Assembly (NCBI RefSeq): GCF_004339675.1
Contig: NZ_SLVM01000001.1
Span: forward strand, 124,001-188,000
Length of the DNA stretch: 64,000 bases
Direction of reading: 5' to 3'
From: Rhodovulum steppense
Lineage (GTDB): Bacteria; Pseudomonadota; Alphaproteobacteria; Rhodobacterales; Rhodobacteraceae
Below are positions 1-64,000 of the stretch, in pieces. The stretch's first letter is position 1. Each line of letters opens with the position of its first letter. The notes under the pieces are model-generated. The model was not told where the DNA came from. It ran no database searches and saw only the letters and a list, made by a program, of their open reading frames with translations. The position numbers and the translations under genes were made by a program.

Positions 1-17
1 AGGCCCTTGCCACCCTG

Positions 18-712
18 TCAGTCCCGGCAGCCCAGCGCCCTGCGAAAGCCCGTCGGCGTGGCGGGCAGATCCGTGGGCCGGGTCTCGATCCGGTCGGTCG
101 TGAGCCGGGCGAGGACGATCCGCGACCAGTCGGGGCTGGCGAGCACCAGTTCGGGGCTTTGGCCGCAATCGCGCAGGCCACCCGAGATGGATCGGTCGCC
201 GATGCGGTGATTGGTCAGGCCCGGGATCGAGGCGATTTCGGTCAGGCGGCGCGCCTCGAAGCGCCAGATCCGCAGGATGCGGGCAAGGTGGGGGCGGTCG
301 ATCAGGGCGATCTCGATCCGCCCGTCGCCGTCCAGATCGGCCGCGCCCACGGGGGCGAGCCAGCGGTGGCGCGTGCCGATGAAGGGGGTGGCGGCGATCA
401 GCCCGTTTTCGCCGTAGATCGACAGCCTTGCGCCGAGGGCGAGGTCGCTTTCCACGACGATCACCTCGGGGGCGCCGTCGCCGTCGAGGTCGGCCAGGCG
501 CGGGGCGGTGTCCTCGAAGACGCGGGTCCCGGGCAGGACCAGGCGGCGGATCGTGCCGTCGGCCAGGCGCAGTTCCAGCGCGCCCCATTCCACCGCATCG
601 CCCAGGACGCCGTGATCGTGGCGCGTCGTGGGCTGGTCATAGCGGGCCGAAACGACCTGGGCCGCGGCGGGCGCGGCGAGAAGGGCGGCCGCAAGAAGGG
701 CCGCCCAGCCCA

Positions 713-713
<1 letters not shown>
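18..713 (-). CDS. Secreted VCBS/FG-GAP repeat-containing protein
   Basis: A 231-residue protein with an N-terminal signal peptide (hydrophobic Ala/Leu stretch ending AAPAAAQ near residue 19). Two repeats carry the calcium-binding FG-GAP/VCBS signature, LADLDGDGAPEVIVV and AADLDGDGRIEIALI, and a third degenerate one follows near SPELVLAS. Such repeats form integrin-like beta-propeller blades; family members are exported, but no substrate can be assigned. The ATG shares a base with the stop of the ferredoxin gene (TGATG overlap at 711-715), so the two are probably translationally coupled and this is the distal gene. The function of this pairing is unknown. Confidence 0.85.
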
Positions 714-1252
<539 letters not shown>

Positions 1253-1273
1253 TCACCGAACCGGAGTCCGAGA

Positions 1274-2527
1274 ATGATCGCAGACACCCCCGGCCTGATG
1301 GACGAGATCCGCAGCCGCTTCGCCCATGTCGAGACCTGCCCCTTCGAGGGCAGGCGCATCTTCTTCGAGAATGCGGGCGGCGCGCTGCATCTGAAATCGG
1401 TGGTCGAGACAAGCGCGTTCCACGCCGCGATCCCGGACAATCCCGGGCGGGTGAACGCGGCCGGCACGCGGCTGCAGCAGATCATCGAGACCGGCAAGGC
1501 CGATATGCGGCTGTTCTTCAACGCGCAGGATGGCCGGGTCTTCGTCGGCGAAAGCGGGACGGAACTGCTGTTCCGGCTGGTGCGCGCCGCCGCGCTGGGC
1601 ACCGAGGCGGGCGGCGCGATGATCGGCTCGACGCTGGAACATCCCGCAACCGCCAGCGCGCGGGCGCGCTGGGCCGGGATCACCGGGCGCGCGGTGATCG
1701 AGGTGCCGCATGACGATGCGACGGGGACGGTCGGGGTCGAGGCCTATCGCGCGCATCTGACGCCCGATATCCGGGTCGCGACGATCCTGCACACCTCGCC
1801 CGTCACCGGCATGGCCGTCGATGTGGCCGCCATCGCCGCCGCGATCCGCGAGGTCGCGCCCGCGGCGCTGATCGTGGTGGACGGCATCCAGCATGCCAGC
1901 CATGGCGCGGTGGACGTGGCCGCGCTGGGCGTCGATGGCTATGCGGTCTCGCCCTACAAGATGTTCGCGCGCCACGGCTATGGCGTGGCCTGGGCCTCGG
2001 ACCGGCTGGGCGCCTGCGCCAAGGACAACCTGGCGGGCGGGCCCGCGGAAAACTGGGAACTGGGCACGCGGGATGCGGGCGCCTATGCGACCTTTTCCGA
2101 CGTGGTTTCCTATCTCGACTGGCTGGGCGGGCAGGTCTGCGACAGCCCGGACCGCCGCGCCCGGCTGGAGGCGGCAGGCCGCGCCATCGCGGCGCAGGAG
2201 GGGCGGCTGGCCCGGGCGGTGATCGGCGGCACCGGCAACCTGCCCGGTCTGGGCGCGATGGCGGGGATCACGCTGATCGGCGGCAACCGGGTCGAGGGGC
2301 GCGAGGGGGTGGTGTCCTTCCGGGCGGCGGGCCGGGACTCGCCCGCGCTGGTCGAGCATCTGCGGCAGAACGGCATCCGGGTGCATACGCGCAAGGCGGA
2401 TCACTATTCGGGCAATGTGCTGGTCCCGCTGGGCATGACCGATTGCGTGCGGCTCTCCTTCAGCCATTACAACACCGAAGCCGAGGTCGCACGGTTTCTC
2501 TCGGTGATGCAGGCGCTGACGGGCTGA
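1274..2527 (+). CDS. Class V aminotransferase-fold PLP enzyme (cysteine desulfurase/selenocysteine lyase-like)
   Basis: A 417-residue fold-type I PLP enzyme. The PLP-lysine motif is SPYKMF (Lys229), the pyridine-nitrogen Asp is in VVDGIQHASH (Asp203), and a His stacked on PLP is in LEHPA (His123). This is the NifS/CsdA-like class V family, whose members remove sulfur or selenium from cysteine analogues or carry out other lyase reactions. No mobile catalytic Cys loop typical of IscS is evident, so true cysteine desulfurase activity is uncertain. The ATG at 1274 starts the homologous region; the open frame extends upstream to 428 only because of GC bias. No suf or isc partners are adjacent. Confidence 0.85.
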   Translation: MIADTPGLMDEIRSRFAHVETCPFEGRRIFFENAGGALHLKSVVETSAFHAAIPDNPGRVNAAGTRLQQIIETGKADMRLFFNAQDGRVFVGESGTELLFRLVRAAALGTEAGGAMIGSTLEHPATASARARWAGITGRAVIEVPHDDATGTVGVEAYRAHLTPDIRVATILHTSPVTGMAVDVAAIAAAIREVAPAALIVVDGIQHASHGAVDVAALGVDGYAVSPYKMFARHGYGVAWASDRLGACAKDNLAGGPAENWELGTRDAGAYATFSDVVSYLDWLGGQVCDSPDRRARLEAAGRAIAAQEGRLARAVIGGTGNLPGLGAMAGITLIGGNRVEGREGVVSFRAAGRDSPALVEHLRQNGIRVHTRKADHYSGNVLVPLGMTDCVRLSFSHYNTEAEVARFLSVMQALTG

Positions 2528-2610
2528 TCCGGGTGGAAGTTCGCGCTCGACCTTGACGGGGCGGGCGGGCTAGTCTGGCCGCGCCCCTGCCCCGAAAGGC
2601 CCCCCTCCCG

Positions 2611-3519
2611 ATGACCGATCCCCCCGACCCCGGCCCCGACCTGGAAACGGTCTTCGCCCGCTACGAGGCATTGCGCGACCGGCTGCCCGGGGCGGCGTTC
2701 GATACCGAGCCGCAGCTTGCGGCCACGCTGGAGGATGTGGCCGACCGCTTCGACGGCTTCGTGCTGGATGCGTTCGGGGTGCTGAATCTGGGCGAGACCC
2801 CGATCCGGGGCGCGGTCGCGCGCATGGCGCGGCTGCGCGCCATGGGCAAGCGGCTCTGCGTGCTGACCAATGCCGCCAGCTATCCGCGCGCGGCAGCCGA
2901 GGCCAGGCTTCGCCGCCTCGGCTTCGACTTCGCCGCCGATGAGGTGGTCTCGAGCCGCGACATCGCCGCGGCACAACTGCACGCGATCGCGCCGGGCGCG
3001 CTCTGGGCCGCGATCTGCGCCGAGGGCGACGACTTCGCCGACATCCCGGCCCTTGTGGCCGATGCGATGGCCGCGCCCGAACTGCTGGTGCGCGCCGACG
3101 CGATCCTGTTCCTGTCCGCGGCACGCTGGACCGAGGCCTGGCAGGACCGGCTGGTCTCGGCGATCGAGGCCCTGCCGCGTCCGGTGGTGATCGCCAATCC
3201 CGATCTCGTCGCCCCGCGCGAGGGGCGGCTCACGATCGAACCGGGCTGGTGGGGGCACGACCTGGCCGACCGCACCGGGCAGATGCCGCATTTCTTCGGC
3301 AAACCCTATGGCGATGCCTTCACCGCCGCGCGGATCCGGCTGGGGCCGGGGCGGCATGCGATGGTGGGCGACACGCTGCATACCGACATCCTGGGCGGGC
3401 GGGCGGCGGGGGTAAGAACGGTGCTGGTGGCCGGTCACGGGCTTTTCGCGGGCCACGACGTCGCCCCCTTCATCGCCCGGTCCGGGATCCGGCCCGACGC
3501 CATCGTGGCCACGACCTGA
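2611..3519 (+). CDS. HAD superfamily (NagD-like, subclass IIA) hydrolase
   Basis: A 302-residue protein with HAD motifs: motif I GFVLDAFGVL with the nucleophile Asp53, motif II LTNAAS, a substrate-loop Lys in GKPYGDAF, and motif IV GDTLHTDILGG. The C2A-type cap lies between motifs II and III, as in NagD. The second Asp of the usual DxD motif is replaced by Phe (DAF). That is common in this NagD-like subgroup but removes the usual general acid/base of HAD phosphatases. The substrate is unknown. It is followed by a hairpin-containing intergenic element and a convergent gene. Confidence 0.85.
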   Translation: MTDPPDPGPDLETVFARYEALRDRLPGAAFDTEPQLAATLEDVADRFDGFVLDAFGVLNLGETPIRGAVARMARLRAMGKRLCVLTNAASYPRAAAEARLRRLGFDFAADEVVSSRDIAAAQLHAIAPGALWAAICAEGDDFADIPALVADAMAAPELLVRADAILFLSAARWTEAWQDRLVSAIEALPRPVVIANPDLVAPREGRLTIEPGWWGHDLADRTGQMPHFFGKPYGDAFTAARIRLGPGRHAMVGDTLHTDILGGRAAGVRTVLVAGHGLFAGHDVAPFIARSGIRPDAIVATT

Positions 3520-3540
3520 GGCCCCTGACCCGCCGCCCTC

Positions 3541-3600
3541 CTTCTTCTTGGCCGGAAATACCCCGGGGGGAGTCCGCAAGGACGGGGGGCAGCGCCCCCC
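3541..3600. repeat. Interspersed GC-rich intergenic element with hairpin (full copy)
   Basis: The stretch begins CTTCTTCTTGGCC and continues through AATACCCC and a G-run to a perfect 7-bp hairpin (GGGGGGC, loop AGC, GCCCCCC at 3584-3600). The leading part recurs at 59496-59518, which suggests a family of dispersed elements. It lies between the HAD gene and the convergent carnitine dehydrogenase, where the hairpin could also act as a transcription terminator. There is no T-tract on either side. Confidence 0.55.
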
Positions 3601-3616
3601 TTGCCCCGCGCGCCGC

Positions 3617-5053
3617 CTAGCCCGGCCGCTGGCCCACGGCGCGGCCCGCGCCATCGGGACGCGGCAGCGCGGCATGGGCCCCGGCGATCCCGGCCAGGCG
3701 GCGGGCGATCCCGGGGCCGGGGGGGGTGCTGCGGCGGGTGGCCAGGCTGACATGCAGCAGCAGATGCTCGCCGGTCGCGGCCAGGGTCTCGCCCGCCAGC
3801 ATCCGGTGAAACAGGTGCATCTTCGCCCCCCCGGCCTCCAGCAGCGTCGTCTCGACCCGGAACCGCGCGCCCGCGTGCAATTCGGCGAGGTGGCGGATAT
3901 GCGTCTCGACGGTGAAGAAGCTGGCCCCCGCGGCGATGTAATCGGCATCGCAGCCGATGACCTCCATGAACCGGTCGGTGGCATCGCCGAAGGCATGCAG
4001 ATAGCGCGCCTCGTTCATGTGGCCGTTGTAATCGGTCCAGTCCAGCGGCACCGCGCGGTCCTGGGTCAGCAGCGGGCGGGCATCGTCACCGGGCGGCGGA
4101 TGGCGGGCCGCGTCGAACCCGGCCAGATGCGCCCCCGCCTCCGCGCCGGTGCCGCGCAGCGCGCGCAGCAGCGCCACCAGGTCGGTATCGCGCGCGCGCA
4201 GCAGATCGGCCACAGGCACCCCGCCCGTGGCCGCATCGGATTGCTCGGCCAGGGTCCGGGCCAGCGCCTCGCTCGCCTCGGGCAGGTCGGCCAGCCGCGT
4301 CTCGGCGCCCAGCCGGGCCAGCGCGGGGGCCAGCCCCTCCTCGCCGCCCGCCAGAAGCCGCGCCCCGAACGGCCCCGCCTGCGCCCAGGACAGGCCCGGG
4401 CCAAGGCGGATCGCGCGGTCGATCTCGGCGGTGGTGGCGATGCCGTCCTGCACCAGCCACAGCGCCTCGCGCCACAGCGCCCCGGTCAGCCGGCCCGCGA
4501 TCTGACCCTCGGTCCCGGCCCGCAGCAGCAGGGGCGCCATGCCGATCCCGGCCAGCAGATCGCGGGCGCGCGCCAGCGTTCCGGGCGGCGCGTCGGGGGC
4601 GGCGGCCAGTTCGACCAGCGGCAGCAGATAGACCGGATCGGCGGGCCGGGCGACCAGCACCGGGCAGCGCCGCGCCCCCGGCCCCTGCAGGGCGGACGGC
4701 GTGAACCCGGCCGAGGACGAGGCCAGGATCACGTCACGGGCGCAATGCTCCTGCACCTTCTGATAGAGCGTGCGCTTGAGCTCCAGCCGCTCGGGCACGC
4801 TTTCCTGGATCCAGTCCGCGCCCTGCACCGCCCGCGAGATCCGGTCGGTGATCGCCACCGCGCCCTCGGGCGGCAGCGGGCTGTCATGCAGCCCCGGCAA
4901 GGCGCGACGGGCATTCTCCAGCGCGGTCCCGACCCGCTCGGCGGCAACCGGGTCGGGGTCGAAGACCCGCACCTGCCAGCCCATCAGCGCGAACCGCGCC
5001 GCCCAGCCCGCGCCGATCACACCCGCCCCGAGAATGGCCGCGACATGGTTCAT
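3617..5053 (-). CDS. L-carnitine dehydrogenase fused to a hotdog thioesterase domain
   Basis: A 478-residue bifunctional protein. Residues 1 to about 315 are a 3-hydroxyacyl-CoA-dehydrogenase fold with the NAD motif GAGVIG (residues 9-14), followed by the helical C-terminal domain. Residues about 329-470 form a hotdog-fold acyl-CoA thioesterase with the DYNGHMN signature. This dehydrogenase-thioesterase fusion is the arrangement known in alphaproteobacteria (e.g. Sinorhizobium) for L-carnitine degradation: oxidation of carnitine to 3-dehydrocarnitine, plus betainyl-CoA hydrolysis yielding glycine betaine. The BKACE cleavage enzyme normally encoded with it is not adjacent. The start MNHVAAILGAG at 5053 places the Rossmann motif correctly; the frame extends upstream without homology. 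Confidence 0.88.
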   Translation of the reverse strand: MNHVAAILGAGVIGAGWAARFALMGWQVRVFDPDPVAAERVGTALENARRALPGLHDSPLPPEGAVAITDRISRAVQGADWIQESVPERLELKRTLYQKVQEHCARDVILASSSAGFTPSALQGPGARRCPVLVARPADPVYLLPLVELAAAPDAPPGTLARARDLLAGIGMAPLLLRAGTEGQIAGRLTGALWREALWLVQDGIATTAEIDRAIRLGPGLSWAQAGPFGARLLAGGEEGLAPALARLGAETRLADLPEASEALARTLAEQSDAATGGVPVADLLRARDTDLVALLRALRGTGAEAGAHLAGFDAARHPPPGDDARPLLTQDRAVPLDWTDYNGHMNEARYLHAFGDATDRFMEVIGCDADYIAAGASFFTVETHIRHLAELHAGARFRVETTLLEAGGAKMHLFHRMLAGETLAATGEHLLLHVSLATRRSTPPGPGIARRLAGIAGAHAALPRPDGAGRAVGQRPG

Positions 5054-5255
5054 GCGCGGCGGTCCGCGCTCCGGGGGCCGGCGGCGCGACCACCCCCCAT
5101 GCGGTTCGTCTGACGCGGCATGATCTTCCCCCCTGTCCGCAAGCATGATGATGGCGCCGCCGCAGGGCGTGGCAAGCCCCGGACGCGGAACGCAGACGCG
5201 CAAGGGGACAAGCGTGCCGCGGATGCAACGCCCGTCCCCCGGTCTCGGCGCGGGA

Positions 5256-6299
5256 TCAATAGGGCATCGGATGGACCTTGTGGGCCGCGGCGATATCGGT
5301 CAGCGCCGCATCCGACAGCGTCAACTCCGCCGCGCCCAGCGCGGTGTCAAGCTGCGCGGTCGAGGTCGCGCCAAGGATCGGCACTGCCGGAAACGGCCGC
5401 TGCGCGATGAAGGCCAGCGCCATCTGCACCGGGTCCAGCCCGTGGGCATGCGCGATGCCCAGATAGGCCGAGACGGCCTCCCAGACCCGGGGAGTGACCC
5501 GGCCGTTCAGGTCGGGCTGGCGTGCGCGGCGCGTGCCCTCGGGGGTGACATCGCCCGCATATTTGCCGGTCAGAAGTCCCGCGGCCAGCGGCGAATAGGC
5601 CAGCAGCGTCATGTCCTCGTTCACGCCCAGTTCGGCAAGGTCGGTGTCGAACTGGCGGCAGAGCAGCGAATATTCGTTCTGGATCGTCTGCGCCCGCGGC
5701 AGGCCATGCGTCTCGGCCAGGCCCAGCCACTGGCAGATGCCCCAGGCGGTTTCGTTCGACAGGCCGAAATGGCGGATCTTGCCCTCCTGCACCAGGTCGG
5801 CCAGCGTCTCCAGGCAATTCTGCATGTCGGCCAGCGTCGCATCGCGGTCCTGCCCCGAAGGGTCATAGACCCAGGACTTGCGGAAATGATAGGAGCCGCG
5901 ATTGGGCCAGTGGAACTGGTAGAGGTCGATATAATCGGTGCGCAGCCGCCTGAGCGAACCTTCGACCGCCTGGCGGATCGTCTCGGGCGAGATCGGCGCG
6001 CCCTCACGCACCGCGCGCTGGCCTTCGCCGGTGACCTTGGTGGCAAGGACCAGTTCATGGCGCCGACGCGAGGTTTTCAGCCAGTTGCCGATGATCCGCT
6101 CGGTCCGGCCGACGGTCTCCTCGCGGACCGGGGCCACCGGATACATTTCCGCGGTGTCGATGAAATTCACACCCCGGTCGATCGCCAGGTCGATCTGGGC
6201 ATGGCCCTCTTCCTGGGTGTTCTGGCTGCCCCAGGTCATGCTGCCCAGGCACAGGCAGGATACCCGCAGACCGGTCCGGCCCAGTGCGACTTTCCTCAT
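5256..6299 (-). CDS. Aldo/keto reductase (Tas-like)
   Basis: A 347-residue TIM-barrel NADPH-dependent oxidoreductase. The catalytic tetrad is visible: Asp48 and Tyr53 in FIDTAEMYP, Lys in VLATKVTG and His in YQFHWPNRG. The long loop with MYPVAPVREETVG and the LGSMTWG start resemble E. coli Tas (an AKR of unresolved substrate). It acts in the cytoplasm. The start at 6299 (MRKVALGRTG) fits family length; the frame is open to 6428 by chance. It is divergent from the LexA-controlled gene at 6454, with about 155 bp between the two starts. Confidence 0.92.
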   Translation of the reverse strand: MRKVALGRTGLRVSCLCLGSMTWGSQNTQEEGHAQIDLAIDRGVNFIDTAEMYPVAPVREETVGRTERIIGNWLKTSRRRHELVLATKVTGEGQRAVREGAPISPETIRQAVEGSLRRLRTDYIDLYQFHWPNRGSYHFRKSWVYDPSGQDRDATLADMQNCLETLADLVQEGKIRHFGLSNETAWGICQWLGLAETHGLPRAQTIQNEYSLLCRQFDTDLAELGVNEDMTLLAYSPLAAGLLTGKYAGDVTPEGTRRARQPDLNGRVTPRVWEAVSAYLGIAHAHGLDPVQMALAFIAQRPFPAVPILGATSTAQLDTALGAAELTLSDAALTDIAAAHKVHPMPY

Positions 6300-6369
6300 G
6301 GCATTCCCCTGTCCTTTCGTTCGGCGCAGAGTGATCGGCACGCGCCCCCGGTGCAACCCCTGTCGCACG

Positions 6370-6390
6370 CAAGGGTTGACAAAACCCTTG
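6370..6390. promoter_or_regulatory. Perfect 8-bp inverted repeat between divergent genes
   Basis: CAAGGGTT, spacer GACAA, AACCCTTG. It lies about 70 bp upstream of the aldo/keto reductase start and about 65 bp upstream of the ImuA-like gene. It could be a regulator operator for the reductase. The binding protein is unknown. Confidence 0.4.
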
Positions 6391-6418
6391 CCTGCCGAGG
6401 TGTTGAGGACGGAAATGC

Positions 6419-6447
6419 TTGAGAACATAAAGTGAACATTCTATCCT
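6419..6447 (+). promoter_or_regulatory. LexA (SOS) box inside a sigma-70-like promoter
   Basis: GAAC, seven bases, GAAC occupies 6423-6437; read on the other strand this is GTTC-N7-GTTC, the established alphaproteobacterial LexA operator. It sits between a -35-like TTGAGA (6419-6424) and a -10-like TATCCT (6442-6447) with exact 17-bp spacing, so LexA would block RNA polymerase. The predicted start of transcription falls at about 6454, the A of the ATG, which implies a leaderless mRNA. No Shine-Dalgarno sequence is present, consistent with that. Confidence 0.75.
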
Positions 6448-6453
6448 GCGCCC

Positions 6454-7068
6454 ATGAGTCCGAACCCGCCCCTGACCCGCGCGCCCCATCGCGGCCACCC
6501 GATGCTGACCGCGCTGGGCGAGATCGCGCTGCCGCTGGTGCGCGCGCATGAACTATGCGGCCCGGCGCGGCACATGCTGGCGCTGGTGCTGGCGGGCGCG
6601 GCCAGCGGGCCGGTGATCTGGCTCCGGCCCGCCTGGGCGCCGGGGCGGCCCTATCCCGACAGGCTGGCCGAACGCATGGCGTCGGGGCGGCTGATCCTGA
6701 TGACGCGGAAACGGGCCGCGGATCTGCTCTGCTCGATGGAAGAGGCGCTGCGCGCGGGCGTGGTGCCGCTGGTGGTGGCCGACCTGCCCGAACCGCCGCC
6801 GCTGACCCCGGTGCGCCGCCTGCATCTGGCGGCCGAGGCGGGGGCGGCCATCGGGCGTTGCCTGCCGCTGGGGCTGATCCTGACGCCGGGGCCGGGCGGG
6901 GCGGCGGGCGTCGAGACGCGCTGGCACATGGCGCCGTGCCCCTGCCCTGCCCCCGGCCGCAGCGAATGGCGCCTGGAACGCCGTCGCGCCCGCAACGCCC
7001 CGCCCGCGGCCTGGCGGTTGTGCGAGACGGGCGGGCGGCTGGTGCTGTCGCGCGCCGCGATGGACTAG
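6454..7068 (+). CDS. ImuA-like SOS mutagenesis accessory protein (orphan)
   Basis: A 204-residue protein resembling the short ImuA (RecA-fold, SulA-related) proteins of Rhodobacteraceae. Recognised segments are [16 protein letters not shown] near residue 29, GPVIWL, the [12 protein letters not shown] core strand and the C-terminal [15 protein letters not shown]. No Walker A motif is present. ImuA proteins normally work with ImuB and DnaE2 in error-prone translesion synthesis and are LexA-repressed. Here the LexA box lies immediately upstream, but the next gene is metG and no imuB or dnaE2 follows, so it is an orphan or the partners are elsewhere. The assignment rests on sequence resemblance plus the operator; an internal ATG at 6502 is an alternative start. 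Confidence 0.65.
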
Positions 7069-7151
7069 GGGGCGGACCCCACGGACGCTGGCCAAGGGGC
7101 GGGGCTTGGGCTAAACGGGGCGCCGACGCTCGGCAAGAAGGCAGCCCCCGA

Positions 7152-8867
7152 ATGGCACGCATCCTCATCACCTCGGCGATCCCCTATATCAACGGGATCA
7201 AGCATCTGGGCAATCTCGTCGGCAGCCAGTTGCCCGCCGACCTTTACGCCCGCTACATGCGCGCCCGCGGCCATGAGGTGATGTTCCTCTGCGCCACCGA
7301 CGAGCATGGCACGCCCGCCGAACTGGCCGCCGCCAAAACCGGCGAGCCGGTGGCCGACTACTGCGCGCGGATGCACGGGGTCCAGGCGGACCTGGCGCGC
7401 GGCTTCCGGCTGTCCTTCGACCATTTCGGGCGGTCCTCCTCGCCCCAGAACCACCGGCTGACGCAGTATTTCGCCGGCCGCCTGGCCGAGAACGGCTATA
7501 TCGAGGAAGTCGCCGAGAAACAGGTCTATTCCAACGCCGACAAGCGGTTCCTGCCCGACCGCTATATCGAGGGCACCTGCCCGAATTGCGGCTATGACAA
7601 GGCCCGCGGCGACCAGTGCGAGAACTGCACCAAGCAGCTCGACCCGACCGACCTGATCGAGCCGCGCAGCGCGATTTCCGGCTCGACCGACCTGGAGGTG
7701 CGCGAGACCAAGCACCTGTATCTGCGGCAATCCCTGATGAAGGAAGAACTGGCCGCCTGGATCGACTCGAAAACCGACTGGCCGATCCTGACCACATCCA
7801 TTGCCCGGAAATGGCTGAACGATGGCGACGGGTTGCAGGATCGCGGCATCACCCGCGATCTGGACTGGGGCATCCCGGTCAAGCGCGGCGAAGACGACTG
7901 GCCGGGGATGGAGGGCAAGGTCTTCTATGTCTGGTTCGACGCGCCCATCGAATATATCGCCGCCGCCGCCGAATGGGCCGAGGCACAGGGGCGGCCCGAG
8001 GCCGACTGGCGGCGCTGGTGGCGCACCGACGAGGGTGCGGCAGATGTTCGATATGTGCAATTCATGGGCAAGGACAACGTGCCCTTCCACACCCTGTCCT
8101 TCCCGGCCACGATCATGGGCTCGCGCGATCCGTGGAAGCTGGTGGATTACATCAAGTCGTTCAACTACCTGAATTACGACGGCGGGCAGTTCTCGACCAG
8201 CCAGGGCCGCGGCGTGTTCATGGATCAGGCGCTGGCGATCCTGCCCTCGGACTACTGGCGCTGGTGGCTTTTGTCCCATGCCCCCGAAAGTTCGGATAGT
8301 GAATTCACCTGGGAGAATTTCCAGGCCAGCGTGAACAAGGATCTGGCCGATGTGCTGGGCAATTTCGTCAGCCGCGTGACCAAGTTCTGCCGTGCGAAAT
8401 TCGGCGAGGTGGTGCCCGAGGGCGGCAGCCCCGGCGACCGCGAGACCGAGCTGACCGACGATCTCTATATCCGGCTGCGCGCCTATCAGGCGCATATGGA
8501 GGCGATCGAGATCCGCAAGGCCGCGGGCGAGTTGCGTGCGATCTGGGTGGCGGGCAACGAATATCTGCAAGCGGCCGCGCCCTGGACCGCGATCAAGACC
8601 GACCCCGAGACGGCCGCGATGCAGATCCGCTTCTCGCTGAACCTGATCCGGCTTTACGCGGTGCTGTCCGCGCCCTTCATCCCCGATGCCAGCGCGGCCC
8701 TGCTGAAGGCGCTGGACAGCGGGGACGACTGGCCCGACGACCTGCCCGCCGCGCTGAACCGGCTGGCGCCGGGCCATGCCTTTGCCACGCCCGACATCCT
8801 GTTCCGCAAGATCGCCGACGAGGAACGCGAGGGCTGGCAGGCGCAGTTCGCGGGCGCGCGGCGCTGA
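7152..8867 (+). CDS. metG: Methionyl-tRNA synthetase
   Basis: A 571-residue class I aminoacyl-tRNA synthetase that charges tRNA-Met in the cytoplasm. The N-terminus [15 protein letters not shown] leads to the HIGH-like motif (KHLGN). A zinc knuckle has two CxxC pairs (CPNC and CENC, residues about 142-157). The catalytic loop reads FSTSQGRG where KMSKS is usual, a variant of the KFSTS form typical of alphaproteobacterial MetRS. The C-terminal anticodon-binding helical domain is complete, and the EMAP/tRBD dimerisation domain is absent. The start at 7152 matches the family N-terminus; the frame is open upstream to 6555 by GC bias. It is convergent with glpK. Confidence 0.97.
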
Positions 8868-8880
8868 GGGCGCCCGCGAA
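8847..8880. terminator. Hairpin between convergent metG and glpK
   Basis: A perfect 11-bp inverted repeat (TTCGCGGGCGC at 8847-8857, GCGCCCGCGAA at 8870-8880) has a 12-base loop that contains the metG stop codon. It lies between two convergent genes, so it could end transcription from both sides. There is no T-tract, so Rho-independent function is unproven. Confidence 0.5.
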
Positions 8881-8889
8881 CGCCCCCGC

Positions 8890-10374
<1,485 letters not shown>

Positions 10375-10451
10375 GGCAACGCTCCTGCGGTCGGGGTCCG
10401 TCGCCCCAGTCTTGCCCCGGCGCAGGCGCCCTGACCAGCCCCGGCGCGCGC

Positions 10452-12041
10452 TCAGGCCGCGTCCTGCACGCCCCGGCGCCTGTCGGCCATCCAGCGCTCC
10501 AGTTCGGCGACCTCATCGGCGGTCAGCCGCAGCCCCAGCTTGCTGCGCCGCCAGATCACATCCTCGGCGGTGCGGGCATATTCGCGGCGCATCAGCCAGT
10601 CGACCTCGCGCGCGGTGAGGGTCGCGCCGAATGCGCGACCCAGATCACCCGGGGCCTGCGCCCCCGCCACCAGCGCCCGGGCCTCGGTGCCATAGGCGCG
10701 GACCAGGCGCACGGCATGGGCCTGCGTCAGGAACGGGCAATCGGCCCGAAGCCCCGCCACCAGCGCCGCGACCCCGTCCACCGGGAAATCGCCGCCGGGC
10801 AGCGCCACACCGGCGGTCCAGGACCCGGCCATGCCCGGCAGATGCGGCGACAGGCGCGCCAGCGCGGCCTCGGCCAGCCGCCGATAGGTGGTGATCTTGC
10901 CGCCGAAGACATGCAGCACCGGCGCGCCTTCGGCCTCCAGCCGCAGCGTGTAGTCCCGGCTCGCCGCGGTCGCACTGGCCGCCCCGTCATCGTGCAGCGG
11001 ACGCAGGCCGGAAAAGCTCCGGACCACATCGCCGGGCGTGACCGGTCGGCGCAGGTAGCGGTTGACGAAGCCGATCAGGTAATCGCGCTCCGCCTCGGTG
11101 CAGACCGGCGGCGTGTCGGGGTCGGGATGGTCGATATCCGTGGTGCCGATCAGGGTGAAATCGGTCTCGTAGGGGATCGCGAAGACAACGCGCCCGTCAC
11201 GGCCCTGAAACAGGTAGCATCTGTCATGCGCAAACAGCCTGCGCGTGACGATATGGCTGCCCCGCACCAGCCGCACCCGGTCGCCTGTCGTCCGGCCCAG
11301 CACGCCCTCGATCACCGCCCCCGCCCAGGGTCCGGCGGCGTTGACCAGCGCGCGGGCGCGGTGGATGCGGCGCGCACCGCTTTCGGTATCTTGCGTTTCG
11401 ATGCGCCACAGCCCGTCCTCGCGCCGCGCCGAAACGACCCGCGTGCGGGTCAGGATCGTGGCCCCGCGCGCCGCGGCATCGCGCGCATTCAGCACCACCA
11501 GCCGTGAATCCTCGACCCAGCAATCGGAATATTCGAACGCCCTGCGGAATTGCGGCTGCAACGCCGCGCCCTCGGCCCCCTGCGCCAGGTCGAGGCTGCG
11601 CGTGCCCGGCAGGATGCGCCGCGGCGCGAGGCCGTCATACAGCCCCAGCCCCAGCCGGATCAGCCAGGCCGGACGCCGCCCCTTCGCCCAGGGCATCGCG
11701 CGGGCCAGCAACCGGGCCGCGGGCGTCGCCGCCTCGAAACGCATATCCCGATGATAAGGAAGGACGAATCGCATCGGCCAGCTGATATGCGGCATCGCGC
11801 GCAAAAGCGTCTCGCGTTCGACCAGCGCCTCGCGCACCAGCCGGAACTCGAAGTAGTCGAGATAGCGCAAGCCCCCGTGGAACAGCTTGGTCGAGGCCGA
11901 AGAGGTCGCCGAGGCCAGATCGCCCATCTCGGCCAGACAGACCGAAAGCCCCCGCCCCGCGGCGTCGCGGGCAATGCCGCAGCCATTGACCCCGCCGCCG
12001 ATCACGAACAGATCGACCGGGCCGCCATCGCCCTGTGCCAT
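10452..12041 (-). CDS. glpD: Glycerol-3-phosphate dehydrogenase (FAD, quinone-linked)
   Basis: A 529-residue FAD-dependent enzyme that oxidises sn-glycerol 3-phosphate to dihydroxyacetone phosphate and passes electrons to quinones at the inner membrane. The dinucleotide motif is [15 protein letters not shown] near residue 11; the family signature [11 protein letters not shown] lies near residue 50, and a second conserved block, [13 protein letters not shown], near residue 280. The start at 12041 (MAQGDGG) gives the normal length; an upstream ATG at 12074 is possible. It is the first gene of glpD-glpK and divergent from glpR, with candidate operators in between. Confidence 0.95.
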
Positions 12042-12107
12042 CCTGCCATCCTCCGACGCGCCTGCGCCCAGCATGGCGCAAGACAGGCCCAAAGGAAAGA
12101 TATTTGA

Positions 12108-12127
12108 TTTCGTTTTATTTCGCTTTT
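12108..12127. promoter_or_regulatory. Candidate GlpR operator: tandem 10-bp repeats
   Basis: Two directly adjacent 10-mers, TTTCGTTTTA and TTTCGCTTTT, lie in an AT-rich patch between the divergent glpD and glpR starts. Helical-phase direct repeats of the TTTCG type are typical of DeoR-family operators. The position, about 67 bp upstream of glpD and 88 bp upstream of glpR, suits control of both genes by GlpR when glycerol 3-phosphate is absent. Confidence 0.6.
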
Positions 12128-12214
12128 GCGTGACCCCTCGCCAGAACGCCGCGTTCCGTCCGACATTGCACCCGCAGCCGCGCCATGCGACCATTCGCGA
12201 AAAGGACCGCGCGC

Positions 12215-12976
12215 ATGTCGCACTCCATCCGCCACCCCGAGATCCTGGAAATCGCCCGGCGCGAGGGCAAGGTCAGCGTCGAGACCCTGGCCGCGCATTT
12301 CGGCGTCACGCTTCAGACGATCCGCCGCGACCTCGCCGACCTGGCCGGGGCCGGGCGGCTGGAGCGTGTCCATGGCGGCGCGATCCTGCCCTCGGGCACC
12401 ACGAATATCGGCTATCAGGATCGCCGCGCCCTCAACCAGGACGCCAAGCGTGCCATCGCGCGCGCCTGCGCCGCCCGCCTGCCCGGCGACATCTCGCTGT
12501 TTCTCAATATCGGCACCACGACCGAGGCGGTGGCCCAGGAACTCCTGCACCATGCCAACCTGATGGTGGTCACCAACAACATGAACGTGGCCAATATCCT
12601 GCTGGCCAATCGCGACTGCCAGATCATCGTCACCGGCGGCACGCTGCGCCGCGCCGATGGCGGGCTGATCGGCGCGCTGGCGACCGAGACGATCCGGCAG
12701 TTCAAGTTCGACCTGGCGGTGATCGGCTGCTCGGCGCTGGACGGGGACGGCGACATCCTCGATTTCGACATCCAGGAGGTCGGCGTCAGCCGCGCGATCC
12801 TGCGCCAGTCGCGCCGCACCTATCTGGTGGCGGACCAGTCCAAGTTCAAACGCTCGGCGCCTGCACGCATCGGCTCGCTGGCCGAGATCGACGCCTTCTT
12901 CACCGACCGCCCGCTGCCGCCCGACCTGGCCGCCCGCTGCGCCGACTGGGGCACCGAGATCGTCATCTGTCCCTGA
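12215..12976 (+). CDS. glpR: DeoR-family glycerol-3-phosphate regulon repressor
   Basis: A 253-residue repressor. The N-terminal DeoR helix-turn-helix contains HFGVTLQTIRRDLADL (residues about 28-43). The C-terminal sugar-phosphate-sensing domain shows NIGTTTEAVA and VTNNMNVA, the latter characteristic of GlpR. It would release DNA on binding glycerol 3-phosphate. The start at 12215 is preferred over 12185 because AAAGGA lies eight bases upstream and the family N-terminus is matched. It is divergent from glpD-glpK, which supports the specific assignment over other DeoR members. Confidence 0.92.
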   Translation: MSHSIRHPEILEIARREGKVSVETLAAHFGVTLQTIRRDLADLAGAGRLERVHGGAILPSGTTNIGYQDRRALNQDAKRAIARACAARLPGDISLFLNIGTTTEAVAQELLHHANLMVVTNNMNVANILLANRDCQIIVTGGTLRRADGGLIGALATETIRQFKFDLAVIGCSALDGDGDILDFDIQEVGVSRAILRQSRRTYLVADQSKFKRSAPARIGSLAEIDAFFTDRPLPPDLAARCADWGTEIVICP

Positions 12977-13040
12977 CCCGCCGCTTGTCAGCCTGCGCGC
13001 GCTTGCGTAACCCTGAACCCTCCCGTTACCCGGAGCGGTC

Positions 13041-14315
13041 GTGCTGTCCTATCGCCTCTTGCTGAGCCTTGCCGCGCCGGTCTTCGCGCTGCGCCTGATC
13101 CGTGACGGGCGGCTGGCCGCCGAACGTCTGGGCGGCGGCGCAGGCGCTGCGCGGGGCGCGGGGCCGGTGATCTGGCTGCATGGCGCCTCGAACGGCGAAC
13201 TCGCCTCGGCGCGGGGGCTGGTGGACCGGCTGCTGGACAGGCGGCCCGGGGCGCGGCTGGTGGTCACCTGCAACAGCGCGACCGGGCGCGCGCTGGTGCG
13301 GGGCTGGGGGCTGGACCGTGTCGCGGTGCGGCTGGCGCCGCTGGATTACCGCTGGGCGCTGGGCCGGTTCCTGTCGCGCTGGCAGCCCGCCGCGCTGATG
13401 CTGATCGAAAGCGAGCTGTGGCCGAACCGGCTGGCGGCGATGGCGGCGCGCGGGCGGCCGGTGCTGGTGGTGGGCGCGCGGATGTCGGCGCGCAGCGCCG
13501 CGCGCTGGGGGCGGCTGCCGGGGCTGGTCGGCGCGATGCTGGCGCGGGTGTGCTATCTCTCGGCGCAGGATGCGGGATCGGGCGCGCGTTTCGTGGCGCT
13601 GGGCCTCGATCCCGCGCGGCTGGGGCCGGTGGTGGACCTGAAATCGGGCGGCGCGGCCCCTGCCCCGCCCGACCCCGAGGCGCTGGCCCGCCTTGCGCCG
13701 CTTTTCCCGCGCGGCGACACGCTGCTGGCCGCCTCGACCCATGAGGGCGAGGAACGCGCGGTGCTGGCGGCCTTTGCCGCGGCCCGCGCCACCCGGCCCG
13801 GGCTGCGCCTGATCCTCGCCCCCCGCCATCCCCGCCGCAGCCCCGAGATCGCGGCCGAGATCGCGCGGACCGGCCTGCCCTTCGCCACCCGGTCCAGGGG
13901 CGAGGCGCCGGGGCCGGACATGCCGGTCTACCTGGCCGACACGATGGGCGAGATGGGGCTGTGGTATGCGCTGGCGGGGATCGGGTTCATCGGCGGCTCG
14001 CTGGTCGACCGCGGCGGCCATACCCCGTGGGAGCCCGCCGCCCAGGGAACCGCCATCCTGCATGGGCCGCATGTCGCGAATTTCGCGCGCGTCTATGCCG
14101 CGCTGGACGCCGCAGGCGCGGCGCGCAGGGTCACCGGACCGGACGAACTGGCCCGCGCGCTGGCCGGGCTGGATGGCCCGGCCCAGGCGGCGATGGCAGC
14201 CCGCGCAAGCGACATCGCCGCCCGCCTGAGCGCCGATGGCGCGGGGCTGGACCCGCTGCTGGACGCGCTGATCCGGCTGATCGACACCCCGAACGGAGAT
14301 CCCGACCATGGCTGA
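13041..14315 (+). CDS. waaA: 3-deoxy-D-manno-octulosonic acid (Kdo) transferase
   Basis: A 424-residue GT30 glycosyltransferase that adds Kdo to the lipid A precursor at the inner membrane. An N-terminal hydrophobic anchor is followed by WLHGASNGELASA, which holds the catalytic Glu region, and by LIESELWPN, ASTHEGEE and FIGGSLVDRGGHTPWEPA, all family hallmarks. Translation starts at GTG 13041 with GGAG upstream. The 3' end overlaps the next gene by 8 bp. No other lipid A genes are adjacent in the window. Confidence 0.95.
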   Translation: MLSYRLLLSLAAPVFALRLIRDGRLAAERLGGGAGAARGAGPVIWLHGASNGELASARGLVDRLLDRRPGARLVVTCNSATGRALVRGWGLDRVAVRLAPLDYRWALGRFLSRWQPAALMLIESELWPNRLAAMAARGRPVLVVGARMSARSAARWGRLPGLVGAMLARVCYLSAQDAGSGARFVALGLDPARLGPVVDLKSGGAAPAPPDPEALARLAPLFPRGDTLLAASTHEGEERAVLAAFAAARATRPGLRLILAPRHPRRSPEIAAEIARTGLPFATRSRGEAPGPDMPVYLADTMGEMGLWYALAGIGFIGGSLVDRGGHTPWEPAAQGTAILHGPHVANFARVYAALDAAGAARRVTGPDELARALAGLDGPAQAAMAARASDIAARLSADGAGLDPLLDALIRLIDTPNGDPDHG

Positions 14316-15288
14316 GCCGATGTTCACCCTCGACGAATTGCAGGCGGCTGCAGCCTTCGTGCACAGCCGCATGCCGCCCACCCCGCAATATGCCTGGCCC
14401 CTGCTGGCCGAGGCCACCGGCGCCGAGACCTGGGTCAAGCACGAGAACCACACCCCCACCGGCGCCTTCAAGATCCGCGGGGCGCATAGCTTCATCGACT
14501 GGCTGAAGCGCACGCAGCCCGACTGTCCCGGCATCGTCACCGCGACGCGCGGCAATCACGGGCAGGGCCAGGCGCTGGCCGCGCGGGCCGCCGGGATGGT
14601 GGCGAAGATCTATGTCCCCGAGGGCAATTCGGTGGAAAAGAACGCCGCGATGCGCGCCTTCGGGGCCGATCTGATCGTGCATGGCGCCGATTTCGACGCC
14701 GCGCGGCAAGAGGCCCAGCGCGTGGCCGAGGCCGAGGGGCTGGCCTTCGTGCCGCCCTTTCACCGCGAACTGGTGCGCGGGGTCGCGACCTACGGGCTGG
14801 AACTGTTCACCGCCGTCCCCGACCTGCACACGGTCTATGTGCCGATCGGCTGCGGCTCGGGCATCTGCGGCACGATCGCGGCGCGCGATGCGCTGGGGCT
14901 GGACACGCGGATCGTCGGCGTCGTGTCGGAAAACGCCGATTGCGTGCTGCGCTCGATGGCGGCGGGCGATTATGTCGAGACCGAGACCGCCCGCACCTTT
15001 GCCGATGGCATCGCGGTGCGCGTGCCGGTGCCCGAGGCGTTCGACATCTTTGCCCGCGGCGCGGAACGAATCGTCTCGGTCTCGGATGCCGAGATGGCCG
15101 AGGCGATCCGCCTCTATTTCCGCGCCACGCATAACCTGGCCGAAGGCGCGGGCGCGGCGGCGCTGGCCGCGCTGATGGCCGAACGCGACATCATGGCGGG
15201 CAGGCGCGTGGGCGTGATCCTCTGCGGCGGCAATATCGACAGCGACTGGTTCGAAACGGTCCTGTCGGGCGGCGTGCCGCGGGTCTAG
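14308..15288 (+). CDS. Threonine dehydratase-type PLP ammonia-lyase
   Basis: A 326-residue fold-type II PLP enzyme. Lys55 in TGAFKIRGAH is the Schiff-base lysine, the asparagine loop is ATRGNHGQ, and the phosphate-binding glycine loop is GCGSGICG. It lacks a C-terminal ACT domain, so it resembles catabolic threonine/serine dehydratase or hydroxyaspartate dehydratase rather than feedback-regulated IlvA. The likely reaction is threonine to 2-oxobutanoate plus ammonia. The ATG lies inside the 3' end of waaA (8-bp overlap), suggesting translational coupling. Confidence 0.88.
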   Translation: MAEPMFTLDELQAAAAFVHSRMPPTPQYAWPLLAEATGAETWVKHENHTPTGAFKIRGAHSFIDWLKRTQPDCPGIVTATRGNHGQGQALAARAAGMVAKIYVPEGNSVEKNAAMRAFGADLIVHGADFDAARQEAQRVAEAEGLAFVPPFHRELVRGVATYGLELFTAVPDLHTVYVPIGCGSGICGTIAARDALGLDTRIVGVVSENADCVLRSMAAGDYVETETARTFADGIAVRVPVPEAFDIFARGAERIVSVSDAEMAEAIRLYFRATHNLAEGAGAAALAALMAERDIMAGRRVGVILCGGNIDSDWFETVLSGGVPRV

Positions 15289-15293
15289 CGGCG

Positions 15294-15776
15294 CTACAGG
15301 AAACTCATCGCGTCCGAATTCTCGCAGGTGCCGGGACAGGAGCCGGGGCGGTAGAGCGTCACGCTGCGCTCGTCGTGATATTCGATCTCGGGCTGGAAAA
15401 AGCGCCGGTCATGGGGTTCGTAGAACCCGCCAAGCGTCAGTCCCGCCTCGGGAAAACACAATTGTTCCTGACAAAGCGCCACATTGCCCAGTCGTTCCTC
15501 CAGGCGGCGGACGATCTCGGACGGGTCGGCGGCGAAGAAATCCTCGCCCTCGAACAGCACCCCCTGGACATGGCGGCTGGAGACGATGCGCACCAGCGCA
15601 TCCTCGCGGTATTCGCAGATCGGCAGGCCCAGGCCGCGATATTCCATCTGCCGCCCGCCCGCGCCGCGATAGACATGCTGCGGCCGCCCCATCAGCGGCA
15701 GCGCCTCGACCTCTGCGCGCGACATGCCCAGCCGCAGGGGTCCCAACCCCTCCCCGGGCGCGATGCTCCAGACCAT
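15294..15776 (-). CDS. Hypothetical cytoplasmic protein
   Basis: A 160-residue protein that is not recognised. It begins MVWSIAPGEGLGPLRLGMSR, has no signal peptide or membrane segment, and contains a repeated beta-strand-rich core (EYRGLGLPICEYRED, ALVRIVSSRHVQGVLFEG). Four cysteines occur in the C-terminal half, including CQEQLC and a CPGTC pair near the end, which could bind a metal or form disulfides. The LRLGMSRAEVEAL segment resembles the turn-helix seen in small lipoprotein- or BamE-like repeats, but not enough to assign. It lies downstream of the ThpR gene on the same strand with a 26-bp gap, so it is probably in that operon. Confidence 0.6.
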   Translation of the reverse strand: MVWSIAPGEGLGPLRLGMSRAEVEALPLMGRPQHVYRGAGGRQMEYRGLGLPICEYREDALVRIVSSRHVQGVLFEGEDFFAADPSEIVRRLEERLGNVALCQEQLCFPEAGLTLGGFYEPHDRRFFQPEIEYHDERSVTLYRPGSCPGTCENSDAMSFL

Positions 15777-15802
15777 GGTCTCCCCCCTCCTCCTCGCCTG
15801 CT

Positions 15803-16369
15803 TCAGGGAACATAGGGATCGGGATGCGGTGCGGGAAGGGGGTAATGGGCCAGCTCGGCATGGCAGGCGGCCCCCTGCCCGAGATCCGAGCGGTAAAGCC
15901 CGAATCCGGTCACCGCGAAAGGTCCGGCGCGGAAATCCCAGGCGGCGGCGACCGCGCGTTCCAGCCGGTCGCGCCCCGGCGCGGCCGGGTTCAGATAGGC
16001 CAGCGTGACATGCGGGACAAAGCGGCGATGCTCGACCCGCACCCCCGCCCCGCGCGCGGCCTGTTCGACCTTGGCCTGCAGATGCCGCAGCCCCGCGCAG
16101 TCGGCCACCCCCGCATAGGCGACCCGCGGCCGCGTCCCGCCGAACAGCCCCAGCCCCGTCAGCGTCAGATCGAAGCCCGGCGCATGCAGGGCCGAAAGGG
16201 CCAGATGCACCTCGTCCAGCACCGGCTCGGGCAACTCTCCCAGGAAGACCAGCGTCAGGTGCAGGTTCTCCGGCGGGACCGGGCGCTTCACCGGCAGGCG
16301 TTCCTGCACCCGCACCAGCGCGGCGCGGATCTCGTCGGGCAGGTCGATGGCGGCGAAGGCGCGGATCAT
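15803..16369 (-). CDS. thpR: RNA 2',3'-cyclic phosphodiesterase (2'-5' RNA ligase family)
   Basis: A 188-residue 2H phosphoesterase. Both HxTx motifs are intact, HLTL at residue 37 and HVTL at residue 120, and the N-terminus MIRAFAAIDLP is typical. The family hydrolyses RNA 2',3'-cyclic phosphates and can join or cleave 2'-5' linkages in vitro. Start 16369 is chosen over 16471 because the conserved first strand begins there. It is followed by the unknown gene at 15294-15776 on the same strand. Confidence 0.93.
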   Translation of the reverse strand: MIRAFAAIDLPDEIRAALVRVQERLPVKRPVPPENLHLTLVFLGELPEPVLDEVHLALSALHAPGFDLTLTGLGLFGGTRPRVAYAGVADCAGLRHLQAKVEQAARGAGVRVEHRRFVPHVTLAYLNPAAPGRDRLERAVAAAWDFRAGPFAVTGFGLYRSDLGQGAACHAELAHYPLPAPHPDPYVP

Positions 16370-16513
16370 TTCGGACCTCCCTCTGCCCCGGCGCGGCGGA
16401 TGCGCCAAGGATCGCGGGATTGTCGCGACCATGCAAGCCTGCGGCATCCACACGCCCATCCTGGGCCGCAACCGGCAGGCCGCATGTTCGAAAAGGTCAA
16501 GCCCGGCCGCGCC

Positions 16514-17044
16514 CTATCGGGCCAGCAGCGCCTCGATCTGGCGCGTCACGGTGCCGGACGTGGGCTTGGTCATCGAACCCCAGGTCGCCACCACCTCGCC
16601 CGCCGGGCCGATCAGCACCTTGTTGAAATTCCAGCGCGGGGCAAAGCCGTGCTCGGTCGCCAGCCAGCGGTAGAACGGATGCGCGTTGCTGCCCCTGACA
16701 TGGGTGATCTCGGTCATCGGCAGGGTCAGGCCGAAATTGACGTCGCAGAATTCCTTGACCTTCGCCTCGGAGGCCAGTTCCTGGTTGAAATCGTTCGACG
16801 GCACCGCCAGCACCACCAGCCCGCGCGGGCCATAGCGTTCATGCAGCCGCTGCAACCCGTCATATTGCGGCGTGAACCCGCATTGCGAGGCGGTGTTGAC
16901 CACCAGCACCGGGCGGCCGCGATAGGCGTCCAGCGCAATTTCGCCGCCGTCGATCGAGGCAAAGGAAAACCCCTGCGCCGCCTCGGCAGAGGGGGCGGCG
17001 GCAGCGGTCAGACCAAGCGAGAAAAGCAGGGCAAGCGGGCGCAT
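16514..17044 (-). CDS. Periplasmic glutathione peroxidase-family protein
   Basis: A 176-residue thiol peroxidase of the GPx fold with an N-terminal signal peptide (cleavage likely after AEAA at about residue 23), so it acts in the periplasm. The peroxidatic residue is Cys55 in NTASQCGFTPQY, in place of selenocysteine; the conserved Trp/Asn appear in RWNFNKVLI. The usual FPCNQF block is altered to VPSNDFNQE, so the resolving Cys and the catalytic Gln differ from the classical enzyme. It probably reduces hydroperoxides using a thioredoxin-like donor. Confidence 0.88.
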   Translation of the reverse strand: MRPLALLFSLGLTAAAAPSAEAAQGFSFASIDGGEIALDAYRGRPVLVVNTASQCGFTPQYDGLQRLHERYGPRGLVVLAVPSNDFNQELASEAKVKEFCDVNFGLTLPMTEITHVRGSNAHPFYRWLATEHGFAPRWNFNKVLIGPAGEVVATWGSMTKPTSGTVTRQIEALLAR

Positions 17045-17176
17045 CGGACAGGTCCATGGCTGCGAAAAGGCATGGCGGGGAGGTATCGCGCCGCGCCGCC
17101 CGGTCAAGCCTGCCCCGATTGCATTCCCCGGCCCAGTGGTTATCTCTTGGCAAGGATCCGCAGGGATGATCGACGG

Positions 17177-17599
17177 ATGATCCGCTATTCGCTCGACTGC
17201 GCCGAGGGACACCGCTTCGAAAGCTGGTTCCAGTCGGCCGATGCCTTCGACAAGCTGCATGCCGCAGGACTGGTCGCCTGCGCGATCTGCGGCGGCAGCG
17301 ATGTCGCCAAGGGGCTGATGGCGCCCGCCGTCGCCCCGGACCGCGCCCCGCCCGCGCGCCCCCTGTCGCAACCGGCCAGCCCCGCCGAACAGGCGCTGGC
17401 CGAGCTGCGCCGCCGGATCGAGGCGGAATCCGAGGATGTGGGGCTGCGCTTCGTGAAGGAGGCGCGCGACATGCATGATGGCCTGACGCCCCGGCGCGCG
17501 ATCCGGGGCGAGGCGCGGCTGGACGAGGCAAAGAAGCTGATCGAGGAGGGCGTGCCCATCGCGCCCCTGCCCTTCGTGCCGGGCCGCAAGGCCAATTGA
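17177..17599 (+). CDS. DUF1178 family protein
   Basis: A 140-residue protein of the DUF1178 family. An N-terminal zinc-ribbon-like part has a Cys in DCAEGHRFESWF and a CAIC pair near residue 35, followed by a low-complexity Pro/Ala linker. The C-terminal helical region contains RFVKEARDMHDGL and ends in the conserved GVPIAPLPF tail. The function of the family is unknown. It is followed after 10 bp by an SDR gene, probably in the same operon. Confidence 0.88.
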   Translation: MIRYSLDCAEGHRFESWFQSADAFDKLHAAGLVACAICGGSDVAKGLMAPAVAPDRAPPARPLSQPASPAEQALAELRRRIEAESEDVGLRFVKEARDMHDGLTPRRAIRGEARLDEAKKLIEEGVPIAPLPFVPGRKAN

Positions 17600-17609
17600 G
17601 GGAGCGCCG

Positions 17610-18272
17610 ATGACCCCGCTGATCACCGGCGCCAATCGCGGCATCGGGCTCAGGCTCTTGCAGGACTACGCCGCCGGGGGGCTGGCCCCGATCGGCACGA
17701 CCCGGTCCGACACGCCCGCCGTCCCGGGCGCCCGGTGGGAGGCGCTGGACGTCACCGACGCGGCGCAGCACAGGGCGCTGGCCGACCGCCTGAACGGCCA
17801 GCCGATCAGCCTGCTGGTCTGCAATGCCGGGCAATATCTCGACAGGCACGAGAGGCTGGAGACCGGCTTTCCGCCCGCGATATGGGCGCAGATGTTCGCC
17901 GCCAACGTGACCGGCGTGTTCCTGACGGTCCAGACGCTGCTGCCCAATCTCCGGCGTGCCGCGCGGCCGCGGATCGCGATCCTGTCCTCGGCGATGGGCT
18001 CAAGCGCGCGGGCGCCGGGCGGGTCCTATATCTACCGCGCGTCCAAGGCCGCGGCGCTGAATCTCGGCCTCAACCTCGCCACCGATCTGCGGCCGATGGG
18101 CATCGCGGTCGGCATCTACCACCCGGGCTGGGTCAGGACCGACATGGGCGGGGCCGCCGCCGAGATCGACGTGGCCGAGGCCAGCGCCGGGCTGCGCGCG
18201 CGGTTCGAGGCGCTGAGCCTGGCCACCACGGGCTGTTTCGAGACCTGGGACGGCCGCCCGCATCCCTATTGA
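17610..18272 (+). CDS. Short-chain dehydrogenase/reductase
   Basis: A 220-residue classical SDR. The cofactor motif is TGANRGIG (residues 6-13), the NAG motif is CNAGQY, and the catalytic Ser is in LSSAMGS with Tyr and Lys in YRASK. The short form resembles the CsgA/sniffer-like subgroup that reduces carbonyls with NAD(P)H; the substrate is unknown. A GGAG ribosome-binding site precedes the ATG by about 6 bases. It is probably co-transcribed with the DUF1178 gene. Confidence 0.9.
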   Translation: MTPLITGANRGIGLRLLQDYAAGGLAPIGTTRSDTPAVPGARWEALDVTDAAQHRALADRLNGQPISLLVCNAGQYLDRHERLETGFPPAIWAQMFAANVTGVFLTVQTLLPNLRRAARPRIAILSSAMGSSARAPGGSYIYRASKAAALNLGLNLATDLRPMGIAVGIYHPGWVRTDMGGAAAEIDVAEASAGLRARFEALSLATTGCFETWDGRPHPY

Positions 18273-18334
18273 TCTTGCCCTTGGCCGGACCTTGCCCTAG
18301 AGCGTCGCGGAATAATTCGGGCGAAGGGCGCCAG

Positions 18335-19573
18335 ATGCCGCTTTTGGTGATGAAATTCGGGGGCACCTCGGTGGGCGATCTGGCCCGCATCCGGAACGCT
18401 GCCGAAAAGGTCAAGCGCGAGGTCGAGCGCGGGTTCGACGTGATCGTCGTGGTCTCGGCGATGTCGGGCAAGACCAATGAACTGGTCGGCTGGGTCGAAC
18501 AGACCTCGCCGCTGTTCGATGCGCGCGAATATGATGCCGTGGTCAGTTCCGGCGAGAACGTGACCGCCGGGCTGATGGCGCTGATGCTTCAGGAAATGGA
18601 CGTGCCCGCCCGCAGCTGGCAGGGCTGGCAGGTGCCGCTGAAGACGACGTCGGCCCATTCCGCCGCCCGGATCGAGGACATCCCGCGCGCCAATATCGAC
18701 CAGAAATTCGCCGAAGGCATGAAGGTCGCGGTGGTCGCGGGCTTTCAGGGCATCAGCCCCGAGGGCCGGATCACCACGCTGGGCCGGGGCGGGTCCGACA
18801 CGACCGCCGTGGCCTTTGCCGCCGCCTTCGACGCGGTGCGCTGCGACATCTATACCGATGTCGACGGGGTCTATACCACCGATCCAAGGATCGAGGGCAA
18901 GGCGCGCAAGCTTGACCGCATCGCCTTCGAGGAGATGCTGGAACTGGCCAGCCTCGGCGCCAAGGTGCTTCAGACGCGCTCGGTCGAACTGGCGATGCGC
19001 TACAAGGTGAAACTGAGGGTCTTGTCGAGCTTCGAGGAGACCGACGAGAATTCCGGCACGCTCGTCTGCGACGAGGAGGATATTGTGGAACAGAACGTGG
19101 TTTCCGGCGTCGCCTATTCCCGCGACGAGGCCAAGATGACGCTGATCTCGGTCGCCGACCGCCCCGGCATCGCGGCCGCGATCTTCGGCCCGCTGGCCAA
19201 GGCCGGTGTCAACGTGGACATGATCGTGCAGAACATCTCGGAAGAGGGGCGCACCGACATGACCTTTTCCTGCCCGGTCAACCAGGTGCCCCGCGCCGAG
19301 GACGCGATGGAAAAGGCCCGCGCCTCCGGCGAGATCAATTTCCACGGGCTGGTCGCCGATACCGACGTGGCCAAGGTCTCGGTCGTGGGGATCGGCATGC
19401 GCAGCCATGCCGGCGTTGCCGCGCGCATGTTCGAGTCGCTCGCCGCCGAGGGGATCAACATCAAGGTCATTGCAACCTCCGAGATCAAGATTTCCGTTCT
19501 GATCGACCGGAAATATATGGAACTTGCCGTGCAAGCCCTCCATGATGCGTTCGGACTGGACAAAGCAGCCTGA
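18335..19573 (+). CDS. lysC: Aspartate kinase
   Basis: A 412-residue aspartokinase catalysing ATP-dependent phosphorylation of aspartate, the first step to lysine, threonine and methionine. The N-terminal kinase motif is VMKFGGTSVGD, with TTLGRGGSDTTAVA and TDVDGVYTTDPR completing the catalytic domain. Two C-terminal ACT domains (residues about 265-412) provide feedback control, as in the lysine/threonine-sensitive class. The ATG at 18335 begins the conserved strand; the frame is open upstream by GC bias. ptsP follows after 11 bp. Confidence 0.97.
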   Translation: MPLLVMKFGGTSVGDLARIRNAAEKVKREVERGFDVIVVVSAMSGKTNELVGWVEQTSPLFDAREYDAVVSSGENVTAGLMALMLQEMDVPARSWQGWQVPLKTTSAHSAARIEDIPRANIDQKFAEGMKVAVVAGFQGISPEGRITTLGRGGSDTTAVAFAAAFDAVRCDIYTDVDGVYTTDPRIEGKARKLDRIAFEEMLELASLGAKVLQTRSVELAMRYKVKLRVLSSFEETDENSGTLVCDEEDIVEQNVVSGVAYSRDEAKMTLISVADRPGIAAAIFGPLAKAGVNVDMIVQNISEEGRTDMTFSCPVNQVPRAEDAMEKARASGEINFHGLVADTDVAKVSVVGIGMRSHAGVAARMFESLAAEGINIKVIATSEIKISVLIDRKYMELAVQALHDAFGLDKAA

Positions 19574-19584
19574 CGCGGGGGCAG

Positions 19585-21831
19585 ATGCCCGGACAGACCG
19601 ACAGCGCAAGTCGCAGGCTGCTCGGCCGCCTGCGCGGTGCCCTGGCCGAACCCGGCGCGGGGCAGGAACGGCTTGACCGCATCACCACGATCATCGCCGA
19701 GCAGATGGGCACCGATGTCTGCTCGATCTACCTGTTCCGCGATGCCGACACGCTGGAGCTGTGCGCCACCGAGGGGCTGAAAGCCGAGGCGGTGCACCAG
19801 ACCCGCCTGCGCGTGGGCGAGGGGCTGGTGGGCCGTGTCGCCAAGACCGCGCAGCCGATCAATACCGGCAACGCGCCCCAGGAACGCGGCTTTCGCTACA
19901 TGCCCGAAACCGGCGAGGAGGTGCTGTCCTCCTTCCTGGGCGTGCCGATCCAGCGGCTGGGCGAACGGCTGGGGGTGCTGGTCGTGCAGTCCCGCGAGGG
20001 GCGGCAATATTCCGAGGACGAGGTCTATGCCCTCGAAGTCGTGGCCATGGTGCTGGCCGAGATGACCGAACTGGGCGCCTTCATCGGCGAGGGCGAGGCG
20101 CTGGCCGCGCTGCACCAGCGCCCGGTCATGTTCCAGGGCACCGTCGGGCAGGAGGGCGTCGCGGTCGGCCATGTCTGGCTGCACGAGCCGCGCGTCGTCG
20201 TCACCAACCCCATCGCCGACGACCCCGAAAAGGAACTGACCCGCCTGCGCGAGGCGGTGGACCGGCTGCGCGTGACCGTGGACGAGATGCTGAGTTCCGC
20301 GCCCCTGGGCGACAAGGACCAGTTGCAGGTGCTCGAAGCCTACCGGATGTTCGCCAATTCCCGCGGCTGGAAACGCCGGATGGAAGAGGACATCGCCCGC
20401 GGCCTGTCGGCCGAGGCGGCGGTGGAAAAGGAACAATCCGCCGCCCGCGCGCGCATGCAGACCGTGCCCGACGCCTATCTGCGCGAAAGGCTGCACGATC
20501 TGGACGACCTGTCCAACCGCCTGCTGCGCATCCTGACCGGCCAGGGCGAGCGCACCGGCGCCGAGCGCCCGGCCGATCCGATCCTGATCGCGCGCAATAT
20601 CGGGCCGGGCGAGTTGCTGGAATATGGCCGCGCGCTCAAGGGCATCGTGCTCGAAGAGGGCTCGGTCGGCAGCCATGCCGCCATCGTGGCCCGCGCCTTC
20701 GCGATCCCGCTGGTCATCAATGCCGCCCGCATCACCACCGAGGCGCTGAACGGCGATCCGATCCTGCTGGACGGCGAGCAGGGCGTCGTCCATCTGCGCC
20801 CCGAGGAAACCGTCGCCGCCGCCTTCCGCGACAAGATGGCGATGCAGGCCAAGGCGCAGAAACGCTATGCCGCGATCCGCCGCGAACCCGCGGTCTCGCT
20901 TTGCGGCCAGCGCATCGCGCTGACCATGAATGCGGGGCTGATGGCCGAACTGCCCTCGCTGGACAGTTCCGGCGCCGAGGGGGTCGGGCTGTTTCGCACC
21001 GAATTGCAGTTCCTCGTCCGCTCCAAGGTGCCGCGGCGCAGCGAACTGGCGGCACTCTATGCCCGCGTGATGGACGCCGCCAGGGGCAAGCGCGTGGCCT
21101 TCCGCACGCTCGATATCGGCTCGGACAAGGTGCTGTCCTACATGAAGCCGCAGGAGGAGCCCAACCCGGCGCTGGGCTGGCGGGCGATCCGGGTGGGGCT
21201 GGACCGTCCCGGCATGATGCGGATGCAGTTGCAGGCGCTGATCCGGGCCGCGAACGGGCGGCCGCTGACGGTGATGTTCCCCTTCATCGCCCAGCTCGAC
21301 GAGTTCCGCGCCGCGCGCGACCACCTGCTGCGCGAGCTGGACCGCGAGGAACGGCTGGGCCGCGTCCTGCCCGAGAAGGTCGAGATCGGCGCGATGCTGG
21401 AAACCCCCTCGATGGCCTTTGCCCCGCGCCAGTTTTTCGAGGAGGCCGATTTCATCTCGATCGGCGGCAATGACCTGAAACAGTTCTTCTTCGCCGCCGA
21501 CCGCGAGAACGAGCGCGTCCGGCGCCGCTATGACACGCTGAATGTCAGCTTCCTGACCTTCCTGGAACTGATCGTCCGGCGCTGCGAGGAAACCGGCACG
21601 CCGCTGTCCTTCTGCGGCGAGGATGCCGGCCGCCCGGTCGAGGCGCTGTGCTTCGCCGCGATCGGCTTTCGCGCGCTGTCGATGCGGCCCGCCTCGATCG
21701 GGCCGGTCAAGCACCTGCTGCGCAAGAGCGACCTGTCCGAGGCCCGCGCCGTGATCGACGCCGCGCGCGCCACCGGCGCGCAATCGGTCCGCCCCGCGGT
21801 GATGGACTGGCTGCGCCGCCGCGGCGAATAG
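19585..21831 (+). CDS. ptsP: Phosphoenolpyruvate-protein phosphotransferase of the nitrogen PTS (EI-Ntr)
   Basis: A 748-residue EI-Ntr. The N-terminal GAF domain (residues about 15-165) senses nitrogen status (glutamine/2-oxoglutarate in studied homologues). The swivel domain carries the phosphorylated His364 in GSVGSHAAIVARAF. The PEP-binding TIM barrel contains GLFRTE, the metal-binding IGGNDLKQFF and the C-terminal active-site Cys in SFCGEDAGRP. It passes phosphate from PEP to NPr. The lysC-ptsP neighbourhood is common in alphaproteobacteria. Confidence 0.96.
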   Translation: MPGQTDSASRRLLGRLRGALAEPGAGQERLDRITTIIAEQMGTDVCSIYLFRDADTLELCATEGLKAEAVHQTRLRVGEGLVGRVAKTAQPINTGNAPQERGFRYMPETGEEVLSSFLGVPIQRLGERLGVLVVQSREGRQYSEDEVYALEVVAMVLAEMTELGAFIGEGEALAALHQRPVMFQGTVGQEGVAVGHVWLHEPRVVVTNPIADDPEKELTRLREAVDRLRVTVDEMLSSAPLGDKDQLQVLEAYRMFANSRGWKRRMEEDIARGLSAEAAVEKEQSAARARMQTVPDAYLRERLHDLDDLSNRLLRILTGQGERTGAERPADPILIARNIGPGELLEYGRALKGIVLEEGSVGSHAAIVARAFAIPLVINAARITTEALNGDPILLDGEQGVVHLRPEETVAAAFRDKMAMQAKAQKRYAAIRREPAVSLCGQRIALTMNAGLMAELPSLDSSGAEGVGLFRTELQFLVRSKVPRRSELAALYARVMDAARGKRVAFRTLDIGSDKVLSYMKPQEEPNPALGWRAIRVGLDRPGMMRMQLQALIRAANGRPLTVMFPFIAQLDEFRAARDHLLRELDREERLGRVLPEKVEIGAMLETPSMAFAPRQFFEEADFISIGGNDLKQFFFAADRENERVRRRYDTLNVSFLTFLELIVRRCEETGTPLSFCGEDAGRPVEALCFAAIGFRALSMRPASIGPVKHLLRKSDLSEARAVIDAARATGAQSVRPAVMDWLRRRGE

Positions 21832-21834
21832 GCC

Positions 21835-23082
21835 CTATTCCGCGGGCGTCGCGATCAGCCCCGACAGGATCGTCTCGTTCCCCTTCTCGGGATGGCGCGG
21901 GATCAGCAGCGCCAGGCCCAGCGAGACCGCCGCCATGCAGGCCGCCAGCACGAACACGCCATCGGGCGAGGTGATCCACAGATAGCCCAGCGCCGCGGGC
22001 AGGAAGACCGCCGCGATATGGTTGATGGTAAAGGCCACCGCCGCCGTGGGCGCAATGTCGCCCGGATCCGCGATCTTCTGGAAATAGGTCTTCAGCGCAA
22101 AGGCCAGCGCAAAGAACAGGTGATCCAGAACGTAAAGCGCCGCCGCCAGCATCACCCCCCAGCCGAACCAGTAGATCCCGCCATAGGCCAGGAACACCCC
22201 CGTCAGCCCGACATATTCGAAGGCCAGCGCACGCCGTTCCCCCCATTTCGCCACCGCCCGCCCCATCAGCGGCGCGGCGGCCATGTTGGCCAGGAAATTG
22301 ATGAGGAACAGCGCCGTCAGCTCATGCACCTCGAAGCCGAATTTCTCGACCATCATGAAGGCCGCGAAGACGACAAAGATCTGCCGCCGCGCCCCCGACA
22401 TGAATTGCAGCGCATAGTAAAGCCAGTAACGCCGCCGCAGCACCAGCCGTTTCACCTGCGGGTTCGGCGCCTCGAATTGCGGATAGGCCAGCAGGCAGAA
22501 CAGCGCCACGGCGGCGGTAAATCCCCCCGCCGTCAGGTAGACGAAATTGTAGGACAGATCGAACGCCTTCCACGTCACCACCAGCAACCCGTAGGCCAGC
22601 AGCGACGCCGCCGACCCCGCCGCCACCAGCCAGCCCAGCACCTGCGGCGCGCGCTCCTTGGCGATCCATTGCAATTGCAGCGACTGGTTGACCGTCTCGA
22701 AATAGTGAAACCCGATCGAACTGATCAGCGTCACCGCCAGCAGCCCGCCCAGCGAGGGGAACCAGGCGGTGACCGCCGTCGCCACCCCCAGCATCACCAG
22801 CGACACGATCCCCAGCACCTGCTCGCGGATGAACAGGATCAGCGCGATCACACCCACCGCCAGGAAACCCGGGATCTCGCGCACCGTATGCAGCCAGCCG
22901 ATCTCGACCCCGGTGAATCCCGCCGCCTCGATGACGAAATTGTTCAGCAAGGCCGACCAGGTCGCGAACGCCACCGGCATCGCAAAGGCCATCACGAACA
23001 GCAGGCTGACCGGCCGCCGCCACAGCGGCAGCGCGGCGGCCTCGGCCAGGGGCATCGGGGAGGGTCGGACTGCAGGCATCAT
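21835..23082 (-). CDS. MFS transporter
   Basis: A 415-residue inner-membrane protein with about 12 predicted transmembrane helices separated into two halves by a basic loop (VKRLVLRRRYW near residue 215). The N-terminal half has the LHTVREIPGFLAVG segment in place of the standard MFS motif A, typical of a poorly characterised MFS subgroup. The substrate is unknown. Starts at 23079 or 23055 (MPLAEAAAL) are alternatives. It is convergent with ptsP and divergent from the YeeE/YedE gene. Confidence 0.85.
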   Translation of the reverse strand: MMPAVRPSPMPLAEAAALPLWRRPVSLLFVMAFAMPVAFATWSALLNNFVIEAAGFTGVEIGWLHTVREIPGFLAVGVIALILFIREQVLGIVSLVMLGVATAVTAWFPSLGGLLAVTLISSIGFHYFETVNQSLQLQWIAKERAPQVLGWLVAAGSAASLLAYGLLVVTWKAFDLSYNFVYLTAGGFTAAVALFCLLAYPQFEAPNPQVKRLVLRRRYWLYYALQFMSGARRQIFVVFAAFMMVEKFGFEVHELTALFLINFLANMAAAPLMGRAVAKWGERRALAFEYVGLTGVFLAYGGIYWFGWGVMLAAALYVLDHLFFALAFALKTYFQKIADPGDIAPTAAVAFTINHIAAVFLPAALGYLWITSPDGVFVLAACMAAVSLGLALLIPRHPEKGNETILSGLIATPAE

Positions 23083-23150
23083 CGCCCTGCCATAGCCCCC
23101 CGCCCCGGCCTTGGCGAGGGGGGAATCGCCCCCCGCCCCCCGCCACAGGG

Positions 23151-23164
23151 CTGATCCAGATCAA
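23151..23164 (+). promoter_or_regulatory. FNR-type box
   Basis: CTGAT-CCAG-ATCAA matches the FnrL consensus TTGAT-N4-ATCAA except for the first base. It lies 57 bp upstream of the YeeE/YedE start, a reasonable distance for activation near -40. Expression would then respond to low oxygen. Confidence 0.45.
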
Positions 23165-23221
23165 GGCAGCCCCCCCCGTTCCCGGGCAGACCCGGTCGAG
23201 GGAGCACGGGAGACACACGCC

Positions 23222-24286
23222 ATGGACATTCTGGCGGTCGTGGAGCGTTTCGACGAGGCGCCGACAGCGGCGCTGTTCGGCCTGATGACGGGCATGATCT
23301 TCGGCATCGCGGCGCAGCGCTCGGGCTTCTGCCTGCGCGCGGCGACGGTGGAATTCGCCCGCGGCGCGCTGGGCCCGCGCATGGCGGTCTGGCTTCTGTG
23401 CTTCTCGACCGCGCTGGTCTGGGTGCAGGGCGCGGACCTGATCGGGTTGATGCGCGCGGACGAGGCGCGGATCATGGCGGTCACCGGGTCCTGGTCGGGC
23501 GCGATCATCGGCGGGCTGATGATGGGCGCGGGCATGGTGCTGGCGCGCGGCTGTCCGGGGCGGCTGCTGGTGCTGGCGGCGACCGGCAACCTGCGCTCGA
23601 TCGTGTCGGGCCTGATCTTCGCCGTGCTCGCGCAGATGAGCCTGCATGGCTGGCTCTCGCCGCTGCGCGAATGGCTCGCCGCGCTCTGGGTGACACCCGG
23701 CGGGCGCAACATCAACCTGATCGAGGCGTTTCGCCTGCCCCAGGCCACCGGCCTGATGCTGGGCGCGGGCTTCGCGGTGCTGGCGCTGTGGCTGGCCAGG
23801 CGCAACCGCATCTCGTTCCGCACGCTGTTCTTCGGGGCGGGGGTGGGCTTTGCCGTGGCGGTGGGCTGGGTGCTGACCTTCGGACTGGCACAGATCAGCT
23901 TCGACCCGGTGCAGGTGCAAAGCCTGACCTTCACCGGCCCCTCCGCCAACACGCTGATGTTCTTCCTCGAACGCCCCGCGCTTCTGTCCTTCGATATCGG
24001 GCTGGTGCCCGGCGTCTTCCTCGGCTCGTTCCTCGCCGCCTGGATCGGGCGCGACCTGCAATTGCAGGGCTTCGAAAGCGAGGTGAACATGCGCAAGGCC
24101 ATGATCGGAGCCGCCCTCATGGGCTTCGGCGGCATGCTGGCCGGCGGCTGCTCCATCGGCGCAGGCGTCACCGGAGCCTCGATCTTCGTCGCCACCATGT
24201 GGGTCGCGCTGGTCGCGATGTGGGTCGGCGGCGTGGCCACCGACTACCTCGTGGACCAGTCGCGCGGCACGGCGAAGGCGGCGTAG
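23222..24286 (+). CDS. YeeE/YedE family sulfur (thiosulfate-type) transporter
   Basis: A 354-residue inner-membrane protein with about nine to ten hydrophobic segments. The cysteine-centred motifs of the TsuA/YeeE fold are present: QRSGFCLRA near residue 36, LARGCPGRLL near residue 114 and LAGGCSIGAGVTG near residue 315. These cysteines relay thiosulfate through the membrane in the characterised homologue. It is probably an uptake system for thiosulfate or a related sulfur compound. No sulfur-oxidation genes are adjacent. Confidence 0.9.
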   Translation: MDILAVVERFDEAPTAALFGLMTGMIFGIAAQRSGFCLRAATVEFARGALGPRMAVWLLCFSTALVWVQGADLIGLMRADEARIMAVTGSWSGAIIGGLMMGAGMVLARGCPGRLLVLAATGNLRSIVSGLIFAVLAQMSLHGWLSPLREWLAALWVTPGGRNINLIEAFRLPQATGLMLGAGFAVLALWLARRNRISFRTLFFGAGVGFAVAVGWVLTFGLAQISFDPVQVQSLTFTGPSANTLMFFLERPALLSFDIGLVPGVFLGSFLAAWIGRDLQLQGFESEVNMRKAMIGAALMGFGGMLAGGCSIGAGVTGASIFVATMWVALVAMWVGGVATDYLVDQSRGTAKAA

Positions 24287-24513
24287 GGGGGCCACGGCGC
24301 CATCAGAAGCAGCGCGCGGCGGTAAGGCGGACATGAGGGGCAGCGGGAATAGCCGCACCGCACAGGCCAACATTCCTGACCCGTGCGGATTCGATGCAAG
24401 CAGGGCTCGCATCCTTCCACGCTTTGGAATCTCACGCGGCCGTGATACCTTGCGGCGGTGGGTGGTTCAATTTGGTCCAGAGTTTCTCAACAGCACAATA
24501 TTTGGGGGTATCA

Positions 24514-25209
24514 ATGAAAGTTCTCTCTGCACTCGGTTCGTTGGCGATCGCCATGGTGGCTATGCCAGCCTTGGCTGCCACCGTGAACCCGACCTTTTCG
24601 CTGGTGACCGTGGACACGACGAACGCGCAATCTTCTTCTGTTTACAAGGCGGACCTGACCGGTTTTCCGGAACTGACGCAGATCGGATCGATCACCGTCA
24701 CCGACAGCAACAGCGGCACCGGCGGGTCGGCGGGCGCATATTCCGGCTTCGACATCGACGCGCTCTTCATCGACCTTGATGGCGACTACACCACCGTCGC
24801 CGACCAGATCTATGCGTCGTCCTTCATCTTCAACGCCGGGACGGTGCGCGCGGGGTCTGCCCCGGCGTCGAACACCTCGGGCGCGCTCAACGGCTCGAAC
24901 GCGGATGGTACTGTCAACGAGGCCTTCGCCACCCTCAACGCCGTCGACGCGATCTTCTTCGGCGCCGGGTCGATCTCGCTCGGCGATGGCGGGTCGCTCA
25001 CGGCCAACTTCACCCCGGTGGTTCCGGTTGGCGCGAGCCTGTTCCTGATCGCCTCCGAGGTTGGCACTGAACCGGGGGAGGCGATTGCAGCAGCGATCAC
25101 TGTTCGGGATACTCCGGTCAATCCCGTCCCGGTCCCCGCGACATTGCCCCTCATGCTGGGCGCGCTGGGCGTTGCAGGCCTGGTCGCGCGCCGTCGCAAG
25201 GCGGCCTGA
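24514..25209 (+). CDS. VPLPA-CTERM sorting domain protein
   Basis: A 231-residue secreted protein. It has an N-terminal signal peptide (MKVLSALGSLAIAMVAMPA, cleavage after ALA), a Ser/Thr/Gly/Asn-rich low-complexity body and a C-terminal tripartite tail: VPVPATLPLML, a hydrophobic helix, then RRRKAA. This is the VPLPA-CTERM signal recognised by exosortase D (XrtD) in Rhodobacterales, so the protein is probably processed and anchored or released at the cell surface. No exosortase is in the window. Start 24514 is chosen for the signal peptide and the GGGGG Shine-Dalgarno-like run 7 bases upstream. GC content falls locally in the promoter region. Confidence 0.85.
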   Translation: MKVLSALGSLAIAMVAMPALAATVNPTFSLVTVDTTNAQSSSVYKADLTGFPELTQIGSITVTDSNSGTGGSAGAYSGFDIDALFIDLDGDYTTVADQIYASSFIFNAGTVRAGSAPASNTSGALNGSNADGTVNEAFATLNAVDAIFFGAGSISLGDGGSLTANFTPVVPVGASLFLIASEVGTEPGEAIAAAITVRDTPVNPVPVPATLPLMLGALGVAGLVARRRKAA

Positions 25210-25387
25210 AAATACATGACATGCGAAAGAGCGGGCGGCCCTTCGCGGTCGCCCGTTTCCGTTTTCTTGCAACAAGCGTAGGGTGGGTGCCAACCCACCA
25301 CCCGGCCACCCCCCCTCATTGCCCTTGCCCCCCGGACCGGCTATGTCACCGGGCAACCCAGACACCCAACCCGAAGGACGGTTCGCG

Positions 25388-27055
25388 ATGGCTTCCTACC
25401 AGTATGTCTACCACATGGACGGCGTCTCCAAGACCTATCCGGGCGGCAAGAAGTGCTTTGAGAACATCCGCTTGAACTTCCTGCCCGGCGTCAAGATCGG
25501 GGTTGTCGGCGTCAACGGCGCGGGGAAATCCACGCTGCTGCGCATCATGGCCGGCTGGGACAAGGATTTCACCGGCGAGGCCTGGGCGGCCAAGGGCGCC
25601 CGCGTCGGCTATCTGCCGCAGGAGCCCGAGCTTGACCCCGCGCTGAATGTCCGCGGCAACGTGATGGAGGGCGTGGCCCAGAAGAAGGCCAAGCTCGACC
25701 GCTTCAACGAGATCGCCATGCAGGTGGCCGAAGACTATTCCGACGCGCTGATGGAGGAAATGACCGCCCTTCAGGACCAGATCGACGCGGAGAACCTGTG
25801 GGATCTCGACAGCCAGATCGACATCGCGATGGAGGCCCTGCGCTGCCCGCCCGACGAGGCCGACGTCACCACGCTGTCGGGCGGGGAACGCCGCCGCGTG
25901 GCACTCTGCAAGCTGCTGCTCGAAGCCCCCGACATGCTGCTGCTGGACGAGCCCACCAACCACCTCGACGCCGAAACCGTCGCCTGGTTGCAGAACCACC
26001 TGATCGAGTACAAGGGCACGATCCTGATCGTCACCCATGACCGCTATTTCCTGGACGACATCACCGGCTGGATCCTCGAACTCGACCGCGGCCGCGGCAT
26101 CCCCTACGAGGGCAATTACTCCGCCTGGCTGGAACAGAAGGCCAAGCGCCTGTCGCAGGAGGCGCGCGAGGACAAGGCCAGGCAGAAGACGCTGGAACGC
26201 GAGCTTGACTGGATCCGCGCAGGCCAGAAGGCCCGCCAGGCCAAGTCCAAGGCCCGCATCCAGGCCTATGAGGATCTCGCCAGCCAGTCCGAGCGCGAGA
26301 AACTCTCCCGCGCCCAGATCATCATCCCCAACGGCCCGCGCCTCGGCGGCAAGGTGATCGAGGTCGAGGGCCTGCGCAAGGGCTATGGCGACCGCCTGCT
26401 GATCGAGGATCTCTCCTTCGCGCTGCCCCCCGGCGGCATCGTCGGCGTGATCGGCCCCAACGGCGCGGGCAAGTCCACGCTGTTCCGCATGCTCACCGGC
26501 CAGGAACAGCCCGACGCGGGCTCCATCACCTTCGGCGACACCGTGAAACTCAGCTATGTCGACCAGTCCCGCGACGCGCTGGATGCGAACAAGACAGTGT
26601 GGGAGGAGATCTCGGACGGGCTGGATATCGTGGTGCTGGGCGATGCCGAGGTGAACTCCCGCGCCTATTGCTCCTCCTTCAACTTCAAGGGCGGCGACCA
26701 GCAGAAGAAGGTGGGGCTGCTCTCGGGCGGCGAGCGCAACCGCGTCCACATGGCGAAACTCCTGAAATCCGGCGGCAACGTGCTGCTGCTGGACGAGCCC
26801 ACCAACGATCTGGACGTCGAGACGCTTCAGGCCCTCGAAGCCGCACTTGAGGATTTCGCCGGCTGCGCCGTCATCATCAGCCACGACCGCTTCTTCCTCG
26901 ACCGGCTCTGCACCCATATCCTCGCCTTCGAGGGCGAGGCCCATGTCGAATGGTTCGAGGGCAATTTCCAGGCCTACGAGGAAGACAAGATCCGCCGCCT
27001 CGGCCCGGATTCGGTCGAGCCGAAGCGGGTGAAGTACAAGAAATTCGCGCGGTGA
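25388..27055 (+). CDS. ettA: Energy-dependent translational throttle protein EttA (ABC-F)
   Basis: A 555-residue ABC-F ATPase with two nucleotide-binding domains. Walker A motifs are GVNGAGKST and GPNGAGKST, signature motifs LSGGERRRVALC and LSGGERNRVHM, and Walker B motifs MLLLDEPTNHLD and VLLLDEPTNDLD. The interdomain P-site tRNA-interaction linker is rich in Lys/Arg/Glu (residues about 245-320), and EttA's arm is present in the first NBD. It binds the ribosomal E site and gates the first elongation cycle according to ATP/ADP ratio. The last 41 codons are duplicated at 27569-27691 with silent differences only, the mark of an insertion event at its 3' end. Confidence 0.96.
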   Translation: MASYQYVYHMDGVSKTYPGGKKCFENIRLNFLPGVKIGVVGVNGAGKSTLLRIMAGWDKDFTGEAWAAKGARVGYLPQEPELDPALNVRGNVMEGVAQKKAKLDRFNEIAMQVAEDYSDALMEEMTALQDQIDAENLWDLDSQIDIAMEALRCPPDEADVTTLSGGERRRVALCKLLLEAPDMLLLDEPTNHLDAETVAWLQNHLIEYKGTILIVTHDRYFLDDITGWILELDRGRGIPYEGNYSAWLEQKAKRLSQEAREDKARQKTLERELDWIRAGQKARQAKSKARIQAYEDLASQSEREKLSRAQIIIPNGPRLGGKVIEVEGLRKGYGDRLLIEDLSFALPPGGIVGVIGPNGAGKSTLFRMLTGQEQPDAGSITFGDTVKLSYVDQSRDALDANKTVWEEISDGLDIVVLGDAEVNSRAYCSSFNFKGGDQQKKVGLLSGGERNRVHMAKLLKSGGNVLLLDEPTNDLDVETLQALEAALEDFAGCAVIISHDRFFLDRLCTHILAFEGEAHVEWFEGNFQAYEEDKIRRLGPDSVEPKRVKYKKFAR

Positions 27056-27061
27056 CGGGGC

Positions 27062-27091
27062 GAAACGGTGTTGAAACCATACCGTTTCAAC
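27062..27091. promoter_or_regulatory. Nested palindromes upstream of brnT (candidate BrnA operator)
   Basis: Two interleaved perfect 8-bp inverted repeats occupy the short gap before brnT: GAAACGGT (27062-27069) with ACCGTTTC (27081-27088), and GTTGAAAC (27070-27077) with GTTTCAAC (27084-27091). BrnA antitoxins of characterised systems autorepress their own promoter, so this is the expected operator. Confidence 0.6.
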
Positions 27092-27104
27092 CCCATAATC
27101 ACCC

Positions 27105-27368
27105 ATGATCTTCGAATACGATCCCGCGAAAAGCGCGGCCAACCTTGCCAAGCACGGGATCGACTTCGAAGCGGCCCAGGCGCTCTGGCTGGACGATGCG
27201 CTGATCGCGGCACCGGCGCGAACCGAGGATGAACCGCGCTGGCTCGCCGTCGGTCGCATCGGCGGCCGACACTGGACGGCGGTCTACACGCTGCGAAACG
27301 GGACGGTCCGGATCATCTCGGTCCGCCGCGCGAGAGGAGACGAGATCGATGCCTATCAAGGCCGCTGA
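27105..27368 (+). CDS. brnT: BrnT family type II toxin (ribonuclease)
   Basis: An 87-residue RelE-fold toxin. The N-terminus MIFEYDPAKSAANLAKHGID is the BrnT signature, followed by the GRHWTAVYTLRNGTVRIISVRRA core that holds the catalytic basic residues. BrnT cleaves RNA and blocks translation until neutralised by BrnA. Toxin precedes antitoxin, as is usual for this family. It overlaps brnA by 20 bp. It is inserted directly behind ettA between the two copies of the ettA tail. Confidence 0.93.
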   Translation: MIFEYDPAKSAANLAKHGIDFEAAQALWLDDALIAAPARTEDEPRWLAVGRIGGRHWTAVYTLRNGTVRIISVRRARGDEIDAYQGR

Positions 27369-27570
27369 GTTCGACCGCCTTTTCGACGAGGGCGGCGACA
27401 TCTCCGAACATGTCGACTGGGGCAAGGCTGTCCGCCCCAATCGCGAACCCCGCCGCGTCAACGTCGATTTCCCCGCCTGGATGGTCGACGGCCTCGACGC
27501 CCGCGCCGCCCATCTGGGCATCACCCGGCAGGCGCTGATCAAGATGTGGATCGCGGAAAAGCTGGAATGA
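27349..27570 (+). CDS. brnA: BrnA family antitoxin
   Basis: A 73-residue antitoxin. The C-terminal half (RRVNVDFPAWMVDGLDARAA onward) is a ribbon-helix-helix DNA-binding and dimerisation domain; the N-terminal part wraps the toxin. The start at 27349 lies inside brnT (20-bp overlap) with AGGAGA about 9 bases upstream, giving coupled translation. The stop codon TGA at 27568-27570 lies exactly on the junction with the duplicated ettA tail. Confidence 0.92.
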   Translation: MPIKAAEFDRLFDEGGDISEHVDWGKAVRPNREPRRVNVDFPAWMVDGLDARAAHLGITRQALIKMWIAEKLE

Positions 27571-27691
27571 GGGCGAGGCCCATGTCGAATGGTTCGAGGG
27601 CAACTTCCAGGCCTACGAGGAAGACAAGATCCGGCGTCTGGGGCCGGATTCGGTCGAGCCGAAGCGGGTGAAGTACAAGAAGTTTGCGAGG
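27569..27691 (+). pseudogene. Detached duplicate of the ettA 3' end (41 codons)
   Basis: This 123-bp stretch is a second copy of ettA codons for the last 41 residues (26930-27052). It encodes the same amino acids throughout, with eight silent differences (for example AAT/AAC, CTC/CTG, TTC/TTT, CGG/AGG). It starts on the brnA stop codon, has no start or Shine-Dalgarno of its own, and the ettA stop TGA reads TTA here, so the frame runs on into unrelated sequence. It marks where brnTA entered. Whichever copy is original, both were under selection as coding sequence before being brought together. Confidence 0.9.
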
Positions 27692-27838
27692 TTATCGCTA
27701 CGGGGGCCCCCTCCCCTCCACCTTGTATTGCGCACGCTTTGGGGGGCGGGCGGGCGGGATATAAGGCTTGAACCCTCTACATGCGGGATGTTAAGTCTAG
27801 TGGCCGAATAATAGAACTAGCGTCTAACGAGCGAAGCC

Positions 27839-28717
27839 ATGTTTAATATTTTTATTGATGAGAGCGGAACTTACAAGGTCGATACGGCAGCTAAACGCGA
27901 GACCAATTACTTAGTATTATCAGCAGCAGCAGTACCGCTTGTTGATTGTGAGCGCCTTCGGAGCAAGCTTCGGGAAAGTGCGATATTCAAGACGAATGGA
28001 AAGCCGCTTCACTCGAAGAACATTAAGACGAGAACGCTTCTCGACGTCGCTGAGTTTATAGCAAGCGAGGACATTTACTTCTTTGCCGCAGTATCGTGCA
28101 AGGCAAGCGTTCTCGATCAAGGTCCTAAAACATGGGCGGAAAGATCTCGCAGCGACCACTTTGAGTATGCGAAAACAATTCACCGAATGCTTCTAGAGCG
28201 AGTTGGCGCGTTTTTTACAGAAATGACATGGAATGACAGAGACGCTCGCCTGAAAATGGCATCAGCGGAAATAACTGCAGAGCAGCATTCCGAAATCGAT
28301 ATGGTAAAGCTTAATGAGTATATTTCAAAATGCAGGAAAAAGCCATTAAACCAAAAAGTTGGGCAGTTAAAAGGCCTCCCATGCTGCGAAATAAAGCAAA
28401 AATCCAAAGAGGATGAACCACTTCTATTTTTGGCGGACATATTTGCTTACGGAGTAGGACAAACTCTCATCGACGGGGAGCGAAGATTCATCGAATCGGA
28501 CCTCATTAGATATTTGGGCGAACGAATCTGGCATAACGATGACGATGGGTCGTTCTTGGACAGAGGCATGCGCTTTATTCCAAGCGCCAGAGAGGTCTGC
28601 AAATCTCGGCGCCTCTTGCACCTATACACTCGCTCTCTCCCGTTGGAAATCTGTGACGCCCGGCAAGAAAAATCCAGACGTCAAGAGCAGGATGTTCCAT
28701 CAGAAATCCTTGAGTGA
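27839..28717 (+). CDS. DUF3800 domain-containing protein
   Basis: A 292-residue protein with the DUF3800 hallmarks: an N-terminal MFNIFIDESGTYK strand with acidic residues and a C-terminal ADIFAYGVGQ motif, as in predicted RNase H-like metal-dependent nucleases. Its function is unproven; family members are frequent in mobile and defence-associated regions. Composition differs sharply from neighbours: two sampled 60-base lines hold 24 and 23 G+C, where adjacent genes are about two-thirds G+C. It was probably acquired horizontally together with the ettA-brnTA insertion. No start alternative is better than 27839. Confidence 0.85.
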   Translation: MFNIFIDESGTYKVDTAAKRETNYLVLSAAAVPLVDCERLRSKLRESAIFKTNGKPLHSKNIKTRTLLDVAEFIASEDIYFFAAVSCKASVLDQGPKTWAERSRSDHFEYAKTIHRMLLERVGAFFTEMTWNDRDARLKMASAEITAEQHSEIDMVKLNEYISKCRKKPLNQKVGQLKGLPCCEIKQKSKEDEPLLFLADIFAYGVGQTLIDGERRFIESDLIRYLGERIWHNDDDGSFLDRGMRFIPSAREVCKSRRLLHLYTRSLPLEICDARQEKSRRQEQDVPSEILE

Positions 28718-28741
28718 TTTAAAAACGGCGTGAGCAACACC

Positions 28742-29140
28742 TCACACCGGCTCCCCGCTCGGCCCCTTGTCCTCGATCCCCTCGATCACCTTGGCCAGCC
28801 GCAATTGCGCATAGGCCTTCAGCACGTCGTTGATCAGCCCCTGGTAGCCCCGCCCGTTGGCGCGGTAGAACTTGGCCACCGGTTCCTCCAGCAGCAGGGT
28901 GACCTTCACCTTCTTCGGCTGTTTCGGGTAGATCTCGGGCAGCATGTGCCAGGCGTCGGGGACGTGCAGCGCCTCCATCTCGCGGCCATAGACGAACATG
29001 TGCAGCCGCATCACCGCCTCTTGTGCGGCGGCCAGGTCGCGCAGCTCGCGCTTGCCCAGCCTGCGGTCGTCGCGCGGGCGGATCGGGTGCGGGTCCAGAA
29101 AATGGTCCTGCTCGAAAAGCGGGTCGTCGGTGTCGGTCAT
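28742..29140 (-). CDS. BrnA-type (DUF4415-like) solitary antitoxin family protein
   Basis: A 132-residue protein with a BrnA-like ribbon-helix-helix in the C-terminal half (KVKVTLLLEEPVAKFYRA followed by NGRGYQGLINDVLKAYAQL). The N-terminal half (DHFLDPHPIRPRDDRRLGK) differs from the compact BrnA at 27349. No BrnT-like toxin is adjacent on its strand, so it is either an orphan regulator or a relic of a second module. Its upstream side holds three tandem 11-bp repeats that could be its binding site. Confidence 0.8.
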   Translation of the reverse strand: MTDTDDPLFEQDHFLDPHPIRPRDDRRLGKRELRDLAAAQEAVMRLHMFVYGREMEALHVPDAWHMLPEIYPKQPKKVKVTLLLEEPVAKFYRANGRGYQGLINDVLKAYAQLRLAKVIEGIEDKGPSGEPV

Positions 29141-29210
29141 GGCGGGTCCTTTCCTTCGGGCCAGACTGCCCGCAAAGGGTTAACGCCGGGCGGCGGGACC
29201 GTGCGGGGGT

Positions 29211-29243
29211 CATATGGAATTCATATGGAATTCATATGGAAAT
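29211..29243. repeat. Three tandem 11-bp repeats
   Basis: CATATGGAATT occurs twice and CATATGGAAAT once, head to tail without spacers. The 11-bp period is close to one turn of DNA, so the units present the same face. It lies 70 bp upstream of the solitary antitoxin gene and about 180 bp upstream of cspA. It could be an operator array for the antitoxin-type protein, or slippage-generated DNA. Confidence 0.7.
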
Positions 29244-29424
29244 CCGATATGCGGGGCTGCGGTGTTAATTTCCTTGCATCGACTCGCCTCTTGGCCCATA
29301 ACACACTGGCGACGTTACGACTTTCGACCACTGTCTTCCGATCACGGCTGTCAGTACCTCGATCGACGACTGACGTGCCGAACCGCTGCATTCCCGCGAG
29401 CGGCAGATGACAGGAGACAGACGG

Positions 29425-29631
29425 ATGGCCACTGGCACCGTGAAATGGTTCAACGAAACAAAGGGTTACGGCTTCATCGCTCCCGATGGCGGCAAGAAGG
29501 ACGTGTTCGTCCACATCACCGCCCTGGAACGCGCCGGCCTGCGCACCCTGGCCGACAACCAGAAAGTGACGTTCGACATCGAATCCGGCCGCGACGGCCG
29601 CGAAAGCGCGACGAACATCTCGCTGGCCTGA
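29425..29631 (+). CDS. Cold-shock protein (CspA family)
   Basis: A 68-residue single cold-shock domain with the RNA-binding motifs KGYGFI and DVFVHI (RNP1/RNP2). It acts as an RNA chaperone. The start at 29425 is set by the conserved [10 protein letters not shown]; the upstream in-frame ATG at 29407 is not needed, and AGGAGA precedes by about 11 bases. About 180 bp of non-coding sequence before it may be the long structured leader usual for cold-shock genes. A clear terminator follows. Confidence 0.97.
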
Positions 29632-29655
29632 TCGCCAAGGCATTGAGAATTCAGC

Positions 29656-29684
29656 AAAAGGGCGCCCCTCGGGGGTGCCCTTTT
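29656..29684 (+). terminator. Rho-independent terminator of the cold-shock gene
   Basis: A stem of AAAAGGGCGCCCC with GGGGGTGCCCTTTT, short loop, one internal G-T pair, ends in TTTT. It lies 25 bp after the csp stop codon. Confidence 0.85.
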
Positions 29685-29705
29685 CGCATTGTCCCGCAGC
29701 CCGCG

Positions 29706-29734
29706 TTGACCGGAAACCGGACTCGGTGTAGGCG
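29706..29734 (+). promoter_or_regulatory. Candidate promoter of the TRAP operon
   Basis: TTGACC (29706-29711), 17-bp spacer and TAGGCG (29729-29734). The -35 is good and the -10 weak. It lies just after the csp terminator and about 90 bp before dctP. Confidence 0.35.
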
Positions 29735-29821
29735 AGAGCGGGGTGACAGGGGACGCCCGAGGGGACCGCGCGCGGACGGCCTGGCCCGCGCCGAACCGTG
29801 CTTCGGACAGGGGGGATATCC

Positions 29822-30862
29822 ATGAAACTCAATCACTTGGTCGCAGCGCTGATCGCGAGCGCCGCCACGCTCTGGGCGACCGGAGCGGCCCTTGCGCAGG
29901 ACTACAGGTTCAAGCTGCACCATTTCCTCGGCGCCAACTCCCCCACCCAGACCGAGACGCTGGAACCCTGGGCCCGCGCGGTCGAGGAAAATTCCGGCGG
30001 CAAGGTGAAGATCGAGATCTACCCCGCCATGACGCTGGGCGGGCGCCCGCCGGAACTTATCAACCAGGTGCGCGACGGGGTGGTGGATCTGGTCTGGACC
30101 GCGAACGGCTATACGCCGGGGCTGTTCCCGCGGACCGAAGTCATTGAATTGCCGTTCGTTTATCTCAACGATCCCGGCGCGGCGAACCTTGCCCTGCACG
30201 AGATGTTCGAGACCGATCTGAAACCCGATTTCCCCGGTGTCGAGGTGATGTTCCTGCATGTCCATGCCGGCCATGCGATCGTGATGCGCGATGCCGAGAT
30301 CCGCAGCCCGGCCGATTTCGCGGGCCGCAAGATGCGCATCCCCACCCGCACCGGCGCCTGGGTGCTGGAGGCGCTGGGCGCGGTACCGGTGGCGATGCCG
30401 GTGCCCGACCTGCCGCAGGCGATGTCCAAGGGCGTTGTCGAGGGCGCGCTGATCCCGTTCGAGATCGTGCCCGCGCTGAAATTGCAGGAACAGGCCGGGC
30501 AATATGTCGAACTGGCCGACCGCACCCGGCTGGGCACCCTGTCCTTCCAGATGTCGATGAACAAGGCACGCTGGGACAGCCTGCCGCCCGAGATCCAGCA
30601 GGCATTCCGCGATGCCTCGGGGCCGGACTGGCTGGCCGAACTGGGGCGCATCTGGCGCGGCACCGAGGATGGCGGCATCGCCATGGCCGAGGCTGCGGGC
30701 AGGAGCCATGTCACCCTGACCGACGAGGAAACCGCCGCCTTCCGCACGGTGCTGGAGCCGGTGGTGGAGCGCTGGATCGCGGATGTCTCGGCCAGGGGCA
30801 TCGACGGGACGGCGCTGGTCGACCGGGCGCGGGACCTGATCGCGAAGCACGGGACCGAGTGA
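29822..30862 (+). CDS. dctP: TRAP transporter solute receptor (DctP family)
   Basis: A 346-residue periplasmic binding protein. The signal peptide ends at ALAQ (about residue 23). The conserved DctP features are present: the HHFLGANSPTQT start of lobe 1, the inter-lobe region DFAGRKMRIPTRTG with the carboxylate-binding Arg (near residue 178), and GVVEGALIPFE. It captures an organic acid for the DctQM permease; the ligand cannot be read from sequence. The stop overlaps the next start (TGATG). It is the first gene of dctPQM. Confidence 0.93.
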   Translation: MKLNHLVAALIASAATLWATGAALAQDYRFKLHHFLGANSPTQTETLEPWARAVEENSGGKVKIEIYPAMTLGGRPPELINQVRDGVVDLVWTANGYTPGLFPRTEVIELPFVYLNDPGAANLALHEMFETDLKPDFPGVEVMFLHVHAGHAIVMRDAEIRSPADFAGRKMRIPTRTGAWVLEALGAVPVAMPVPDLPQAMSKGVVEGALIPFEIVPALKLQEQAGQYVELADRTRLGTLSFQMSMNKARWDSLPPEIQQAFRDASGPDWLAELGRIWRGTEDGGIAMAEAAGRSHVTLTDEETAAFRTVLEPVVERWIADVSARGIDGTALVDRARDLIAKHGTE

Positions 30863-31380
30863 TGAGCGACGCCGCGCTGGCCGGGCGGCGGGGCTTCGCC
30901 GCGCTGGTCGCGGCGCTGGTCACCGGCTGGGCGCTGATCGGCGGGCTGGTGCTGGTCGCGGTGATCGCGATGAACGTGGTCTCGGTGGTCGGCGGCGTGG
31001 TCTGGAAGCCCTTTGCCGGCGATTTCGAGATGACGCAGGTTGGCGTTGCGGTTGCGGTCTTTGCCTTCCTGCCCTGGTGCCAGTTGACCCGCGCCAATGT
31101 CAGCGCCGACATCTTCACCATGCGCGCTTCGCCGCGCTGGGTGGCGCGGCTGGGGCTGGTGGCCTCTGCCGTTGCGCTGGTCTTTGCCGCGCTGCTGCTG
31201 TGGCGGATGTCGCAGGGCATGGCCGACCAGCGCGCCTATGGCAGCACCACCACGATCCTGCAATTCCCGGTCTGGATCGCCTTCGTGCCGGTGCTGGTCT
31301 CGCTGGCGCTTCTGGCGCTGGCAAGCCTTGTGACGCTGTTCGAGGATGCACGCGCCGCGCGCCGGGGCGCCGATGGCTGA
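30862..31380 (+). CDS. dctQ: TRAP transporter small permease (DctQ family)
   Basis: A 172-residue membrane protein with four predicted helices, the normal number for DctQ. The conserved WCQLTRANVSADIF region lies between the second and third. It links the receptor to the large permease. The ATG at 30862 overlaps the dctP stop; a GTG three bases earlier is also possible. The 3' end overlaps dctM by 8 bp. Confidence 0.9.
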   Translation: MSDAALAGRRGFAALVAALVTGWALIGGLVLVAVIAMNVVSVVGGVVWKPFAGDFEMTQVGVAVAVFAFLPWCQLTRANVSADIFTMRASPRWVARLGLVASAVALVFAALLLWRMSQGMADQRAYGSTTTILQFPVWIAFVPVLVSLALLALASLVTLFEDARAARRGADG

Positions 31381-32731
31381 GGCGCTGTCGCTGGGGCTGA
31401 CGGGGCTTGCGGCGCTGGTCGTGCTGATCGCGCTGCGCATGCCCATCGCCTATGCGATGATCCTGGTGGGCGGTGTCGGGATCGTGGCGCTGAACGGGCC
31501 TGCGCTGATGCTGAACCAGCTCAAGACGCTGGCCTGGGGACAGTTCTCGATCTACGACCTGTCGGTGGTGCCGATGTTCGTGCTGATGGGCGCGCTGGCG
31601 GCCCGCGCGGGGCTGTCGGCGGCGCTGTTCCGGGCGGGCAATGCCTGGCTTGGCTGGATGCGCGGCGGCACGGCGATGGCGGCGATCGCGGCCTGCGCGG
31701 GCTTCGGGGCGGTCTGCGGCTCGTCGCTGGCGACCGCCTCCACCATGGGCAAGGTCGCGCTGCCCGAGTTGAAGCGCTCGGGCTATTCGGGCGCGCTGGC
31801 GACCGGCACGCTGGCGGCGGGGGGCGTTCTGGGCATCCTGATCCCGCCTTCGGTGGTGCTGATCGTCTATGCGATCCTCGTCGAGGCGAATATCGTCACG
31901 ATGTTCCTGGCCGCGATGCTGCCCGCCGCGCTGGCGGTTGTGCTGTTCCTGCTGACCATCGCCGCCTATGTCGCGATCCGCCCCGGCGCGGGGCCTGCGG
32001 CGGGGGCGGCGGATCGGGCCGAGTTCCGCGCGGCCACGCTGGGCGTCCTGCCGGTGCTGGGGATCTTTGCGCTGGTGCTGGGGGGGATCTATGCGGGGTT
32101 CTATAACCCGACCCCGGGGGCCGCGGTCGGGGTGGCGCTGGTCTGGCTTTACGGCGCGCTGCGCGGGCGGCTGCGGCTGGGCGAGATGCGCGCCGCGCTG
32201 CTTGAGACCGCCTCGATCACCGGGATGATCTACCTGATCCTGCTGGGCGCGGAACTGATGAAGATCTTCCTGTCCCGCGCGGGCCTGCCGCAGGCCGCGG
32301 CCGAGTGGATTCTGGCAACGGGCATGGCGCCGATGACCGTTCTGGTACTGGTGCTGCTGGCGCTGATCCTGCTGGGCTGCCTGATGGACAGCCTGTCCAT
32401 GATTCTTCTGGTGGTGCCGTTCTTCTGGCCGGTGCTGGTCGAGATCAATGGCGGGCCGTGGCAGGGCGCCGAAGGGGCGGGCTTCGGGATGAGCACCGAG
32501 GATCTGAAGATCTGGTTCGGCATCCTCGCGCTGGTCGTGGTGGAACTTGGCCTCATCACGCCGCCGGTGGGGATGAATGTCTTCGTGATCTCGGCCATGG
32601 CGCGGGGCACGCCGATGATCGACACCTTCAAGGGCGTTGCGCCGTTCTTCGGGGCGGAGTTGTTGCGGGTCGGGCTGTTGCTGGCCTTTCCGGCGCTGGT
32701 GCTGTGGCTGCCGCGGGTGGTCGGCGGATAG
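31373..32731 (+). CDS. dctM: TRAP transporter large permease (DctM family)
   Basis: A 452-residue membrane protein with about 12-13 hydrophobic segments. Conserved elements are RMPIAYAMILVG, the CGSSLATASTMGKVALPE segment near residue 120, GVLGILIPPS and the C-terminal ITPPVGMNVFVIS. It is the Na+-coupled translocating subunit. It starts inside dctQ. The three genes form a tight operon; the substrate is not identifiable. Confidence 0.95.
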   Translation: MAEALSLGLTGLAALVVLIALRMPIAYAMILVGGVGIVALNGPALMLNQLKTLAWGQFSIYDLSVVPMFVLMGALAARAGLSAALFRAGNAWLGWMRGGTAMAAIAACAGFGAVCGSSLATASTMGKVALPELKRSGYSGALATGTLAAGGVLGILIPPSVVLIVYAILVEANIVTMFLAAMLPAALAVVLFLLTIAAYVAIRPGAGPAAGAADRAEFRAATLGVLPVLGIFALVLGGIYAGFYNPTPGAAVGVALVWLYGALRGRLRLGEMRAALLETASITGMIYLILLGAELMKIFLSRAGLPQAAAEWILATGMAPMTVLVLVLLALILLGCLMDSLSMILLVVPFFWPVLVEINGGPWQGAEGAGFGMSTEDLKIWFGILALVVVELGLITPPVGMNVFVISAMARGTPMIDTFKGVAPFFGAELLRVGLLLAFPALVLWLPRVVGG

Positions 32732-32789
32732 CCGGTTGCGGGGCGCGGCGGGGCGGGCTAACGGACGGCCCGAACATGCGGAGGGGACC

Positions 32790-33296
32790 ATGGGTCATAT
32801 CGTTCTGGTGACGGGGGGCGCACGGTCGGGCAAGAGCACCCGGGCCGAGGCGCGGGTCTCTGCCCTGCCGGGCGAGCGGGTCTATATCGCCACCGCCCGG
32901 CCCGATGATGCCGAGATGCGCGAGCGCATCGCCCGCCATGCCGCCCGGCGCGGCGCGGGGTGGGTCACGGTCGAAGAACCGCTGGACCTGGTCGGTGCGC
33001 TGGCGCGCAGCGACGGGCGCGGGCCGCGGCTGGTCGATTGCCTGACGCTGTGGCTGGCCAACCTGATGTTCGCGGGCCGCGACTGGGAGCCCGAGGCCGC
33101 GGCGCTGGTCGCGGCGCTGGCGCGCCAGCAAGGCCCGGTGGTGCTGGTCTCGAACGAGGTGGGCATGGGGATCGTGCCCGAGAACGCGCTGGCACGCGCC
33201 TTCCGCGATGCGCAGGGCTGGCTGAACCAGCGCGTTGCGGAGGCAGCGGACGAGGTGGAATTCGTGGTCTCGGGCCTGCCGCTGAAGGTGAAGTAA
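32790..33296 (+). CDS. cobU: Adenosylcobinamide kinase / adenosylcobinamide-phosphate guanylyltransferase
   Basis: A 168-residue bifunctional enzyme (also named cobP) for nucleotide loop assembly of cobalamin. The P-loop is GGARSGKST (residues 9-17), the second hallmark VDCLTLWLANLM lies near residue 80, and VVLVSNEVGMGIVP near residue 112. It uses GTP or ATP to phosphorylate, then guanylylates, adenosylcobinamide. The start at 32790 follows GAGGGG by 5 bases. It stands alone here, separate from btuB-btuF-cobQ 24 kb away. Confidence 0.95.
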   Translation: MGHIVLVTGGARSGKSTRAEARVSALPGERVYIATARPDDAEMRERIARHAARRGAGWVTVEEPLDLVGALARSDGRGPRLVDCLTLWLANLMFAGRDWEPEAAALVAALARQQGPVVLVSNEVGMGIVPENALARAFRDAQGWLNQRVAEAADEVEFVVSGLPLKVK

Positions 33297-33431
33297 CCCC
33301 GTCAGCGGTCGAAAGCGCGCGGCCCGGCTTCGGTCAGCCGCTCCAGACTCCGAACCCGGGCGCGAAAGCGGTGACCCGAGCGATAACCGCTTGACGCCCG
33401 CCAAGCACAAAACTAAGCAAGTTGCTGGCTT

Positions 33432-33505
33432 GGCGAGTTGGCGGAGTGGTTACGCAGCGGATTGCAAATCCGTGTACGCCGGTTCGATTCCGGCACTCGC
33501 CTCCA
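33432..33505 (+). tRNA. tRNA-Cys (GCA)
   Basis: A 74-base cloverleaf. The acceptor stem GGCGAGT pairs with ACTCGCC, the anticodon stem-loop is GGATTGCAAATCC with anticodon GCA, the T-loop is GGTTCGATTCC, and CCA is encoded. Its 3' end directly abuts the integrase remnant. Confidence 0.96.
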
Positions 33506-33512
33506 TTTTATT

Positions 33513-33782
33513 CTAAATCATAGGGTTAGCGACTGAACGGTCGGGGGTCAGAACCCTCAGCATCGGTCCCTGCCGATGCGCCAGCCTGAGCCGGCAGTCA
33601 TCGAACTTCCTGTCCACCTCTAAGGTGGCGACGCGCACCCGGCGCACGGCCTCGGCTTCGTCGCGAGTCCTCAGCGAGAAGGTTTCCTCCGCTTTTCCGT
33701 TGGTGTCAGCCATGTCTTGGGGGAGCACTGCGCAGTGGTAGTAGGCAGCTCCGCGACAGAAGAGTCGGGTATGTACGGGCAT
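33513..33782 (-). pseudogene. Truncated phage-type integrase (N-terminal DUF6538-like fragment)
   Basis: An 89-residue reading frame resembling the DUF6538 N-terminal domain of tyrosine recombinases: LFCRGAAYYHCAVLPQDM, then TFSLRTRDEAEAVRRVRVAT and a terminal helix. Everything downstream, including the core-binding and catalytic domains, is missing. The frame stops at 33513, eight bases from the encoded CCA of tRNA-Cys. Integrases of this type use tRNA 3' ends as attachment sites, so this is probably the relic of an element once integrated here. GC content is lower than in neighbours. Confidence 0.65.
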
Positions 33783-33882
33783 CTTCTTGAGGCGCTCCAC
33801 TGCAACACCTCAGCACGATTGCCTTGGACAAGACGCCTTCTTTTCCTGTAAGTTACTGATCCGCAATGCCGAAAATGCGGTA

Positions 33883-33958
<76 letters not shown>

Positions 33959-33991
33959 GACCTTGCGGCACCCTTCGGCACCGCCCGGCAG

Positions 33992-34020
33992 TCTCTATGA
34001 AAGTGGCGGGGCGAGATCAA
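33992..34020 (-). promoter_or_regulatory. Candidate tRNA-Ala promoter
   Basis: On the minus strand TTGATC (34015-34020), a 17-bp spacer and TAGAGA (33992-33997) lie about 35 bp upstream of the mature tRNA 5' end, followed by a GC-rich discriminator, as expected for a stringently controlled stable-RNA promoter. Confidence 0.45.
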
Positions 34021-34372
34021 GCAAAAAAACGCATGAAGGCCGAACCAGGCGCCCGGCCGGGCCTTGGGCGTCTCGATGACGCGGGCGACGGCTCTAGGGT
34101 CATGTCGTGCCGAGCCGCAGTCCTGTCTTCGTCGATCCGGGACACGGCGTTGAAGACAGGGGGGCGACCCTGCCGCTCACATCCCGAAATGCCGCATGGG
34201 TCCCGGCCAGAATGACCAAAGCCAAGGGGCGCGTCGTGGGGCGGCGCCTTCCCCGGTTCGCGTCGCCCGTGGGCCAGGATACCGCAACACGGGGCAATGC
34301 ACGGCATCGGCATGCGCCAGCGGGTCCGGCTGCGATCACGCGTACGGGCGCGAACTTGCGGCGCGTTCATAA
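34021..34372. other. Non-coding stretch upstream of metH
   Basis: Between the tRNA-Ala promoter and the palindromes before metH I see no supported gene. The open frames here have no recognisable features, and neither a cobalamin-riboswitch core nor a convincing SAM/SAH riboswitch can be made out. Confidence 0.5.
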
Positions 34373-34407
34373 TCATCGTGACGAAGATGAATTGGACTCG
34401 GGTCCAA
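34373..34407. promoter_or_regulatory. Two inverted repeats just upstream of metH
   Basis: TCATC-N8-GATGA (34373-34377 and 34386-34390) is followed by a perfect 6-bp repeat TTGGAC-TCGG-GTCCAA (34392-34407) ending 11 bases before the metH start. The local AT-rich patch looks like a promoter. These could be operators for a methionine-cycle regulator or a hairpin over the leader; the factor is unknown. Confidence 0.45.
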
Positions 34408-34418
34408 CAAGGCTCTAG

Positions 34419-37400
34419 ATGCCAGCCATGACGCAGATCGCACCCTCCCCCGCCCGTCCTGTCCTGTCGCCCGTCTTCGACGCGATCCGCGATGCCGCGC
34501 GCGAACGGATCCTGATCCTGGACGGGGCGATGGGCACCCAGATCCAGAAGCTTGGCCTGAGCGAGGGCGATTTCACCGGCTGCGGCGGCGGCTGCGCCTG
34601 TCATGTCCACAGCGACAAGCCGCAGAAGGGCAATAACGACCTTCTGAACCTGACCCGGCCCGACGTGATCGAGGACATCCATTACCGCTATGCGATGGCC
34701 GGGGCGGATATCGTCGAGACCAACACCTTTTCCTCGACCACCATCGCACAGGCCGATTACGGGCTGGAGGACAGGGTCTTTGCGCTGAACGAGGCGGGCG
34801 CGCGGCTGGCGCGGGCCGCGATGGACCGCGCCGCGGCCGAGGACGGGCGGCGGCGGTTCGTGGCGGGCGCGCTGGGTCCGACGAACCGCACGGCATCCAT
34901 CAGCCCGGATGTGAACGATCCGGGCTATCGCGCCGTCACCTTCGACGATCTGCGGGTGGCCTATGGCGAGCAGATCCGCGGGCTGATCGCGGGGGGCGTC
35001 GATCTGATCCTGATCGAGACGATCTTCGACACGCTCAACGCCAAGGCCGCGATCTTCGCCTGCGAGGAGGTCTTTGCCGAAACCGGCCTGCGGCTGCCGG
35101 TGATGATCTCGGGCACGATCACGGATCTGTCGGGGCGCACGCTGTCGGGCCAGACGCCCACCGCCTTCTGGCATTCGGTGCGCCATGCCCGGCCGCTGAC
35201 CGTGGGGCTGAACTGCGCGCTGGGGGCGGATGCGATGCGCCCGCATCTGGCGGAACTGGCGGGCATCGCCGACACGCTGATCTGCGCCTATCCCAATGCC
35301 GGGCTGCCCAACGAGATGGGCGAATACGACCAGACGCCCGAGGAAATGGCGGCGCTGGTCGCGGATTTCGCGCGCGAAGGGCTGGTCAATGTAGTGGGCG
35401 GCTGCTGCGGCTCGACCTATGACCATATCGCCGCGATCGCGCGGGCGGTGCAGGGCCTTGCTCCCCGGACCGTGCCGCAGATCGCGCCGCGGATGCGGCT
35501 GTCGGGGCTGGAGCCCTTCACGCTGACCCCCGACATCCCCTTCGTGAATGTGGGCGAGCGGACCAACGTCACCGGCTCGGCCCGGTTCCGCAAGCTCATC
35601 AAGGAAAAGGACTACGCCGCCGCGCTGGATGTCGCGCGCGATCAGGTCGAGAACGGCGCCCAGATCATCGACGTGAACATGGACGAGGGGCTGATCGACT
35701 CCAAGGCCGCGATGGTCGATTTCCTGAACCTCGTCGCCGCCGAACCCGATATCGCGCGGGTGCCGGTTATGATCGACAGTTCCAAATGGGAGGTGATCGA
35801 GGCCGGCCTGAAATGCGTTCAGGGCAAGCCCGTGGTCAACTCGATCTCGCTGAAGGAGGGGGAGGCGGCATTCCTGGAACAGGCGCGGCTGTGCCGAGCC
35901 TATGGCGCGGCGGTCGTCGTGATGGCCTTTGACGAGGCGGGCCAGGCCGATACCGAGGATCGCAAGGTCGAGATCTGCGCCCGCGCCTATCGGCTGCTGA
36001 CCGAGGTCGCGGGGCTTGCGCCCGAGGACATCATCTTTGACCCCAACATCTTCGCGGTGGCCACCGGCATCGAGGAGCATGACAATTACGGCGTCGATTT
36101 CATCGAGGCCGCGCGCCGCATCCGCGCCGATTGCCCGCATGTGCATGTCTCGGGCGGCGTGTCGAACCTGTCCTTCAGCTTCCGCGGCAACGAGCCCGTG
36201 CGCGAGGCGATGCATGCGGTCTTCCTGTTCCATGCCATCAAGGCGGGGATGGATATGGGCATCGTCAATGCCGGTCAGCTGGCGGTCTATGAATCGATCA
36301 ACCCCGAATTGCGCGAAGCCTGCGAGGATGTGGTTCTGAACCGCCGCAAGGACGGGACCGAGCGGCTGCTGGAGATCGCGGAACGCTACCGCGGCCAGGG
36401 CGGCGGCGCGGCGCGAGAAAAGGATCTGCGCTGGCGCGAACTGCCCGTGGACAAGCGGCTGGAACATGCGCTGGTCAACGGCATCACCGAGTTCATCGAG
36501 GCCGACACCGAGGAGGCGCGGCTGGCCGCCACGCGCCCGCTGGACGTGATCGAAGGCCCGCTGATGGCGGGGATGAACGTGGTGGGCGACCTGTTCGGCG
36601 CGGGCAAGATGTTCCTGCCGCAGGTGGTGAAATCGGCCCGCGTGATGAAACAGGCGGTCGCCGTGCTGTTGCCCCACATGGAGGCCGAAAAGGCGGGCTC
36701 CGGTCGGCAGGCGGCGGGCAAGGTGCTGATGGCGACCGTCAAGGGCGACGTGCACGATATCGGCAAGAACATCGTCGGCGTGGTTCTGGCCTGCAACAAT
36801 TACGAGATCATCGACCTGGGCGTGATGGTGCCCGCCGAGAAGATCCTCAAGGTCGCGCGCGAGGAAGGGGTGGACGTGATCGGCCTGTCGGGGCTCATCA
36901 CGCCCTCGCTGGACGAGATGGTTCACATGGCCGCCGAGATGGAGCGCGAGGGATTTGACATTCCGCTGCTGATCGGGGGCGCGACCACCAGCCGGGTGCA
37001 TACGGCCGTCAAGATCGCGCCCTCCTACCGGCGCGGGCAGGCGATCTATGTCACGGATGCCAGCCGCGCGGTGGGCGTTGTCTCGTCGCTGCTGTCCGAG
37101 GGCCAGCGCGAGGGTTATGTGGCGGGCATCCGAGAGGAATATCGCGACATCGCCGAGAAACATGCCCGCGGCGAGGCCACCAAGGCACGGCTGCCGCTGG
37201 CGGCGGCGCGGGCGAATGCGCTGCGGCTGGACTGGGCGGGGCATGCGCCGGTGCGGCCCGCGATGCTGGGCACGCGGGTTCTGGACGACTGGGATCTGGC
37301 GGAGCTTGCCCGCTATATCGACTGGACGCCCTTCTTCCACAGTTGGGAATTGCGCGGGGTATTCCCCCGCCTGCTGGACGATCCCGAAAAGGGCGCCGCG

Positions 37401-38192
37401 GCGCGTGCGCTTTACGACGATGCGCAGGCGATGCTGGCCAGGATCGTGGCCGAAGGCTGGTTCCGGCCCCGCGCCGTGCTGGGGCTTTGGCCTGCCAACA
37501 GCGTCGGCGACGATATCCGGGTCTATACCGATGAAACGCGGGGCGCCGTTCTGGCCACCTTCCACAGCCTGCGCCAGCAGACCGCAAAGCGCGATGGCGT
37601 GCCGAACCTCGCGCTTGCCGATTTCGTGGCGCCCGAAGGCAGCATACCCGATTATGTGGGCGGCTTTGCCGTGACCGCCGGGGCCGAGGAGATCGGGATC
37701 GCGAAACGCTTCGAAGAGGCGCATGACGATTACAGCGCGATCATGGTCAAGGCGTTGGCCGACCGTTTCGCCGAGGCGCTGGCCGAGCGGCTGCATGAAC
37801 GCGTGCGGCGCGAATTCTGGGGCTATGCGCCCGACGAAGCCTTTGCGCCCGAAGACCTGATCGGCGAGCCCTATGCGGGCATCCGCCCTGCCCCGGGCTA
37901 CCCGGCCCAGCCCGACCATACCGAGAAGCGCACGCTGTTCGATCTGCTCGATGCCGAGGCCGCGGTGGGGATCCAACTGACCGACAGCATGGCGATGTGG
38001 CCCGGTGCCTCGGTCTCGGGGCTTTACATCGGCCATCCCGAAGCGCGCTATTTCGGCGTCGGCAAGGTCGAGGCCGACCAGGTCGCCGATTATGCCGACC
38101 GCAAGGGCATCCCCGTGGCCGAGGCCGAACGCTGGCTGGCGCCGGTGCTGAACTACCGGGCGGGCGCGGGAACGGCACAGGCGGCCGAGTGA
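34419..38192 (+). CDS. metH: Cobalamin-dependent methionine synthase
   Basis: A 1257-residue, full-length MetH that transfers the methyl of methyltetrahydrofolate to homocysteine through cobalamin. Domains in order: homocysteine-binding barrel with zinc ligands in GLNCALG and GGCCGS (Cys329/330); pterin-binding domain beginning [17 protein letters not shown]; cap domain; B12-binding domain with [11 protein letters not shown] (His779 is the lower axial ligand); and the C-terminal AdoMet-dependent reactivation domain ([30 protein letters not shown]). Dependence on B12 matches the riboswitch-btuB-btuF-cobQ and cobU genes in the window. The start could also be the ATG at 34428. Confidence 0.98.
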
Positions 38193-38324
38193 CGCCCGCA
38201 GAGTGAGCAGCGTAGGGTTCAGCGGTGCGGCTGCACCGGGCATGGCGACGGTTCGCGATTGAAATCGCCGCCGCGCCCGTAGCTTATTCGCAGGGATTGT
38301 CGCTGCCGCAAAAGTGAGTCGCCG

Positions 38325-40100
38325 ATGGGCCTTGAGCAGATCTTCGTCCTTGTGCTGCTGGGCGTGGTATTCCTGAGCTTCGTCAAGGAGGTCTACCCGC
38401 CCGAGGTCACGGCGCTGGGTGCGTCTGCGGCGCTGCTTGCGACGGGGATACTTGAGACCCGCGATTTCCTGAAGGTGTTCAGTTCCTCGGCCCCGATCAC
38501 CATCGCGATGATGTTCATCATCTCGGCCGCGCTGGAACGCACGGGCGTCGTGGCGATGCTGGGCGATCTGTTGAAACGGCAGGCGCGCGGCTCGCTCTTG
38601 CGCGCGATGCTGCTGATGATGGTGGGGGCGATGGGGGCTTCGGCCTTCATGAACAACACACCCGTCGTGATCCTGCTGACGCCGGTGATGATCTCGGTCG
38701 CGGCGTCCGTCGGCGTGGCACCCTCGCGGCTGCTGATCCCGCTATCCTTTGCGGCGATCTTCGGCGGCACGCTGACGCTGGTGGGCACCTCGACCAACAT
38801 CCTGATGAGCGGGGTGGCCGAACAATCGGGCCAGCCGCCGATCACCATGTTCGAGATGACGCTGCCGGGGCTGATCTTTGCCTCGGTGGGCATGCTTTAC
38901 ATGGTCATTGCCGGGCGCTGGCTGCTGCCTGACCGCGCCTCGCTGTCAAGCGTTCTGGGCCAGGAAAGCAAGCGGCGCTTCATGGCGCGCCTGCTGATCC
39001 CGCAAGGGTCGAAATATGTCGGCAAGACGCTGAAGGATCTGCCCTTCAACCGGTCCGAGACGCGCATCCTGGACGTGGTCCGCGGCGAGGTCTCGATGCG
39101 GCGCACGATGAACGAACTGGCGCTGGAACCGGGCGACCGGGTGGTTCTCAAGACCGGCACGGGCGAGATCCTGGGGCTGAAGGAAAACGGCCAGGTGGAG
39201 TTCCGCGACATGGACGACCAGGGCCTTGCCCCCGTGACCGCCGAGCAGACCATCACCATGGAGGCCAGCGTCGGCCCGAAATCGCATCTGCGCGGTCGGC
39301 CGATCAAGGATCTGAAGCTGCGCCGGAAATACGGCGTCTACCTGATGGCCGTGCACCGCGCCGAGCAGAACATCTCGCAAGATCTGCCAGAGTTGCGGCT
39401 GCAATTCGCCGACACGCTGCTGCTGGAAGGTCCGCCCGAGGGCATCCAGCGGCTGATGGAGGATGGCGGCATCATCAACCTGTCCGCCCCGTCCGAACGC
39501 GCCACGCGCCGCGCGAAGGCGCCGATTGCCATTGCCACGATCCTGGGCGTGATGGGGCTGGCGGCGTTCGACGTGATGGACATTGCCGGGCTGGCGGTGA
39601 TCGGCGCGGTGATCGTGATGATGACCCGCTGCGTCGACCCCGAGGAGGCATTCGACGCCATCGACTGGCGCATCCTGTTCCTGATCTTCGGCATGCTGGG
39701 GCTGTCGATGGGGCTGGAAACAACCGGCACGGCACGGGTGATCGTCGAGAACGCGGTCCTGGCGGTCGGCGGCCTCGGGCCGCTGGCGATCCTGGCCGCG
39801 GTCTATGTGCTGACAAGTGCCCTGACCGAAATGGTGTCGAACAATGCCGTGGCGGTGCTGATCGGACCCATCGTGATCGCGCTGGCGGTCGAGCTGGGGC
39901 TTGATCCGCGCCCCTTCGTCATGGCGGTGATGTTCGCCGCCTCGGCCAGCTTCGCCACGCCCATCGGCTATCAGACCAACACCTTCGTCTATGGCGCAGG
40001 CGGCTACAAGTTCAGCGATTTCATCAAGGTCGGGCTGCCGCTGAACGTGATCTTCGCCGTGATCGCGGTGCTGGTGATCCCGCTCTTCTTCCCGTTCTGA
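38325..40100 (+). CDS. SLC13/ArsB-NhaD superfamily permease with two TrkA-C (RCK_C) domains
   Basis: A 591-residue membrane protein. The N-terminal and C-terminal halves each carry about five or six helices with the re-entrant loops of the DASS/SLC13 fold (ASAFMNNTPVVILLTPV, and ALTEMVSNNAVAVLIGP in the second half). Between them (residues about 210-380) lie two cytosolic TrkA-C domains, starting RRFMARLLIPQGSKYVGKTL and ASVGPKSHLRGRPIKDLKLR, which usually bind small ligands and gate transport. The likely substrates are anions such as sulfate or dicarboxylates. It is not obviously part of the arsenic cluster that follows. Confidence 0.9.
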   Translation: MGLEQIFVLVLLGVVFLSFVKEVYPPEVTALGASAALLATGILETRDFLKVFSSSAPITIAMMFIISAALERTGVVAMLGDLLKRQARGSLLRAMLLMMVGAMGASAFMNNTPVVILLTPVMISVAASVGVAPSRLLIPLSFAAIFGGTLTLVGTSTNILMSGVAEQSGQPPITMFEMTLPGLIFASVGMLYMVIAGRWLLPDRASLSSVLGQESKRRFMARLLIPQGSKYVGKTLKDLPFNRSETRILDVVRGEVSMRRTMNELALEPGDRVVLKTGTGEILGLKENGQVEFRDMDDQGLAPVTAEQTITMEASVGPKSHLRGRPIKDLKLRRKYGVYLMAVHRAEQNISQDLPELRLQFADTLLLEGPPEGIQRLMEDGGIINLSAPSERATRRAKAPIAIATILGVMGLAAFDVMDIAGLAVIGAVIVMMTRCVDPEEAFDAIDWRILFLIFGMLGLSMGLETTGTARVIVENAVLAVGGLGPLAILAAVYVLTSALTEMVSNNAVAVLIGPIVIALAVELGLDPRPFVMAVMFAASASFATPIGYQTNTFVYGAGGYKFSDFIKVGLPLNVIFAVIAVLVIPLFFPF

Positions 40101-40168
40101 CGCAGGGGCGTCGGCGCGACCGGCAAGGCGACGGTGATCGCGGCCACTGAGGCCGCTTGCCCAAATCT

Positions 40169-40192
40169 ATATTTCTGATATTCTCGAAATAT
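40169..40192. promoter_or_regulatory. ArsR-type operator overlapping the arsR-arsC start codon
   Basis: A perfect 7-bp inverted repeat ATATTTC (40169-40175) and GAAATAT (40186-40192), separated by 10 bases; the right arm covers the first two bases of the ATG at 40191. The AT-rich block is typical of an ars operator. Binding by the ArsR domain would block its own expression. Confidence 0.7.
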
Positions 40193-41036
40193 GGAAGAAA
40201 AGATTCCCGTCCGCCTGGCCGCCCTCGCCCATCCGCATCGCCTGGCGATTTTCCGGTTGTTGACGCGGCGCTATCCCGACCGGGTGGCCGCCGGCGAGAT
40301 TGCCGAGGCCCTGGGGCTGAAGCCCTCGACGCTGTCGGCCTATCTGGCATCCCTCATGCGGGCCCGGCTGGTGACCCAGACACGCGAGGGCACGTCGCTG
40401 CGCTACGCCATCAATGTCACCGAAGTGCGACACACCTTCGATTACCTGTTCCTCGACTGTTGCCGTGGGCGGCCGGACCTCTGTTCGCCCATGGCCTCTC
40501 CCCTCCAGACAGAAGCCGCCCCGATGGCCGACCGGAAATACAATGTGCTCTTCATCTGCACCGGCAATTCCGCCCGATCGATCTTTGCCGAGTCGATCCT
40601 GCGCAAGGAGGCGGGTGATCGGTTCACCGCCTTCTCGGCCGGCACCATCCCCAATTCCGAACTGAACCCCTTTGCCGTCAAGGTGCTGACCGACAAGGGG
40701 CACGATGTCTCGGTGCTGCGCGCCAAGAACGTGGCCGAGTTCATCGGGCCGGGCGCCCCGCATCTGGATTTCGTCTTCACCGTCTGCGACCAGGCCGCGA
40801 ACGAGGAATGCCCCTCCTGGGAAGGCCAGCCCGTGACCGCCCATTGGGGCATGCCCGACCCGGTCAAGGCCGAGGGGACGGATGCGCAGAAAAGCCTGGC
40901 CTTTCAGCACGCCTATGGCGCGCTGAGAAACCGTATCGTCACCTTCGCCGCCCTGCCCTTCGCCACGCTCGACCGCGTCGCGCTGCAAAAGGCGGTGGAC
41001 GACATCGCCCGCGACGTGGCGGGGCTGTCGGAATGA
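40191..41036 (+). CDS. ArsR-ArsC fusion: arsenic-responsive repressor joined to arsenate reductase
   Basis: A 281-residue two-domain protein. Residues 1-95 are an ArsR winged helix-turn-helix ([18 protein letters not shown] recognition helix) with a vicinal Cys pair at 90-91 (LDCCRG) and Cys98, a likely arsenite site. Residues about 114-278 are a low-molecular-weight phosphatase-fold arsenate reductase with the P-loop CTGNSARS (Cys123) and the redox cysteines 199 and 207 ([13 protein letters not shown]), as in thioredoxin-coupled ArsC. The fusion ties sensing to arsenate reduction. Its stop overlaps the GAPDH start (ATGA), so it heads an operon. Confidence 0.93.
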
Positions 41037-42031
41037 CGGTCTACGCGCTGAACGGGCTGGGCCGGATCGGCAAGCTGGCACTGCGCCCCCTGCTGGAGCG
41101 CGGCGCGCGGATCGCCTGGATCAACGACGCGGTGGGCGATCCGGCGATGCACGCGCATCTGCTGGAATTCGACACGGTGCATGGCCGCTGGCCCGCCAGT
41201 TTCGGCCATGACGCCGACAGCGTCAGCGTGGACGGCGTGCAGCTGCCCTTTGTCGGGGCGTCGCGGATCGAGGACCTGCCGCTGGCGGGCGTCGATGTGG
41301 TGATCGACTGCACCGGGGTCTTCAAGTCCGAGGCGACGCTTGCGCCCTATTTCGCGGCGGGCGTCCAGAAGGTGGTGGTCTCGGCCCCGGTCAAGGACGG
41401 GGATGCGGCGAATATCGTCTATGGCGTCAACCACGCCACCTATGACCCCGCCCGGCACCGGATCGTGACCGCGGCCAGTTGCACGACGAACTGCCTGGCC
41501 CCGGTGGTCAAGGTGGTGCACGAGGCGATCGGCATCCGGCACGGGGTCATCACCACGATCCATGACGTGACCAACACCCAGACCATGGTGGACCGGCCCG
41601 CCAAGGATCTGCGCCGCGCGCGGTCGGCGCTGAACTCGCTGGTCCCGACGACAACGGGCAGCGCCACGGCGATCACGCTGATCTATCCCGAACTCAAGGG
41701 GCGGCTGAACGGCCATGCGGTTCGGGTGCCGCTCTTGAACGCCTCGCTGACCGATGCGGTGTTCGAGGTGGAGCGCCCGGTCACGCCCGATGAGGTCAAC
41801 GCGCTGTTCAGGGCCGCCGCCGAGGGTCCGCTGAAGGGCATACTGGGCTACGAGGACCGGCCGCTGGTCTCGGCCGATTACGTCAACGACACGCGGTCGG
41901 GCATCGTGGACGGGCCATCGACGATGGTGGTCAACGGCACCCAGCTCAAGGTCTATGCCTGGTATGACAACGAGATGGGCTATGCCCACCGGCTGGTCGA
42001 CGTCGCGCTGATGGTGGGGGCCAGCCTGTGA
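41033..42031 (+). CDS. Arsenic-linked glyceraldehyde-3-phosphate dehydrogenase
   Basis: A 332-residue GAPDH. The Rossmann motif is NGLGRIGK, the catalytic Cys is in [11 protein letters not shown] (near residue 150), and the C-terminal [11 protein letters not shown] is standard. In ars operons this enzyme uses arsenate instead of phosphate to make 1-arseno-3-phosphoglycerate, which the neighbouring ArsJ exports. It starts 4 bp inside the ArsR-ArsC gene (ATGA) and ends overlapping arsJ (GTGA). Coupling with arsJ, rather than with glycolysis genes, supports this role. Confidence 0.93.
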
Positions 42032-43287
42032 GCCGCCCCGAGGGCCTGTCGGCCTATGTCGCGGTGACCGCGGCCTATTGGGCCTTCATGCTGACCGATG
42101 GCGCGCTAAGGATGCTGGTGCTGCTGCATTTCCACATCCTGGGCTTTTCGCCGCTGCAACTGGCCTATCTTTTCGTGCTGTACGAGATCGCGGGGATGGT
42201 CACGAACCTGTCCGCGGGCTGGATCGCGGCGCGGTTCGGGCTGACCTCGACGCTTTACGCGGGGCTCGGGCTTCAGGTGGTGGCGCTGCTGGCGCTGGCG
42301 CAGCTTGATCCGGGCTGGGCGATCGGACTGTCGGTCGCCTATGTGATGGCGGTGCAGGGGGCATCCGGCGTGGCCAAGGACCTGGCCAAGATGTCGTCCA
42401 AATCCGCGGTCAAGCTGTTGGCGCCCACCGAGAATGGCGGGCTGTTCCGCTGGGTGGCGCTGCTGACCGGGTCGAAGAACGCGGTCAAGGGGCTGGGATT
42501 CCTGCTGGGCGCGGCGCTTCTGGCGACGCTGGGCTTCGTCTGGGCGGTGCTGGCGATGGCGGCGGTGCTGGCGGTCATCCTTGTGGCCGTTCTGGTCGCG
42601 ATGCCGCCGGGCCTGCCGAAGGGGCGCAAGGGGGCGAAATTCTCCGAGGTCTTCTCGAAATCCGCCAATGTGAACTGGCTCTCGGCGGCGCGGGTCTTCC
42701 TGTTCGGCGCGCGCGATGTGTGGTTCGTGGTGGGCATCCCGATCTATTTCTACGCGGTGCTGTCGGACGGCACGACCGAGGGCAATCGCGCCGCCTTTTT
42801 CCTGATCGGCACGTTCATGGCGGGCTGGATCATCCTTTACGGCGCGGTGCAGGCCGCAGCCCCCCGCCTGCTGGGCGCGGCAAGGCGGCCCGAGGCCGAG
42901 CTGATCGGTGCGGCACGACATTGGGCACTGATCCTTGTGGCGGTGCCCACGATGCTGACGCTGGCCGCCGCCCTTGCCCCCGGCCCCGCGCCCTGGCTGA
43001 CCGCCTGTCTTGTCGCGGGGCTTCTGGCCTTTGGCGCGGTCTTCGCGATCAACTCCTCGCTGCATTCCTACCTGATCCTTGCCTTCACGCGGGCCGAGCG
43101 GGTGACGATGGATGTGGGCTTCTACTACATGGCCAATGCGGGCGGGCGGCTGATGGGCACGCTCTTGTCGGGGCTGACCTATCAGGCGGGGGGGCTGGCG
43201 CTGATGCTGGGCACGGCGGCGGCGATGGTCGCGGCCTCGGCGCTGGTGGCGGGACGGCTGAAACCCGAGCCTGCGGCCGCGGGCTGA
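42028..43287 (+). CDS. arsJ: ArsJ, organoarsenical (1-arseno-3-phosphoglycerate) efflux MFS transporter
   Basis: A 419-residue MFS protein with about 11-12 helices. Conserved ArsJ features are the N-terminal [36 protein letters not shown] near residue 115, and [19 protein letters not shown] near residue 375. It exports the GAPDH product, whose breakdown outside releases arsenate. Translation starts at a GTG overlapping the GAPDH stop. The cluster continues with a second arsR that has its own operator. Confidence 0.93.
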
Positions 43288-43327
43288 CATCTGGGAATCC
43301 TGCGGTCGCGGGCAGAAACGACTCGAT

Positions 43328-43347
43328 ATAACCGGAATTGTAGTTAT
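43328..43347. promoter_or_regulatory. Second ArsR-type operator
   Basis: ATAAC (43328-43332) and GTTAT (43343-43347) form an inverted repeat with a 10-base spacer, the same geometry as the operator at 40169, in an AT-rich patch 10 bp before the second arsR. Confidence 0.55.
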
Positions 43348-43356
43348 TATCGCGCC

Positions 43357-43701
43357 ATGACCACGACCAGCCCCCATGCCCGTGCCCTTGGCGCCCTGGG
43401 CCATGACGCCCGGCTTGCGATCTTCCGCCTGCTGGTCAAGGCGGGCGATCAGGGGCTGCGCGTCGGCGATATCGCCGCGGCGCTCGATCTTGCGCCCTCG
43501 ACGCTGGCGCATCATCTCTCGACGCTTGTCGATGCCGGGCTGGTGATCCAGGACCGGCAGGGGCGCGAGGTGTTCAACCGGACGGATTATGCCGCCCTGC
43601 GCCGGGTTCTCGATTTCCTGACCTCGGAATGTTGCGCCGGGGTGCGCGTCCGGGCTGCGGCCCTCTCCGAAACCGCCCTTGATCCGGAGCCTTCGCGATG
43701 A
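43357..43701 (+). CDS. ArsR/SmtB family repressor
   Basis: A 114-residue winged helix-turn-helix. The recognition region is AAALDLAPSTLAHHLSTLVD (residues about 41-60). A Cys92-Cys93 pair (TSECCAGV) follows the last helix, the same position as the pair in the ArsR-ArsC fusion, and is a plausible arsenite or antimonite sensor. It overlaps the downstream permease by 4 bp (ATGA) and probably controls it. Confidence 0.93.
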   Translation: MTTTSPHARALGALGHDARLAIFRLLVKAGDQGLRVGDIAAALDLAPSTLAHHLSTLVDAGLVIQDRQGREVFNRTDYAALRRVLDFLTSECCAGVRVRAAALSETALDPEPSR

Positions 43702-44747
43702 CCGACACGACGCTTTCCACCCTTGGGCCGCGTGCCGTCCTGCGCCACCTGTGGCAGGAGCAGCGGGTCTGGATGGCCTCGGCGCTGATCCTCGGGCTGC
43801 TGGCGGTCTTCGATCCGGCGCAGGCGGCAGAAAGCGCGCGTTTCGCCGGGGCGGCGCTTTTGCATACCGCGCCTTACCTGGTCCTGTCGGTGGCTATCGC
43901 CGCATGGGCGGGGGCGACGGGTGCGGACAACCTGATCGCCCGGGCCTTTACCGGGGCGCCGGTGCTTATGATCGGGCTTGCGGCGCTGGTCGGCGCGGTG
44001 TCGCCTTTCTGTTCCTGCGGGGTGATCCCGCTGATCGCGGCGCTACTGGCCATGGGCGTCCCGCTATCGGCGGTGATGGCGTTCTGGCTGGCCTCGCCGA
44101 TCATGGACCCGTCGATGTTCGTTCTGACATCGGGGGTTCTGGACATGGAATTCGCGATTGCCAAGACCCTGGCGGCGATCGGGCTGGGCGTGTTCGGCGG
44201 CCTGGTGGTGCATCTGCTGGCGCGCGGCGGGGCACTTGGCGAACCGCTGCGCGCGGGTGTGGGCAATGGCGGTTGCGGCGGGGCGAAGATGCGCGCGCCC
44301 AAGCCCGTTGCCTGGCGGTTCTGGATCGAGCCAGAGCGGCGGGCCCGTTTCGGCCGGGACGCGCGCAAGACCTCGCTGTTCCTGGCCAAGTGGCTGACGC
44401 TGGCCTTCCTGATCGAAAGCCTGATGCTGGCCTGGATCCCGGCCGAGACGGTGACCGCCGCTCTGGGGGGCGAGGGTCTCTGGCCCATCCTTGCCGCTAC
44501 GCTGGTGGGGGTGCCTGCCTATCTGAACGGTTATGCCGCGCTGCCGCTGGTGGGCGGGCTGATGGCGCAGGGCATGGCGCCGGGGGCCGGGATGGCCTTT
44601 CTGGTGGCGGGCGGCGTGACCTCGATCCCGGCGGCGATGGCGGTCTGGGCGCTGGCCCGCCCGCCGGTCTTTGCGCTTTACGTTGCGCTGTCGCTGACCG
44701 GCGCCTTTGCGGCGGGGCTGTTGTTCCAGGTCTGGACCATGCTCTGA
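43698..44747 (+). CDS. ArsP/COG0701-type permease
   Basis: A 349-residue inner-membrane protein with about eight to ten hydrophobic segments. The hallmark PFCSCGVIPLIAALL (residues about 95-109) holds the paired cysteines of the family. A cytosolic loop near residue 190 is Gly-rich with a further Cys (GNGGCGGAKM). Relatives export methylated or organic arsenicals (ArsP) or other thiophilic substrates. Co-transcription with arsR supports a role in arsenic resistance, but the actual substrate is inferred. Confidence 0.85.
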   Translation: MTDTTLSTLGPRAVLRHLWQEQRVWMASALILGLLAVFDPAQAAESARFAGAALLHTAPYLVLSVAIAAWAGATGADNLIARAFTGAPVLMIGLAALVGAVSPFCSCGVIPLIAALLAMGVPLSAVMAFWLASPIMDPSMFVLTSGVLDMEFAIAKTLAAIGLGVFGGLVVHLLARGGALGEPLRAGVGNGGCGGAKMRAPKPVAWRFWIEPERRARFGRDARKTSLFLAKWLTLAFLIESLMLAWIPAETVTAALGGEGLWPILAATLVGVPAYLNGYAALPLVGGLMAQGMAPGAGMAFLVAGGVTSIPAAMAVWALARPPVFALYVALSLTGAFAAGLLFQVWTML

Positions 44748-44774
44748 GCCGCCCGGCCGGGTCGCAGGGCGCGG

Positions 44775-46196
44775 CTAGAGGATCGGCGCGAAAAGCCGCG
44801 CCACGCATGCGGCGCTGCGGTGCAACGGGTTCGCCGCCTCGGCCAGCCTTGTGGTGTGGGGTTGGCTGCGGGCGAAATCGGCCTCCAGCATCGCGGCGGC
44901 CGTCCGGGCGAAATCGTGCTCGAAGACCAGCGCCGTCACCTCGAAATTCAACCGGCAGGACCGGTTATCGAGGTTCACCGTACCGACCGAGGCCATCGCC
45001 TCGTCCACCACCAGGACCTTCTGGTGCATGAACCCGTCGCTATAGCGGTAGATGCCCACCCCGGCCTCCAGCATCTCGTCGAAATAGGCAAAGGCGGCCA
45101 GCCAGACCAGCCAGTGATCGCGCCGGGCCGCGACAAGGATGCGCACATCCACCCCGCGCAGCGCGGCCAGCGACAGCGCGGACAGGATGTCGGTATCGGG
45201 CACGAAATAGGGCGAGGCGATCCAGATGCGGTGCTGCGCGGCATGGATCGCGTTGCAGAAATACAGGCTTCCGGTCTCCAGCCGGTCGGCGGGACCGGGA
45301 GCGACGATCAGGACGTCGAGATCCTGCGCCACGGCGGGGGGCTGCCAGTCGAGATCCAGCCGTTCCTCGGTGGCCCAGAACCAGTCCTCGGCAAATATCA
45401 GTTGCAACTGGGCGACCGCCGGGCCGGATATCGCCAGATGGGTGTCGCGCCAGCGCCCGATGCGCGCGTTGCGCCCCATGTATTCGTCCCCGACATTGTG
45501 CCCGCCCAGAAAGCCCTCGCGCCCGTCCACCACGACGATCTTGCGGTGGTTGCGGAAATTCACCTGGAACCGGCTGTGCGGGCGGCGCAGCGAGTGGAAA
45601 TCGGCCACGACCACGCCGGCCTCGCGCAGCGCGGCGTTGAACGCGGCGGGCAGGCGGTGGCTGCCCAGCGCGTCGTAGAGCAACCGGACCGTGCAGCCCG
45701 CCCGCGCCCGCGCGATCAGACGGCGCTGCAACTCGCGGCCCAGATCGTCGTCGCGCAGGATATAGGTCTGCACCAGAACGAAGCGTTCGGCCCGGTCGAT
45801 GGCCTCGAAGATCGCCGCATAGGTCGCATTCCCGTCAACCAGCAGGCGCACCCCGTTTCCGGAAACCGCGCGCAGGCCCGCAATCGCCTCGAAACCTGCC
45901 AGCGCGCGTTGCAGATCCTTCGGCAGCGTAGCGGTGTCGGTGTGGCGGGCCGTCTCGAAATCCGGCAGTGTCGCGATCGAGATCTGCGAGGACAGCCGCG
46001 CGGTCATGTAGCCCGGCAGCCGCCAATGGCCGAGGAACAGGAAGATCGGCAGCGCCAGATAGGGGGCGGCGATCAGGAACACCACCCAGCCCACCGCGCC
46101 CTGCGGCGTGCGCGAGATCCGGATCGCCCGAAGCGCCGCCCAGATCGCCGCGGCCTCGAGCGCCAGCACAAGGACGGGAATGAGAACCTCCAGCAT
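44775..46196 (-). CDS. cls: Cardiolipin synthase-like phospholipase D protein
   Basis: A 473-residue inner-membrane enzyme. Two N-terminal transmembrane helices are followed by two PLD domains, each with an HKD motif: NHRKIVVVDGREGFLGG (near residue 218) and MHQKVLVVDEAMASVGTVN (near residue 398). It would condense two phosphatidylglycerols to cardiolipin. Length and layout fit bacterial ClsA. It is followed by no obvious partner; the EEP gene lies upstream on the same strand with a 57-bp gap. Confidence 0.93.
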   Translation of the reverse strand: MLEVLIPVLVLALEAAAIWAALRAIRISRTPQGAVGWVVFLIAAPYLALPIFLFLGHWRLPGYMTARLSSQISIATLPDFETARHTDTATLPKDLQRALAGFEAIAGLRAVSGNGVRLLVDGNATYAAIFEAIDRAERFVLVQTYILRDDDLGRELQRRLIARARAGCTVRLLYDALGSHRLPAAFNAALREAGVVVADFHSLRRPHSRFQVNFRNHRKIVVVDGREGFLGGHNVGDEYMGRNARIGRWRDTHLAISGPAVAQLQLIFAEDWFWATEERLDLDWQPPAVAQDLDVLIVAPGPADRLETGSLYFCNAIHAAQHRIWIASPYFVPDTDILSALSLAALRGVDVRILVAARRDHWLVWLAAFAYFDEMLEAGVGIYRYSDGFMHQKVLVVDEAMASVGTVNLDNRSCRLNFEVTALVFEHDFARTAAAMLEADFARSQPHTTRLAEAANPLHRSAACVARLFAPIL

Positions 46197-46253
46197 GGAA
46201 CGATGCTGGCCCCGGGCCGAGCGGAAGGCAAGCGCAGGGTGGTCGCGGGGTGC

Positions 46254-47003
46254 TCAGCCAGCCGCCGCCATGTCGGCCCAGATCGGCAGGTGATCGGAAC
46301 TGACCCGCGCGCGCGGGCTTTCATGGACCCCCGCCGCAGCCAGTGTCAGCCCGCGCCCATGCGCGATCCGGTCAAGCCCGGCACGCGGGCGGCTGGCGTG
46401 ATAGGTCTTGCCGGGCGCGACGACCCGAAAGCGGTCCGCCAGCGGCTCGAAGCCGCGATCCTCGGACCATTCGTTGAAATCGCCCAGGATCACGGTGCGC
46501 GCGCTTTCATTCTCGCAGAACCGCGCGCCGATGGTTTCGAGCTGGCGCCGCCGCCAGCGCCTGAGCAGCGACAGATGCACGCCGACCAGCGTGATCGCGC
46601 GCCCGTCCGGCTGGCCGATCCGCACCATGACCGCGCCGCGCGGCTCAAGCCCCGGCAGGGTGATCCGCTCGCTGGCCGTGACGGCGGTGCCGCGGCGCAC
46701 CAGGACCGCATTGCCATGCCAGCCGAGGCTGACGCCGTTCTGGGCCAGATCGACGACAACCAGATCGGTCTCGCGCTCGATCAGCATGCGCGGCAGCGCC
46801 GCGGGCCGGTCGCCGAGACGCTTGTCCGCCTCCTGCAGGACGACCGCATCGGCGCCGATCTCGTTGATTACGTCGAGCACGCGCCCGGCGTCGCGCTTCC
46901 AGTCGAGGCCGACCGCCTTTCGGATATTGTAGCTTGCGACGCGCAACGCCCCCCCGCCGACGGCGGACGTGGTGCCATGACACTGGGCTGGATGAGGCGG
47001 CAT
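46254..47003 (-). CDS. Endonuclease/exonuclease/phosphatase family protein
   Basis: A 249-residue EEP-fold hydrolase. Motifs: the N-terminal SYNIRKAVGLD strand, a metal-binding Glu in VVLQEADKR, GDFNEWSEDRG and the C-terminal SSDHLPIWADM. It resembles the small EEP proteins found next to cardiolipin synthases; the substrate could be a phospholipid head group or nucleic acid. It is in the same direction as cls with 57 bp between, so probably co-transcribed. The ATG at 47003 is tentative because the frame is open to 47450. Confidence 0.88.
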   Translation of the reverse strand: MPPHPAQCHGTTSAVGGGALRVASYNIRKAVGLDWKRDAGRVLDVINEIGADAVVLQEADKRLGDRPAALPRMLIERETDLVVVDLAQNGVSLGWHGNAVLVRRGTAVTASERITLPGLEPRGAVMVRIGQPDGRAITLVGVHLSLLRRWRRRQLETIGARFCENESARTVILGDFNEWSEDRGFEPLADRFRVVAPGKTYHASRPRAGLDRIAHGRGLTLAAAGVHESPRARVSSDHLPIWADMAAAG

Positions 47004-47379
47004 GGATGAGGCAGGCACCGGATGCGGGTCGGCTAGAATTATCCCTTCAAAGGTAGGCTTGACGGGGACAAAAAACAACCACCGCGCGCATCCCGAACCG
47101 ACCTCACCGTAGACGCAGCGCAGAAATCGGGCAGATTCGCCGGGAACCGGCCCGAATGCGTCCTGAACCGTTGCGAAACGCGAACCCGTCCGGGGTCCTG
47201 CTCGGCTTTGACTCCGCAGATGCTGCGAGACCACCCCGCACTTTCCCGATTTCCGCCACAATCGCCCCGGTCGAAGCCATGTTTTGGTCCAGCTTATCGG
47301 GAACACTCGCCGCGCAATCCCGAAGTCAAGGTGTCTTCCGCACCCGCTGGATCCCGAATCGCGCAACCAGGCCGCCAAG
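47004..47379. other. Non-coding divergent region between the EEP gene and the kinase cluster
   Basis: This 376-bp stretch separates two divergently transcribed groups and must hold promoters for both, but no unambiguous -35/-10 pair is seen. It is somewhat less GC-rich than the flanking genes, contains a run of A (about 47070-47076) and no repeat or RNA structure I can name. Confidence 0.5.
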
Positions 47380-48675
47380 ATGAACGCAGCGCCCCACATC
47401 ACGATGCCCCTGCCACCGGATGGCCCGGCAGAGGAGTTGCAGCCCGGCACGGAGCTTCTGCATGGGCAATACAGGATCGAGCGTTTCCTGAACTCCGGCG
47501 GGTTCGGCCTGACCTATCTGGCCCGCGACAGTCTCGATCGGACCGTGGTCATCAAGGAGTGCTTCCCCGAGTCGTTATGCATGCGTGCCGGGCTGGACGT
47601 GCATGCCCGCTCGCGCAGCTACAGCCGGGAATTCCATTCGATCGTCACGCTTTTCATCGACGAGGCACGGCGTCTCGCGCGGCTGAACCACCCGGGCATC
47701 GTCGGCGTGCATCAGGTATTCTCGGACAACACGACGGCCTATATGGCCCTCGACTATATCGAAGGCAAAAGCCTGCTCGAGATCATCGAGGATCCGCGCG
47801 AGACGCCCTCGCCCGAGGCGGTGCAGGAGATCCTGATCAAGGTTCTGGACGCGGTGGCCTTCGTTCACGACAACAGCCTGCTGCACCGCGACATCTCGCC
47901 CGACAACATCCTGATCGACCTGACCGGCAACCCGGTGCTGATCGATTTCGGCGCGGCAAGAGAACGCGCGACGCGCAGCAGCCGGGTGCTCTCGCGCATG
48001 CAGGTGGTCAAGGACGGCTATTCGCCCCAGGAATTCTACGTCGCGGGCATCCGGCAGGGACCGCCCAGCGATCTCTACGCGCTCGCCGCAACCTTCCACC
48101 ATCTGATCACCGGCGAGGCGCCGCCCGACAGTCAGCGGCGCATGGCTGCACTCGCTGCGAACGAACGCGACCCCTACCAACTGCTCAAGGGAAGGGTTCC
48201 GGGCTACGCGCCCGCCTTCCTCGGTGCGATCGACAAGGCGCTGAACGTGGTGCCGAAGGAGCGGCCGCAATCGGCGCATGAATGGCTGGCGATGATGGAG
48301 ACCGGCCCGCGGCAGGTGACCGAAGGGCGCGTCCTTGAAATGGACGAGGACGTGATGATGTCGATCTCGCGGCTGGTCGAAGAGACGAACCGCGCGGTTA
48401 TGGAAGCCCGCCAGAGATCCGATCACGAGGGGCGAGCGAAACCGATCGAACCGCCGAAACTGCCCGAACGCAAGCCCACCTTCGCCTGGCGATCGCTCTA
48501 TGACGACGAGGAGGAGGACGCGGGTGTGGCCAGCCAGTTCGACACGAGCCCGCCCGGGGCCGAGGCCGAGTCGGCAGTCAGCCCGCGGCGGCCCAAACGA
48601 CGCGGCCACCGTCCCCGCCCCGGACGGTTCGGCCTGTTGCTTGGTCTGGCTCGCAGACTTGCCGCACGACCCTGA
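47380..48675 (+). CDS. Hanks-type Ser/Thr protein kinase
   Basis: A 431-residue cytoplasmic kinase. Gly-rich loop NSGGFGLTY (38-46), ATP-anchoring Lys59 in VVIKECFPE, alpha-C Glu96, catalytic loop HRDISPDN (169-176) and DFGAAR (189-194) are all intact, so it should be active. The C-terminal part (residues about 305-431) is a disordered acidic then basic linker, ending in an Arg-rich amphipathic tail (RFGLLLGLARRLAARP) that might bind membrane. It is the first gene of a same-strand cluster that supplies an FHA reader, a PP2C phosphatase and GTPases. Start 47380 is the first Met that fits; the frame is open to 47284. Confidence 0.93.
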   Translation: MNAAPHITMPLPPDGPAEELQPGTELLHGQYRIERFLNSGGFGLTYLARDSLDRTVVIKECFPESLCMRAGLDVHARSRSYSREFHSIVTLFIDEARRLARLNHPGIVGVHQVFSDNTTAYMALDYIEGKSLLEIIEDPRETPSPEAVQEILIKVLDAVAFVHDNSLLHRDISPDNILIDLTGNPVLIDFGAARERATRSSRVLSRMQVVKDGYSPQEFYVAGIRQGPPSDLYALAATFHHLITGEAPPDSQRRMAALAANERDPYQLLKGRVPGYAPAFLGAIDKALNVVPKERPQSAHEWLAMMETGPRQVTEGRVLEMDEDVMMSISRLVEETNRAVMEARQRSDHEGRAKPIEPPKLPERKPTFAWRSLYDDEEEDAGVASQFDTSPPGAEAESAVSPRRPKRRGHRPRPGRFGLLLGLARRLAARP

Positions 48676-48723
48676 CAGGTCGCGCAACCACCGCAGAAAC
48701 CCAGAGGCACGGAAGGCCGAGGC

Positions 48724-49854
48724 ATGAAATTCCTCAGACGCAAGACCGGCGAGAAACCGGACGCCGACGATTTCAATGACTATGTCGAGCCGTTTCCCCC
48801 GCGTCGTCGCGACATGCCCGCCCCCCTCGATACAGGGGCCACCGGGGCACCGCGCGCCGCATCGCGGGCCGTGACACGGGCCATCCATTCGCCGCTCCGG
48901 GATGCCGAGGCGTTTCGCGAACGGTTGCGCGACCTCGACGTCGACCCCAAGGACGACCTCCCCGACGACCCTTGCGATGGCGCCCCGGACGCCCCGGAAG
49001 ATGAATATGCCCGGGGACCGGGGCAGTGGCCCACCGAGGGGACCGCGCTGCCCGGGCACATGCCGGTCTTTCAAACCGCCGCAAATGCGGCAGTTGATCC
49101 TTCGAGACCGGTTCTGTTCCCCGGCGAGGATCAGGGCGGCGCCCGGGACGAGACACCGCGGCCCCATCCGGTGGCGGGCACCGGCGACGAGCGGCTCCAG
49201 CCCTCGGCCAACGGTGCCCCGTCCTCACCCGCTGTCGCCAACGCCCGCGCAGGAAGGCCAGAATCGTTCGGTGAGGCGACGCAACAGCATGGCATGGCGC
49301 CATCAGACCCCGACCCCAGTATCGACGGCATCGCCACCTTCGAGGCCCCTCCGCCCGCCGCGGGCCGCGCAGGCCCCGGGGCGGGTCGCGCCCGCACTCG
49401 TCTTCTGGGCTTCGGCCAGGCCGAAGACCCCGCGGTGGATCCGTTCGCGCGGGATGCGGCCCCAGCCCCATTGGCGGGTACCGTACCGTTCTTTCCCGTC
49501 GGCTGGCTGGTGGTCGTCGACGGCCCCGGGCGCGGCGCCCATTTCACCCTTTTCAACGGTGTCGCGCAGATCGGACGCGGTGCCGACCAGACCGTACGGC
49601 TGGACTTCGGCGACACGTCGATCTCGCGCTCGGGTCACGCGTTGCTGGCCTATGACGACGAGGAGGGCCGGTTCTTCCTCGGCTCGGGCGGCAAGGTGAA
49701 CATCGTTCGCCTGAACGGTCGACCGCTGCTTAGCACCGAGGAAATGTCTGATCGCGACGTCATCCGCATCGGCGAGACCACGCTGCGCCTTGTTGCCTTC
49801 TGCGGACCCGATTTCACCTGGTCGACGGAACGGCGCGATGCCGACATCGGATGA
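48724..49854 (+). CDS. FHA domain protein with long disordered N-terminus
   Basis: A 376-residue protein. Residues 1 to about 250 are Pro/Ala/Asp-rich and without predicted fold. Residues about 261-360 form a forkhead-associated domain: GRGADQTVRLDF, the phosphothreonine-binding SISRSGH (299-305) and LNGRPLL with Asn331. It should read phospho-Thr marks, presumably from the kinase encoded 48 bp upstream; Thr and Ser residues in its own N-terminal tail may be substrates. It overlaps the PP2C gene by 17 bp. GGAAGG precedes the ATG. Confidence 0.92.
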   Translation: MKFLRRKTGEKPDADDFNDYVEPFPPRRRDMPAPLDTGATGAPRAASRAVTRAIHSPLRDAEAFRERLRDLDVDPKDDLPDDPCDGAPDAPEDEYARGPGQWPTEGTALPGHMPVFQTAANAAVDPSRPVLFPGEDQGGARDETPRPHPVAGTGDERLQPSANGAPSSPAVANARAGRPESFGEATQQHGMAPSDPDPSIDGIATFEAPPPAAGRAGPGAGRARTRLLGFGQAEDPAVDPFARDAAPAPLAGTVPFFPVGWLVVVDGPGRGAHFTLFNGVAQIGRGADQTVRLDFGDTSISRSGHALLAYDDEEGRFFLGSGGKVNIVRLNGRPLLSTEEMSDRDVIRIGETTLRLVAFCGPDFTWSTERRDADIG

Positions 49855-50785
49855 TCTGCGCCTGGACGCCGCCACCGGCATCGGCCAGGGTCGGCGCGAG
49901 CATCAGGAAGATGCCATCATCGCCGATTTCACGATCGGCGGCGATATCGGCCTTGCGGTGCTGGGCGACGGCATGGGTGGCCACGCGGCGGGCGATGTGG
50001 CCAGCCGGATCGCGGTGACCGAGGTTTTCAGCGAACTCAAACTTCGCAGCGACGATCCAGATCGCTTCATCCGCTGCGCCCCCGGCATCCTGCGCGATGC
50101 AACGCGCGAGGCCAATGGCAGCATCGCGGCGCATGTGCGCAGCCATGCCGACACTGCTGGCATGGGCACGACGCTTGTGGCGCTTGCGGTGGCGCGGGAT
50201 CGTCTGTTCTGGATCTCGGTCGGGGATTCGCCACTGTTCCTGTTTCGCGACGGACAGTTGCATCAGATCAACGAGGACCATTCGCTCGCGCCCCAGATAG
50301 ACGGCATGATGCGTCTGGGCCTGCTGAGCGTCGACGAGGCGCGCCGCCATCCTGACCGCAACTGCCTGACCTCGGCGCTGACCGGGGCCGAGATCCATCA
50401 GATCGACTGCCCCGACCGGCCGATCGACCTTACGGTGGGCGACATCATCGTGGCGGCCAGCGACGGGCTCGACTCGATCGACCGGGAGCGGCTGCGCTCG
50501 CTTCTGGTCCAGTATCGGCGGCGTTCTAGTGCCGAGATCGCCAACGCTTTGTTTTCCGAACTCGAAGCGCTGGCCGACCCCGATCAGGACAATGTCTGCT
50601 TCAGCGTGATCCGGGTCGTCGCCCGTGGCTGCCAGCCCGAGGTCAAGCCGCACCGCCCCAGCCCGGCCGAACGAACCCGCAAGCGCGCCGATCTGGCCGT
50701 TGCACGCAACCGCGAGGCAGGGCCGCTACGGGCGCTGCCACTTGCCGTGCGCTTTTTTCTGAGCTTCGGGAGACGTGTCCAATGA
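49838..50785 (+). CDS. PP2C-family Ser/Thr protein phosphatase
   Basis: A 315-residue PPM/PP2C phosphatase. Metal-binding and catalytic motifs are intact: REHQEDA (20-26), VLGDGMGGHA (41-50), GMGTTLVAL, VGDSPLFLF, AASDGLD and DNVCFSV. It would erase the marks written by the upstream kinase. A basic C-terminal tail (residues about 275-315, RKRADLAVARNREAG, ending FFLSFGRRVQ) follows the domain. The start at 49838 lies inside the FHA gene; the stop overlaps the next start (ATGA). Confidence 0.94.
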   Translation: MPTSDDLRLDAATGIGQGRREHQEDAIIADFTIGGDIGLAVLGDGMGGHAAGDVASRIAVTEVFSELKLRSDDPDRFIRCAPGILRDATREANGSIAAHVRSHADTAGMGTTLVALAVARDRLFWISVGDSPLFLFRDGQLHQINEDHSLAPQIDGMMRLGLLSVDEARRHPDRNCLTSALTGAEIHQIDCPDRPIDLTVGDIIVAASDGLDSIDRERLRSLLVQYRRRSSAEIANALFSELEALADPDQDNVCFSVIRVVARGCQPEVKPHRPSPAERTRKRADLAVARNREAGPLRALPLAVRFFLSFGRRVQ

Positions 50786-51936
50786 GTACGACGTTCGACC
50801 GGGGTGTTCTTGCGGATCTCGAAGAGACCCTCGCGGCGAGTGATCTGCCGGGAAAGGCACGCGACTATGGAAAGCGGCTGCTGGCGCGGCTGCGCGTGCC
50901 GCTGCGGCTGGTCGTGACCGGACCGGCCGGAAGCGGCAAGTCCGAACTGGCACGCCTGCTCTGCGGTCATGCCGCGCCGACCGTCGTCACCGGGCCGGGC
51001 GAGCCTTCCGAAACGCCCTCGGCGCTGTTTTGCAACCTCGTGGTGATCGAATTGGGGCTTCCTTCCCCCGGCGGCGGTTTTCAAAGCGCGGGTGCGATCG
51101 AGCAGACCTCGCCCGACATCATCCTGTGGTGCACCCAGGGCTTTGCCCATGACGAGGCGCAGATCTGGGCGCGGGTGCCTGACAACCTGAAGGACCATGC
51201 CTTTCTGGTGTTAACCAGAGCCGATGAGTTGATGTGCATGGGGGTACTGGAGGAGCGGCTGGACGATCTGCGCGAGGTGGTCGAGACCGAGTTCCATAGT
51301 CTTCTGCCGATCGCCACCGCGCAAGCGGCCGCCGCCATGGCCAGCACGGAGACTGCCGACCGGGCGCTGCTTGCCCGAAGCGGGGCGACGGCCCTGTTCG
51401 AGGCGCTTTCGCGCATGATCGAACAGGGGCGCAGCGCCGACCTGGACGCCGCCAGCTTGTTCGTCCGCCGCCACAGCCAGGCGGCGCTTCACACAAGGCC
51501 ACAGACCCGGCCGCTCGATGCCCCGCCCGGAATGGCTCCGGTTGAGATGACCAATCGGAACGGCCGGGCCGAGATGCCCCAAAACGGTGCCACGGACGCG
51601 CCCGCCTGCGCCCCTGCACTGCCGGATCCCGAGGTCGTCGCGTCGGCCCGCGCGATCCGGTTGCTGGACGGGCATAGCGGGGATTTTCCGGACGCAATCG
51701 GCGAGAACGACCCGGCCGAAATCGAGGGGTTGCTCGCGCTCTGCGCGCGAACCACCGAGGAACTGGGCGAGATCATCGAGGATGCGGGGCTTGTCGGCGA
51801 TCTGGCCGAGGATATCCTGGAGGCCAACGAGATGCTGCTTCTGCTGACGCTTGAGCAGGACGAAACCGCCGCCGCCGATGCGGTCACGCTTCTGTTGCAG
51901 TTGCGGCGCGGCTTCGAAGCGCGACTCGCCGCCTGA
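50782..51936 (+). CDS. P-loop GTPase-like protein with degenerate G3 motif
   Basis: A 384-residue protein. The Walker A is GPAGSGKS (47-54) and a G4-like TRAD follows in LVLTRADEL (145-148). The expected DxPG (G3) is replaced by VIELGLP (88-94), so GTP hydrolysis is doubtful. The segment IILWCTQGF corresponds to VIWCTHATQ in the intact GTPase encoded at 54188-55156, so the two look like paralogues. Residues about 240-384 are a linker and an acidic helical region. It is translationally coupled to the PP2C gene. It may be a regulatory pseudo-GTPase. Confidence 0.8.
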   Translation: MSTTFDRGVLADLEETLAASDLPGKARDYGKRLLARLRVPLRLVVTGPAGSGKSELARLLCGHAAPTVVTGPGEPSETPSALFCNLVVIELGLPSPGGGFQSAGAIEQTSPDIILWCTQGFAHDEAQIWARVPDNLKDHAFLVLTRADELMCMGVLEERLDDLREVVETEFHSLLPIATAQAAAAMASTETADRALLARSGATALFEALSRMIEQGRSADLDAASLFVRRHSQAALHTRPQTRPLDAPPGMAPVEMTNRNGRAEMPQNGATDAPACAPALPDPEVVASARAIRLLDGHSGDFPDAIGENDPAEIEGLLALCARTTEELGEIIEDAGLVGDLAEDILEANEMLLLLTLEQDETAAADAVTLLLQLRRGFEARLAA

Positions 51937-52090
51937 TCGGGAGGCAGAGCCAAGGTAAGGTCATGGGATCGCCACGCTCAGGACATCTTGACCGGAAAAA
52001 TTGTTTCGGTGGCCGCGACAACCAGCATGAGCGCAGCCGATTCCGACCGGGACCGAGCGGGTTCCGCACAGTCAAGAGGGAGGCCACAAG

Positions 52091-54163
52091 GTGACGCTGG
52101 ACGAACGCGCAGAAATGGCGTTGGAGGCCGCCCGTCCGCGGACCGCCAATCCGGGACTGCTGGCGCTGGGCATGGACGGGTTCACCGGCTTTATGGAACG
52201 GATGGACCAGATGCGTCGGACTCTAGCTGATCTGACCGAGCTTGGCGATGCGACCGTCGCGCGCGGCGCGGCCCGGCTTGCTAATCAACTCGAGTTGGTC
52301 GAGCCGTCAATCACCTTTATTGGCCAAGTCAAGGCCGGCAAGACGTCACTCATCAACACGATGGCGGGCTGGCCTGGACTTCTGCCTGCGGACGTGAACC
52401 CCTGGACCTCGGTGGTGACCTCGATCCATGTCTCGCCCTCATGGACAACCGGCGCGGCCGGCGCCAATTTCCGCTTTTTCGATCCGCAGGAATGGGACCG
52501 GCTGATCGAGAAGGGCGGACGTATGGGCGAACTGGCCAGCCGCGCCGGCGCCGAGGAAGAACTCGAAAAGGTGCGCCGCCAGGTCGAGCGGATGCGTGAG
52601 AAATCCAAGGGACGACTGGGCCGTCGGTTCGAGATGCTGCTCGGGCAGGAGCACAGATACGGCACCTTCGACGAGGAACTGGTGGAACGCTATGTCTGCC
52701 TCGGCGATGATTTCGAGGATGACGAGGGCGAGCCCTTCGACATGCGCGGACGCTTTGCCGACATCACGAAATCGGCTGACCTGCATGTGACCCATGCCAA
52801 TGTGCCGTTCAAGCTGTGCCTGCGCGACACGCCCGGGGTCAACGACACCTTCCTGATGCGCGAGCAGATCACCATCGGCGCGATCCGCGACAGCCGACTT
52901 TGCGTGCTGGTGCTGTCGGCACACCAGGCGCTTTCGACCGTCGACATGGCACTGATCCGGCTGATCTCGGCGGTCAAGGCGCGCGAGGTGGTGATCTTTG
53001 TCAACCGCATCGACGAGTTGTCGGACCCCGCCGCCCAGATCACCGAAATCCGCGACTCGATCCGCGCAACGCTGAAACGGCACGAGGGACCGGCCGACGC
53101 GCCGATCCTGTTCGGCAGCGCGGTCTGGGGCCAGCATGCGTTGGAAGGAACGCTGTCGCAGATGAACGAGGCCAGCCGCAAGTCGCTGCTCGCCCTTGCG
53201 CGCACCGAATGCGTCGCGAGCGAAGGGCCGCAGGACGCGATCGAAGGCGTCTGGCGGCTGTCGGGCATCCCGGCGCTTTACCGTGCCCTGGGCGAACGTG
53301 TTGCCGAGGGCGTGGGCGGCGAGGCGATCGACCGGATCGCCCGCAGCGTCGGCAACCTCGCCCGCGGCGTGACCGCGGCGCATCTTTCGATTGGGCTCGC
53401 CGTTGCAGATGGTCAGGCCGTGGCGCTCGACTCCGACCGGATTTCGCGCGAGCTCGACCGGATCGAACAACGCGCGACCGTCGCGCTGGAAACCGCCTTC
53501 GCCGCCCAGCGTGAAGCGTTCTGCGTTCGGCTGGATCGGTCGCATCACAATTTCCTGGACCGTGCGACCGCCGCGCTGATCGAGCACCTGGAGAAACACG
53601 GCGAGGGAACGGTCTGGTCTTACGAACCGACGGGCCTGCGGCTCTTGCTGCGCTCAGCCTGTCAGGTCTTCGGCAAGCGCATGCAGGACGAGGCCAGGGC
53701 GATCCTGGAGACGACCGCCACCGATGTCGCGGCGACCTACCGCGCCGCTTTCGGGCTGACCGAGGCGCTGGCCATCGAGCCGCCCGAACCACCCCGACTG
53801 AACCCGCCGGTCGCCATCGCCCAGACCATCGCGCTGGATGTCAAGGGTACCTGGTGGCGCCGCTGGTGGCTGCGCCGCAAAGGCTATCGCAGCTTCGCGG
53901 CCGAGTTCTACAAGATGATTCGCGAGGAGACCGCGCCGATCCTGGACGAGTTGAGTCATGACCATGCCGAGGCAATCCGTGCCGACCTGCTGCAAACGCT
54001 GGCTGGATTTCTGGAGGAACAGCGCGAGATCGTGACAGCGCTGGCCGAGAAGGCGGCGCCCACCGCGCAGGATCTGGGCGCGGCACTCGGCTATCAGGCG
54101 CGCGCGGACCGGTTGCGACAGATCGAAGCCGCCGTTGCTACGATGCGCCAGGAAGCGGCCTGA
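52091..54163 (+). CDS. Dynamin-like GTPase
   Basis: A 690-residue large GTPase. G1 is GQVKAGKTS (78-86), G2 Thr near 106 in NPWTSVVT, G3 DTPG (246-249) and G4 in FVNRIDEL (NRID, a variant of NKxD). The insert before G3 (residues about 135-225) is charged and helical. The C-terminal half (about 330-690) is long helices, as in bacterial dynamin-like proteins. It contains a compact Trp/Arg patch, WWRRWWLRRK (588-597), that resembles a membrane-inserting paddle. It is likely to act on the inner membrane. It starts at GTG 52091 with GGGAGG upstream. Confidence 0.88.
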   Translation: MTLDERAEMALEAARPRTANPGLLALGMDGFTGFMERMDQMRRTLADLTELGDATVARGAARLANQLELVEPSITFIGQVKAGKTSLINTMAGWPGLLPADVNPWTSVVTSIHVSPSWTTGAAGANFRFFDPQEWDRLIEKGGRMGELASRAGAEEELEKVRRQVERMREKSKGRLGRRFEMLLGQEHRYGTFDEELVERYVCLGDDFEDDEGEPFDMRGRFADITKSADLHVTHANVPFKLCLRDTPGVNDTFLMREQITIGAIRDSRLCVLVLSAHQALSTVDMALIRLISAVKAREVVIFVNRIDELSDPAAQITEIRDSIRATLKRHEGPADAPILFGSAVWGQHALEGTLSQMNEASRKSLLALARTECVASEGPQDAIEGVWRLSGIPALYRALGERVAEGVGGEAIDRIARSVGNLARGVTAAHLSIGLAVADGQAVALDSDRISRELDRIEQRATVALETAFAAQREAFCVRLDRSHHNFLDRATAALIEHLEKHGEGTVWSYEPTGLRLLLRSACQVFGKRMQDEARAILETTATDVAATYRAAFGLTEALAIEPPEPPRLNPPVAIAQTIALDVKGTWWRRWWLRRKGYRSFAAEFYKMIREETAPILDELSHDHAEAIRADLLQTLAGFLEEQREIVTALAEKAAPTAQDLGAALGYQARADRLRQIEAAVATMRQEAA

Positions 54164-54187
54164 ACGTGACAGGGAAGCAAGATAGCC

Positions 54188-55156
54188 ATGACTGACACCC
54201 ATCCCGATGAGTTCGCCATGATCGGCGCCGCCTTGGCGGCCGTGAACGACGCGACGCGACCGGACCCGCACCCCGTCCCCGCACCGGTGAAAAAGCCCAG
54301 CATCGCGCTGATGGGCGAATTCAGCGCAGGCAAGAGCACCCTGTCGAACCTGCTGATCGGTCAGAACCCGCTGCCCGTGAAGGTGACCGCGACCCAGCTT
54401 CCGCCGGTCCGCATCTCCCATGGCTCGGGACAGGCGTGGCGCGAGGATCGCGCGGGCGTGATACACCCGCTCGAGATCGACCAGCTTTGCGAGGTCTCGC
54501 CCACCGATACCCGTCTCGTTCAGATCTTTGCCGAAGCCGAGTTGCTGACGCTCTGCGATCTGATCGACATGCCGGGGATCTCGGATCCCAACATGGATGC
54601 GGGCGTCTGGCAGGACGTGATCGGGCAGGCCGACGGCGTGATCTGGTGTACCCATGCCACCCAGGCCTGGCGCCAGAGCGAAGCCGCCGTCTGGGAGGAA
54701 CATTCGGAGCGGCTTGCGAAGACGAGCATCCTTCTGCTTACACGCTGCGACAAGCTGCTGACCGAGGGAGACCGCGAGCGCGTACTCAAGCGTGTCCGAC
54801 GCGAGACAGAAGGCCTTTTCGCCGCAAGTTTCCCTATCTCGCTGACCCGAGCGGTCGAGGGGCGCGATGACCCGGTCCTCTGGGGCGCAAGCGGCGCCGA
54901 GGCGTTCAGCCTGCATTTCATCGAGCTGCTTTACGCCTTGCAGGGCCACGACCCGCAAGGGGCCGGGTCCGATCCGCGGCCTGCCTCTGTCTCGCTGACC
55001 CCGTCCTGTTTGGCAGCGCAGCCCGAGTACGACGAGGTGGTTGTCGACACTGGGGAAGAAAACAGCGTCCGCCCGCAACGTGTGACACTTGAGCGCGCGC
55101 CCAGACGCGCGACCCGCCCGGTCGATGGCGAGACCCGAAGGCTGGGTCAGTTCTGA
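54188..55156 (+). CDS. Dynamin-superfamily/Era-like small GTPase
   Basis: A 322-residue GTPase. G1 is GEFSAGKST (43-51), G3 DMPGI (127-131) and the G4-like TRCD in LLTRCDKL (185-188). The GEFSAGKST form is typical of dynamin-related proteins. Residues 255-322 are a variable, probably disordered tail rich in Arg and acidic residues. It lies 24 bp downstream of the large dynamin-like gene, suggesting a heteromeric pair as in other bacterial dynamins. It shares the IWCT motif with the degenerate protein encoded at 50782-51936. Confidence 0.88.
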   Translation: MTDTHPDEFAMIGAALAAVNDATRPDPHPVPAPVKKPSIALMGEFSAGKSTLSNLLIGQNPLPVKVTATQLPPVRISHGSGQAWREDRAGVIHPLEIDQLCEVSPTDTRLVQIFAEAELLTLCDLIDMPGISDPNMDAGVWQDVIGQADGVIWCTHATQAWRQSEAAVWEEHSERLAKTSILLLTRCDKLLTEGDRERVLKRVRRETEGLFAASFPISLTRAVEGRDDPVLWGASGAEAFSLHFIELLYALQGHDPQGAGSDPRPASVSLTPSCLAAQPEYDEVVVDTGEENSVRPQRVTLERAPRRATRPVDGETRRLGQF

Positions 55157-55213
55157 CGGCGCGAGACCGTCGGCCGCAATCGGCCGGACTCCTCGGACCG
55201 GACCTGCTTCGCG

Positions 55214-55693
55214 ATGTCGGCGATCGCGGGATGCGTTTTGGTTATGGAAGGCGCCGAAATATCGACTAGACTGCGCGCGATGGTTCCAGCCGAACGAATA
55301 AAGTCTCTGCGCAGATCGACCCCTGGATGCCGGTCGCTTGTCTATGTCGACCTCAAGGCACGTCTCGTGCTGTGCAGCGATTCCGACCTCCCGGCCCCGC
55401 CGCAGGAGGCGCTGGATGCGCTTTGCCTGCGAGGGGCACGACTGCTGAGCGGGCCGGTCTGGGCAGCCGCAGAGGTGGCGCTGGCGGCGCCGGTCGTCGA
55501 AGCCGTGGCTTTGCAGGGCGGGCGGATCGAGGTCTTCCTGCGCACTCCCGCCGCGCCCGACGAGGCGCTGTGCGGGGTGCTGGAGGATAGTGCCGATCTG
55601 GAAGCGGCGCTGAACGTGCTTTGGTCGGGCATCGACGCGATTCTGCCCGAGGACACCGCCCGCACCGCGGACGCAACCCGGCGAGGGCCGTGA
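55214..55693 (+). CDS. Unknown protein, possible Roadblock/LC7 fold
   Basis: A 159-residue protein without clear homologues that I recognise. The predicted order helix, two strands (SLVYVDLKARLVLCSDS), helix (EALDALCLRGARLL), then strands (VVEAVALQGGRIEVFLR) and a final helix (LEAALNVLWSGIDAIL) is that of the Roadblock/LC7 fold, which includes MglB-type regulators of small GTPases. This is inference from pattern, not a motif match. The start is uncertain: ATG 55214, or 55244 (MEGAEISTRL). It ends one base before the next gene. Confidence 0.55.
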   Translation: MSAIAGCVLVMEGAEISTRLRAMVPAERIKSLRRSTPGCRSLVYVDLKARLVLCSDSDLPAPPQEALDALCLRGARLLSGPVWAAAEVALAAPVVEAVALQGGRIEVFLRTPAAPDEALCGVLEDSADLEAALNVLWSGIDAILPEDTARTADATRRGP

Positions 55694-55694
55694 G

Positions 55695-56441
55695 ATGGGT
55701 GATCTGGACAGGCTCAACAGCAAGCTCGCAAAGCTGAAGGGCAAGGACGACGGACAAATCCGGGCAAGCGCCACTGACAGCATCGTGTCCGCCCTGCTGA
55801 CCGAGATCGAGGAGACCATCCTGCCCCGCGAGATGATCCTGACCAACGAAAGCGGCAACCGCTTCGTGCTGGTCGTGGCAGGGCGCCGGTTACTGGCGCT
55901 GAGCGGTCACGGCGCGGAGGAGGAGGGATCGGAGGGCAGAGAAGATGCCGCCGCACGGATCATAGCCGTCTTCAGGGGTCCGTTTCGTACTTTCCTGGAC
56001 AACGCGCGCGAGATCAGCATAGATGCCGCCCGCCCGCCGAACCGGATCGACCCCACCATGATCGGTTGCTCGGTAGAGACCCTGACCGCCGCCCTCGTCG
56101 GCCCCGGCCAGGCGTCGGTGGCCGACCCGGTCGCGGCCGCCTGCGATCTGGCCGTTGCTGGGCTGCGCCTCGTCGGCGGGGATGTCGTCGGACGCAGCGG
56201 CGATGCCGCGCACCTCGCCCGGCTGGAGCAGTTCGCTGGAGTCGGCGGGGCGGGGCTTGGTCAGTTGGCGGGTGACGACACGGACGCCCCGTGCTGTGTG
56301 TTCCTGTCCGACGCCGGACGCGAGGACGCGATCCTTGCGCGGATCGCATTCCGCGGCGCAGCAGCGCTGATCCTTGCCCCGCCCGAGGCGCGCGCCGAAC
56401 TGATCGCGCTGTGCCGCGAACCGATTCCCGCAGCCGGATAA
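55695..56441 (+). CDS. Unknown protein, last gene of the kinase/GTPase cluster
   Basis: A 248-residue cytoplasmic protein, not recognised. It begins with a helix rich in Lys and Leu (LNSKLAKLKGK), then a beta-rich segment (LPREMILTNESGNRFVLVV, AGRRLLALS), and ends in a second alpha/beta part (CCVFLSDAGREDAILARIAF, then GAAALILAPP). No signal peptide, membrane helix or catalytic motif is seen. It begins one base after the stop of the preceding gene, so is co-translated with the possible Roadblock protein. Downstream is the cobalamin riboswitch of an unrelated operon. Confidence 0.7.
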   Translation: MGDLDRLNSKLAKLKGKDDGQIRASATDSIVSALLTEIEETILPREMILTNESGNRFVLVVAGRRLLALSGHGAEEEGSEGREDAAARIIAVFRGPFRTFLDNAREISIDAARPPNRIDPTMIGCSVETLTAALVGPGQASVADPVAAACDLAVAGLRLVGGDVVGRSGDAAHLARLEQFAGVGGAGLGQLAGDDTDAPCCVFLSDAGREDAILARIAFRGAAALILAPPEARAELIALCREPIPAAG

Positions 56442-56524
56442 TCCTGACCATCCCGCCGGGCGGCTGCCCTCCCCGCCGTGCCACCCCTTGACAGCCCTCG
56501 ACGAGGGAACTAGGCCCGAGCCGT

Positions 56525-56705
56525 CTTGGTTCATCCGCGTCCTTGGGCGCGGGTGATGAAAAGGGAACACGGTGCGGCCTCCGGGCCCATGCCGTGGCTG
56601 CCCCCGCAACTGTAGGCGGAGAGCGCGGCTGACAACGCCACTGGGCCCCCGCGCCCGGGAAGGCCAGCCAAGCGACGACCCGCAAGCCAGGAGACCTGCC
56701 AGGAC
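56525..56705 (+). ncRNA. Cobalamin riboswitch
   Basis: The conserved AdoCbl aptamer elements appear in order: AAGGGAACACGGTG near 56560, TGCCCCCGCAACTGT near 56599, the B12-box core GCCACTG at 56637-56643, GCCCGGGAAGGCC, and the 3' CCAGGAGACCTGCC at 56687-56700. It lies upstream of btuB and would shut off its expression when cobalamin is plentiful. The ends given are approximate. Confidence 0.93.
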
Positions 56706-56746
56706 GATCACCCGGTCCCGTCGCGGGGTGCGACGCGGGCAGCGGT

Positions 56747-56784
56747 CCTTCCGCAGTGGTGACGCCTCACCGTCTGCGGGAAGG
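56747..56784 (+). promoter_or_regulatory. Leader hairpin downstream of the cobalamin aptamer
   Basis: CCTTCCGCAG (56747-56756) pairs with CTGCGGGAAGG (56774-56784) with one bulged G and a 17-base loop. It lies between the aptamer and btuB and may be part of the riboswitch expression platform. No T-run follows. Confidence 0.45.
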
Positions 56785-56861
56785 CATGCCTTTCCAAGGA
56801 CTTGCAGTCAAAACAGGCCAGCCGGACGCACCGGCGGCCAGCGAACGGACACGGGACAGAC

Positions 56862-58664
56862 ATGATTCGCAAGACAATCGCCCTGGGACTTGGCGTGACC
56901 GCGCTCACCCCCCTTGCCGCATATGCGCAGCAAAGCCTGCTGCTGGACGAGATCACGGCCACCGCAAGCCTCGTGCCGATCGAGATCAACCGCACCGGCA
57001 CCACCGTCGAGACGCTGGACGCCGCCGACATCGCCCAGGGCGGGCTGAGCATCGGACAGACCCTGGCGCTGTTGCCCGGCGTGTCGATCACCACGAATGG
57101 CGGGTTGGGGGCCACCTCGACCCTGCGGCTGCGGGGTCTTGGGGGCAGCTATATCGGCGTGCGTATCGACGGTATCGACATGACCGACCCCTCCAGCACC
57201 CAGACCGCGTTCAATTTCGGCACGCTGACCGCCGGGATGCCCGACCGGATCGAGGTGCTGAAGGGGACGCAATCGGCGCTTTATGGCTCGAATGCCGTTG
57301 CCGGTGTGGTCGACATCACCACATGGCGGCCCGATGCGCCGGGCTTCTCGGGGCGGGCCAATGTCGAGGCGGGCAGCTTCGACACCCGGGCCGCCACGGT
57401 CAATCTGGGTCAGAAAGGCGAACGCGGCGAAGTCGCGCTGACCTTCTCGCGGCTGACTTCCGAAGGCTTTTCGGCGCGTACCTCGGATACCGAGAAGGAC
57501 GGCTTCGACCAGACGCAGATGGTGCTGTTTGCCGCCTATGACCTGACGGACGACCTTCGCATCGGCTTTTCGGCACTCTATTCCGATGGCACTTCGGAAT
57601 TCGATCGGTCGACCGCCGATCCCAGCGGCGAGATCGACCAGACCCGCCGCGGCTTGCGCAGCTTTGCCGAGTTTGCGACGGGTGCGATCGAGCACGAGAT
57701 CGCGCTGTCCTGGGTCGAGACCGAGCGCTTCGATGCGGGCGGTTTTACCCAGCGTTTCGTCGGCGAGCGCACCCGGCTGGACTATCTCGGCCGCGTGGAC
57801 CTGAGCACCGATCTTACGCTGGCCTTCGGTGCGGACTGGACCGAGGAAAAGGCCACGCTGGACGGCGTGCGCTACGACGCCGACAGCGCTGCCGCGTTCG
57901 GCGAACTGCAATATGCCGTCTCGCCCGCGCTCGACGTGGCGCTGTCGCTGCGCCATGACAGCTATTCCGATTTCGACGACCAGTTGTCGGGCCGCGCCGC
58001 GCTGGCCTGGCGGATGCGGGATGACGTGATCCTGCGGGCGGTGGTCGGCACCGGCTACCGGGCGCCCTCGCTCTACGAACGCTTCGGTCCCTTCGGCAGC
58101 GCCACGCTGGAGCCCGAGAAAAGCCGCAGCGCCGAAATCGGGATCGAGAAACGCTATGGGACGGACAGCTTTGCCAAGGCCACGGTTTTCCATACGGAAA
58201 TCGACAACCTGATCGACTTCGATTCCGGCACGAGCACCTATAACCAGGTGCCCGGCACCACCACCAGCAAGGGGATCGAACTGTCGGGCCGCTACGCGCT
58301 TAGCGACCGCGTCGCAATGTTCGGTGCCTACACCTATACCGACGCCGCCAACCCGGCAGGGCGCATGGTCCGGGTGCCGCGCCATGACCTGAGCCTCGGC
58401 GTCGAGGCCGGGCTGACCGACCGGCTGGACGCCCAGATCGGGATTCAGGCCGTGGCCGACCGGACCGATACCAATGACTGGCCCAACCCGCCCTCGGGCA
58501 TTGCGGATTACACGCTGGTCAATCTGGGCCTGTCCTATGCGGTGAACGACAGGGCCACAGCCTATCTGCGCGTCGAGAACCTGTTCGACGAAAGCTACGA
58601 ACCGGTGCGCGGCTACAATGGCGCCGGGCGCTCTGTCTTCGTTGGCCTGCGTGCGTCCTTCTAG
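56862..58664 (+). CDS. btuB: TonB-dependent vitamin B12 receptor
   Basis: A 600-residue outer-membrane receptor. A signal peptide (cleaved after AYAQ, about residue 21) is followed by the TonB-box-like LLLDEITATAS, then the plug domain with LRLRGLGGSYIGVRIDGID and DRIEVLKGTQSALYGSNA. A beta-barrel ends in Phe (VFVGLRASF), as required for outer-membrane insertion. The riboswitch upstream and btuF directly downstream (overlapping) identify the substrate as cobalamin. BtuB family length is normal. Confidence 0.95.
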   Translation: MIRKTIALGLGVTALTPLAAYAQQSLLLDEITATASLVPIEINRTGTTVETLDAADIAQGGLSIGQTLALLPGVSITTNGGLGATSTLRLRGLGGSYIGVRIDGIDMTDPSSTQTAFNFGTLTAGMPDRIEVLKGTQSALYGSNAVAGVVDITTWRPDAPGFSGRANVEAGSFDTRAATVNLGQKGERGEVALTFSRLTSEGFSARTSDTEKDGFDQTQMVLFAAYDLTDDLRIGFSALYSDGTSEFDRSTADPSGEIDQTRRGLRSFAEFATGAIEHEIALSWVETERFDAGGFTQRFVGERTRLDYLGRVDLSTDLTLAFGADWTEEKATLDGVRYDADSAAAFGELQYAVSPALDVALSLRHDSYSDFDDQLSGRAALAWRMRDDVILRAVVGTGYRAPSLYERFGPFGSATLEPEKSRSAEIGIEKRYGTDSFAKATVFHTEIDNLIDFDSGTSTYNQVPGTTTSKGIELSGRYALSDRVAMFGAYTYTDAANPAGRMVRVPRHDLSLGVEAGLTDRLDAQIGIQAVADRTDTNDWPNPPSGIADYTLVNLGLSYAVNDRATAYLRVENLFDESYEPVRGYNGAGRSVFVGLRASF

Positions 58665-59481
58665 GCTGATCCCCCTCGCCGCCGCCCTGGTTCTTGCCGG
58701 GGCGGCAGCACTGGCCGAGGCGCCGCGGCGCGTGGTCTCGATCAACCTGTGCACGGACCAGTTGGCGATGCTGATCGCGCAACCCGGCCAACTCGTCTCG
58801 GTCAGCAGGCTGGCGGCAGACCCACGGTCCTCGGCCATGGCCGAAGCGGCGCGCGCCTATCCGGCCAATCGCGGCGGTGCCGAGGAGATCCTGCTGCTGC
58901 GCCCCGACCTGGTGCTGGCGGGGCGGTTTTCCGACCCGGCCACGGTCTCGATGCTGCGCCGTCTGGGCATCGCGGTCGAGCAGTTCGAGATCACCCGCCG
59001 GATCGACGAGATCCCCGGCCAGATCCTCCAGGCCGGGCGGCTTCTGGGCCACGAGGACCGCGCCGAAGCCCTGATCGCGGAATTCGAGGCACGCCGCGCG
59101 GCCCTTGCCCCGGCGCCGGGGTCGCGGCCCGTCGCGGCGATCTTTCATCCCAACGGCTTCACCCAGGGCGCGGACACGCTGTCCGACGATATTCTTGCCC
59201 ATGCGGGCTTCGACAATCTTGCAGCACGGCTGGGTCGCAGGGGGGGCGGTCGGCTGTCGCTCGAGGATCTGGTGATGGCCGATCCCGACCTGCTGATCGT
59301 CGCGCGCCCCTACCCCGCCACCTCGCGCGCCGAGGAGGTCGTCGCCCATCCCGCTCTGCATGCGACCGGAGCCGCCCTTCACCCCGAATTCACCGGCCCC
59401 GACTGGACCTGCGGCACGCCGCTGGTGCTTGATGCCGTCGCGCGCCTGGCCGAACGCCGCCGCGCCCTTGCCGGAGAGTGA
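58651..59481 (+). CDS. btuF: Periplasmic cobalamin-binding protein
   Basis: A 276-residue substrate-binding protein of the BtuF/FecB class. The signal peptide is [19 protein letters not shown], then the fold starts RRVVSINLCTDQLAML. A GADTLSDDILAHAGF block and VMADPDLLIVARPY are typical of the family. The start is taken as GTG 58651, inside the 3' end of btuB; the ATG at 58618 would lengthen the signal region. The btuC/btuD permease and ATPase that should follow are absent; a repeat fragment and cobQ lie downstream instead. Confidence 0.9.
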   Translation: MRPSRLIPLAAALVLAGAAALAEAPRRVVSINLCTDQLAMLIAQPGQLVSVSRLAADPRSSAMAEAARAYPANRGGAEEILLLRPDLVLAGRFSDPATVSMLRRLGIAVEQFEITRRIDEIPGQILQAGRLLGHEDRAEALIAEFEARRAALAPAPGSRPVAAIFHPNGFTQGADTLSDDILAHAGFDNLAARLGRRGGGRLSLEDLVMADPDLLIVARPYPATSRAEEVVAHPALHATGAALHPEFTGPDWTCGTPLVLDAVARLAERRRALAGE

Positions 59482-59495
59482 GATGCCACCGCTGT

Positions 59496-59518
59496 CTTCT
59501 TCTTGGCCCAAATACCCC
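59496..59518. repeat. Truncated copy of the interspersed intergenic element
   Basis: CTTCTTCTTGGCC followed by AAATACCCC matches the 5' part of the element at 3541-3600, with one base less in the middle and without the hairpin half. It sits in the 84-bp gap between btuF and cobQ. Confidence 0.55.
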
Positions 59519-59565
59519 CTTGCAACGCCTGCCACGCCGACCGCCGCCAGGGAAAGGGCGCGCCC

Positions 59566-61041
59566 GTGACCCGCGCGCTGATGATCCAGGGAACGGGTTC
59601 GAATGTGGGCAAGTCGATCCTTGTCGCCGGGCTCTGCCGTGCGGCGCGCGCGCGCGGGCTGTCGGTCGCGCCCTTCAAGCCGCAGAACATGTCGAACAAT
59701 GCCGCCGTCACCGCCGATGGCGGCGAGATCGGCCGGGCGCAGGCCTTGCAGGCGCTCGCCGCCGGGCGCGATCCGGTAGCCGACATGAACCCCGTCCTGA
59801 TCAAGCCCGAAACCGACCGGGCCGCGCAGATCGTCGTCCAGGGCCGGGCCCGCGGCGCCTGGCGGGCCGCGGATTTCGCGGGCGAGCGGCCGGGGCTGAT
59901 GGGCGCGGTTCTCGACAGCTTTCACCGGCTTGCGGCCAGCGCCGATCTGATCCTGGTCGAGGGCGCGGGCAGCCCGGCCGAGGTGAACCTGCGCCGGGGC
60001 GACATCGCCAACATGGGCTTTGCCCGTGCCGCGGGCGTGCCGGTGGTGCTGGTCGGCGATATCGACAGGGGCGGCGTGATCGCCCAGATCGTCGGCACGC
60101 AGGCGGTGCTGGACCCGGCGGATGCCGCGATGATCCGGGGCTTTGCGGTCAACAAGTTCCGCGGCGATCCGCGGCTGTTCGAGGACGGCTATGCGGCGAT
60201 CGAGCGGGCAACCGGCTGGCGCGGCTTCGGCCTTGTGCCGTGGTTTGCGCTGGCCCATCGCCTGCCCGCCGAGGATGCGGTCGATCTGGGTGCGCCCGCG
60301 GGCGACGGGACATTCCACGTCGCCTGCCCGATGCTGTCGCGGATCGCGAATTTCGACGATCTGGACCCGCTGAAGCTGGAGCCTTCGATCCGGCTGAGCA
60401 TGATCCCGCCGGGCTGCCCCTTGCCCGGCGATGCCGACCTGGTGATCCTGCCGGGCACGAAATCGACCCGCGGCGATCTGGAATTCCTGCGCATGCAGGG
60501 CTGGGATATCGACCTGATGGCCCATGTCCGGCGCGGCGGGCGGGTGCTGGGGCTGTGCGGCGGATACCAGATGCTGGGGCGGCGGATTCTTGACCCCGAG
60601 GGGCGCGAGGGCCCGGCGGGCGAAACCGCGGGGCTGGGCCTTCTGGATGTCGAGACGGCGATGGCGGCGGACAAGACGCTGACCCGCGTGGCCGCCACCC
60701 ATGACGCGACCGGCGCGCCGCTGGAGGGCTACGAGATCCATATCGGCCGCACCGAGGGGCCCGACCGCGCCCGCCCCTTTGCCCGGATCGAGGGTCGGCC
60801 CGAGGGCGCGGTCTCGCCCGATGGGCGGATCGTGGGCACCTATCTGCACGGGCTGTTCGCCGAAGACGGGTTCCGCCGCGCCTGGCTTTACGCGCTGGGG
60901 CTGGCGCCCGGCCCGCTGTCCCATGGCGCGGCCGTCGAGGCGGCGCTGGACGCGCTGGCCGAGCATCTGGAACGGCATCTCGACATTGAGGCGCTTTTCT
61001 CCATCGCGGGTCTCATCCGCCGCGACGAGCCTCCCGGATAG
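59566..61041 (+). CDS. cobQ: Cobyric acid synthase (amidating)
   Basis: A 491-residue glutamine-dependent amidotransferase that converts adenosylcobyrinate a,c-diamide to cobyric acid. The N-terminal ATP-binding domain has GTGSNVGKS (P-loop) and [11 protein letters not shown]; the ligase region has [11 protein letters not shown]. The C-terminal class I glutaminase-type domain contains [10 protein letters not shown] (catalytic Cys) and VGTYLHGLF (His). The start at GTG 59566 follows GGAAAGG by 8 bases; an ATG 15 bases later is possible. It is probably transcribed with btuB-btuF under the riboswitch. Confidence 0.96.
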
Positions 61042-61282
61042 GGGTCGACGGCGGCTCGGCGATATCGACACAACCCAGCCTTCCCCCGGTGCGCCGAGGA
61101 TCGACCAGCACGCCCGATGCGCCACTCGCCCAAGCGGCCAAGTCGTTGACCGGGCGGGTCCGCGGTTGGACCGCACCACAGCGCCGATTCGCCGCTTGCG
61201 GCACAGCGCGGGCGCGGCATAGCATGCCCCCGATCCACGCGGGCTTAACGGCCCCGCACATAAGAATGACGGGGAGAGGAAG

Positions 61283-62425
61283 ATGAACCTGAAGGCAACG
61301 CTTGTGGCGGCGGCGGCCGCGTCGCTGGGGATTGGCGGGGCCGCGCTGGCCGATCCGGTCAAGGTCGGCATGATCACCACGCTGTCGGGCGGCGGCGCGA
61401 GCCTGGGGATCGACACGCGCGACGGCTTCATGCTGGCGGTGAACCGGGCGGGCAATCCCGATCTGAGCGTGGTGATCGAGGACGACCAGCAGAAGCCCGA
61501 CATCGCGGTGCAGATCGCCGACAAGATGATCCAGTCCGACAAGGTCGACGTGCTGACCGGCATCGTCTGGTCGAACCTCGCCATGGCGGTGGTGCCGGCC
61601 GCGACCGCGCAGGGCAAGGTCTACCTTTCGACCAATGCCGCGCCCTCGCAACTGGCGGGCAAGGGCTGCCACCCGAGCTACTTCTCGGTCAGCTACCAGA
61701 ACGACAACCTGCACGAGGCCGCAGGCGCCTATGCCGCGCGCGCCGGGATCACCAGGGCGTTCATCATGGCGCCCAACTACCCCGCGGGGCAGGATTCGCT
61801 GGCCGGGTTCAAGCGGTTCTACCAGGGCGAGGTGGTGGCCGAGGTCTATACCCAGCTTGGCCAGACCGATTACGCGGGCGAGATCGCGCAGATCCGCGCC
61901 TCGGGTGCCGATGGCGTGTTCATCTTCCTGCCCGGCGGCATGGGGATTTCCTTCGTCAAGCAATATGCCGATTCCGGTGTGGGGCTGAAACTGATCGGCC
62001 CCGCCTTCAGCTTCGACCAGTCGATCATCCAGGCGATGGGCGATGCCGCGCTGGGCGTTCTGAACGGCGCGAACTGGTCGCCCGACCTGGACAACGAGGC
62101 AAATGCGGCCTTCGTTCAGGCGTTCCGGGCGGAATATGGCCGCCTGCCCTCGGTCTATGCGGCCTATGGCTATGACACGGCGAACCTGCTTCTGTCGGCG
62201 ATGGACAAGGCCAGCGTCAGCGACGCCGACGCCTTCCGCGCCGCGCTGCGCGAGGCCGATTTCGCCTCGGTCCGGGGCAAGTTCTCGTTCAACGCCTCGC
62301 AACATCCGGTGCAGGATCTGTTCATGCGCGAGGTGGTGCGCGAGGGCGATATCCTGACCAACCGGATCGTGGGTGTCGCGATCGAGGATCGCGGCCACGC
62401 CTACGAGGACGAGTGCAAGATGTAA
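61283..62425 (+). CDS. Branched-chain amino acid-type ABC transporter substrate-binding protein
   Basis: A 380-residue periplasmic binding protein of the LivJ/LivK (HAAT) class. The signal peptide is cleaved after AALA (about residue 23), then the fold starts VKVGMITTLSGGGASLGID. The conserved ligand-region segments VIEDDQQKP, YLSTNAAPS and APNYPAGQDS are present. The true ligand may be a branched-chain amino acid, urea or an aromatic compound. It heads livH and livM genes. An intercistronic hairpin follows. Confidence 0.92.
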   Translation: MNLKATLVAAAAASLGIGGAALADPVKVGMITTLSGGGASLGIDTRDGFMLAVNRAGNPDLSVVIEDDQQKPDIAVQIADKMIQSDKVDVLTGIVWSNLAMAVVPAATAQGKVYLSTNAAPSQLAGKGCHPSYFSVSYQNDNLHEAAGAYAARAGITRAFIMAPNYPAGQDSLAGFKRFYQGEVVAEVYTQLGQTDYAGEIAQIRASGADGVFIFLPGGMGISFVKQYADSGVGLKLIGPAFSFDQSIIQAMGDAALGVLNGANWSPDLDNEANAAFVQAFRAEYGRLPSVYAAYGYDTANLLLSAMDKASVSDADAFRAALREADFASVRGKFSFNASQHPVQDLFMREVVREGDILTNRIVGVAIEDRGHAYEDECKM

Positions 62426-62432
62426 CCGGCGC

Positions 62433-62457
62433 GGGCGGGTGCCGCGCGCACCCGCCC
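62433..62457 (+). promoter_or_regulatory. Intercistronic stem-loop after the binding-protein gene
   Basis: GGGCGGGTG (62433-62441) pairs with CACCCGCCC (62449-62457) with a 7-base loop and no T-tract. Placed after a binding-protein gene, it probably stabilises that mRNA segment or causes partial termination, so that the receptor outnumbers the permeases. Confidence 0.55.
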
Positions 62458-62483
62458 CAGCGAGGGACCGCCCCTTGTCCTTG

Positions 62484-63392
62484 ATGCTTCTGATCGAGCA
62501 GGCGCTGAACGGCCTGCAATACGGCGTCATGCTGTTCCTGATGGCGGCGGGCCTGACGCTGGTCTTCGGCGTCATGGGGCTGATCAACCTTGCCCACGGA
62601 TCGCTTTACATGATCGGCGCCTTTGCCTGTGCCGCGGTGGCCGCCGCGACGGGCAATTTCTGGCTGGGGCTTGCCGCAAGCCTTGCCGCCGCGGCCGCGG
62701 CGGGCGCGCTGATGGAACTGACGGTGATCCGGCGGCTTTACGCGCGCGACCATCTGGACCAGGTGCTGGCGACCTTTGCGCTGATCCTCGTGTTTTCCGA
62801 GGGCACACGCTGGGCCTTTGGCTCGTTCCCGCTTTATCTCGACATCCCGCGCGCGCTGGCGGGCCCGGTCCGGCTGCCCGGCGGGATCGACTATCCGCTG
62901 TACCGGCTGGTGCTGATCGGCGTGGGGCTGGCCGTGGCGGCGGGGCTGTTCTGGCTGATCGGGCGCACGCGGCTGGGCATCCGGATCCGCGCGGGCGAGG
63001 CGGATCGCGAGATGATCGGGGCGCTGGGCGTCGACATATCAAGGCTTTACACCATCGTCTTCGCGTTGGGCGCAGCGCTGGCGGGGCTGGCGGGGGCACT
63101 GGTCGGCGCGCTGCAATCGGTGCAGGTGGGCATGGGGGAACCCGTGCTGATCCTGGCCTTCGTGGTGATCGTGATCGGCGGGATCGGGTCGATCAAGGGG
63201 GCGCTGGTGGGTGCGATCCTGGTGGGGATGACCGACACGCTGGGCCGGTTCCTGCTGCCGATCGCGTTTTCCACCTTCATGGAACGCTCCCAGGCCACCT
63301 CGGTCGGGGCGGCGCTGGCGTCGATGCTGATCTACATCCTGATGGCGCTGGTGCTGGTGGTCCGCCCCGGCGGCCTGTTCGGGCGGGCCTGA
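62484..63392 (+). CDS. ABC transporter permease (LivH family)
   Basis: A 302-residue inner-membrane permease with about eight helices. Signature segments are LNGLQYGVMLFLMAAGLTL, GLINLAHGSLYMIGAF, ATFALILVFSEG and VIGGIGSIKGALVGAILVG. It partners the LivM-type permease that follows. The start is ATG 62484 or the TTG at 62475, which is better spaced from the GAGGGA at 62462. The gap from the binding-protein gene is about 58 bp. Confidence 0.93.
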   Translation: MLLIEQALNGLQYGVMLFLMAAGLTLVFGVMGLINLAHGSLYMIGAFACAAVAAATGNFWLGLAASLAAAAAAGALMELTVIRRLYARDHLDQVLATFALILVFSEGTRWAFGSFPLYLDIPRALAGPVRLPGGIDYPLYRLVLIGVGLAVAAGLFWLIGRTRLGIRIRAGEADREMIGALGVDISRLYTIVFALGAALAGLAGALVGALQSVQVGMGEPVLILAFVVIVIGGIGSIKGALVGAILVGMTDTLGRFLLPIAFSTFMERSQATSVGAALASMLIYILMALVLVVRPGGLFGRA

Positions 63393-63393
63393 G

Positions 63394-64000
63394 ATGCGGC
63401 GCGAGACGGTTCTCAACGCGGTTCTGGCGCTGGGCCTGCTGGCGGTGCCGCTGGCCGCACAGGCGATGGGCGAGCCCTTCATCGTGACGCTGGCCACCAA
63501 GGTCGCGATCCTTGCGCTGGCGGGCGTGGGGCTGAACATCGCGCTGGGGCTGGGCGGCATGGTCTCGCTGGGGCATGCGGCGTTCTTCGGGATCGGCGGC
63601 TATGCGATGGCGGTACTGGCCGCGCCGGTGCAGGCCTATGAGCCGCTGATGACCTGGCCGTTCGAGTTGGCGGGCACCAAGTCGATGCCGGTGATCTGGG
63701 TGGCGGCGATGGTCGCGGGGGCGCTGGGGGCGCTGGCGATCGGGGCGCTGAGTTTGCGCACCAGCGGGGTCTATTTCATCATGATCACGCTGGCTTTCGG
63801 CCAGATGCTTTACTATTTCGCGATTTCCTGGCCCGCCTATGGCGGCGAGGACGGCATCTCGATCTATGTGCGCAACGGCTTTCCGGGGCTGAACACGCTG
63901 GACCCGATCCAGTTCTTCGCGCTGTCCTATGGGGTGCTGATGGCGGCCCTGATGGTGTCGTGGGTGCTGGCGCGGTCGGGCTTCGGGCTGGCGCTGGCGG
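63394..64000 (+). CDS. ABC transporter permease (LivM family), cut by the window end
   Basis: The first 202 residues of a LivM-type permease that continues beyond the window. It begins MRRETVLNAVLALGLLAVPL and shows the family segments LNIALGLGGMVSLGHAAFFG, SLRTSGVYFIMITLAFGQM and YGGEDGISI. It starts one base after the livH stop. With the two preceding genes it forms the membrane part of an amino-acid-type importer; the ATPases are presumably downstream. Confidence 0.93.
   Translation, partial: MRRETVLNAVLALGLLAVPLAAQAMGEPFIVTLATKVAILALAGVGLNIALGLGGMVSLGHAAFFGIGGYAMAVLAAPVQAYEPLMTWPFELAGTKSMPVIWVAAMVAGALGALAIGALSLRTSGVYFIMITLAFGQMLYYFAISWPAYGGEDGISIYVRNGFPGLNTLDPIQFFALSYGVLMAALMVSWVLARSGFGLALA

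Follow-up and report, generated by a model that had tools for sequence, protein, structure and literature searches.

Bacterial dynamins are widespread, and in Streptomyces they act in sporulation division; how they are activated is poorly known. Genes for a kinase (PpkA), an FHA protein (Fha) and a phosphatase (PppA) are carried by type VI secretion system (T6SS) loci. Actinobacterial conservons comprise a histidine-kinase-like protein (CvnA), a Roadblock protein (CvnB), a DUF742 protein (CvnC) and a GTPase (CvnD). Among bacterial dynamins, Cj-DLP1 and Cj-DLP2 of Campylobacter jejuni are encoded by adjacent dynamin-family genes (PDB 5owv; available part of PMC6104087), and DynA, described in the same part as a single fused protein, is a dynamin-family protein of Bacillus subtilis membrane surveillance that delays phage lysis (available part of PMC8844932). 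A literature search of limited depth returned no description of the cassette reported here and, in the literature found, no dedicated phospho-regulator of bacterial dynamins.

An eight-gene cassette in conserved order

The window, a 64,000-nucleotide stretch of the Rhodovulum steppense genome, contains eight plus-strand genes at positions 47380–56441 (Table 1); all eight open frames of the original prediction were recovered where it had placed them. We refer to them in order as K (Ser/Thr kinase), F (FHA protein), P (PP2C phosphatase), g4 (degenerate GTPase), Dyn (dynamin-like protein), g6 (GTPase), g7 (predicted Roadblock protein) and g8 (fast-evolving protein). The successive intergenic distances from K to g8 are 48, −17, −4, 154, 24, 57 and 1 bases. 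Two starts are ambiguous, Dyn beginning at GTG 52091 or ATG 52115 and g7 at ATG 55214 or ATG 55280; relatives of g7 are mostly shorter, with a median of 127 aa for the chosen starts. K is preceded by an endonuclease/exonuclease/phosphatase gene and a gene for a PLD protein, both on the opposite strand.

Table 1. Positions of the cassette genes and of selected features within them (window coordinates)
Feature	Position	Strand	Basis
K: Hanks-type Ser/Thr kinase, 431 aa, basic C-terminal tail	47380..48675	+	Pfam Pkinase 3e-29
F: FHA protein, 376 aa	48724..49854	+	GarA-type FHA structures nearest among solved structures (profile)
F, C-terminal FHA-like domain	about 49513-49794	+	N-terminal remainder long, without domain match
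F, Thr225 codon, candidate phospho-switch site	49396..49398	+	Thr in 74/75 relatives
P: PP2C-type phosphatase, 315 aa	49838..50785	+	PP2C_2 8e-13
g4: degenerate GTPase, conserved C-terminal segment, 384 aa	50782..51936	+	Nearest 5owv chain C (DLP2)
Dyn: dynamin-like protein, 690 aa	52091..54163	+	Dynamin_N 1e-10
Dyn, Trp-rich basic motif W588-W593, candidate membrane-binding tip	53852..53869	+	Trp conservation
g6: GTPase-domain-only partner, 322 aa	54188..55156	+	Dynamin_N 1e-11; 5owv chain C nearest
g7: predicted Roadblock/LC7-fold protein	55214..55693 (domain about 55277-55663)	+	AlphaFold2 model
g8: fast-evolving protein, 248 aa	55695..56441 (C-terminal half about 56121-56438)	+	AlphaFold2 model

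Conservation was surveyed in the best 80 of 497 related loci. All eight genes are present in 70 of these, and nine of the ten incomplete loci run into contig ends. The genes present follow the canonical order in 79 loci; the sole exception is L071, and trimmed coordinates there also place g7 before g8. With the chosen starts, g6 directly follows Dyn in all 80 loci at a gap of at most 406 bases, F and P overlap in 70/75 and P and g4 in 67/75. Four or more flanking genes were available for 75 loci, which represent 26 genomic contexts; across these the order is maintained at mean protein identities of 24–52%, and the eight proteins have correlated pairwise distances (r 0.68–0.92, 51 loci). Since the order is kept in the surveyed relatives, the eight genes are linked beyond chance.

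According to the original prediction, a discrete system would be supported if five or more of the eight genes occurred together across Rhodobacterales in the absence of T6SS genes, and this was found in the surveyed loci; the contrary outcome it had named, failure to co-occur in relatives, was absent. A chance neighbourhood of unrelated operons might draw on the 154-base gap between g4 and Dyn in the window, which could accommodate more than one promoter, but the order kept across divergent proteins and many contexts refutes it as far as linkage goes, the parts stay linked even in rearranged variants, and we regard it as practically negligible. We conclude that this is a discrete cassette with a gene order common to many related marine bacteria.

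Dyn was found in 28 of 120 genomes sampled from the family and not found in the other 92, and plasmid copies of the cassette occur in 18 records. The Ruegeria THAF33 variant has two dynamin pairs, g7 and g8, followed by K-F-P; the B32 variant has the same rearranged order by annotation, and in the Leisingera S132 variant the halves of the cassette are on opposite strands. In the even family sample, 8 of the 28 carriers have variant loci only, and for seven of these eight the stretches retrieved around the loci contained no recognised K, F or P. At a further locus (L131), a canonical-type g4-Dyn-g6-g7 set has no K-F-P next to it. Thus, Dyn-g6 can occur with no phospho-module close by.

The phospho-signalling proteins

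The full phospho-signalling set that had been proposed, a kinase with its catalytic residues, an FHA reader and a PP2C phosphatase, held up in both residues and family matches. The VIK lysine, αC glutamate, HRD aspartate and DFG aspartate of K, which identify a Hanks-type kinase, are retained in 70–71 of 71 relatives, and the four metal-binding aspartates expected of a PP2C phosphatase are retained in P in 75/75. P also matches an Stp1-type NCBIfam model at 2e-42, below its cut-off. For F, the only Pfam match is to Yop-YscD_cpl (2e-5, below its cut-off), and Arg285, Ser301, Arg302, His305, Asn326 and Asn331 are invariant in 75/75.

F is like GarA and OdhI in combining an N-terminal part that has an invariant threonine with a C-terminal FHA-like domain; it differs in its longer N-terminal part and in the loop between SR and H, which is one residue longer than in GarA. 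The threonine, Thr225, is within a conserved basic motif (GRARTRLLGF in the window) upstream of the FHA domain, and the one relative that departs from it in the alignment has a gap. Our guess, from conservation, is that Thr225 would be the phosphorylation site of F.

Hydropathy indicated a likely transmembrane segment in 22 of 71 related kinases and none in the window's own K. Thirteen of these 22 have 346–530 aa beyond the segment, and of the six of these 13 that were scanned, four gave weak PDZ_6 matches, below cut-off. Variant clusters additionally encode a LysM protein and SBP_bac_3-like proteins, the latter below cut-off. In kinases that have no transmembrane segment, the tail does not exceed the preceding linker in amphipathicity. 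The kinase switch is probably envelope-sensing, the ectodomain and sensor links coming from relatives rather than from the window.

The GTPases and the predicted Roadblock-fold protein

Dyn and g6 both match Dynamin_N, in agreement with the dynamin-like GTPase and second GTPase originally proposed. In Dyn the G1–G4 residues are invariant in 80/80, and the nearest solved relatives are 5owv chain A (DLP1) and BDLP. Its Trp-rich motif pattern is present in all 80 copies (W588 in 79, W589 in 80, W592 in 78 and W593 in 80). The G1–G4 residues are likewise kept in 80/80 copies of g6, whose profile matches only the GTPase domain of DLP2 (5owv chain C, residues 64–276 of 614).

The same restriction to the DLP2 GTPase domain was seen for g4, which in Pfam gives only weak P-loop matches below cut-off and which matches g6 by profile at 99.8%. 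In an alignment of 78 copies, two of them incomplete, the P-loop is present in 62 and the DxxG (G3) motif in the aligned segment of 4; its absence from the other 74 bears out the description of g4 as degenerate. In a G-domain tree, g4 groups with the intact partner of the second dynamin from variant clusters, which suggests a route from an intact GTPase partner to a pseudo-GTPase inside a conserved operon.

The cassette resembles the Cj-DLP1/Cj-DLP2 pair in that Dyn and g6 are encoded next to each other, belong to the dynamin family and keep their GTPase motifs, and among solved structures 5owv chains come closest to Dyn, g4 and g6. It differs in that g6 and g4 correspond to the GTPase domain of DLP2 alone, that g4 has lost G3, and that kinase, FHA, PP2C phosphatase and Roadblock genes are added. 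The ‘dynamin pair’ of the original prediction therefore stands as adjacency of Dyn and g6, but not as two full dynamins with trunk and tip: g6, at 322 aa, is a GTPase domain only, and g4 is a pseudo-GTPase. Partners in variant loci are sometimes longer (583 aa in Ruegeria THAF33). Because g6 is without trunk and tip, the cassette is a variant of the DLP-pair kind rather than a DLP pair proper, and because g6 and g4 do not have the trunk of DLP2, the mechanism of that pair is not transferable whole.

No Pfam match and no PDB sequence-profile match better than E 0.15 was obtained for g7. Its AlphaFold2 model (mean pLDDT 87) has the α-β-β-α-β-β-β-α order of the Roadblock/LC7 fold and resembles 3kye (Z 17.0, rmsd 2.3 over 119) and MglB (Z about 15; Foldseek 2.5e-07). 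The earlier suggestion of a possible Roadblock/LC7 protein is borne out at this level, and g7 is a predicted Roadblock/LC7-fold protein. g8 also had no Pfam match; its model (mean pLDDT 86, pTM 0.63) has a C-terminal half that is weakly Roadblock/longin-like (best Z 7.0, rmsd 4.1 over 81), and profile comparison of g8 with g7 was negative (0.9% probability).

A predicted Roadblock fold encoded beside GTPases is shared with regulators of the MglA-MglB and Ragulator type, but the neighbours of g7 are dynamin-family rather than Ras-like or Rag GTPases. Conservons similarly hold a Roadblock gene and a GTPase gene within one operon, whereas here the GTPases are dynamin-family and the signalling is Ser/Thr rather than histidine. 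Identity with a conservon was rejected, no CvnA- or DUF742-type Pfam domain being detected in the eight proteins at E 1.

Proposed working and alternative explanations

Starting from the computed linkage, families, kept and lost residues, predicted Roadblock fold and transmembrane segments of some related kinases, we infer the interactions, the signal and the direction of signalling. We propose, at about even chances, a phospho-regulated Rhodobacteraceae dynamin system that responds to an envelope signal by reshaping, tethering or reinforcing the inner membrane, so that phosphorylation may control a dynamin there. A membrane-attached K would be activated by an envelope condition and would phosphorylate F, most likely at Thr225, producing a GarA-like switch that could be read by F's own FHA domain or by a partner; K might phosphorylate the GTPases as well, and P would reset the switch. 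F would act on the GTPase-domain subunits, the pseudo-GTPase g4 as a scaffold and the intact g6, and g6 would pair with the G domain of Dyn and govern its assembly. g7, perhaps with g8, could be a nucleotide-state platform for g6 and Dyn, as MglB is for MglA, and Dyn would be held on the inner membrane via its Trp-rich motif. Several results speak against this proposal: Dyn-g6 loci with no phospho-module close by, the missing DLP2 trunk in g6 and g4, the window's own K with neither a transmembrane segment nor a tail type of raised amphipathicity, the extra residue in the FHA loop, and ectodomain and sensor links that come from relatives.

The main rival to a kinase-controlled dynamin is phage defence, in which K would sense infection and either the dynamin would hold the membrane or delay lysis, or K would trigger growth arrest. 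The patchy distribution in the family, the plasmid copies and the 26 contexts all favour it, and PADLOC PD-T4-6 kinase models hit K at up to 4e-45, although such Hanks-kinase models may recognise numerous kinases of bacteria. PADLOC matches were weak for Dyn and g6 (LeoA/LeoBC) and for g4 (mad8). Precedents are a prophage kinase-kinase-phosphatase module that confers phage defence (available part of PMC11341870) and DynA, which shares with Dyn its family and a potential role in membrane protection but for which the available part of PMC8844932 describes no dedicated kinase operon. The flanks (up to three nearest genes per side, below 800 aa, from one locus per context; 132 genes) were mostly ordinary transport and metabolism genes with one GajB-like gene; no defence-island signature appeared among the 25 most frequent of the 148 Pfam and 45 PADLOC families, a tally without a control set. 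In addition, Dyn had no match in a phage collection at E 1e-5. On balance we consider phage defence rather unlikely. We think it unlikelier still that phosphorylation here runs a cell-shape, division or internal-membrane module of normal growth rather than stress. The Streptomyces dynamins are a precedent, and mreB-mreC-type genes lie downstream of the cassette in eight loci, of which seven carry the title Silicimonas or Boseongicola (Pfam confirmed one MreB; mreC was assigned by reading), but this context was seen in that one group alone. Dyn showed no association with photosynthetic membranes, a reaction-centre gene being present in 13 of its 28 carriers against 11.2 expected (p 0.51), and its absence from most of the sampled genomes indicates that it is no core growth gene.

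The presence of PpkA, Fha and PppA in T6SS loci could point instead to a threonine-phosphorylation module that became separated from a T6SS and drifted into the neighbourhood of GTPases, and full cassettes co-occur with TssC in 8 of 18 genomes against 4.2 expected (Fisher p 0.033, uncorrected; 120 genomes). Against such an origin, which we hold to be very improbable, no T6SS gene was seen in the flanks (among the 25 commonest of 148 families), and TssC, found in 28 of the 120 family genomes, was never found near the cassette. Ten genomes have both TssC and Dyn, and G062 alone has the two on one contig, separated by about 333 kb; the assemblies are drafts, and different contigs give no distance. 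A TssC match was absent in 36 of 49 carriers, which include some assemblies of the 120-genome sample, a rate like that of the family (92/120 without). The original prediction was right that no T6SS gene adjoins the locus, and adjacent T6SS core genes, which it had named as contrary evidence, were found nowhere they were looked for; the window's own genome does have a T6SS with a kinase beside it, on a different contig from the cassette (C4 and C1, respectively). Adjacent genes for a kinase, an FHA protein and a PP2C phosphatase are common to both systems, but the cassette has neither adjacent T6SS genes nor a dependence on a T6SS in the genome, and we rejected its identity with a T6SS regulatory locus.

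Returning to the phospho-regulated dynamin, we tentatively suggest that the cassette is the bacterial equivalent of phospho-regulated membrane remodelling in eukaryotes. A membrane-anchored kinase would read the envelope and a kinase-FHA-phosphatase switch would drive a dynamin, whose assembly would be set by three components: a GTPase-domain subunit, a pseudo-GTPase left over from a second dynamin pair that was lost, and a Roadblock platform. Were this reading true, the cassette would be a system of its own kind and, to our knowledge, the first known bacterial machine to join Ser/Thr phosphorylation, dynamins and a Roadblock protein. Within one short stretch, also on plasmids, the dynamin gene has as neighbours the genes for a kinase, a phospho-reader, a phosphatase, a pseudo-GTPase and a Roadblock protein, and phospho-regulation of a bacterial dynamin is therefore directly testable in harmless marine strains.

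Linkage of the eight genes in relatives

The eight genes of the original prediction are real and all lie on one strand. They encode a Ser/Thr kinase (K), an FHA protein (F), a PP2C phosphatase (P), a degenerate GTPase (g4), a dynamin-like protein (Dyn), a GTPase-domain-only partner (g6), a putative Roadblock protein (g7) and a fast-evolving protein (g8). We refer to this order on one strand as the canonical cassette and to K-F-P as the phospho-module. Domain-model searches identified K as a Hanks kinase, P as a PP2C phosphatase (Stp1 models nearest), Dyn and g6 as dynamin-family GTPases and g4 as a P-loop protein; the FHA-like match of F was weak, and its profile retrieved the FHA structures of GarA. 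No domain model matched g7 or g8; the parts for which a match was obtained all fall into known families. Pattern scans of window positions 46900-56900 found no promoter-like site, and terminator-like patterns were not in excess over shuffled sequences, an outcome without diagnostic value. From its sequence, we read the two-domain PLD protein upstream of K as cardiolipin-synthase-like.

Positions of the cassette, of other features in the window and of features in related loci (L numbers)
Feature	Sequence	Positions	Observation
Eight-gene cassette	window	47380-56441	
Two-domain PLD protein and endonuclease/exonuclease/phosphatase gene	window	44775-47021	minus strand; divergent, upstream of K
G+C dip	window	28001-30000	to 0.576; flanking 2 kb steps 0.62 and 0.69; possibly acquired DNA
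g4-Dyn-g6-g7 set, g8 also by profile	L131	1-6272	K-F-P not beside
Lone dynamin pair	L167 (genome G786)	7337-10821	sole out-of-family match at E 1e-12 in 398 phylum-sample genomes
g4 pseudo-GTPase of Leisingera S132	L064	12646-13881	annotated 'zeta toxin family protein'
Variant clusters, second dynamin pair or blocks face to face	L065; L066; L177	19183-29499; 13941-25913; 14992-30461	substrate-binding-annotated genes alongside, one with LysM

An even sample of 120 Rhodobacteraceae genomes was searched for Dyn relatives (E 1e-10) and the stretches around the matches were retrieved. A relative was found in 28 genomes, the window's own included: 18 carried the run K-F-P-g4-Dyn-g6, two had it interrupted by short contigs and eight had variant loci only. 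Over the best segment, the window Dyn shares 86-91% identity with the proteins of Rhodovulum strictum, R. euryhalinum, R. marinum and R. tesquicola, which fits a Rhodovulum-like organism. A second set, which shares some assemblies with the first, consisted of the closest 80 of 497 Dyn relatives from a wider scan and is therefore biased towards the canonical type. In these closest 80 of 497 loci, profiles matched Dyn and g6 in all 80, g4 and g7 in 79 each, g8 in 78, F and P in 75 each and K in 71. All eight genes were present in 70 of the 80 and the genes present followed the canonical order in 79, bearing out the expectation that they co-occur in relatives. The exception in order, L071, arose with ORFs taken from stop to stop; with trimmed coordinates g7 precedes g8 there as well. 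Nine of the ten incomplete loci reach contig ends, leaving L131 as the true exception, where an ORF that we read from its sequence as SDR-type lies directly upstream of g4 in place of P.

Where four or more flanking genes were called (75 loci), common neighbours define 26 groups, a count that hinges on the single-linkage criterion, and the internal order was retained throughout; the cassette moves as a unit. Across the 51 loci where single-sequence searches found all eight proteins, their pairwise distances correlate (0.68-0.92), with mean identities of 0.52 for Dyn, 0.51 for P, 0.49 for K, 0.48 for g6, 0.43 for F, 0.34 for g4, 0.33 for g7 and 0.24 for g8. The nearest flanking genes in the 26 contexts were mostly transporters and metabolic enzymes among the matches listed, as called by a GC3-based script rather than a gene finder and excluding genes of 800 aa or more. 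Downstream of the cassette, mreB-type and mreC-type cell-shape genes were seen in L081, L083, L085, L086, L091, L097, L101 and L106.

Eighteen plasmid records held a Dyn relative (Leisingera 12, Ruegeria 5, Rhodobacter 1), and a phage collection gave no Dyn match. Leisingera aquaemixtae R2C4 is one strain with a plasmid-borne cassette. The Dyn profile at E 1e-12 matched 2 of 337 genomes of the class, both from the window's family, and the g6 profile matched 9 of 398 genomes of the phylum, of which all but one (G786) belong to the family.

Conserved residues and predicted folds

Among the canonical relatives, the catalytic residues of K were retained in 70-71 of 71, the four Asp of P in 75 of 75, the FHA Arg, Ser, Arg, His and Asn of F in 75 of 75, and the G1-G4 residues of both Dyn and g6 in 80 of 80. 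For g4, the P-loop was found in 62 of 78 copies and the DxxG of the aligned segment in only four (two of the 78 are clipped by contig ends), in agreement with its earlier description as a degenerate GTPase. Residue T225 of F, within a basic motif N-terminal to the FHA domain, is Thr in 74 of 75 copies; by analogy with GarA we propose it as a candidate phospho-switch, although the FHA loop of F is one residue longer between SR and H. In Dyn, a Trp-rich basic motif (W588, W589, W592 and W593) is nearly invariant and is proposed as a candidate membrane tip.

A hydropathy threshold gives a likely transmembrane segment for 22 of 71 kinases. It is followed by 21-33 residues in nine and by 346-530 in 13 (L105, L108, L113, L118, L120, L121, L122, L135, L136, L138, L141, L144 and L147); four of the six long parts scanned gave weak PDZ_6 matches, all below cut-off. 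The remaining kinases, that of the window included, end mostly in a basic tail. In the 50 of 72 kinases without a transmembrane segment, tail and linker differ in charge (median +4.5 versus -2). We had expected an amphipathic C-terminal helix but discarded it as evidence: in the same 50 kinases, the median hydrophobic moment of the tail (0.42) does not exceed the linker value (0.45).

Profile searches of solved structures gave best E-values of only 0.15 for g7 and 0.10 for g8. The predicted model of g7 (pLDDT 87) has the Roadblock order of elements, and its best matches were a Streptomyces Roadblock/LC7 protein (Z 17.0), archaeal Roadblocks and MglB (Z ∼15; Foldseek 2.5e-07), so that the Roadblock assignment, at first given as possible, is supported by a predicted fold. 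As a candidate second Roadblock protein, g8 (model pLDDT 86, pTM 0.63) gave weak Roadblock/longin matches in its C-terminal half, with Z no higher than 7.0, and comparing its profile with that of g7 was negative.

Dynamin relations and variant clusters

The g4 and g6 profiles both retrieved DLP2 of the paired Campylobacter jejuni dynamin-like proteins (5owv chain C; 1e-12 and 2e-17, respectively), and that of Dyn retrieved DLP1 (5owv chain A, 2e-9) and the bacterial dynamin-like protein BDLP (2j68, 4e-9). A direct profile comparison shows g4 to be homologous to g6. When 60 G domains were placed in a tree, g4 joined the intact partners of the second dynamin from variant clusters (99/96) and g6 joined partners of the first; long branches were flagged under the midpoint root, making the placements of the longest rows unsure.

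In Ruegeria THAF33 the order is Dyn-g6-g7-g8-Dyn2-partner-K-F-P. Next come two genes with a substrate-binding protein annotation, one with a Pfam match to SBP_bac_3 below cut-off and the other with LysM; Ruegeria B32 has the same arrangement by annotation. Of two Leisingera S132 plasmids, one carries the canonical set; the second has Dyn-g6-g7-g8 facing g4-P-F-K, and two substrate-binding-annotated genes separate F from K there. The P-loop of an S132 g4 probably led to its toxin label, which would be a misannotation. Other loci contain one Dyn-partner pair or two, and no phospho-module was found within the retrieved stretch. The rearranged variants therefore indicate two blocks, K-F-P(-g4) and Dyn-g6-g7-g8, that often remain together, and the dynamin pair also occurs alone.

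The simplest reading of these sequences is that an ancestral form had two dynamin pairs and that the large protein of the second pair would have disappeared from the canonical cassette, its partner surviving as a pseudo-GTPase. The G-domain tree alone is compatible with either direction; gain of a second pair is unlikely because g4 has lost its G3 motif.

The 'dynamin pair' of the original prediction stands in that Dyn and g6 are both dynamin-family GTPases, but g6 is not a full DLP. For that reason we did not class the cassette as a DLP pair, and we regard it as a variant of the paired bacterial dynamin operons rather than a member. Among the papers listed from the openly licensed literature, none appears to describe dynamin combined with kinase/FHA/PP2C and Roadblock proteins. 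A less likely reading is that the cassette would be a kind of its own.

Alternatives and proposed role

The T6SS marker TssC occurs in 28 of the 120 family genomes. It was found in 10 of the 28 Dyn carriers against 6.5 expected (p 0.12), with a small excess among full cassettes (8 of 18 against 4.2; p 0.033, uncorrected). TssC and Dyn share a contig only in G062, ∼333 kb apart. In the second set, of which 50 of the 80 loci were submitted, TssC was present in 13 of 49 carrier genomes (some assemblies overlapping the first sample), and contig coordinates show that it cannot be within ∼35 kb of the cassette in these 13. The window's own genome has its T6SS, with an adjoining kinase, on a different contig (C4) from the cassette (C1). 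TssC was thus not found near the cassette in the 120-genome sample or the 49 carriers, and a detached T6SS module was rejected on this non-adjacency and on carriers that lack TssC. An association with photosynthetic internal membranes was likewise rejected (13 of 28 Dyn carriers against 11.2 expected).

The main rival is a role in phage defence, which we consider unlikely. The flanks of the 26 contexts carried no defence-island signature among the matches listed, a weak argument because the comparison had no control set. A role in growth or shape ranks after it and appears improbable.

Linkage, retained residues and the g7 fold were computed, and we infer every interaction and the signal. With moderate confidence, we suggest that the cassette would form an inner-membrane dynamin machine that is switched by phosphorylation and responds to an envelope signal.
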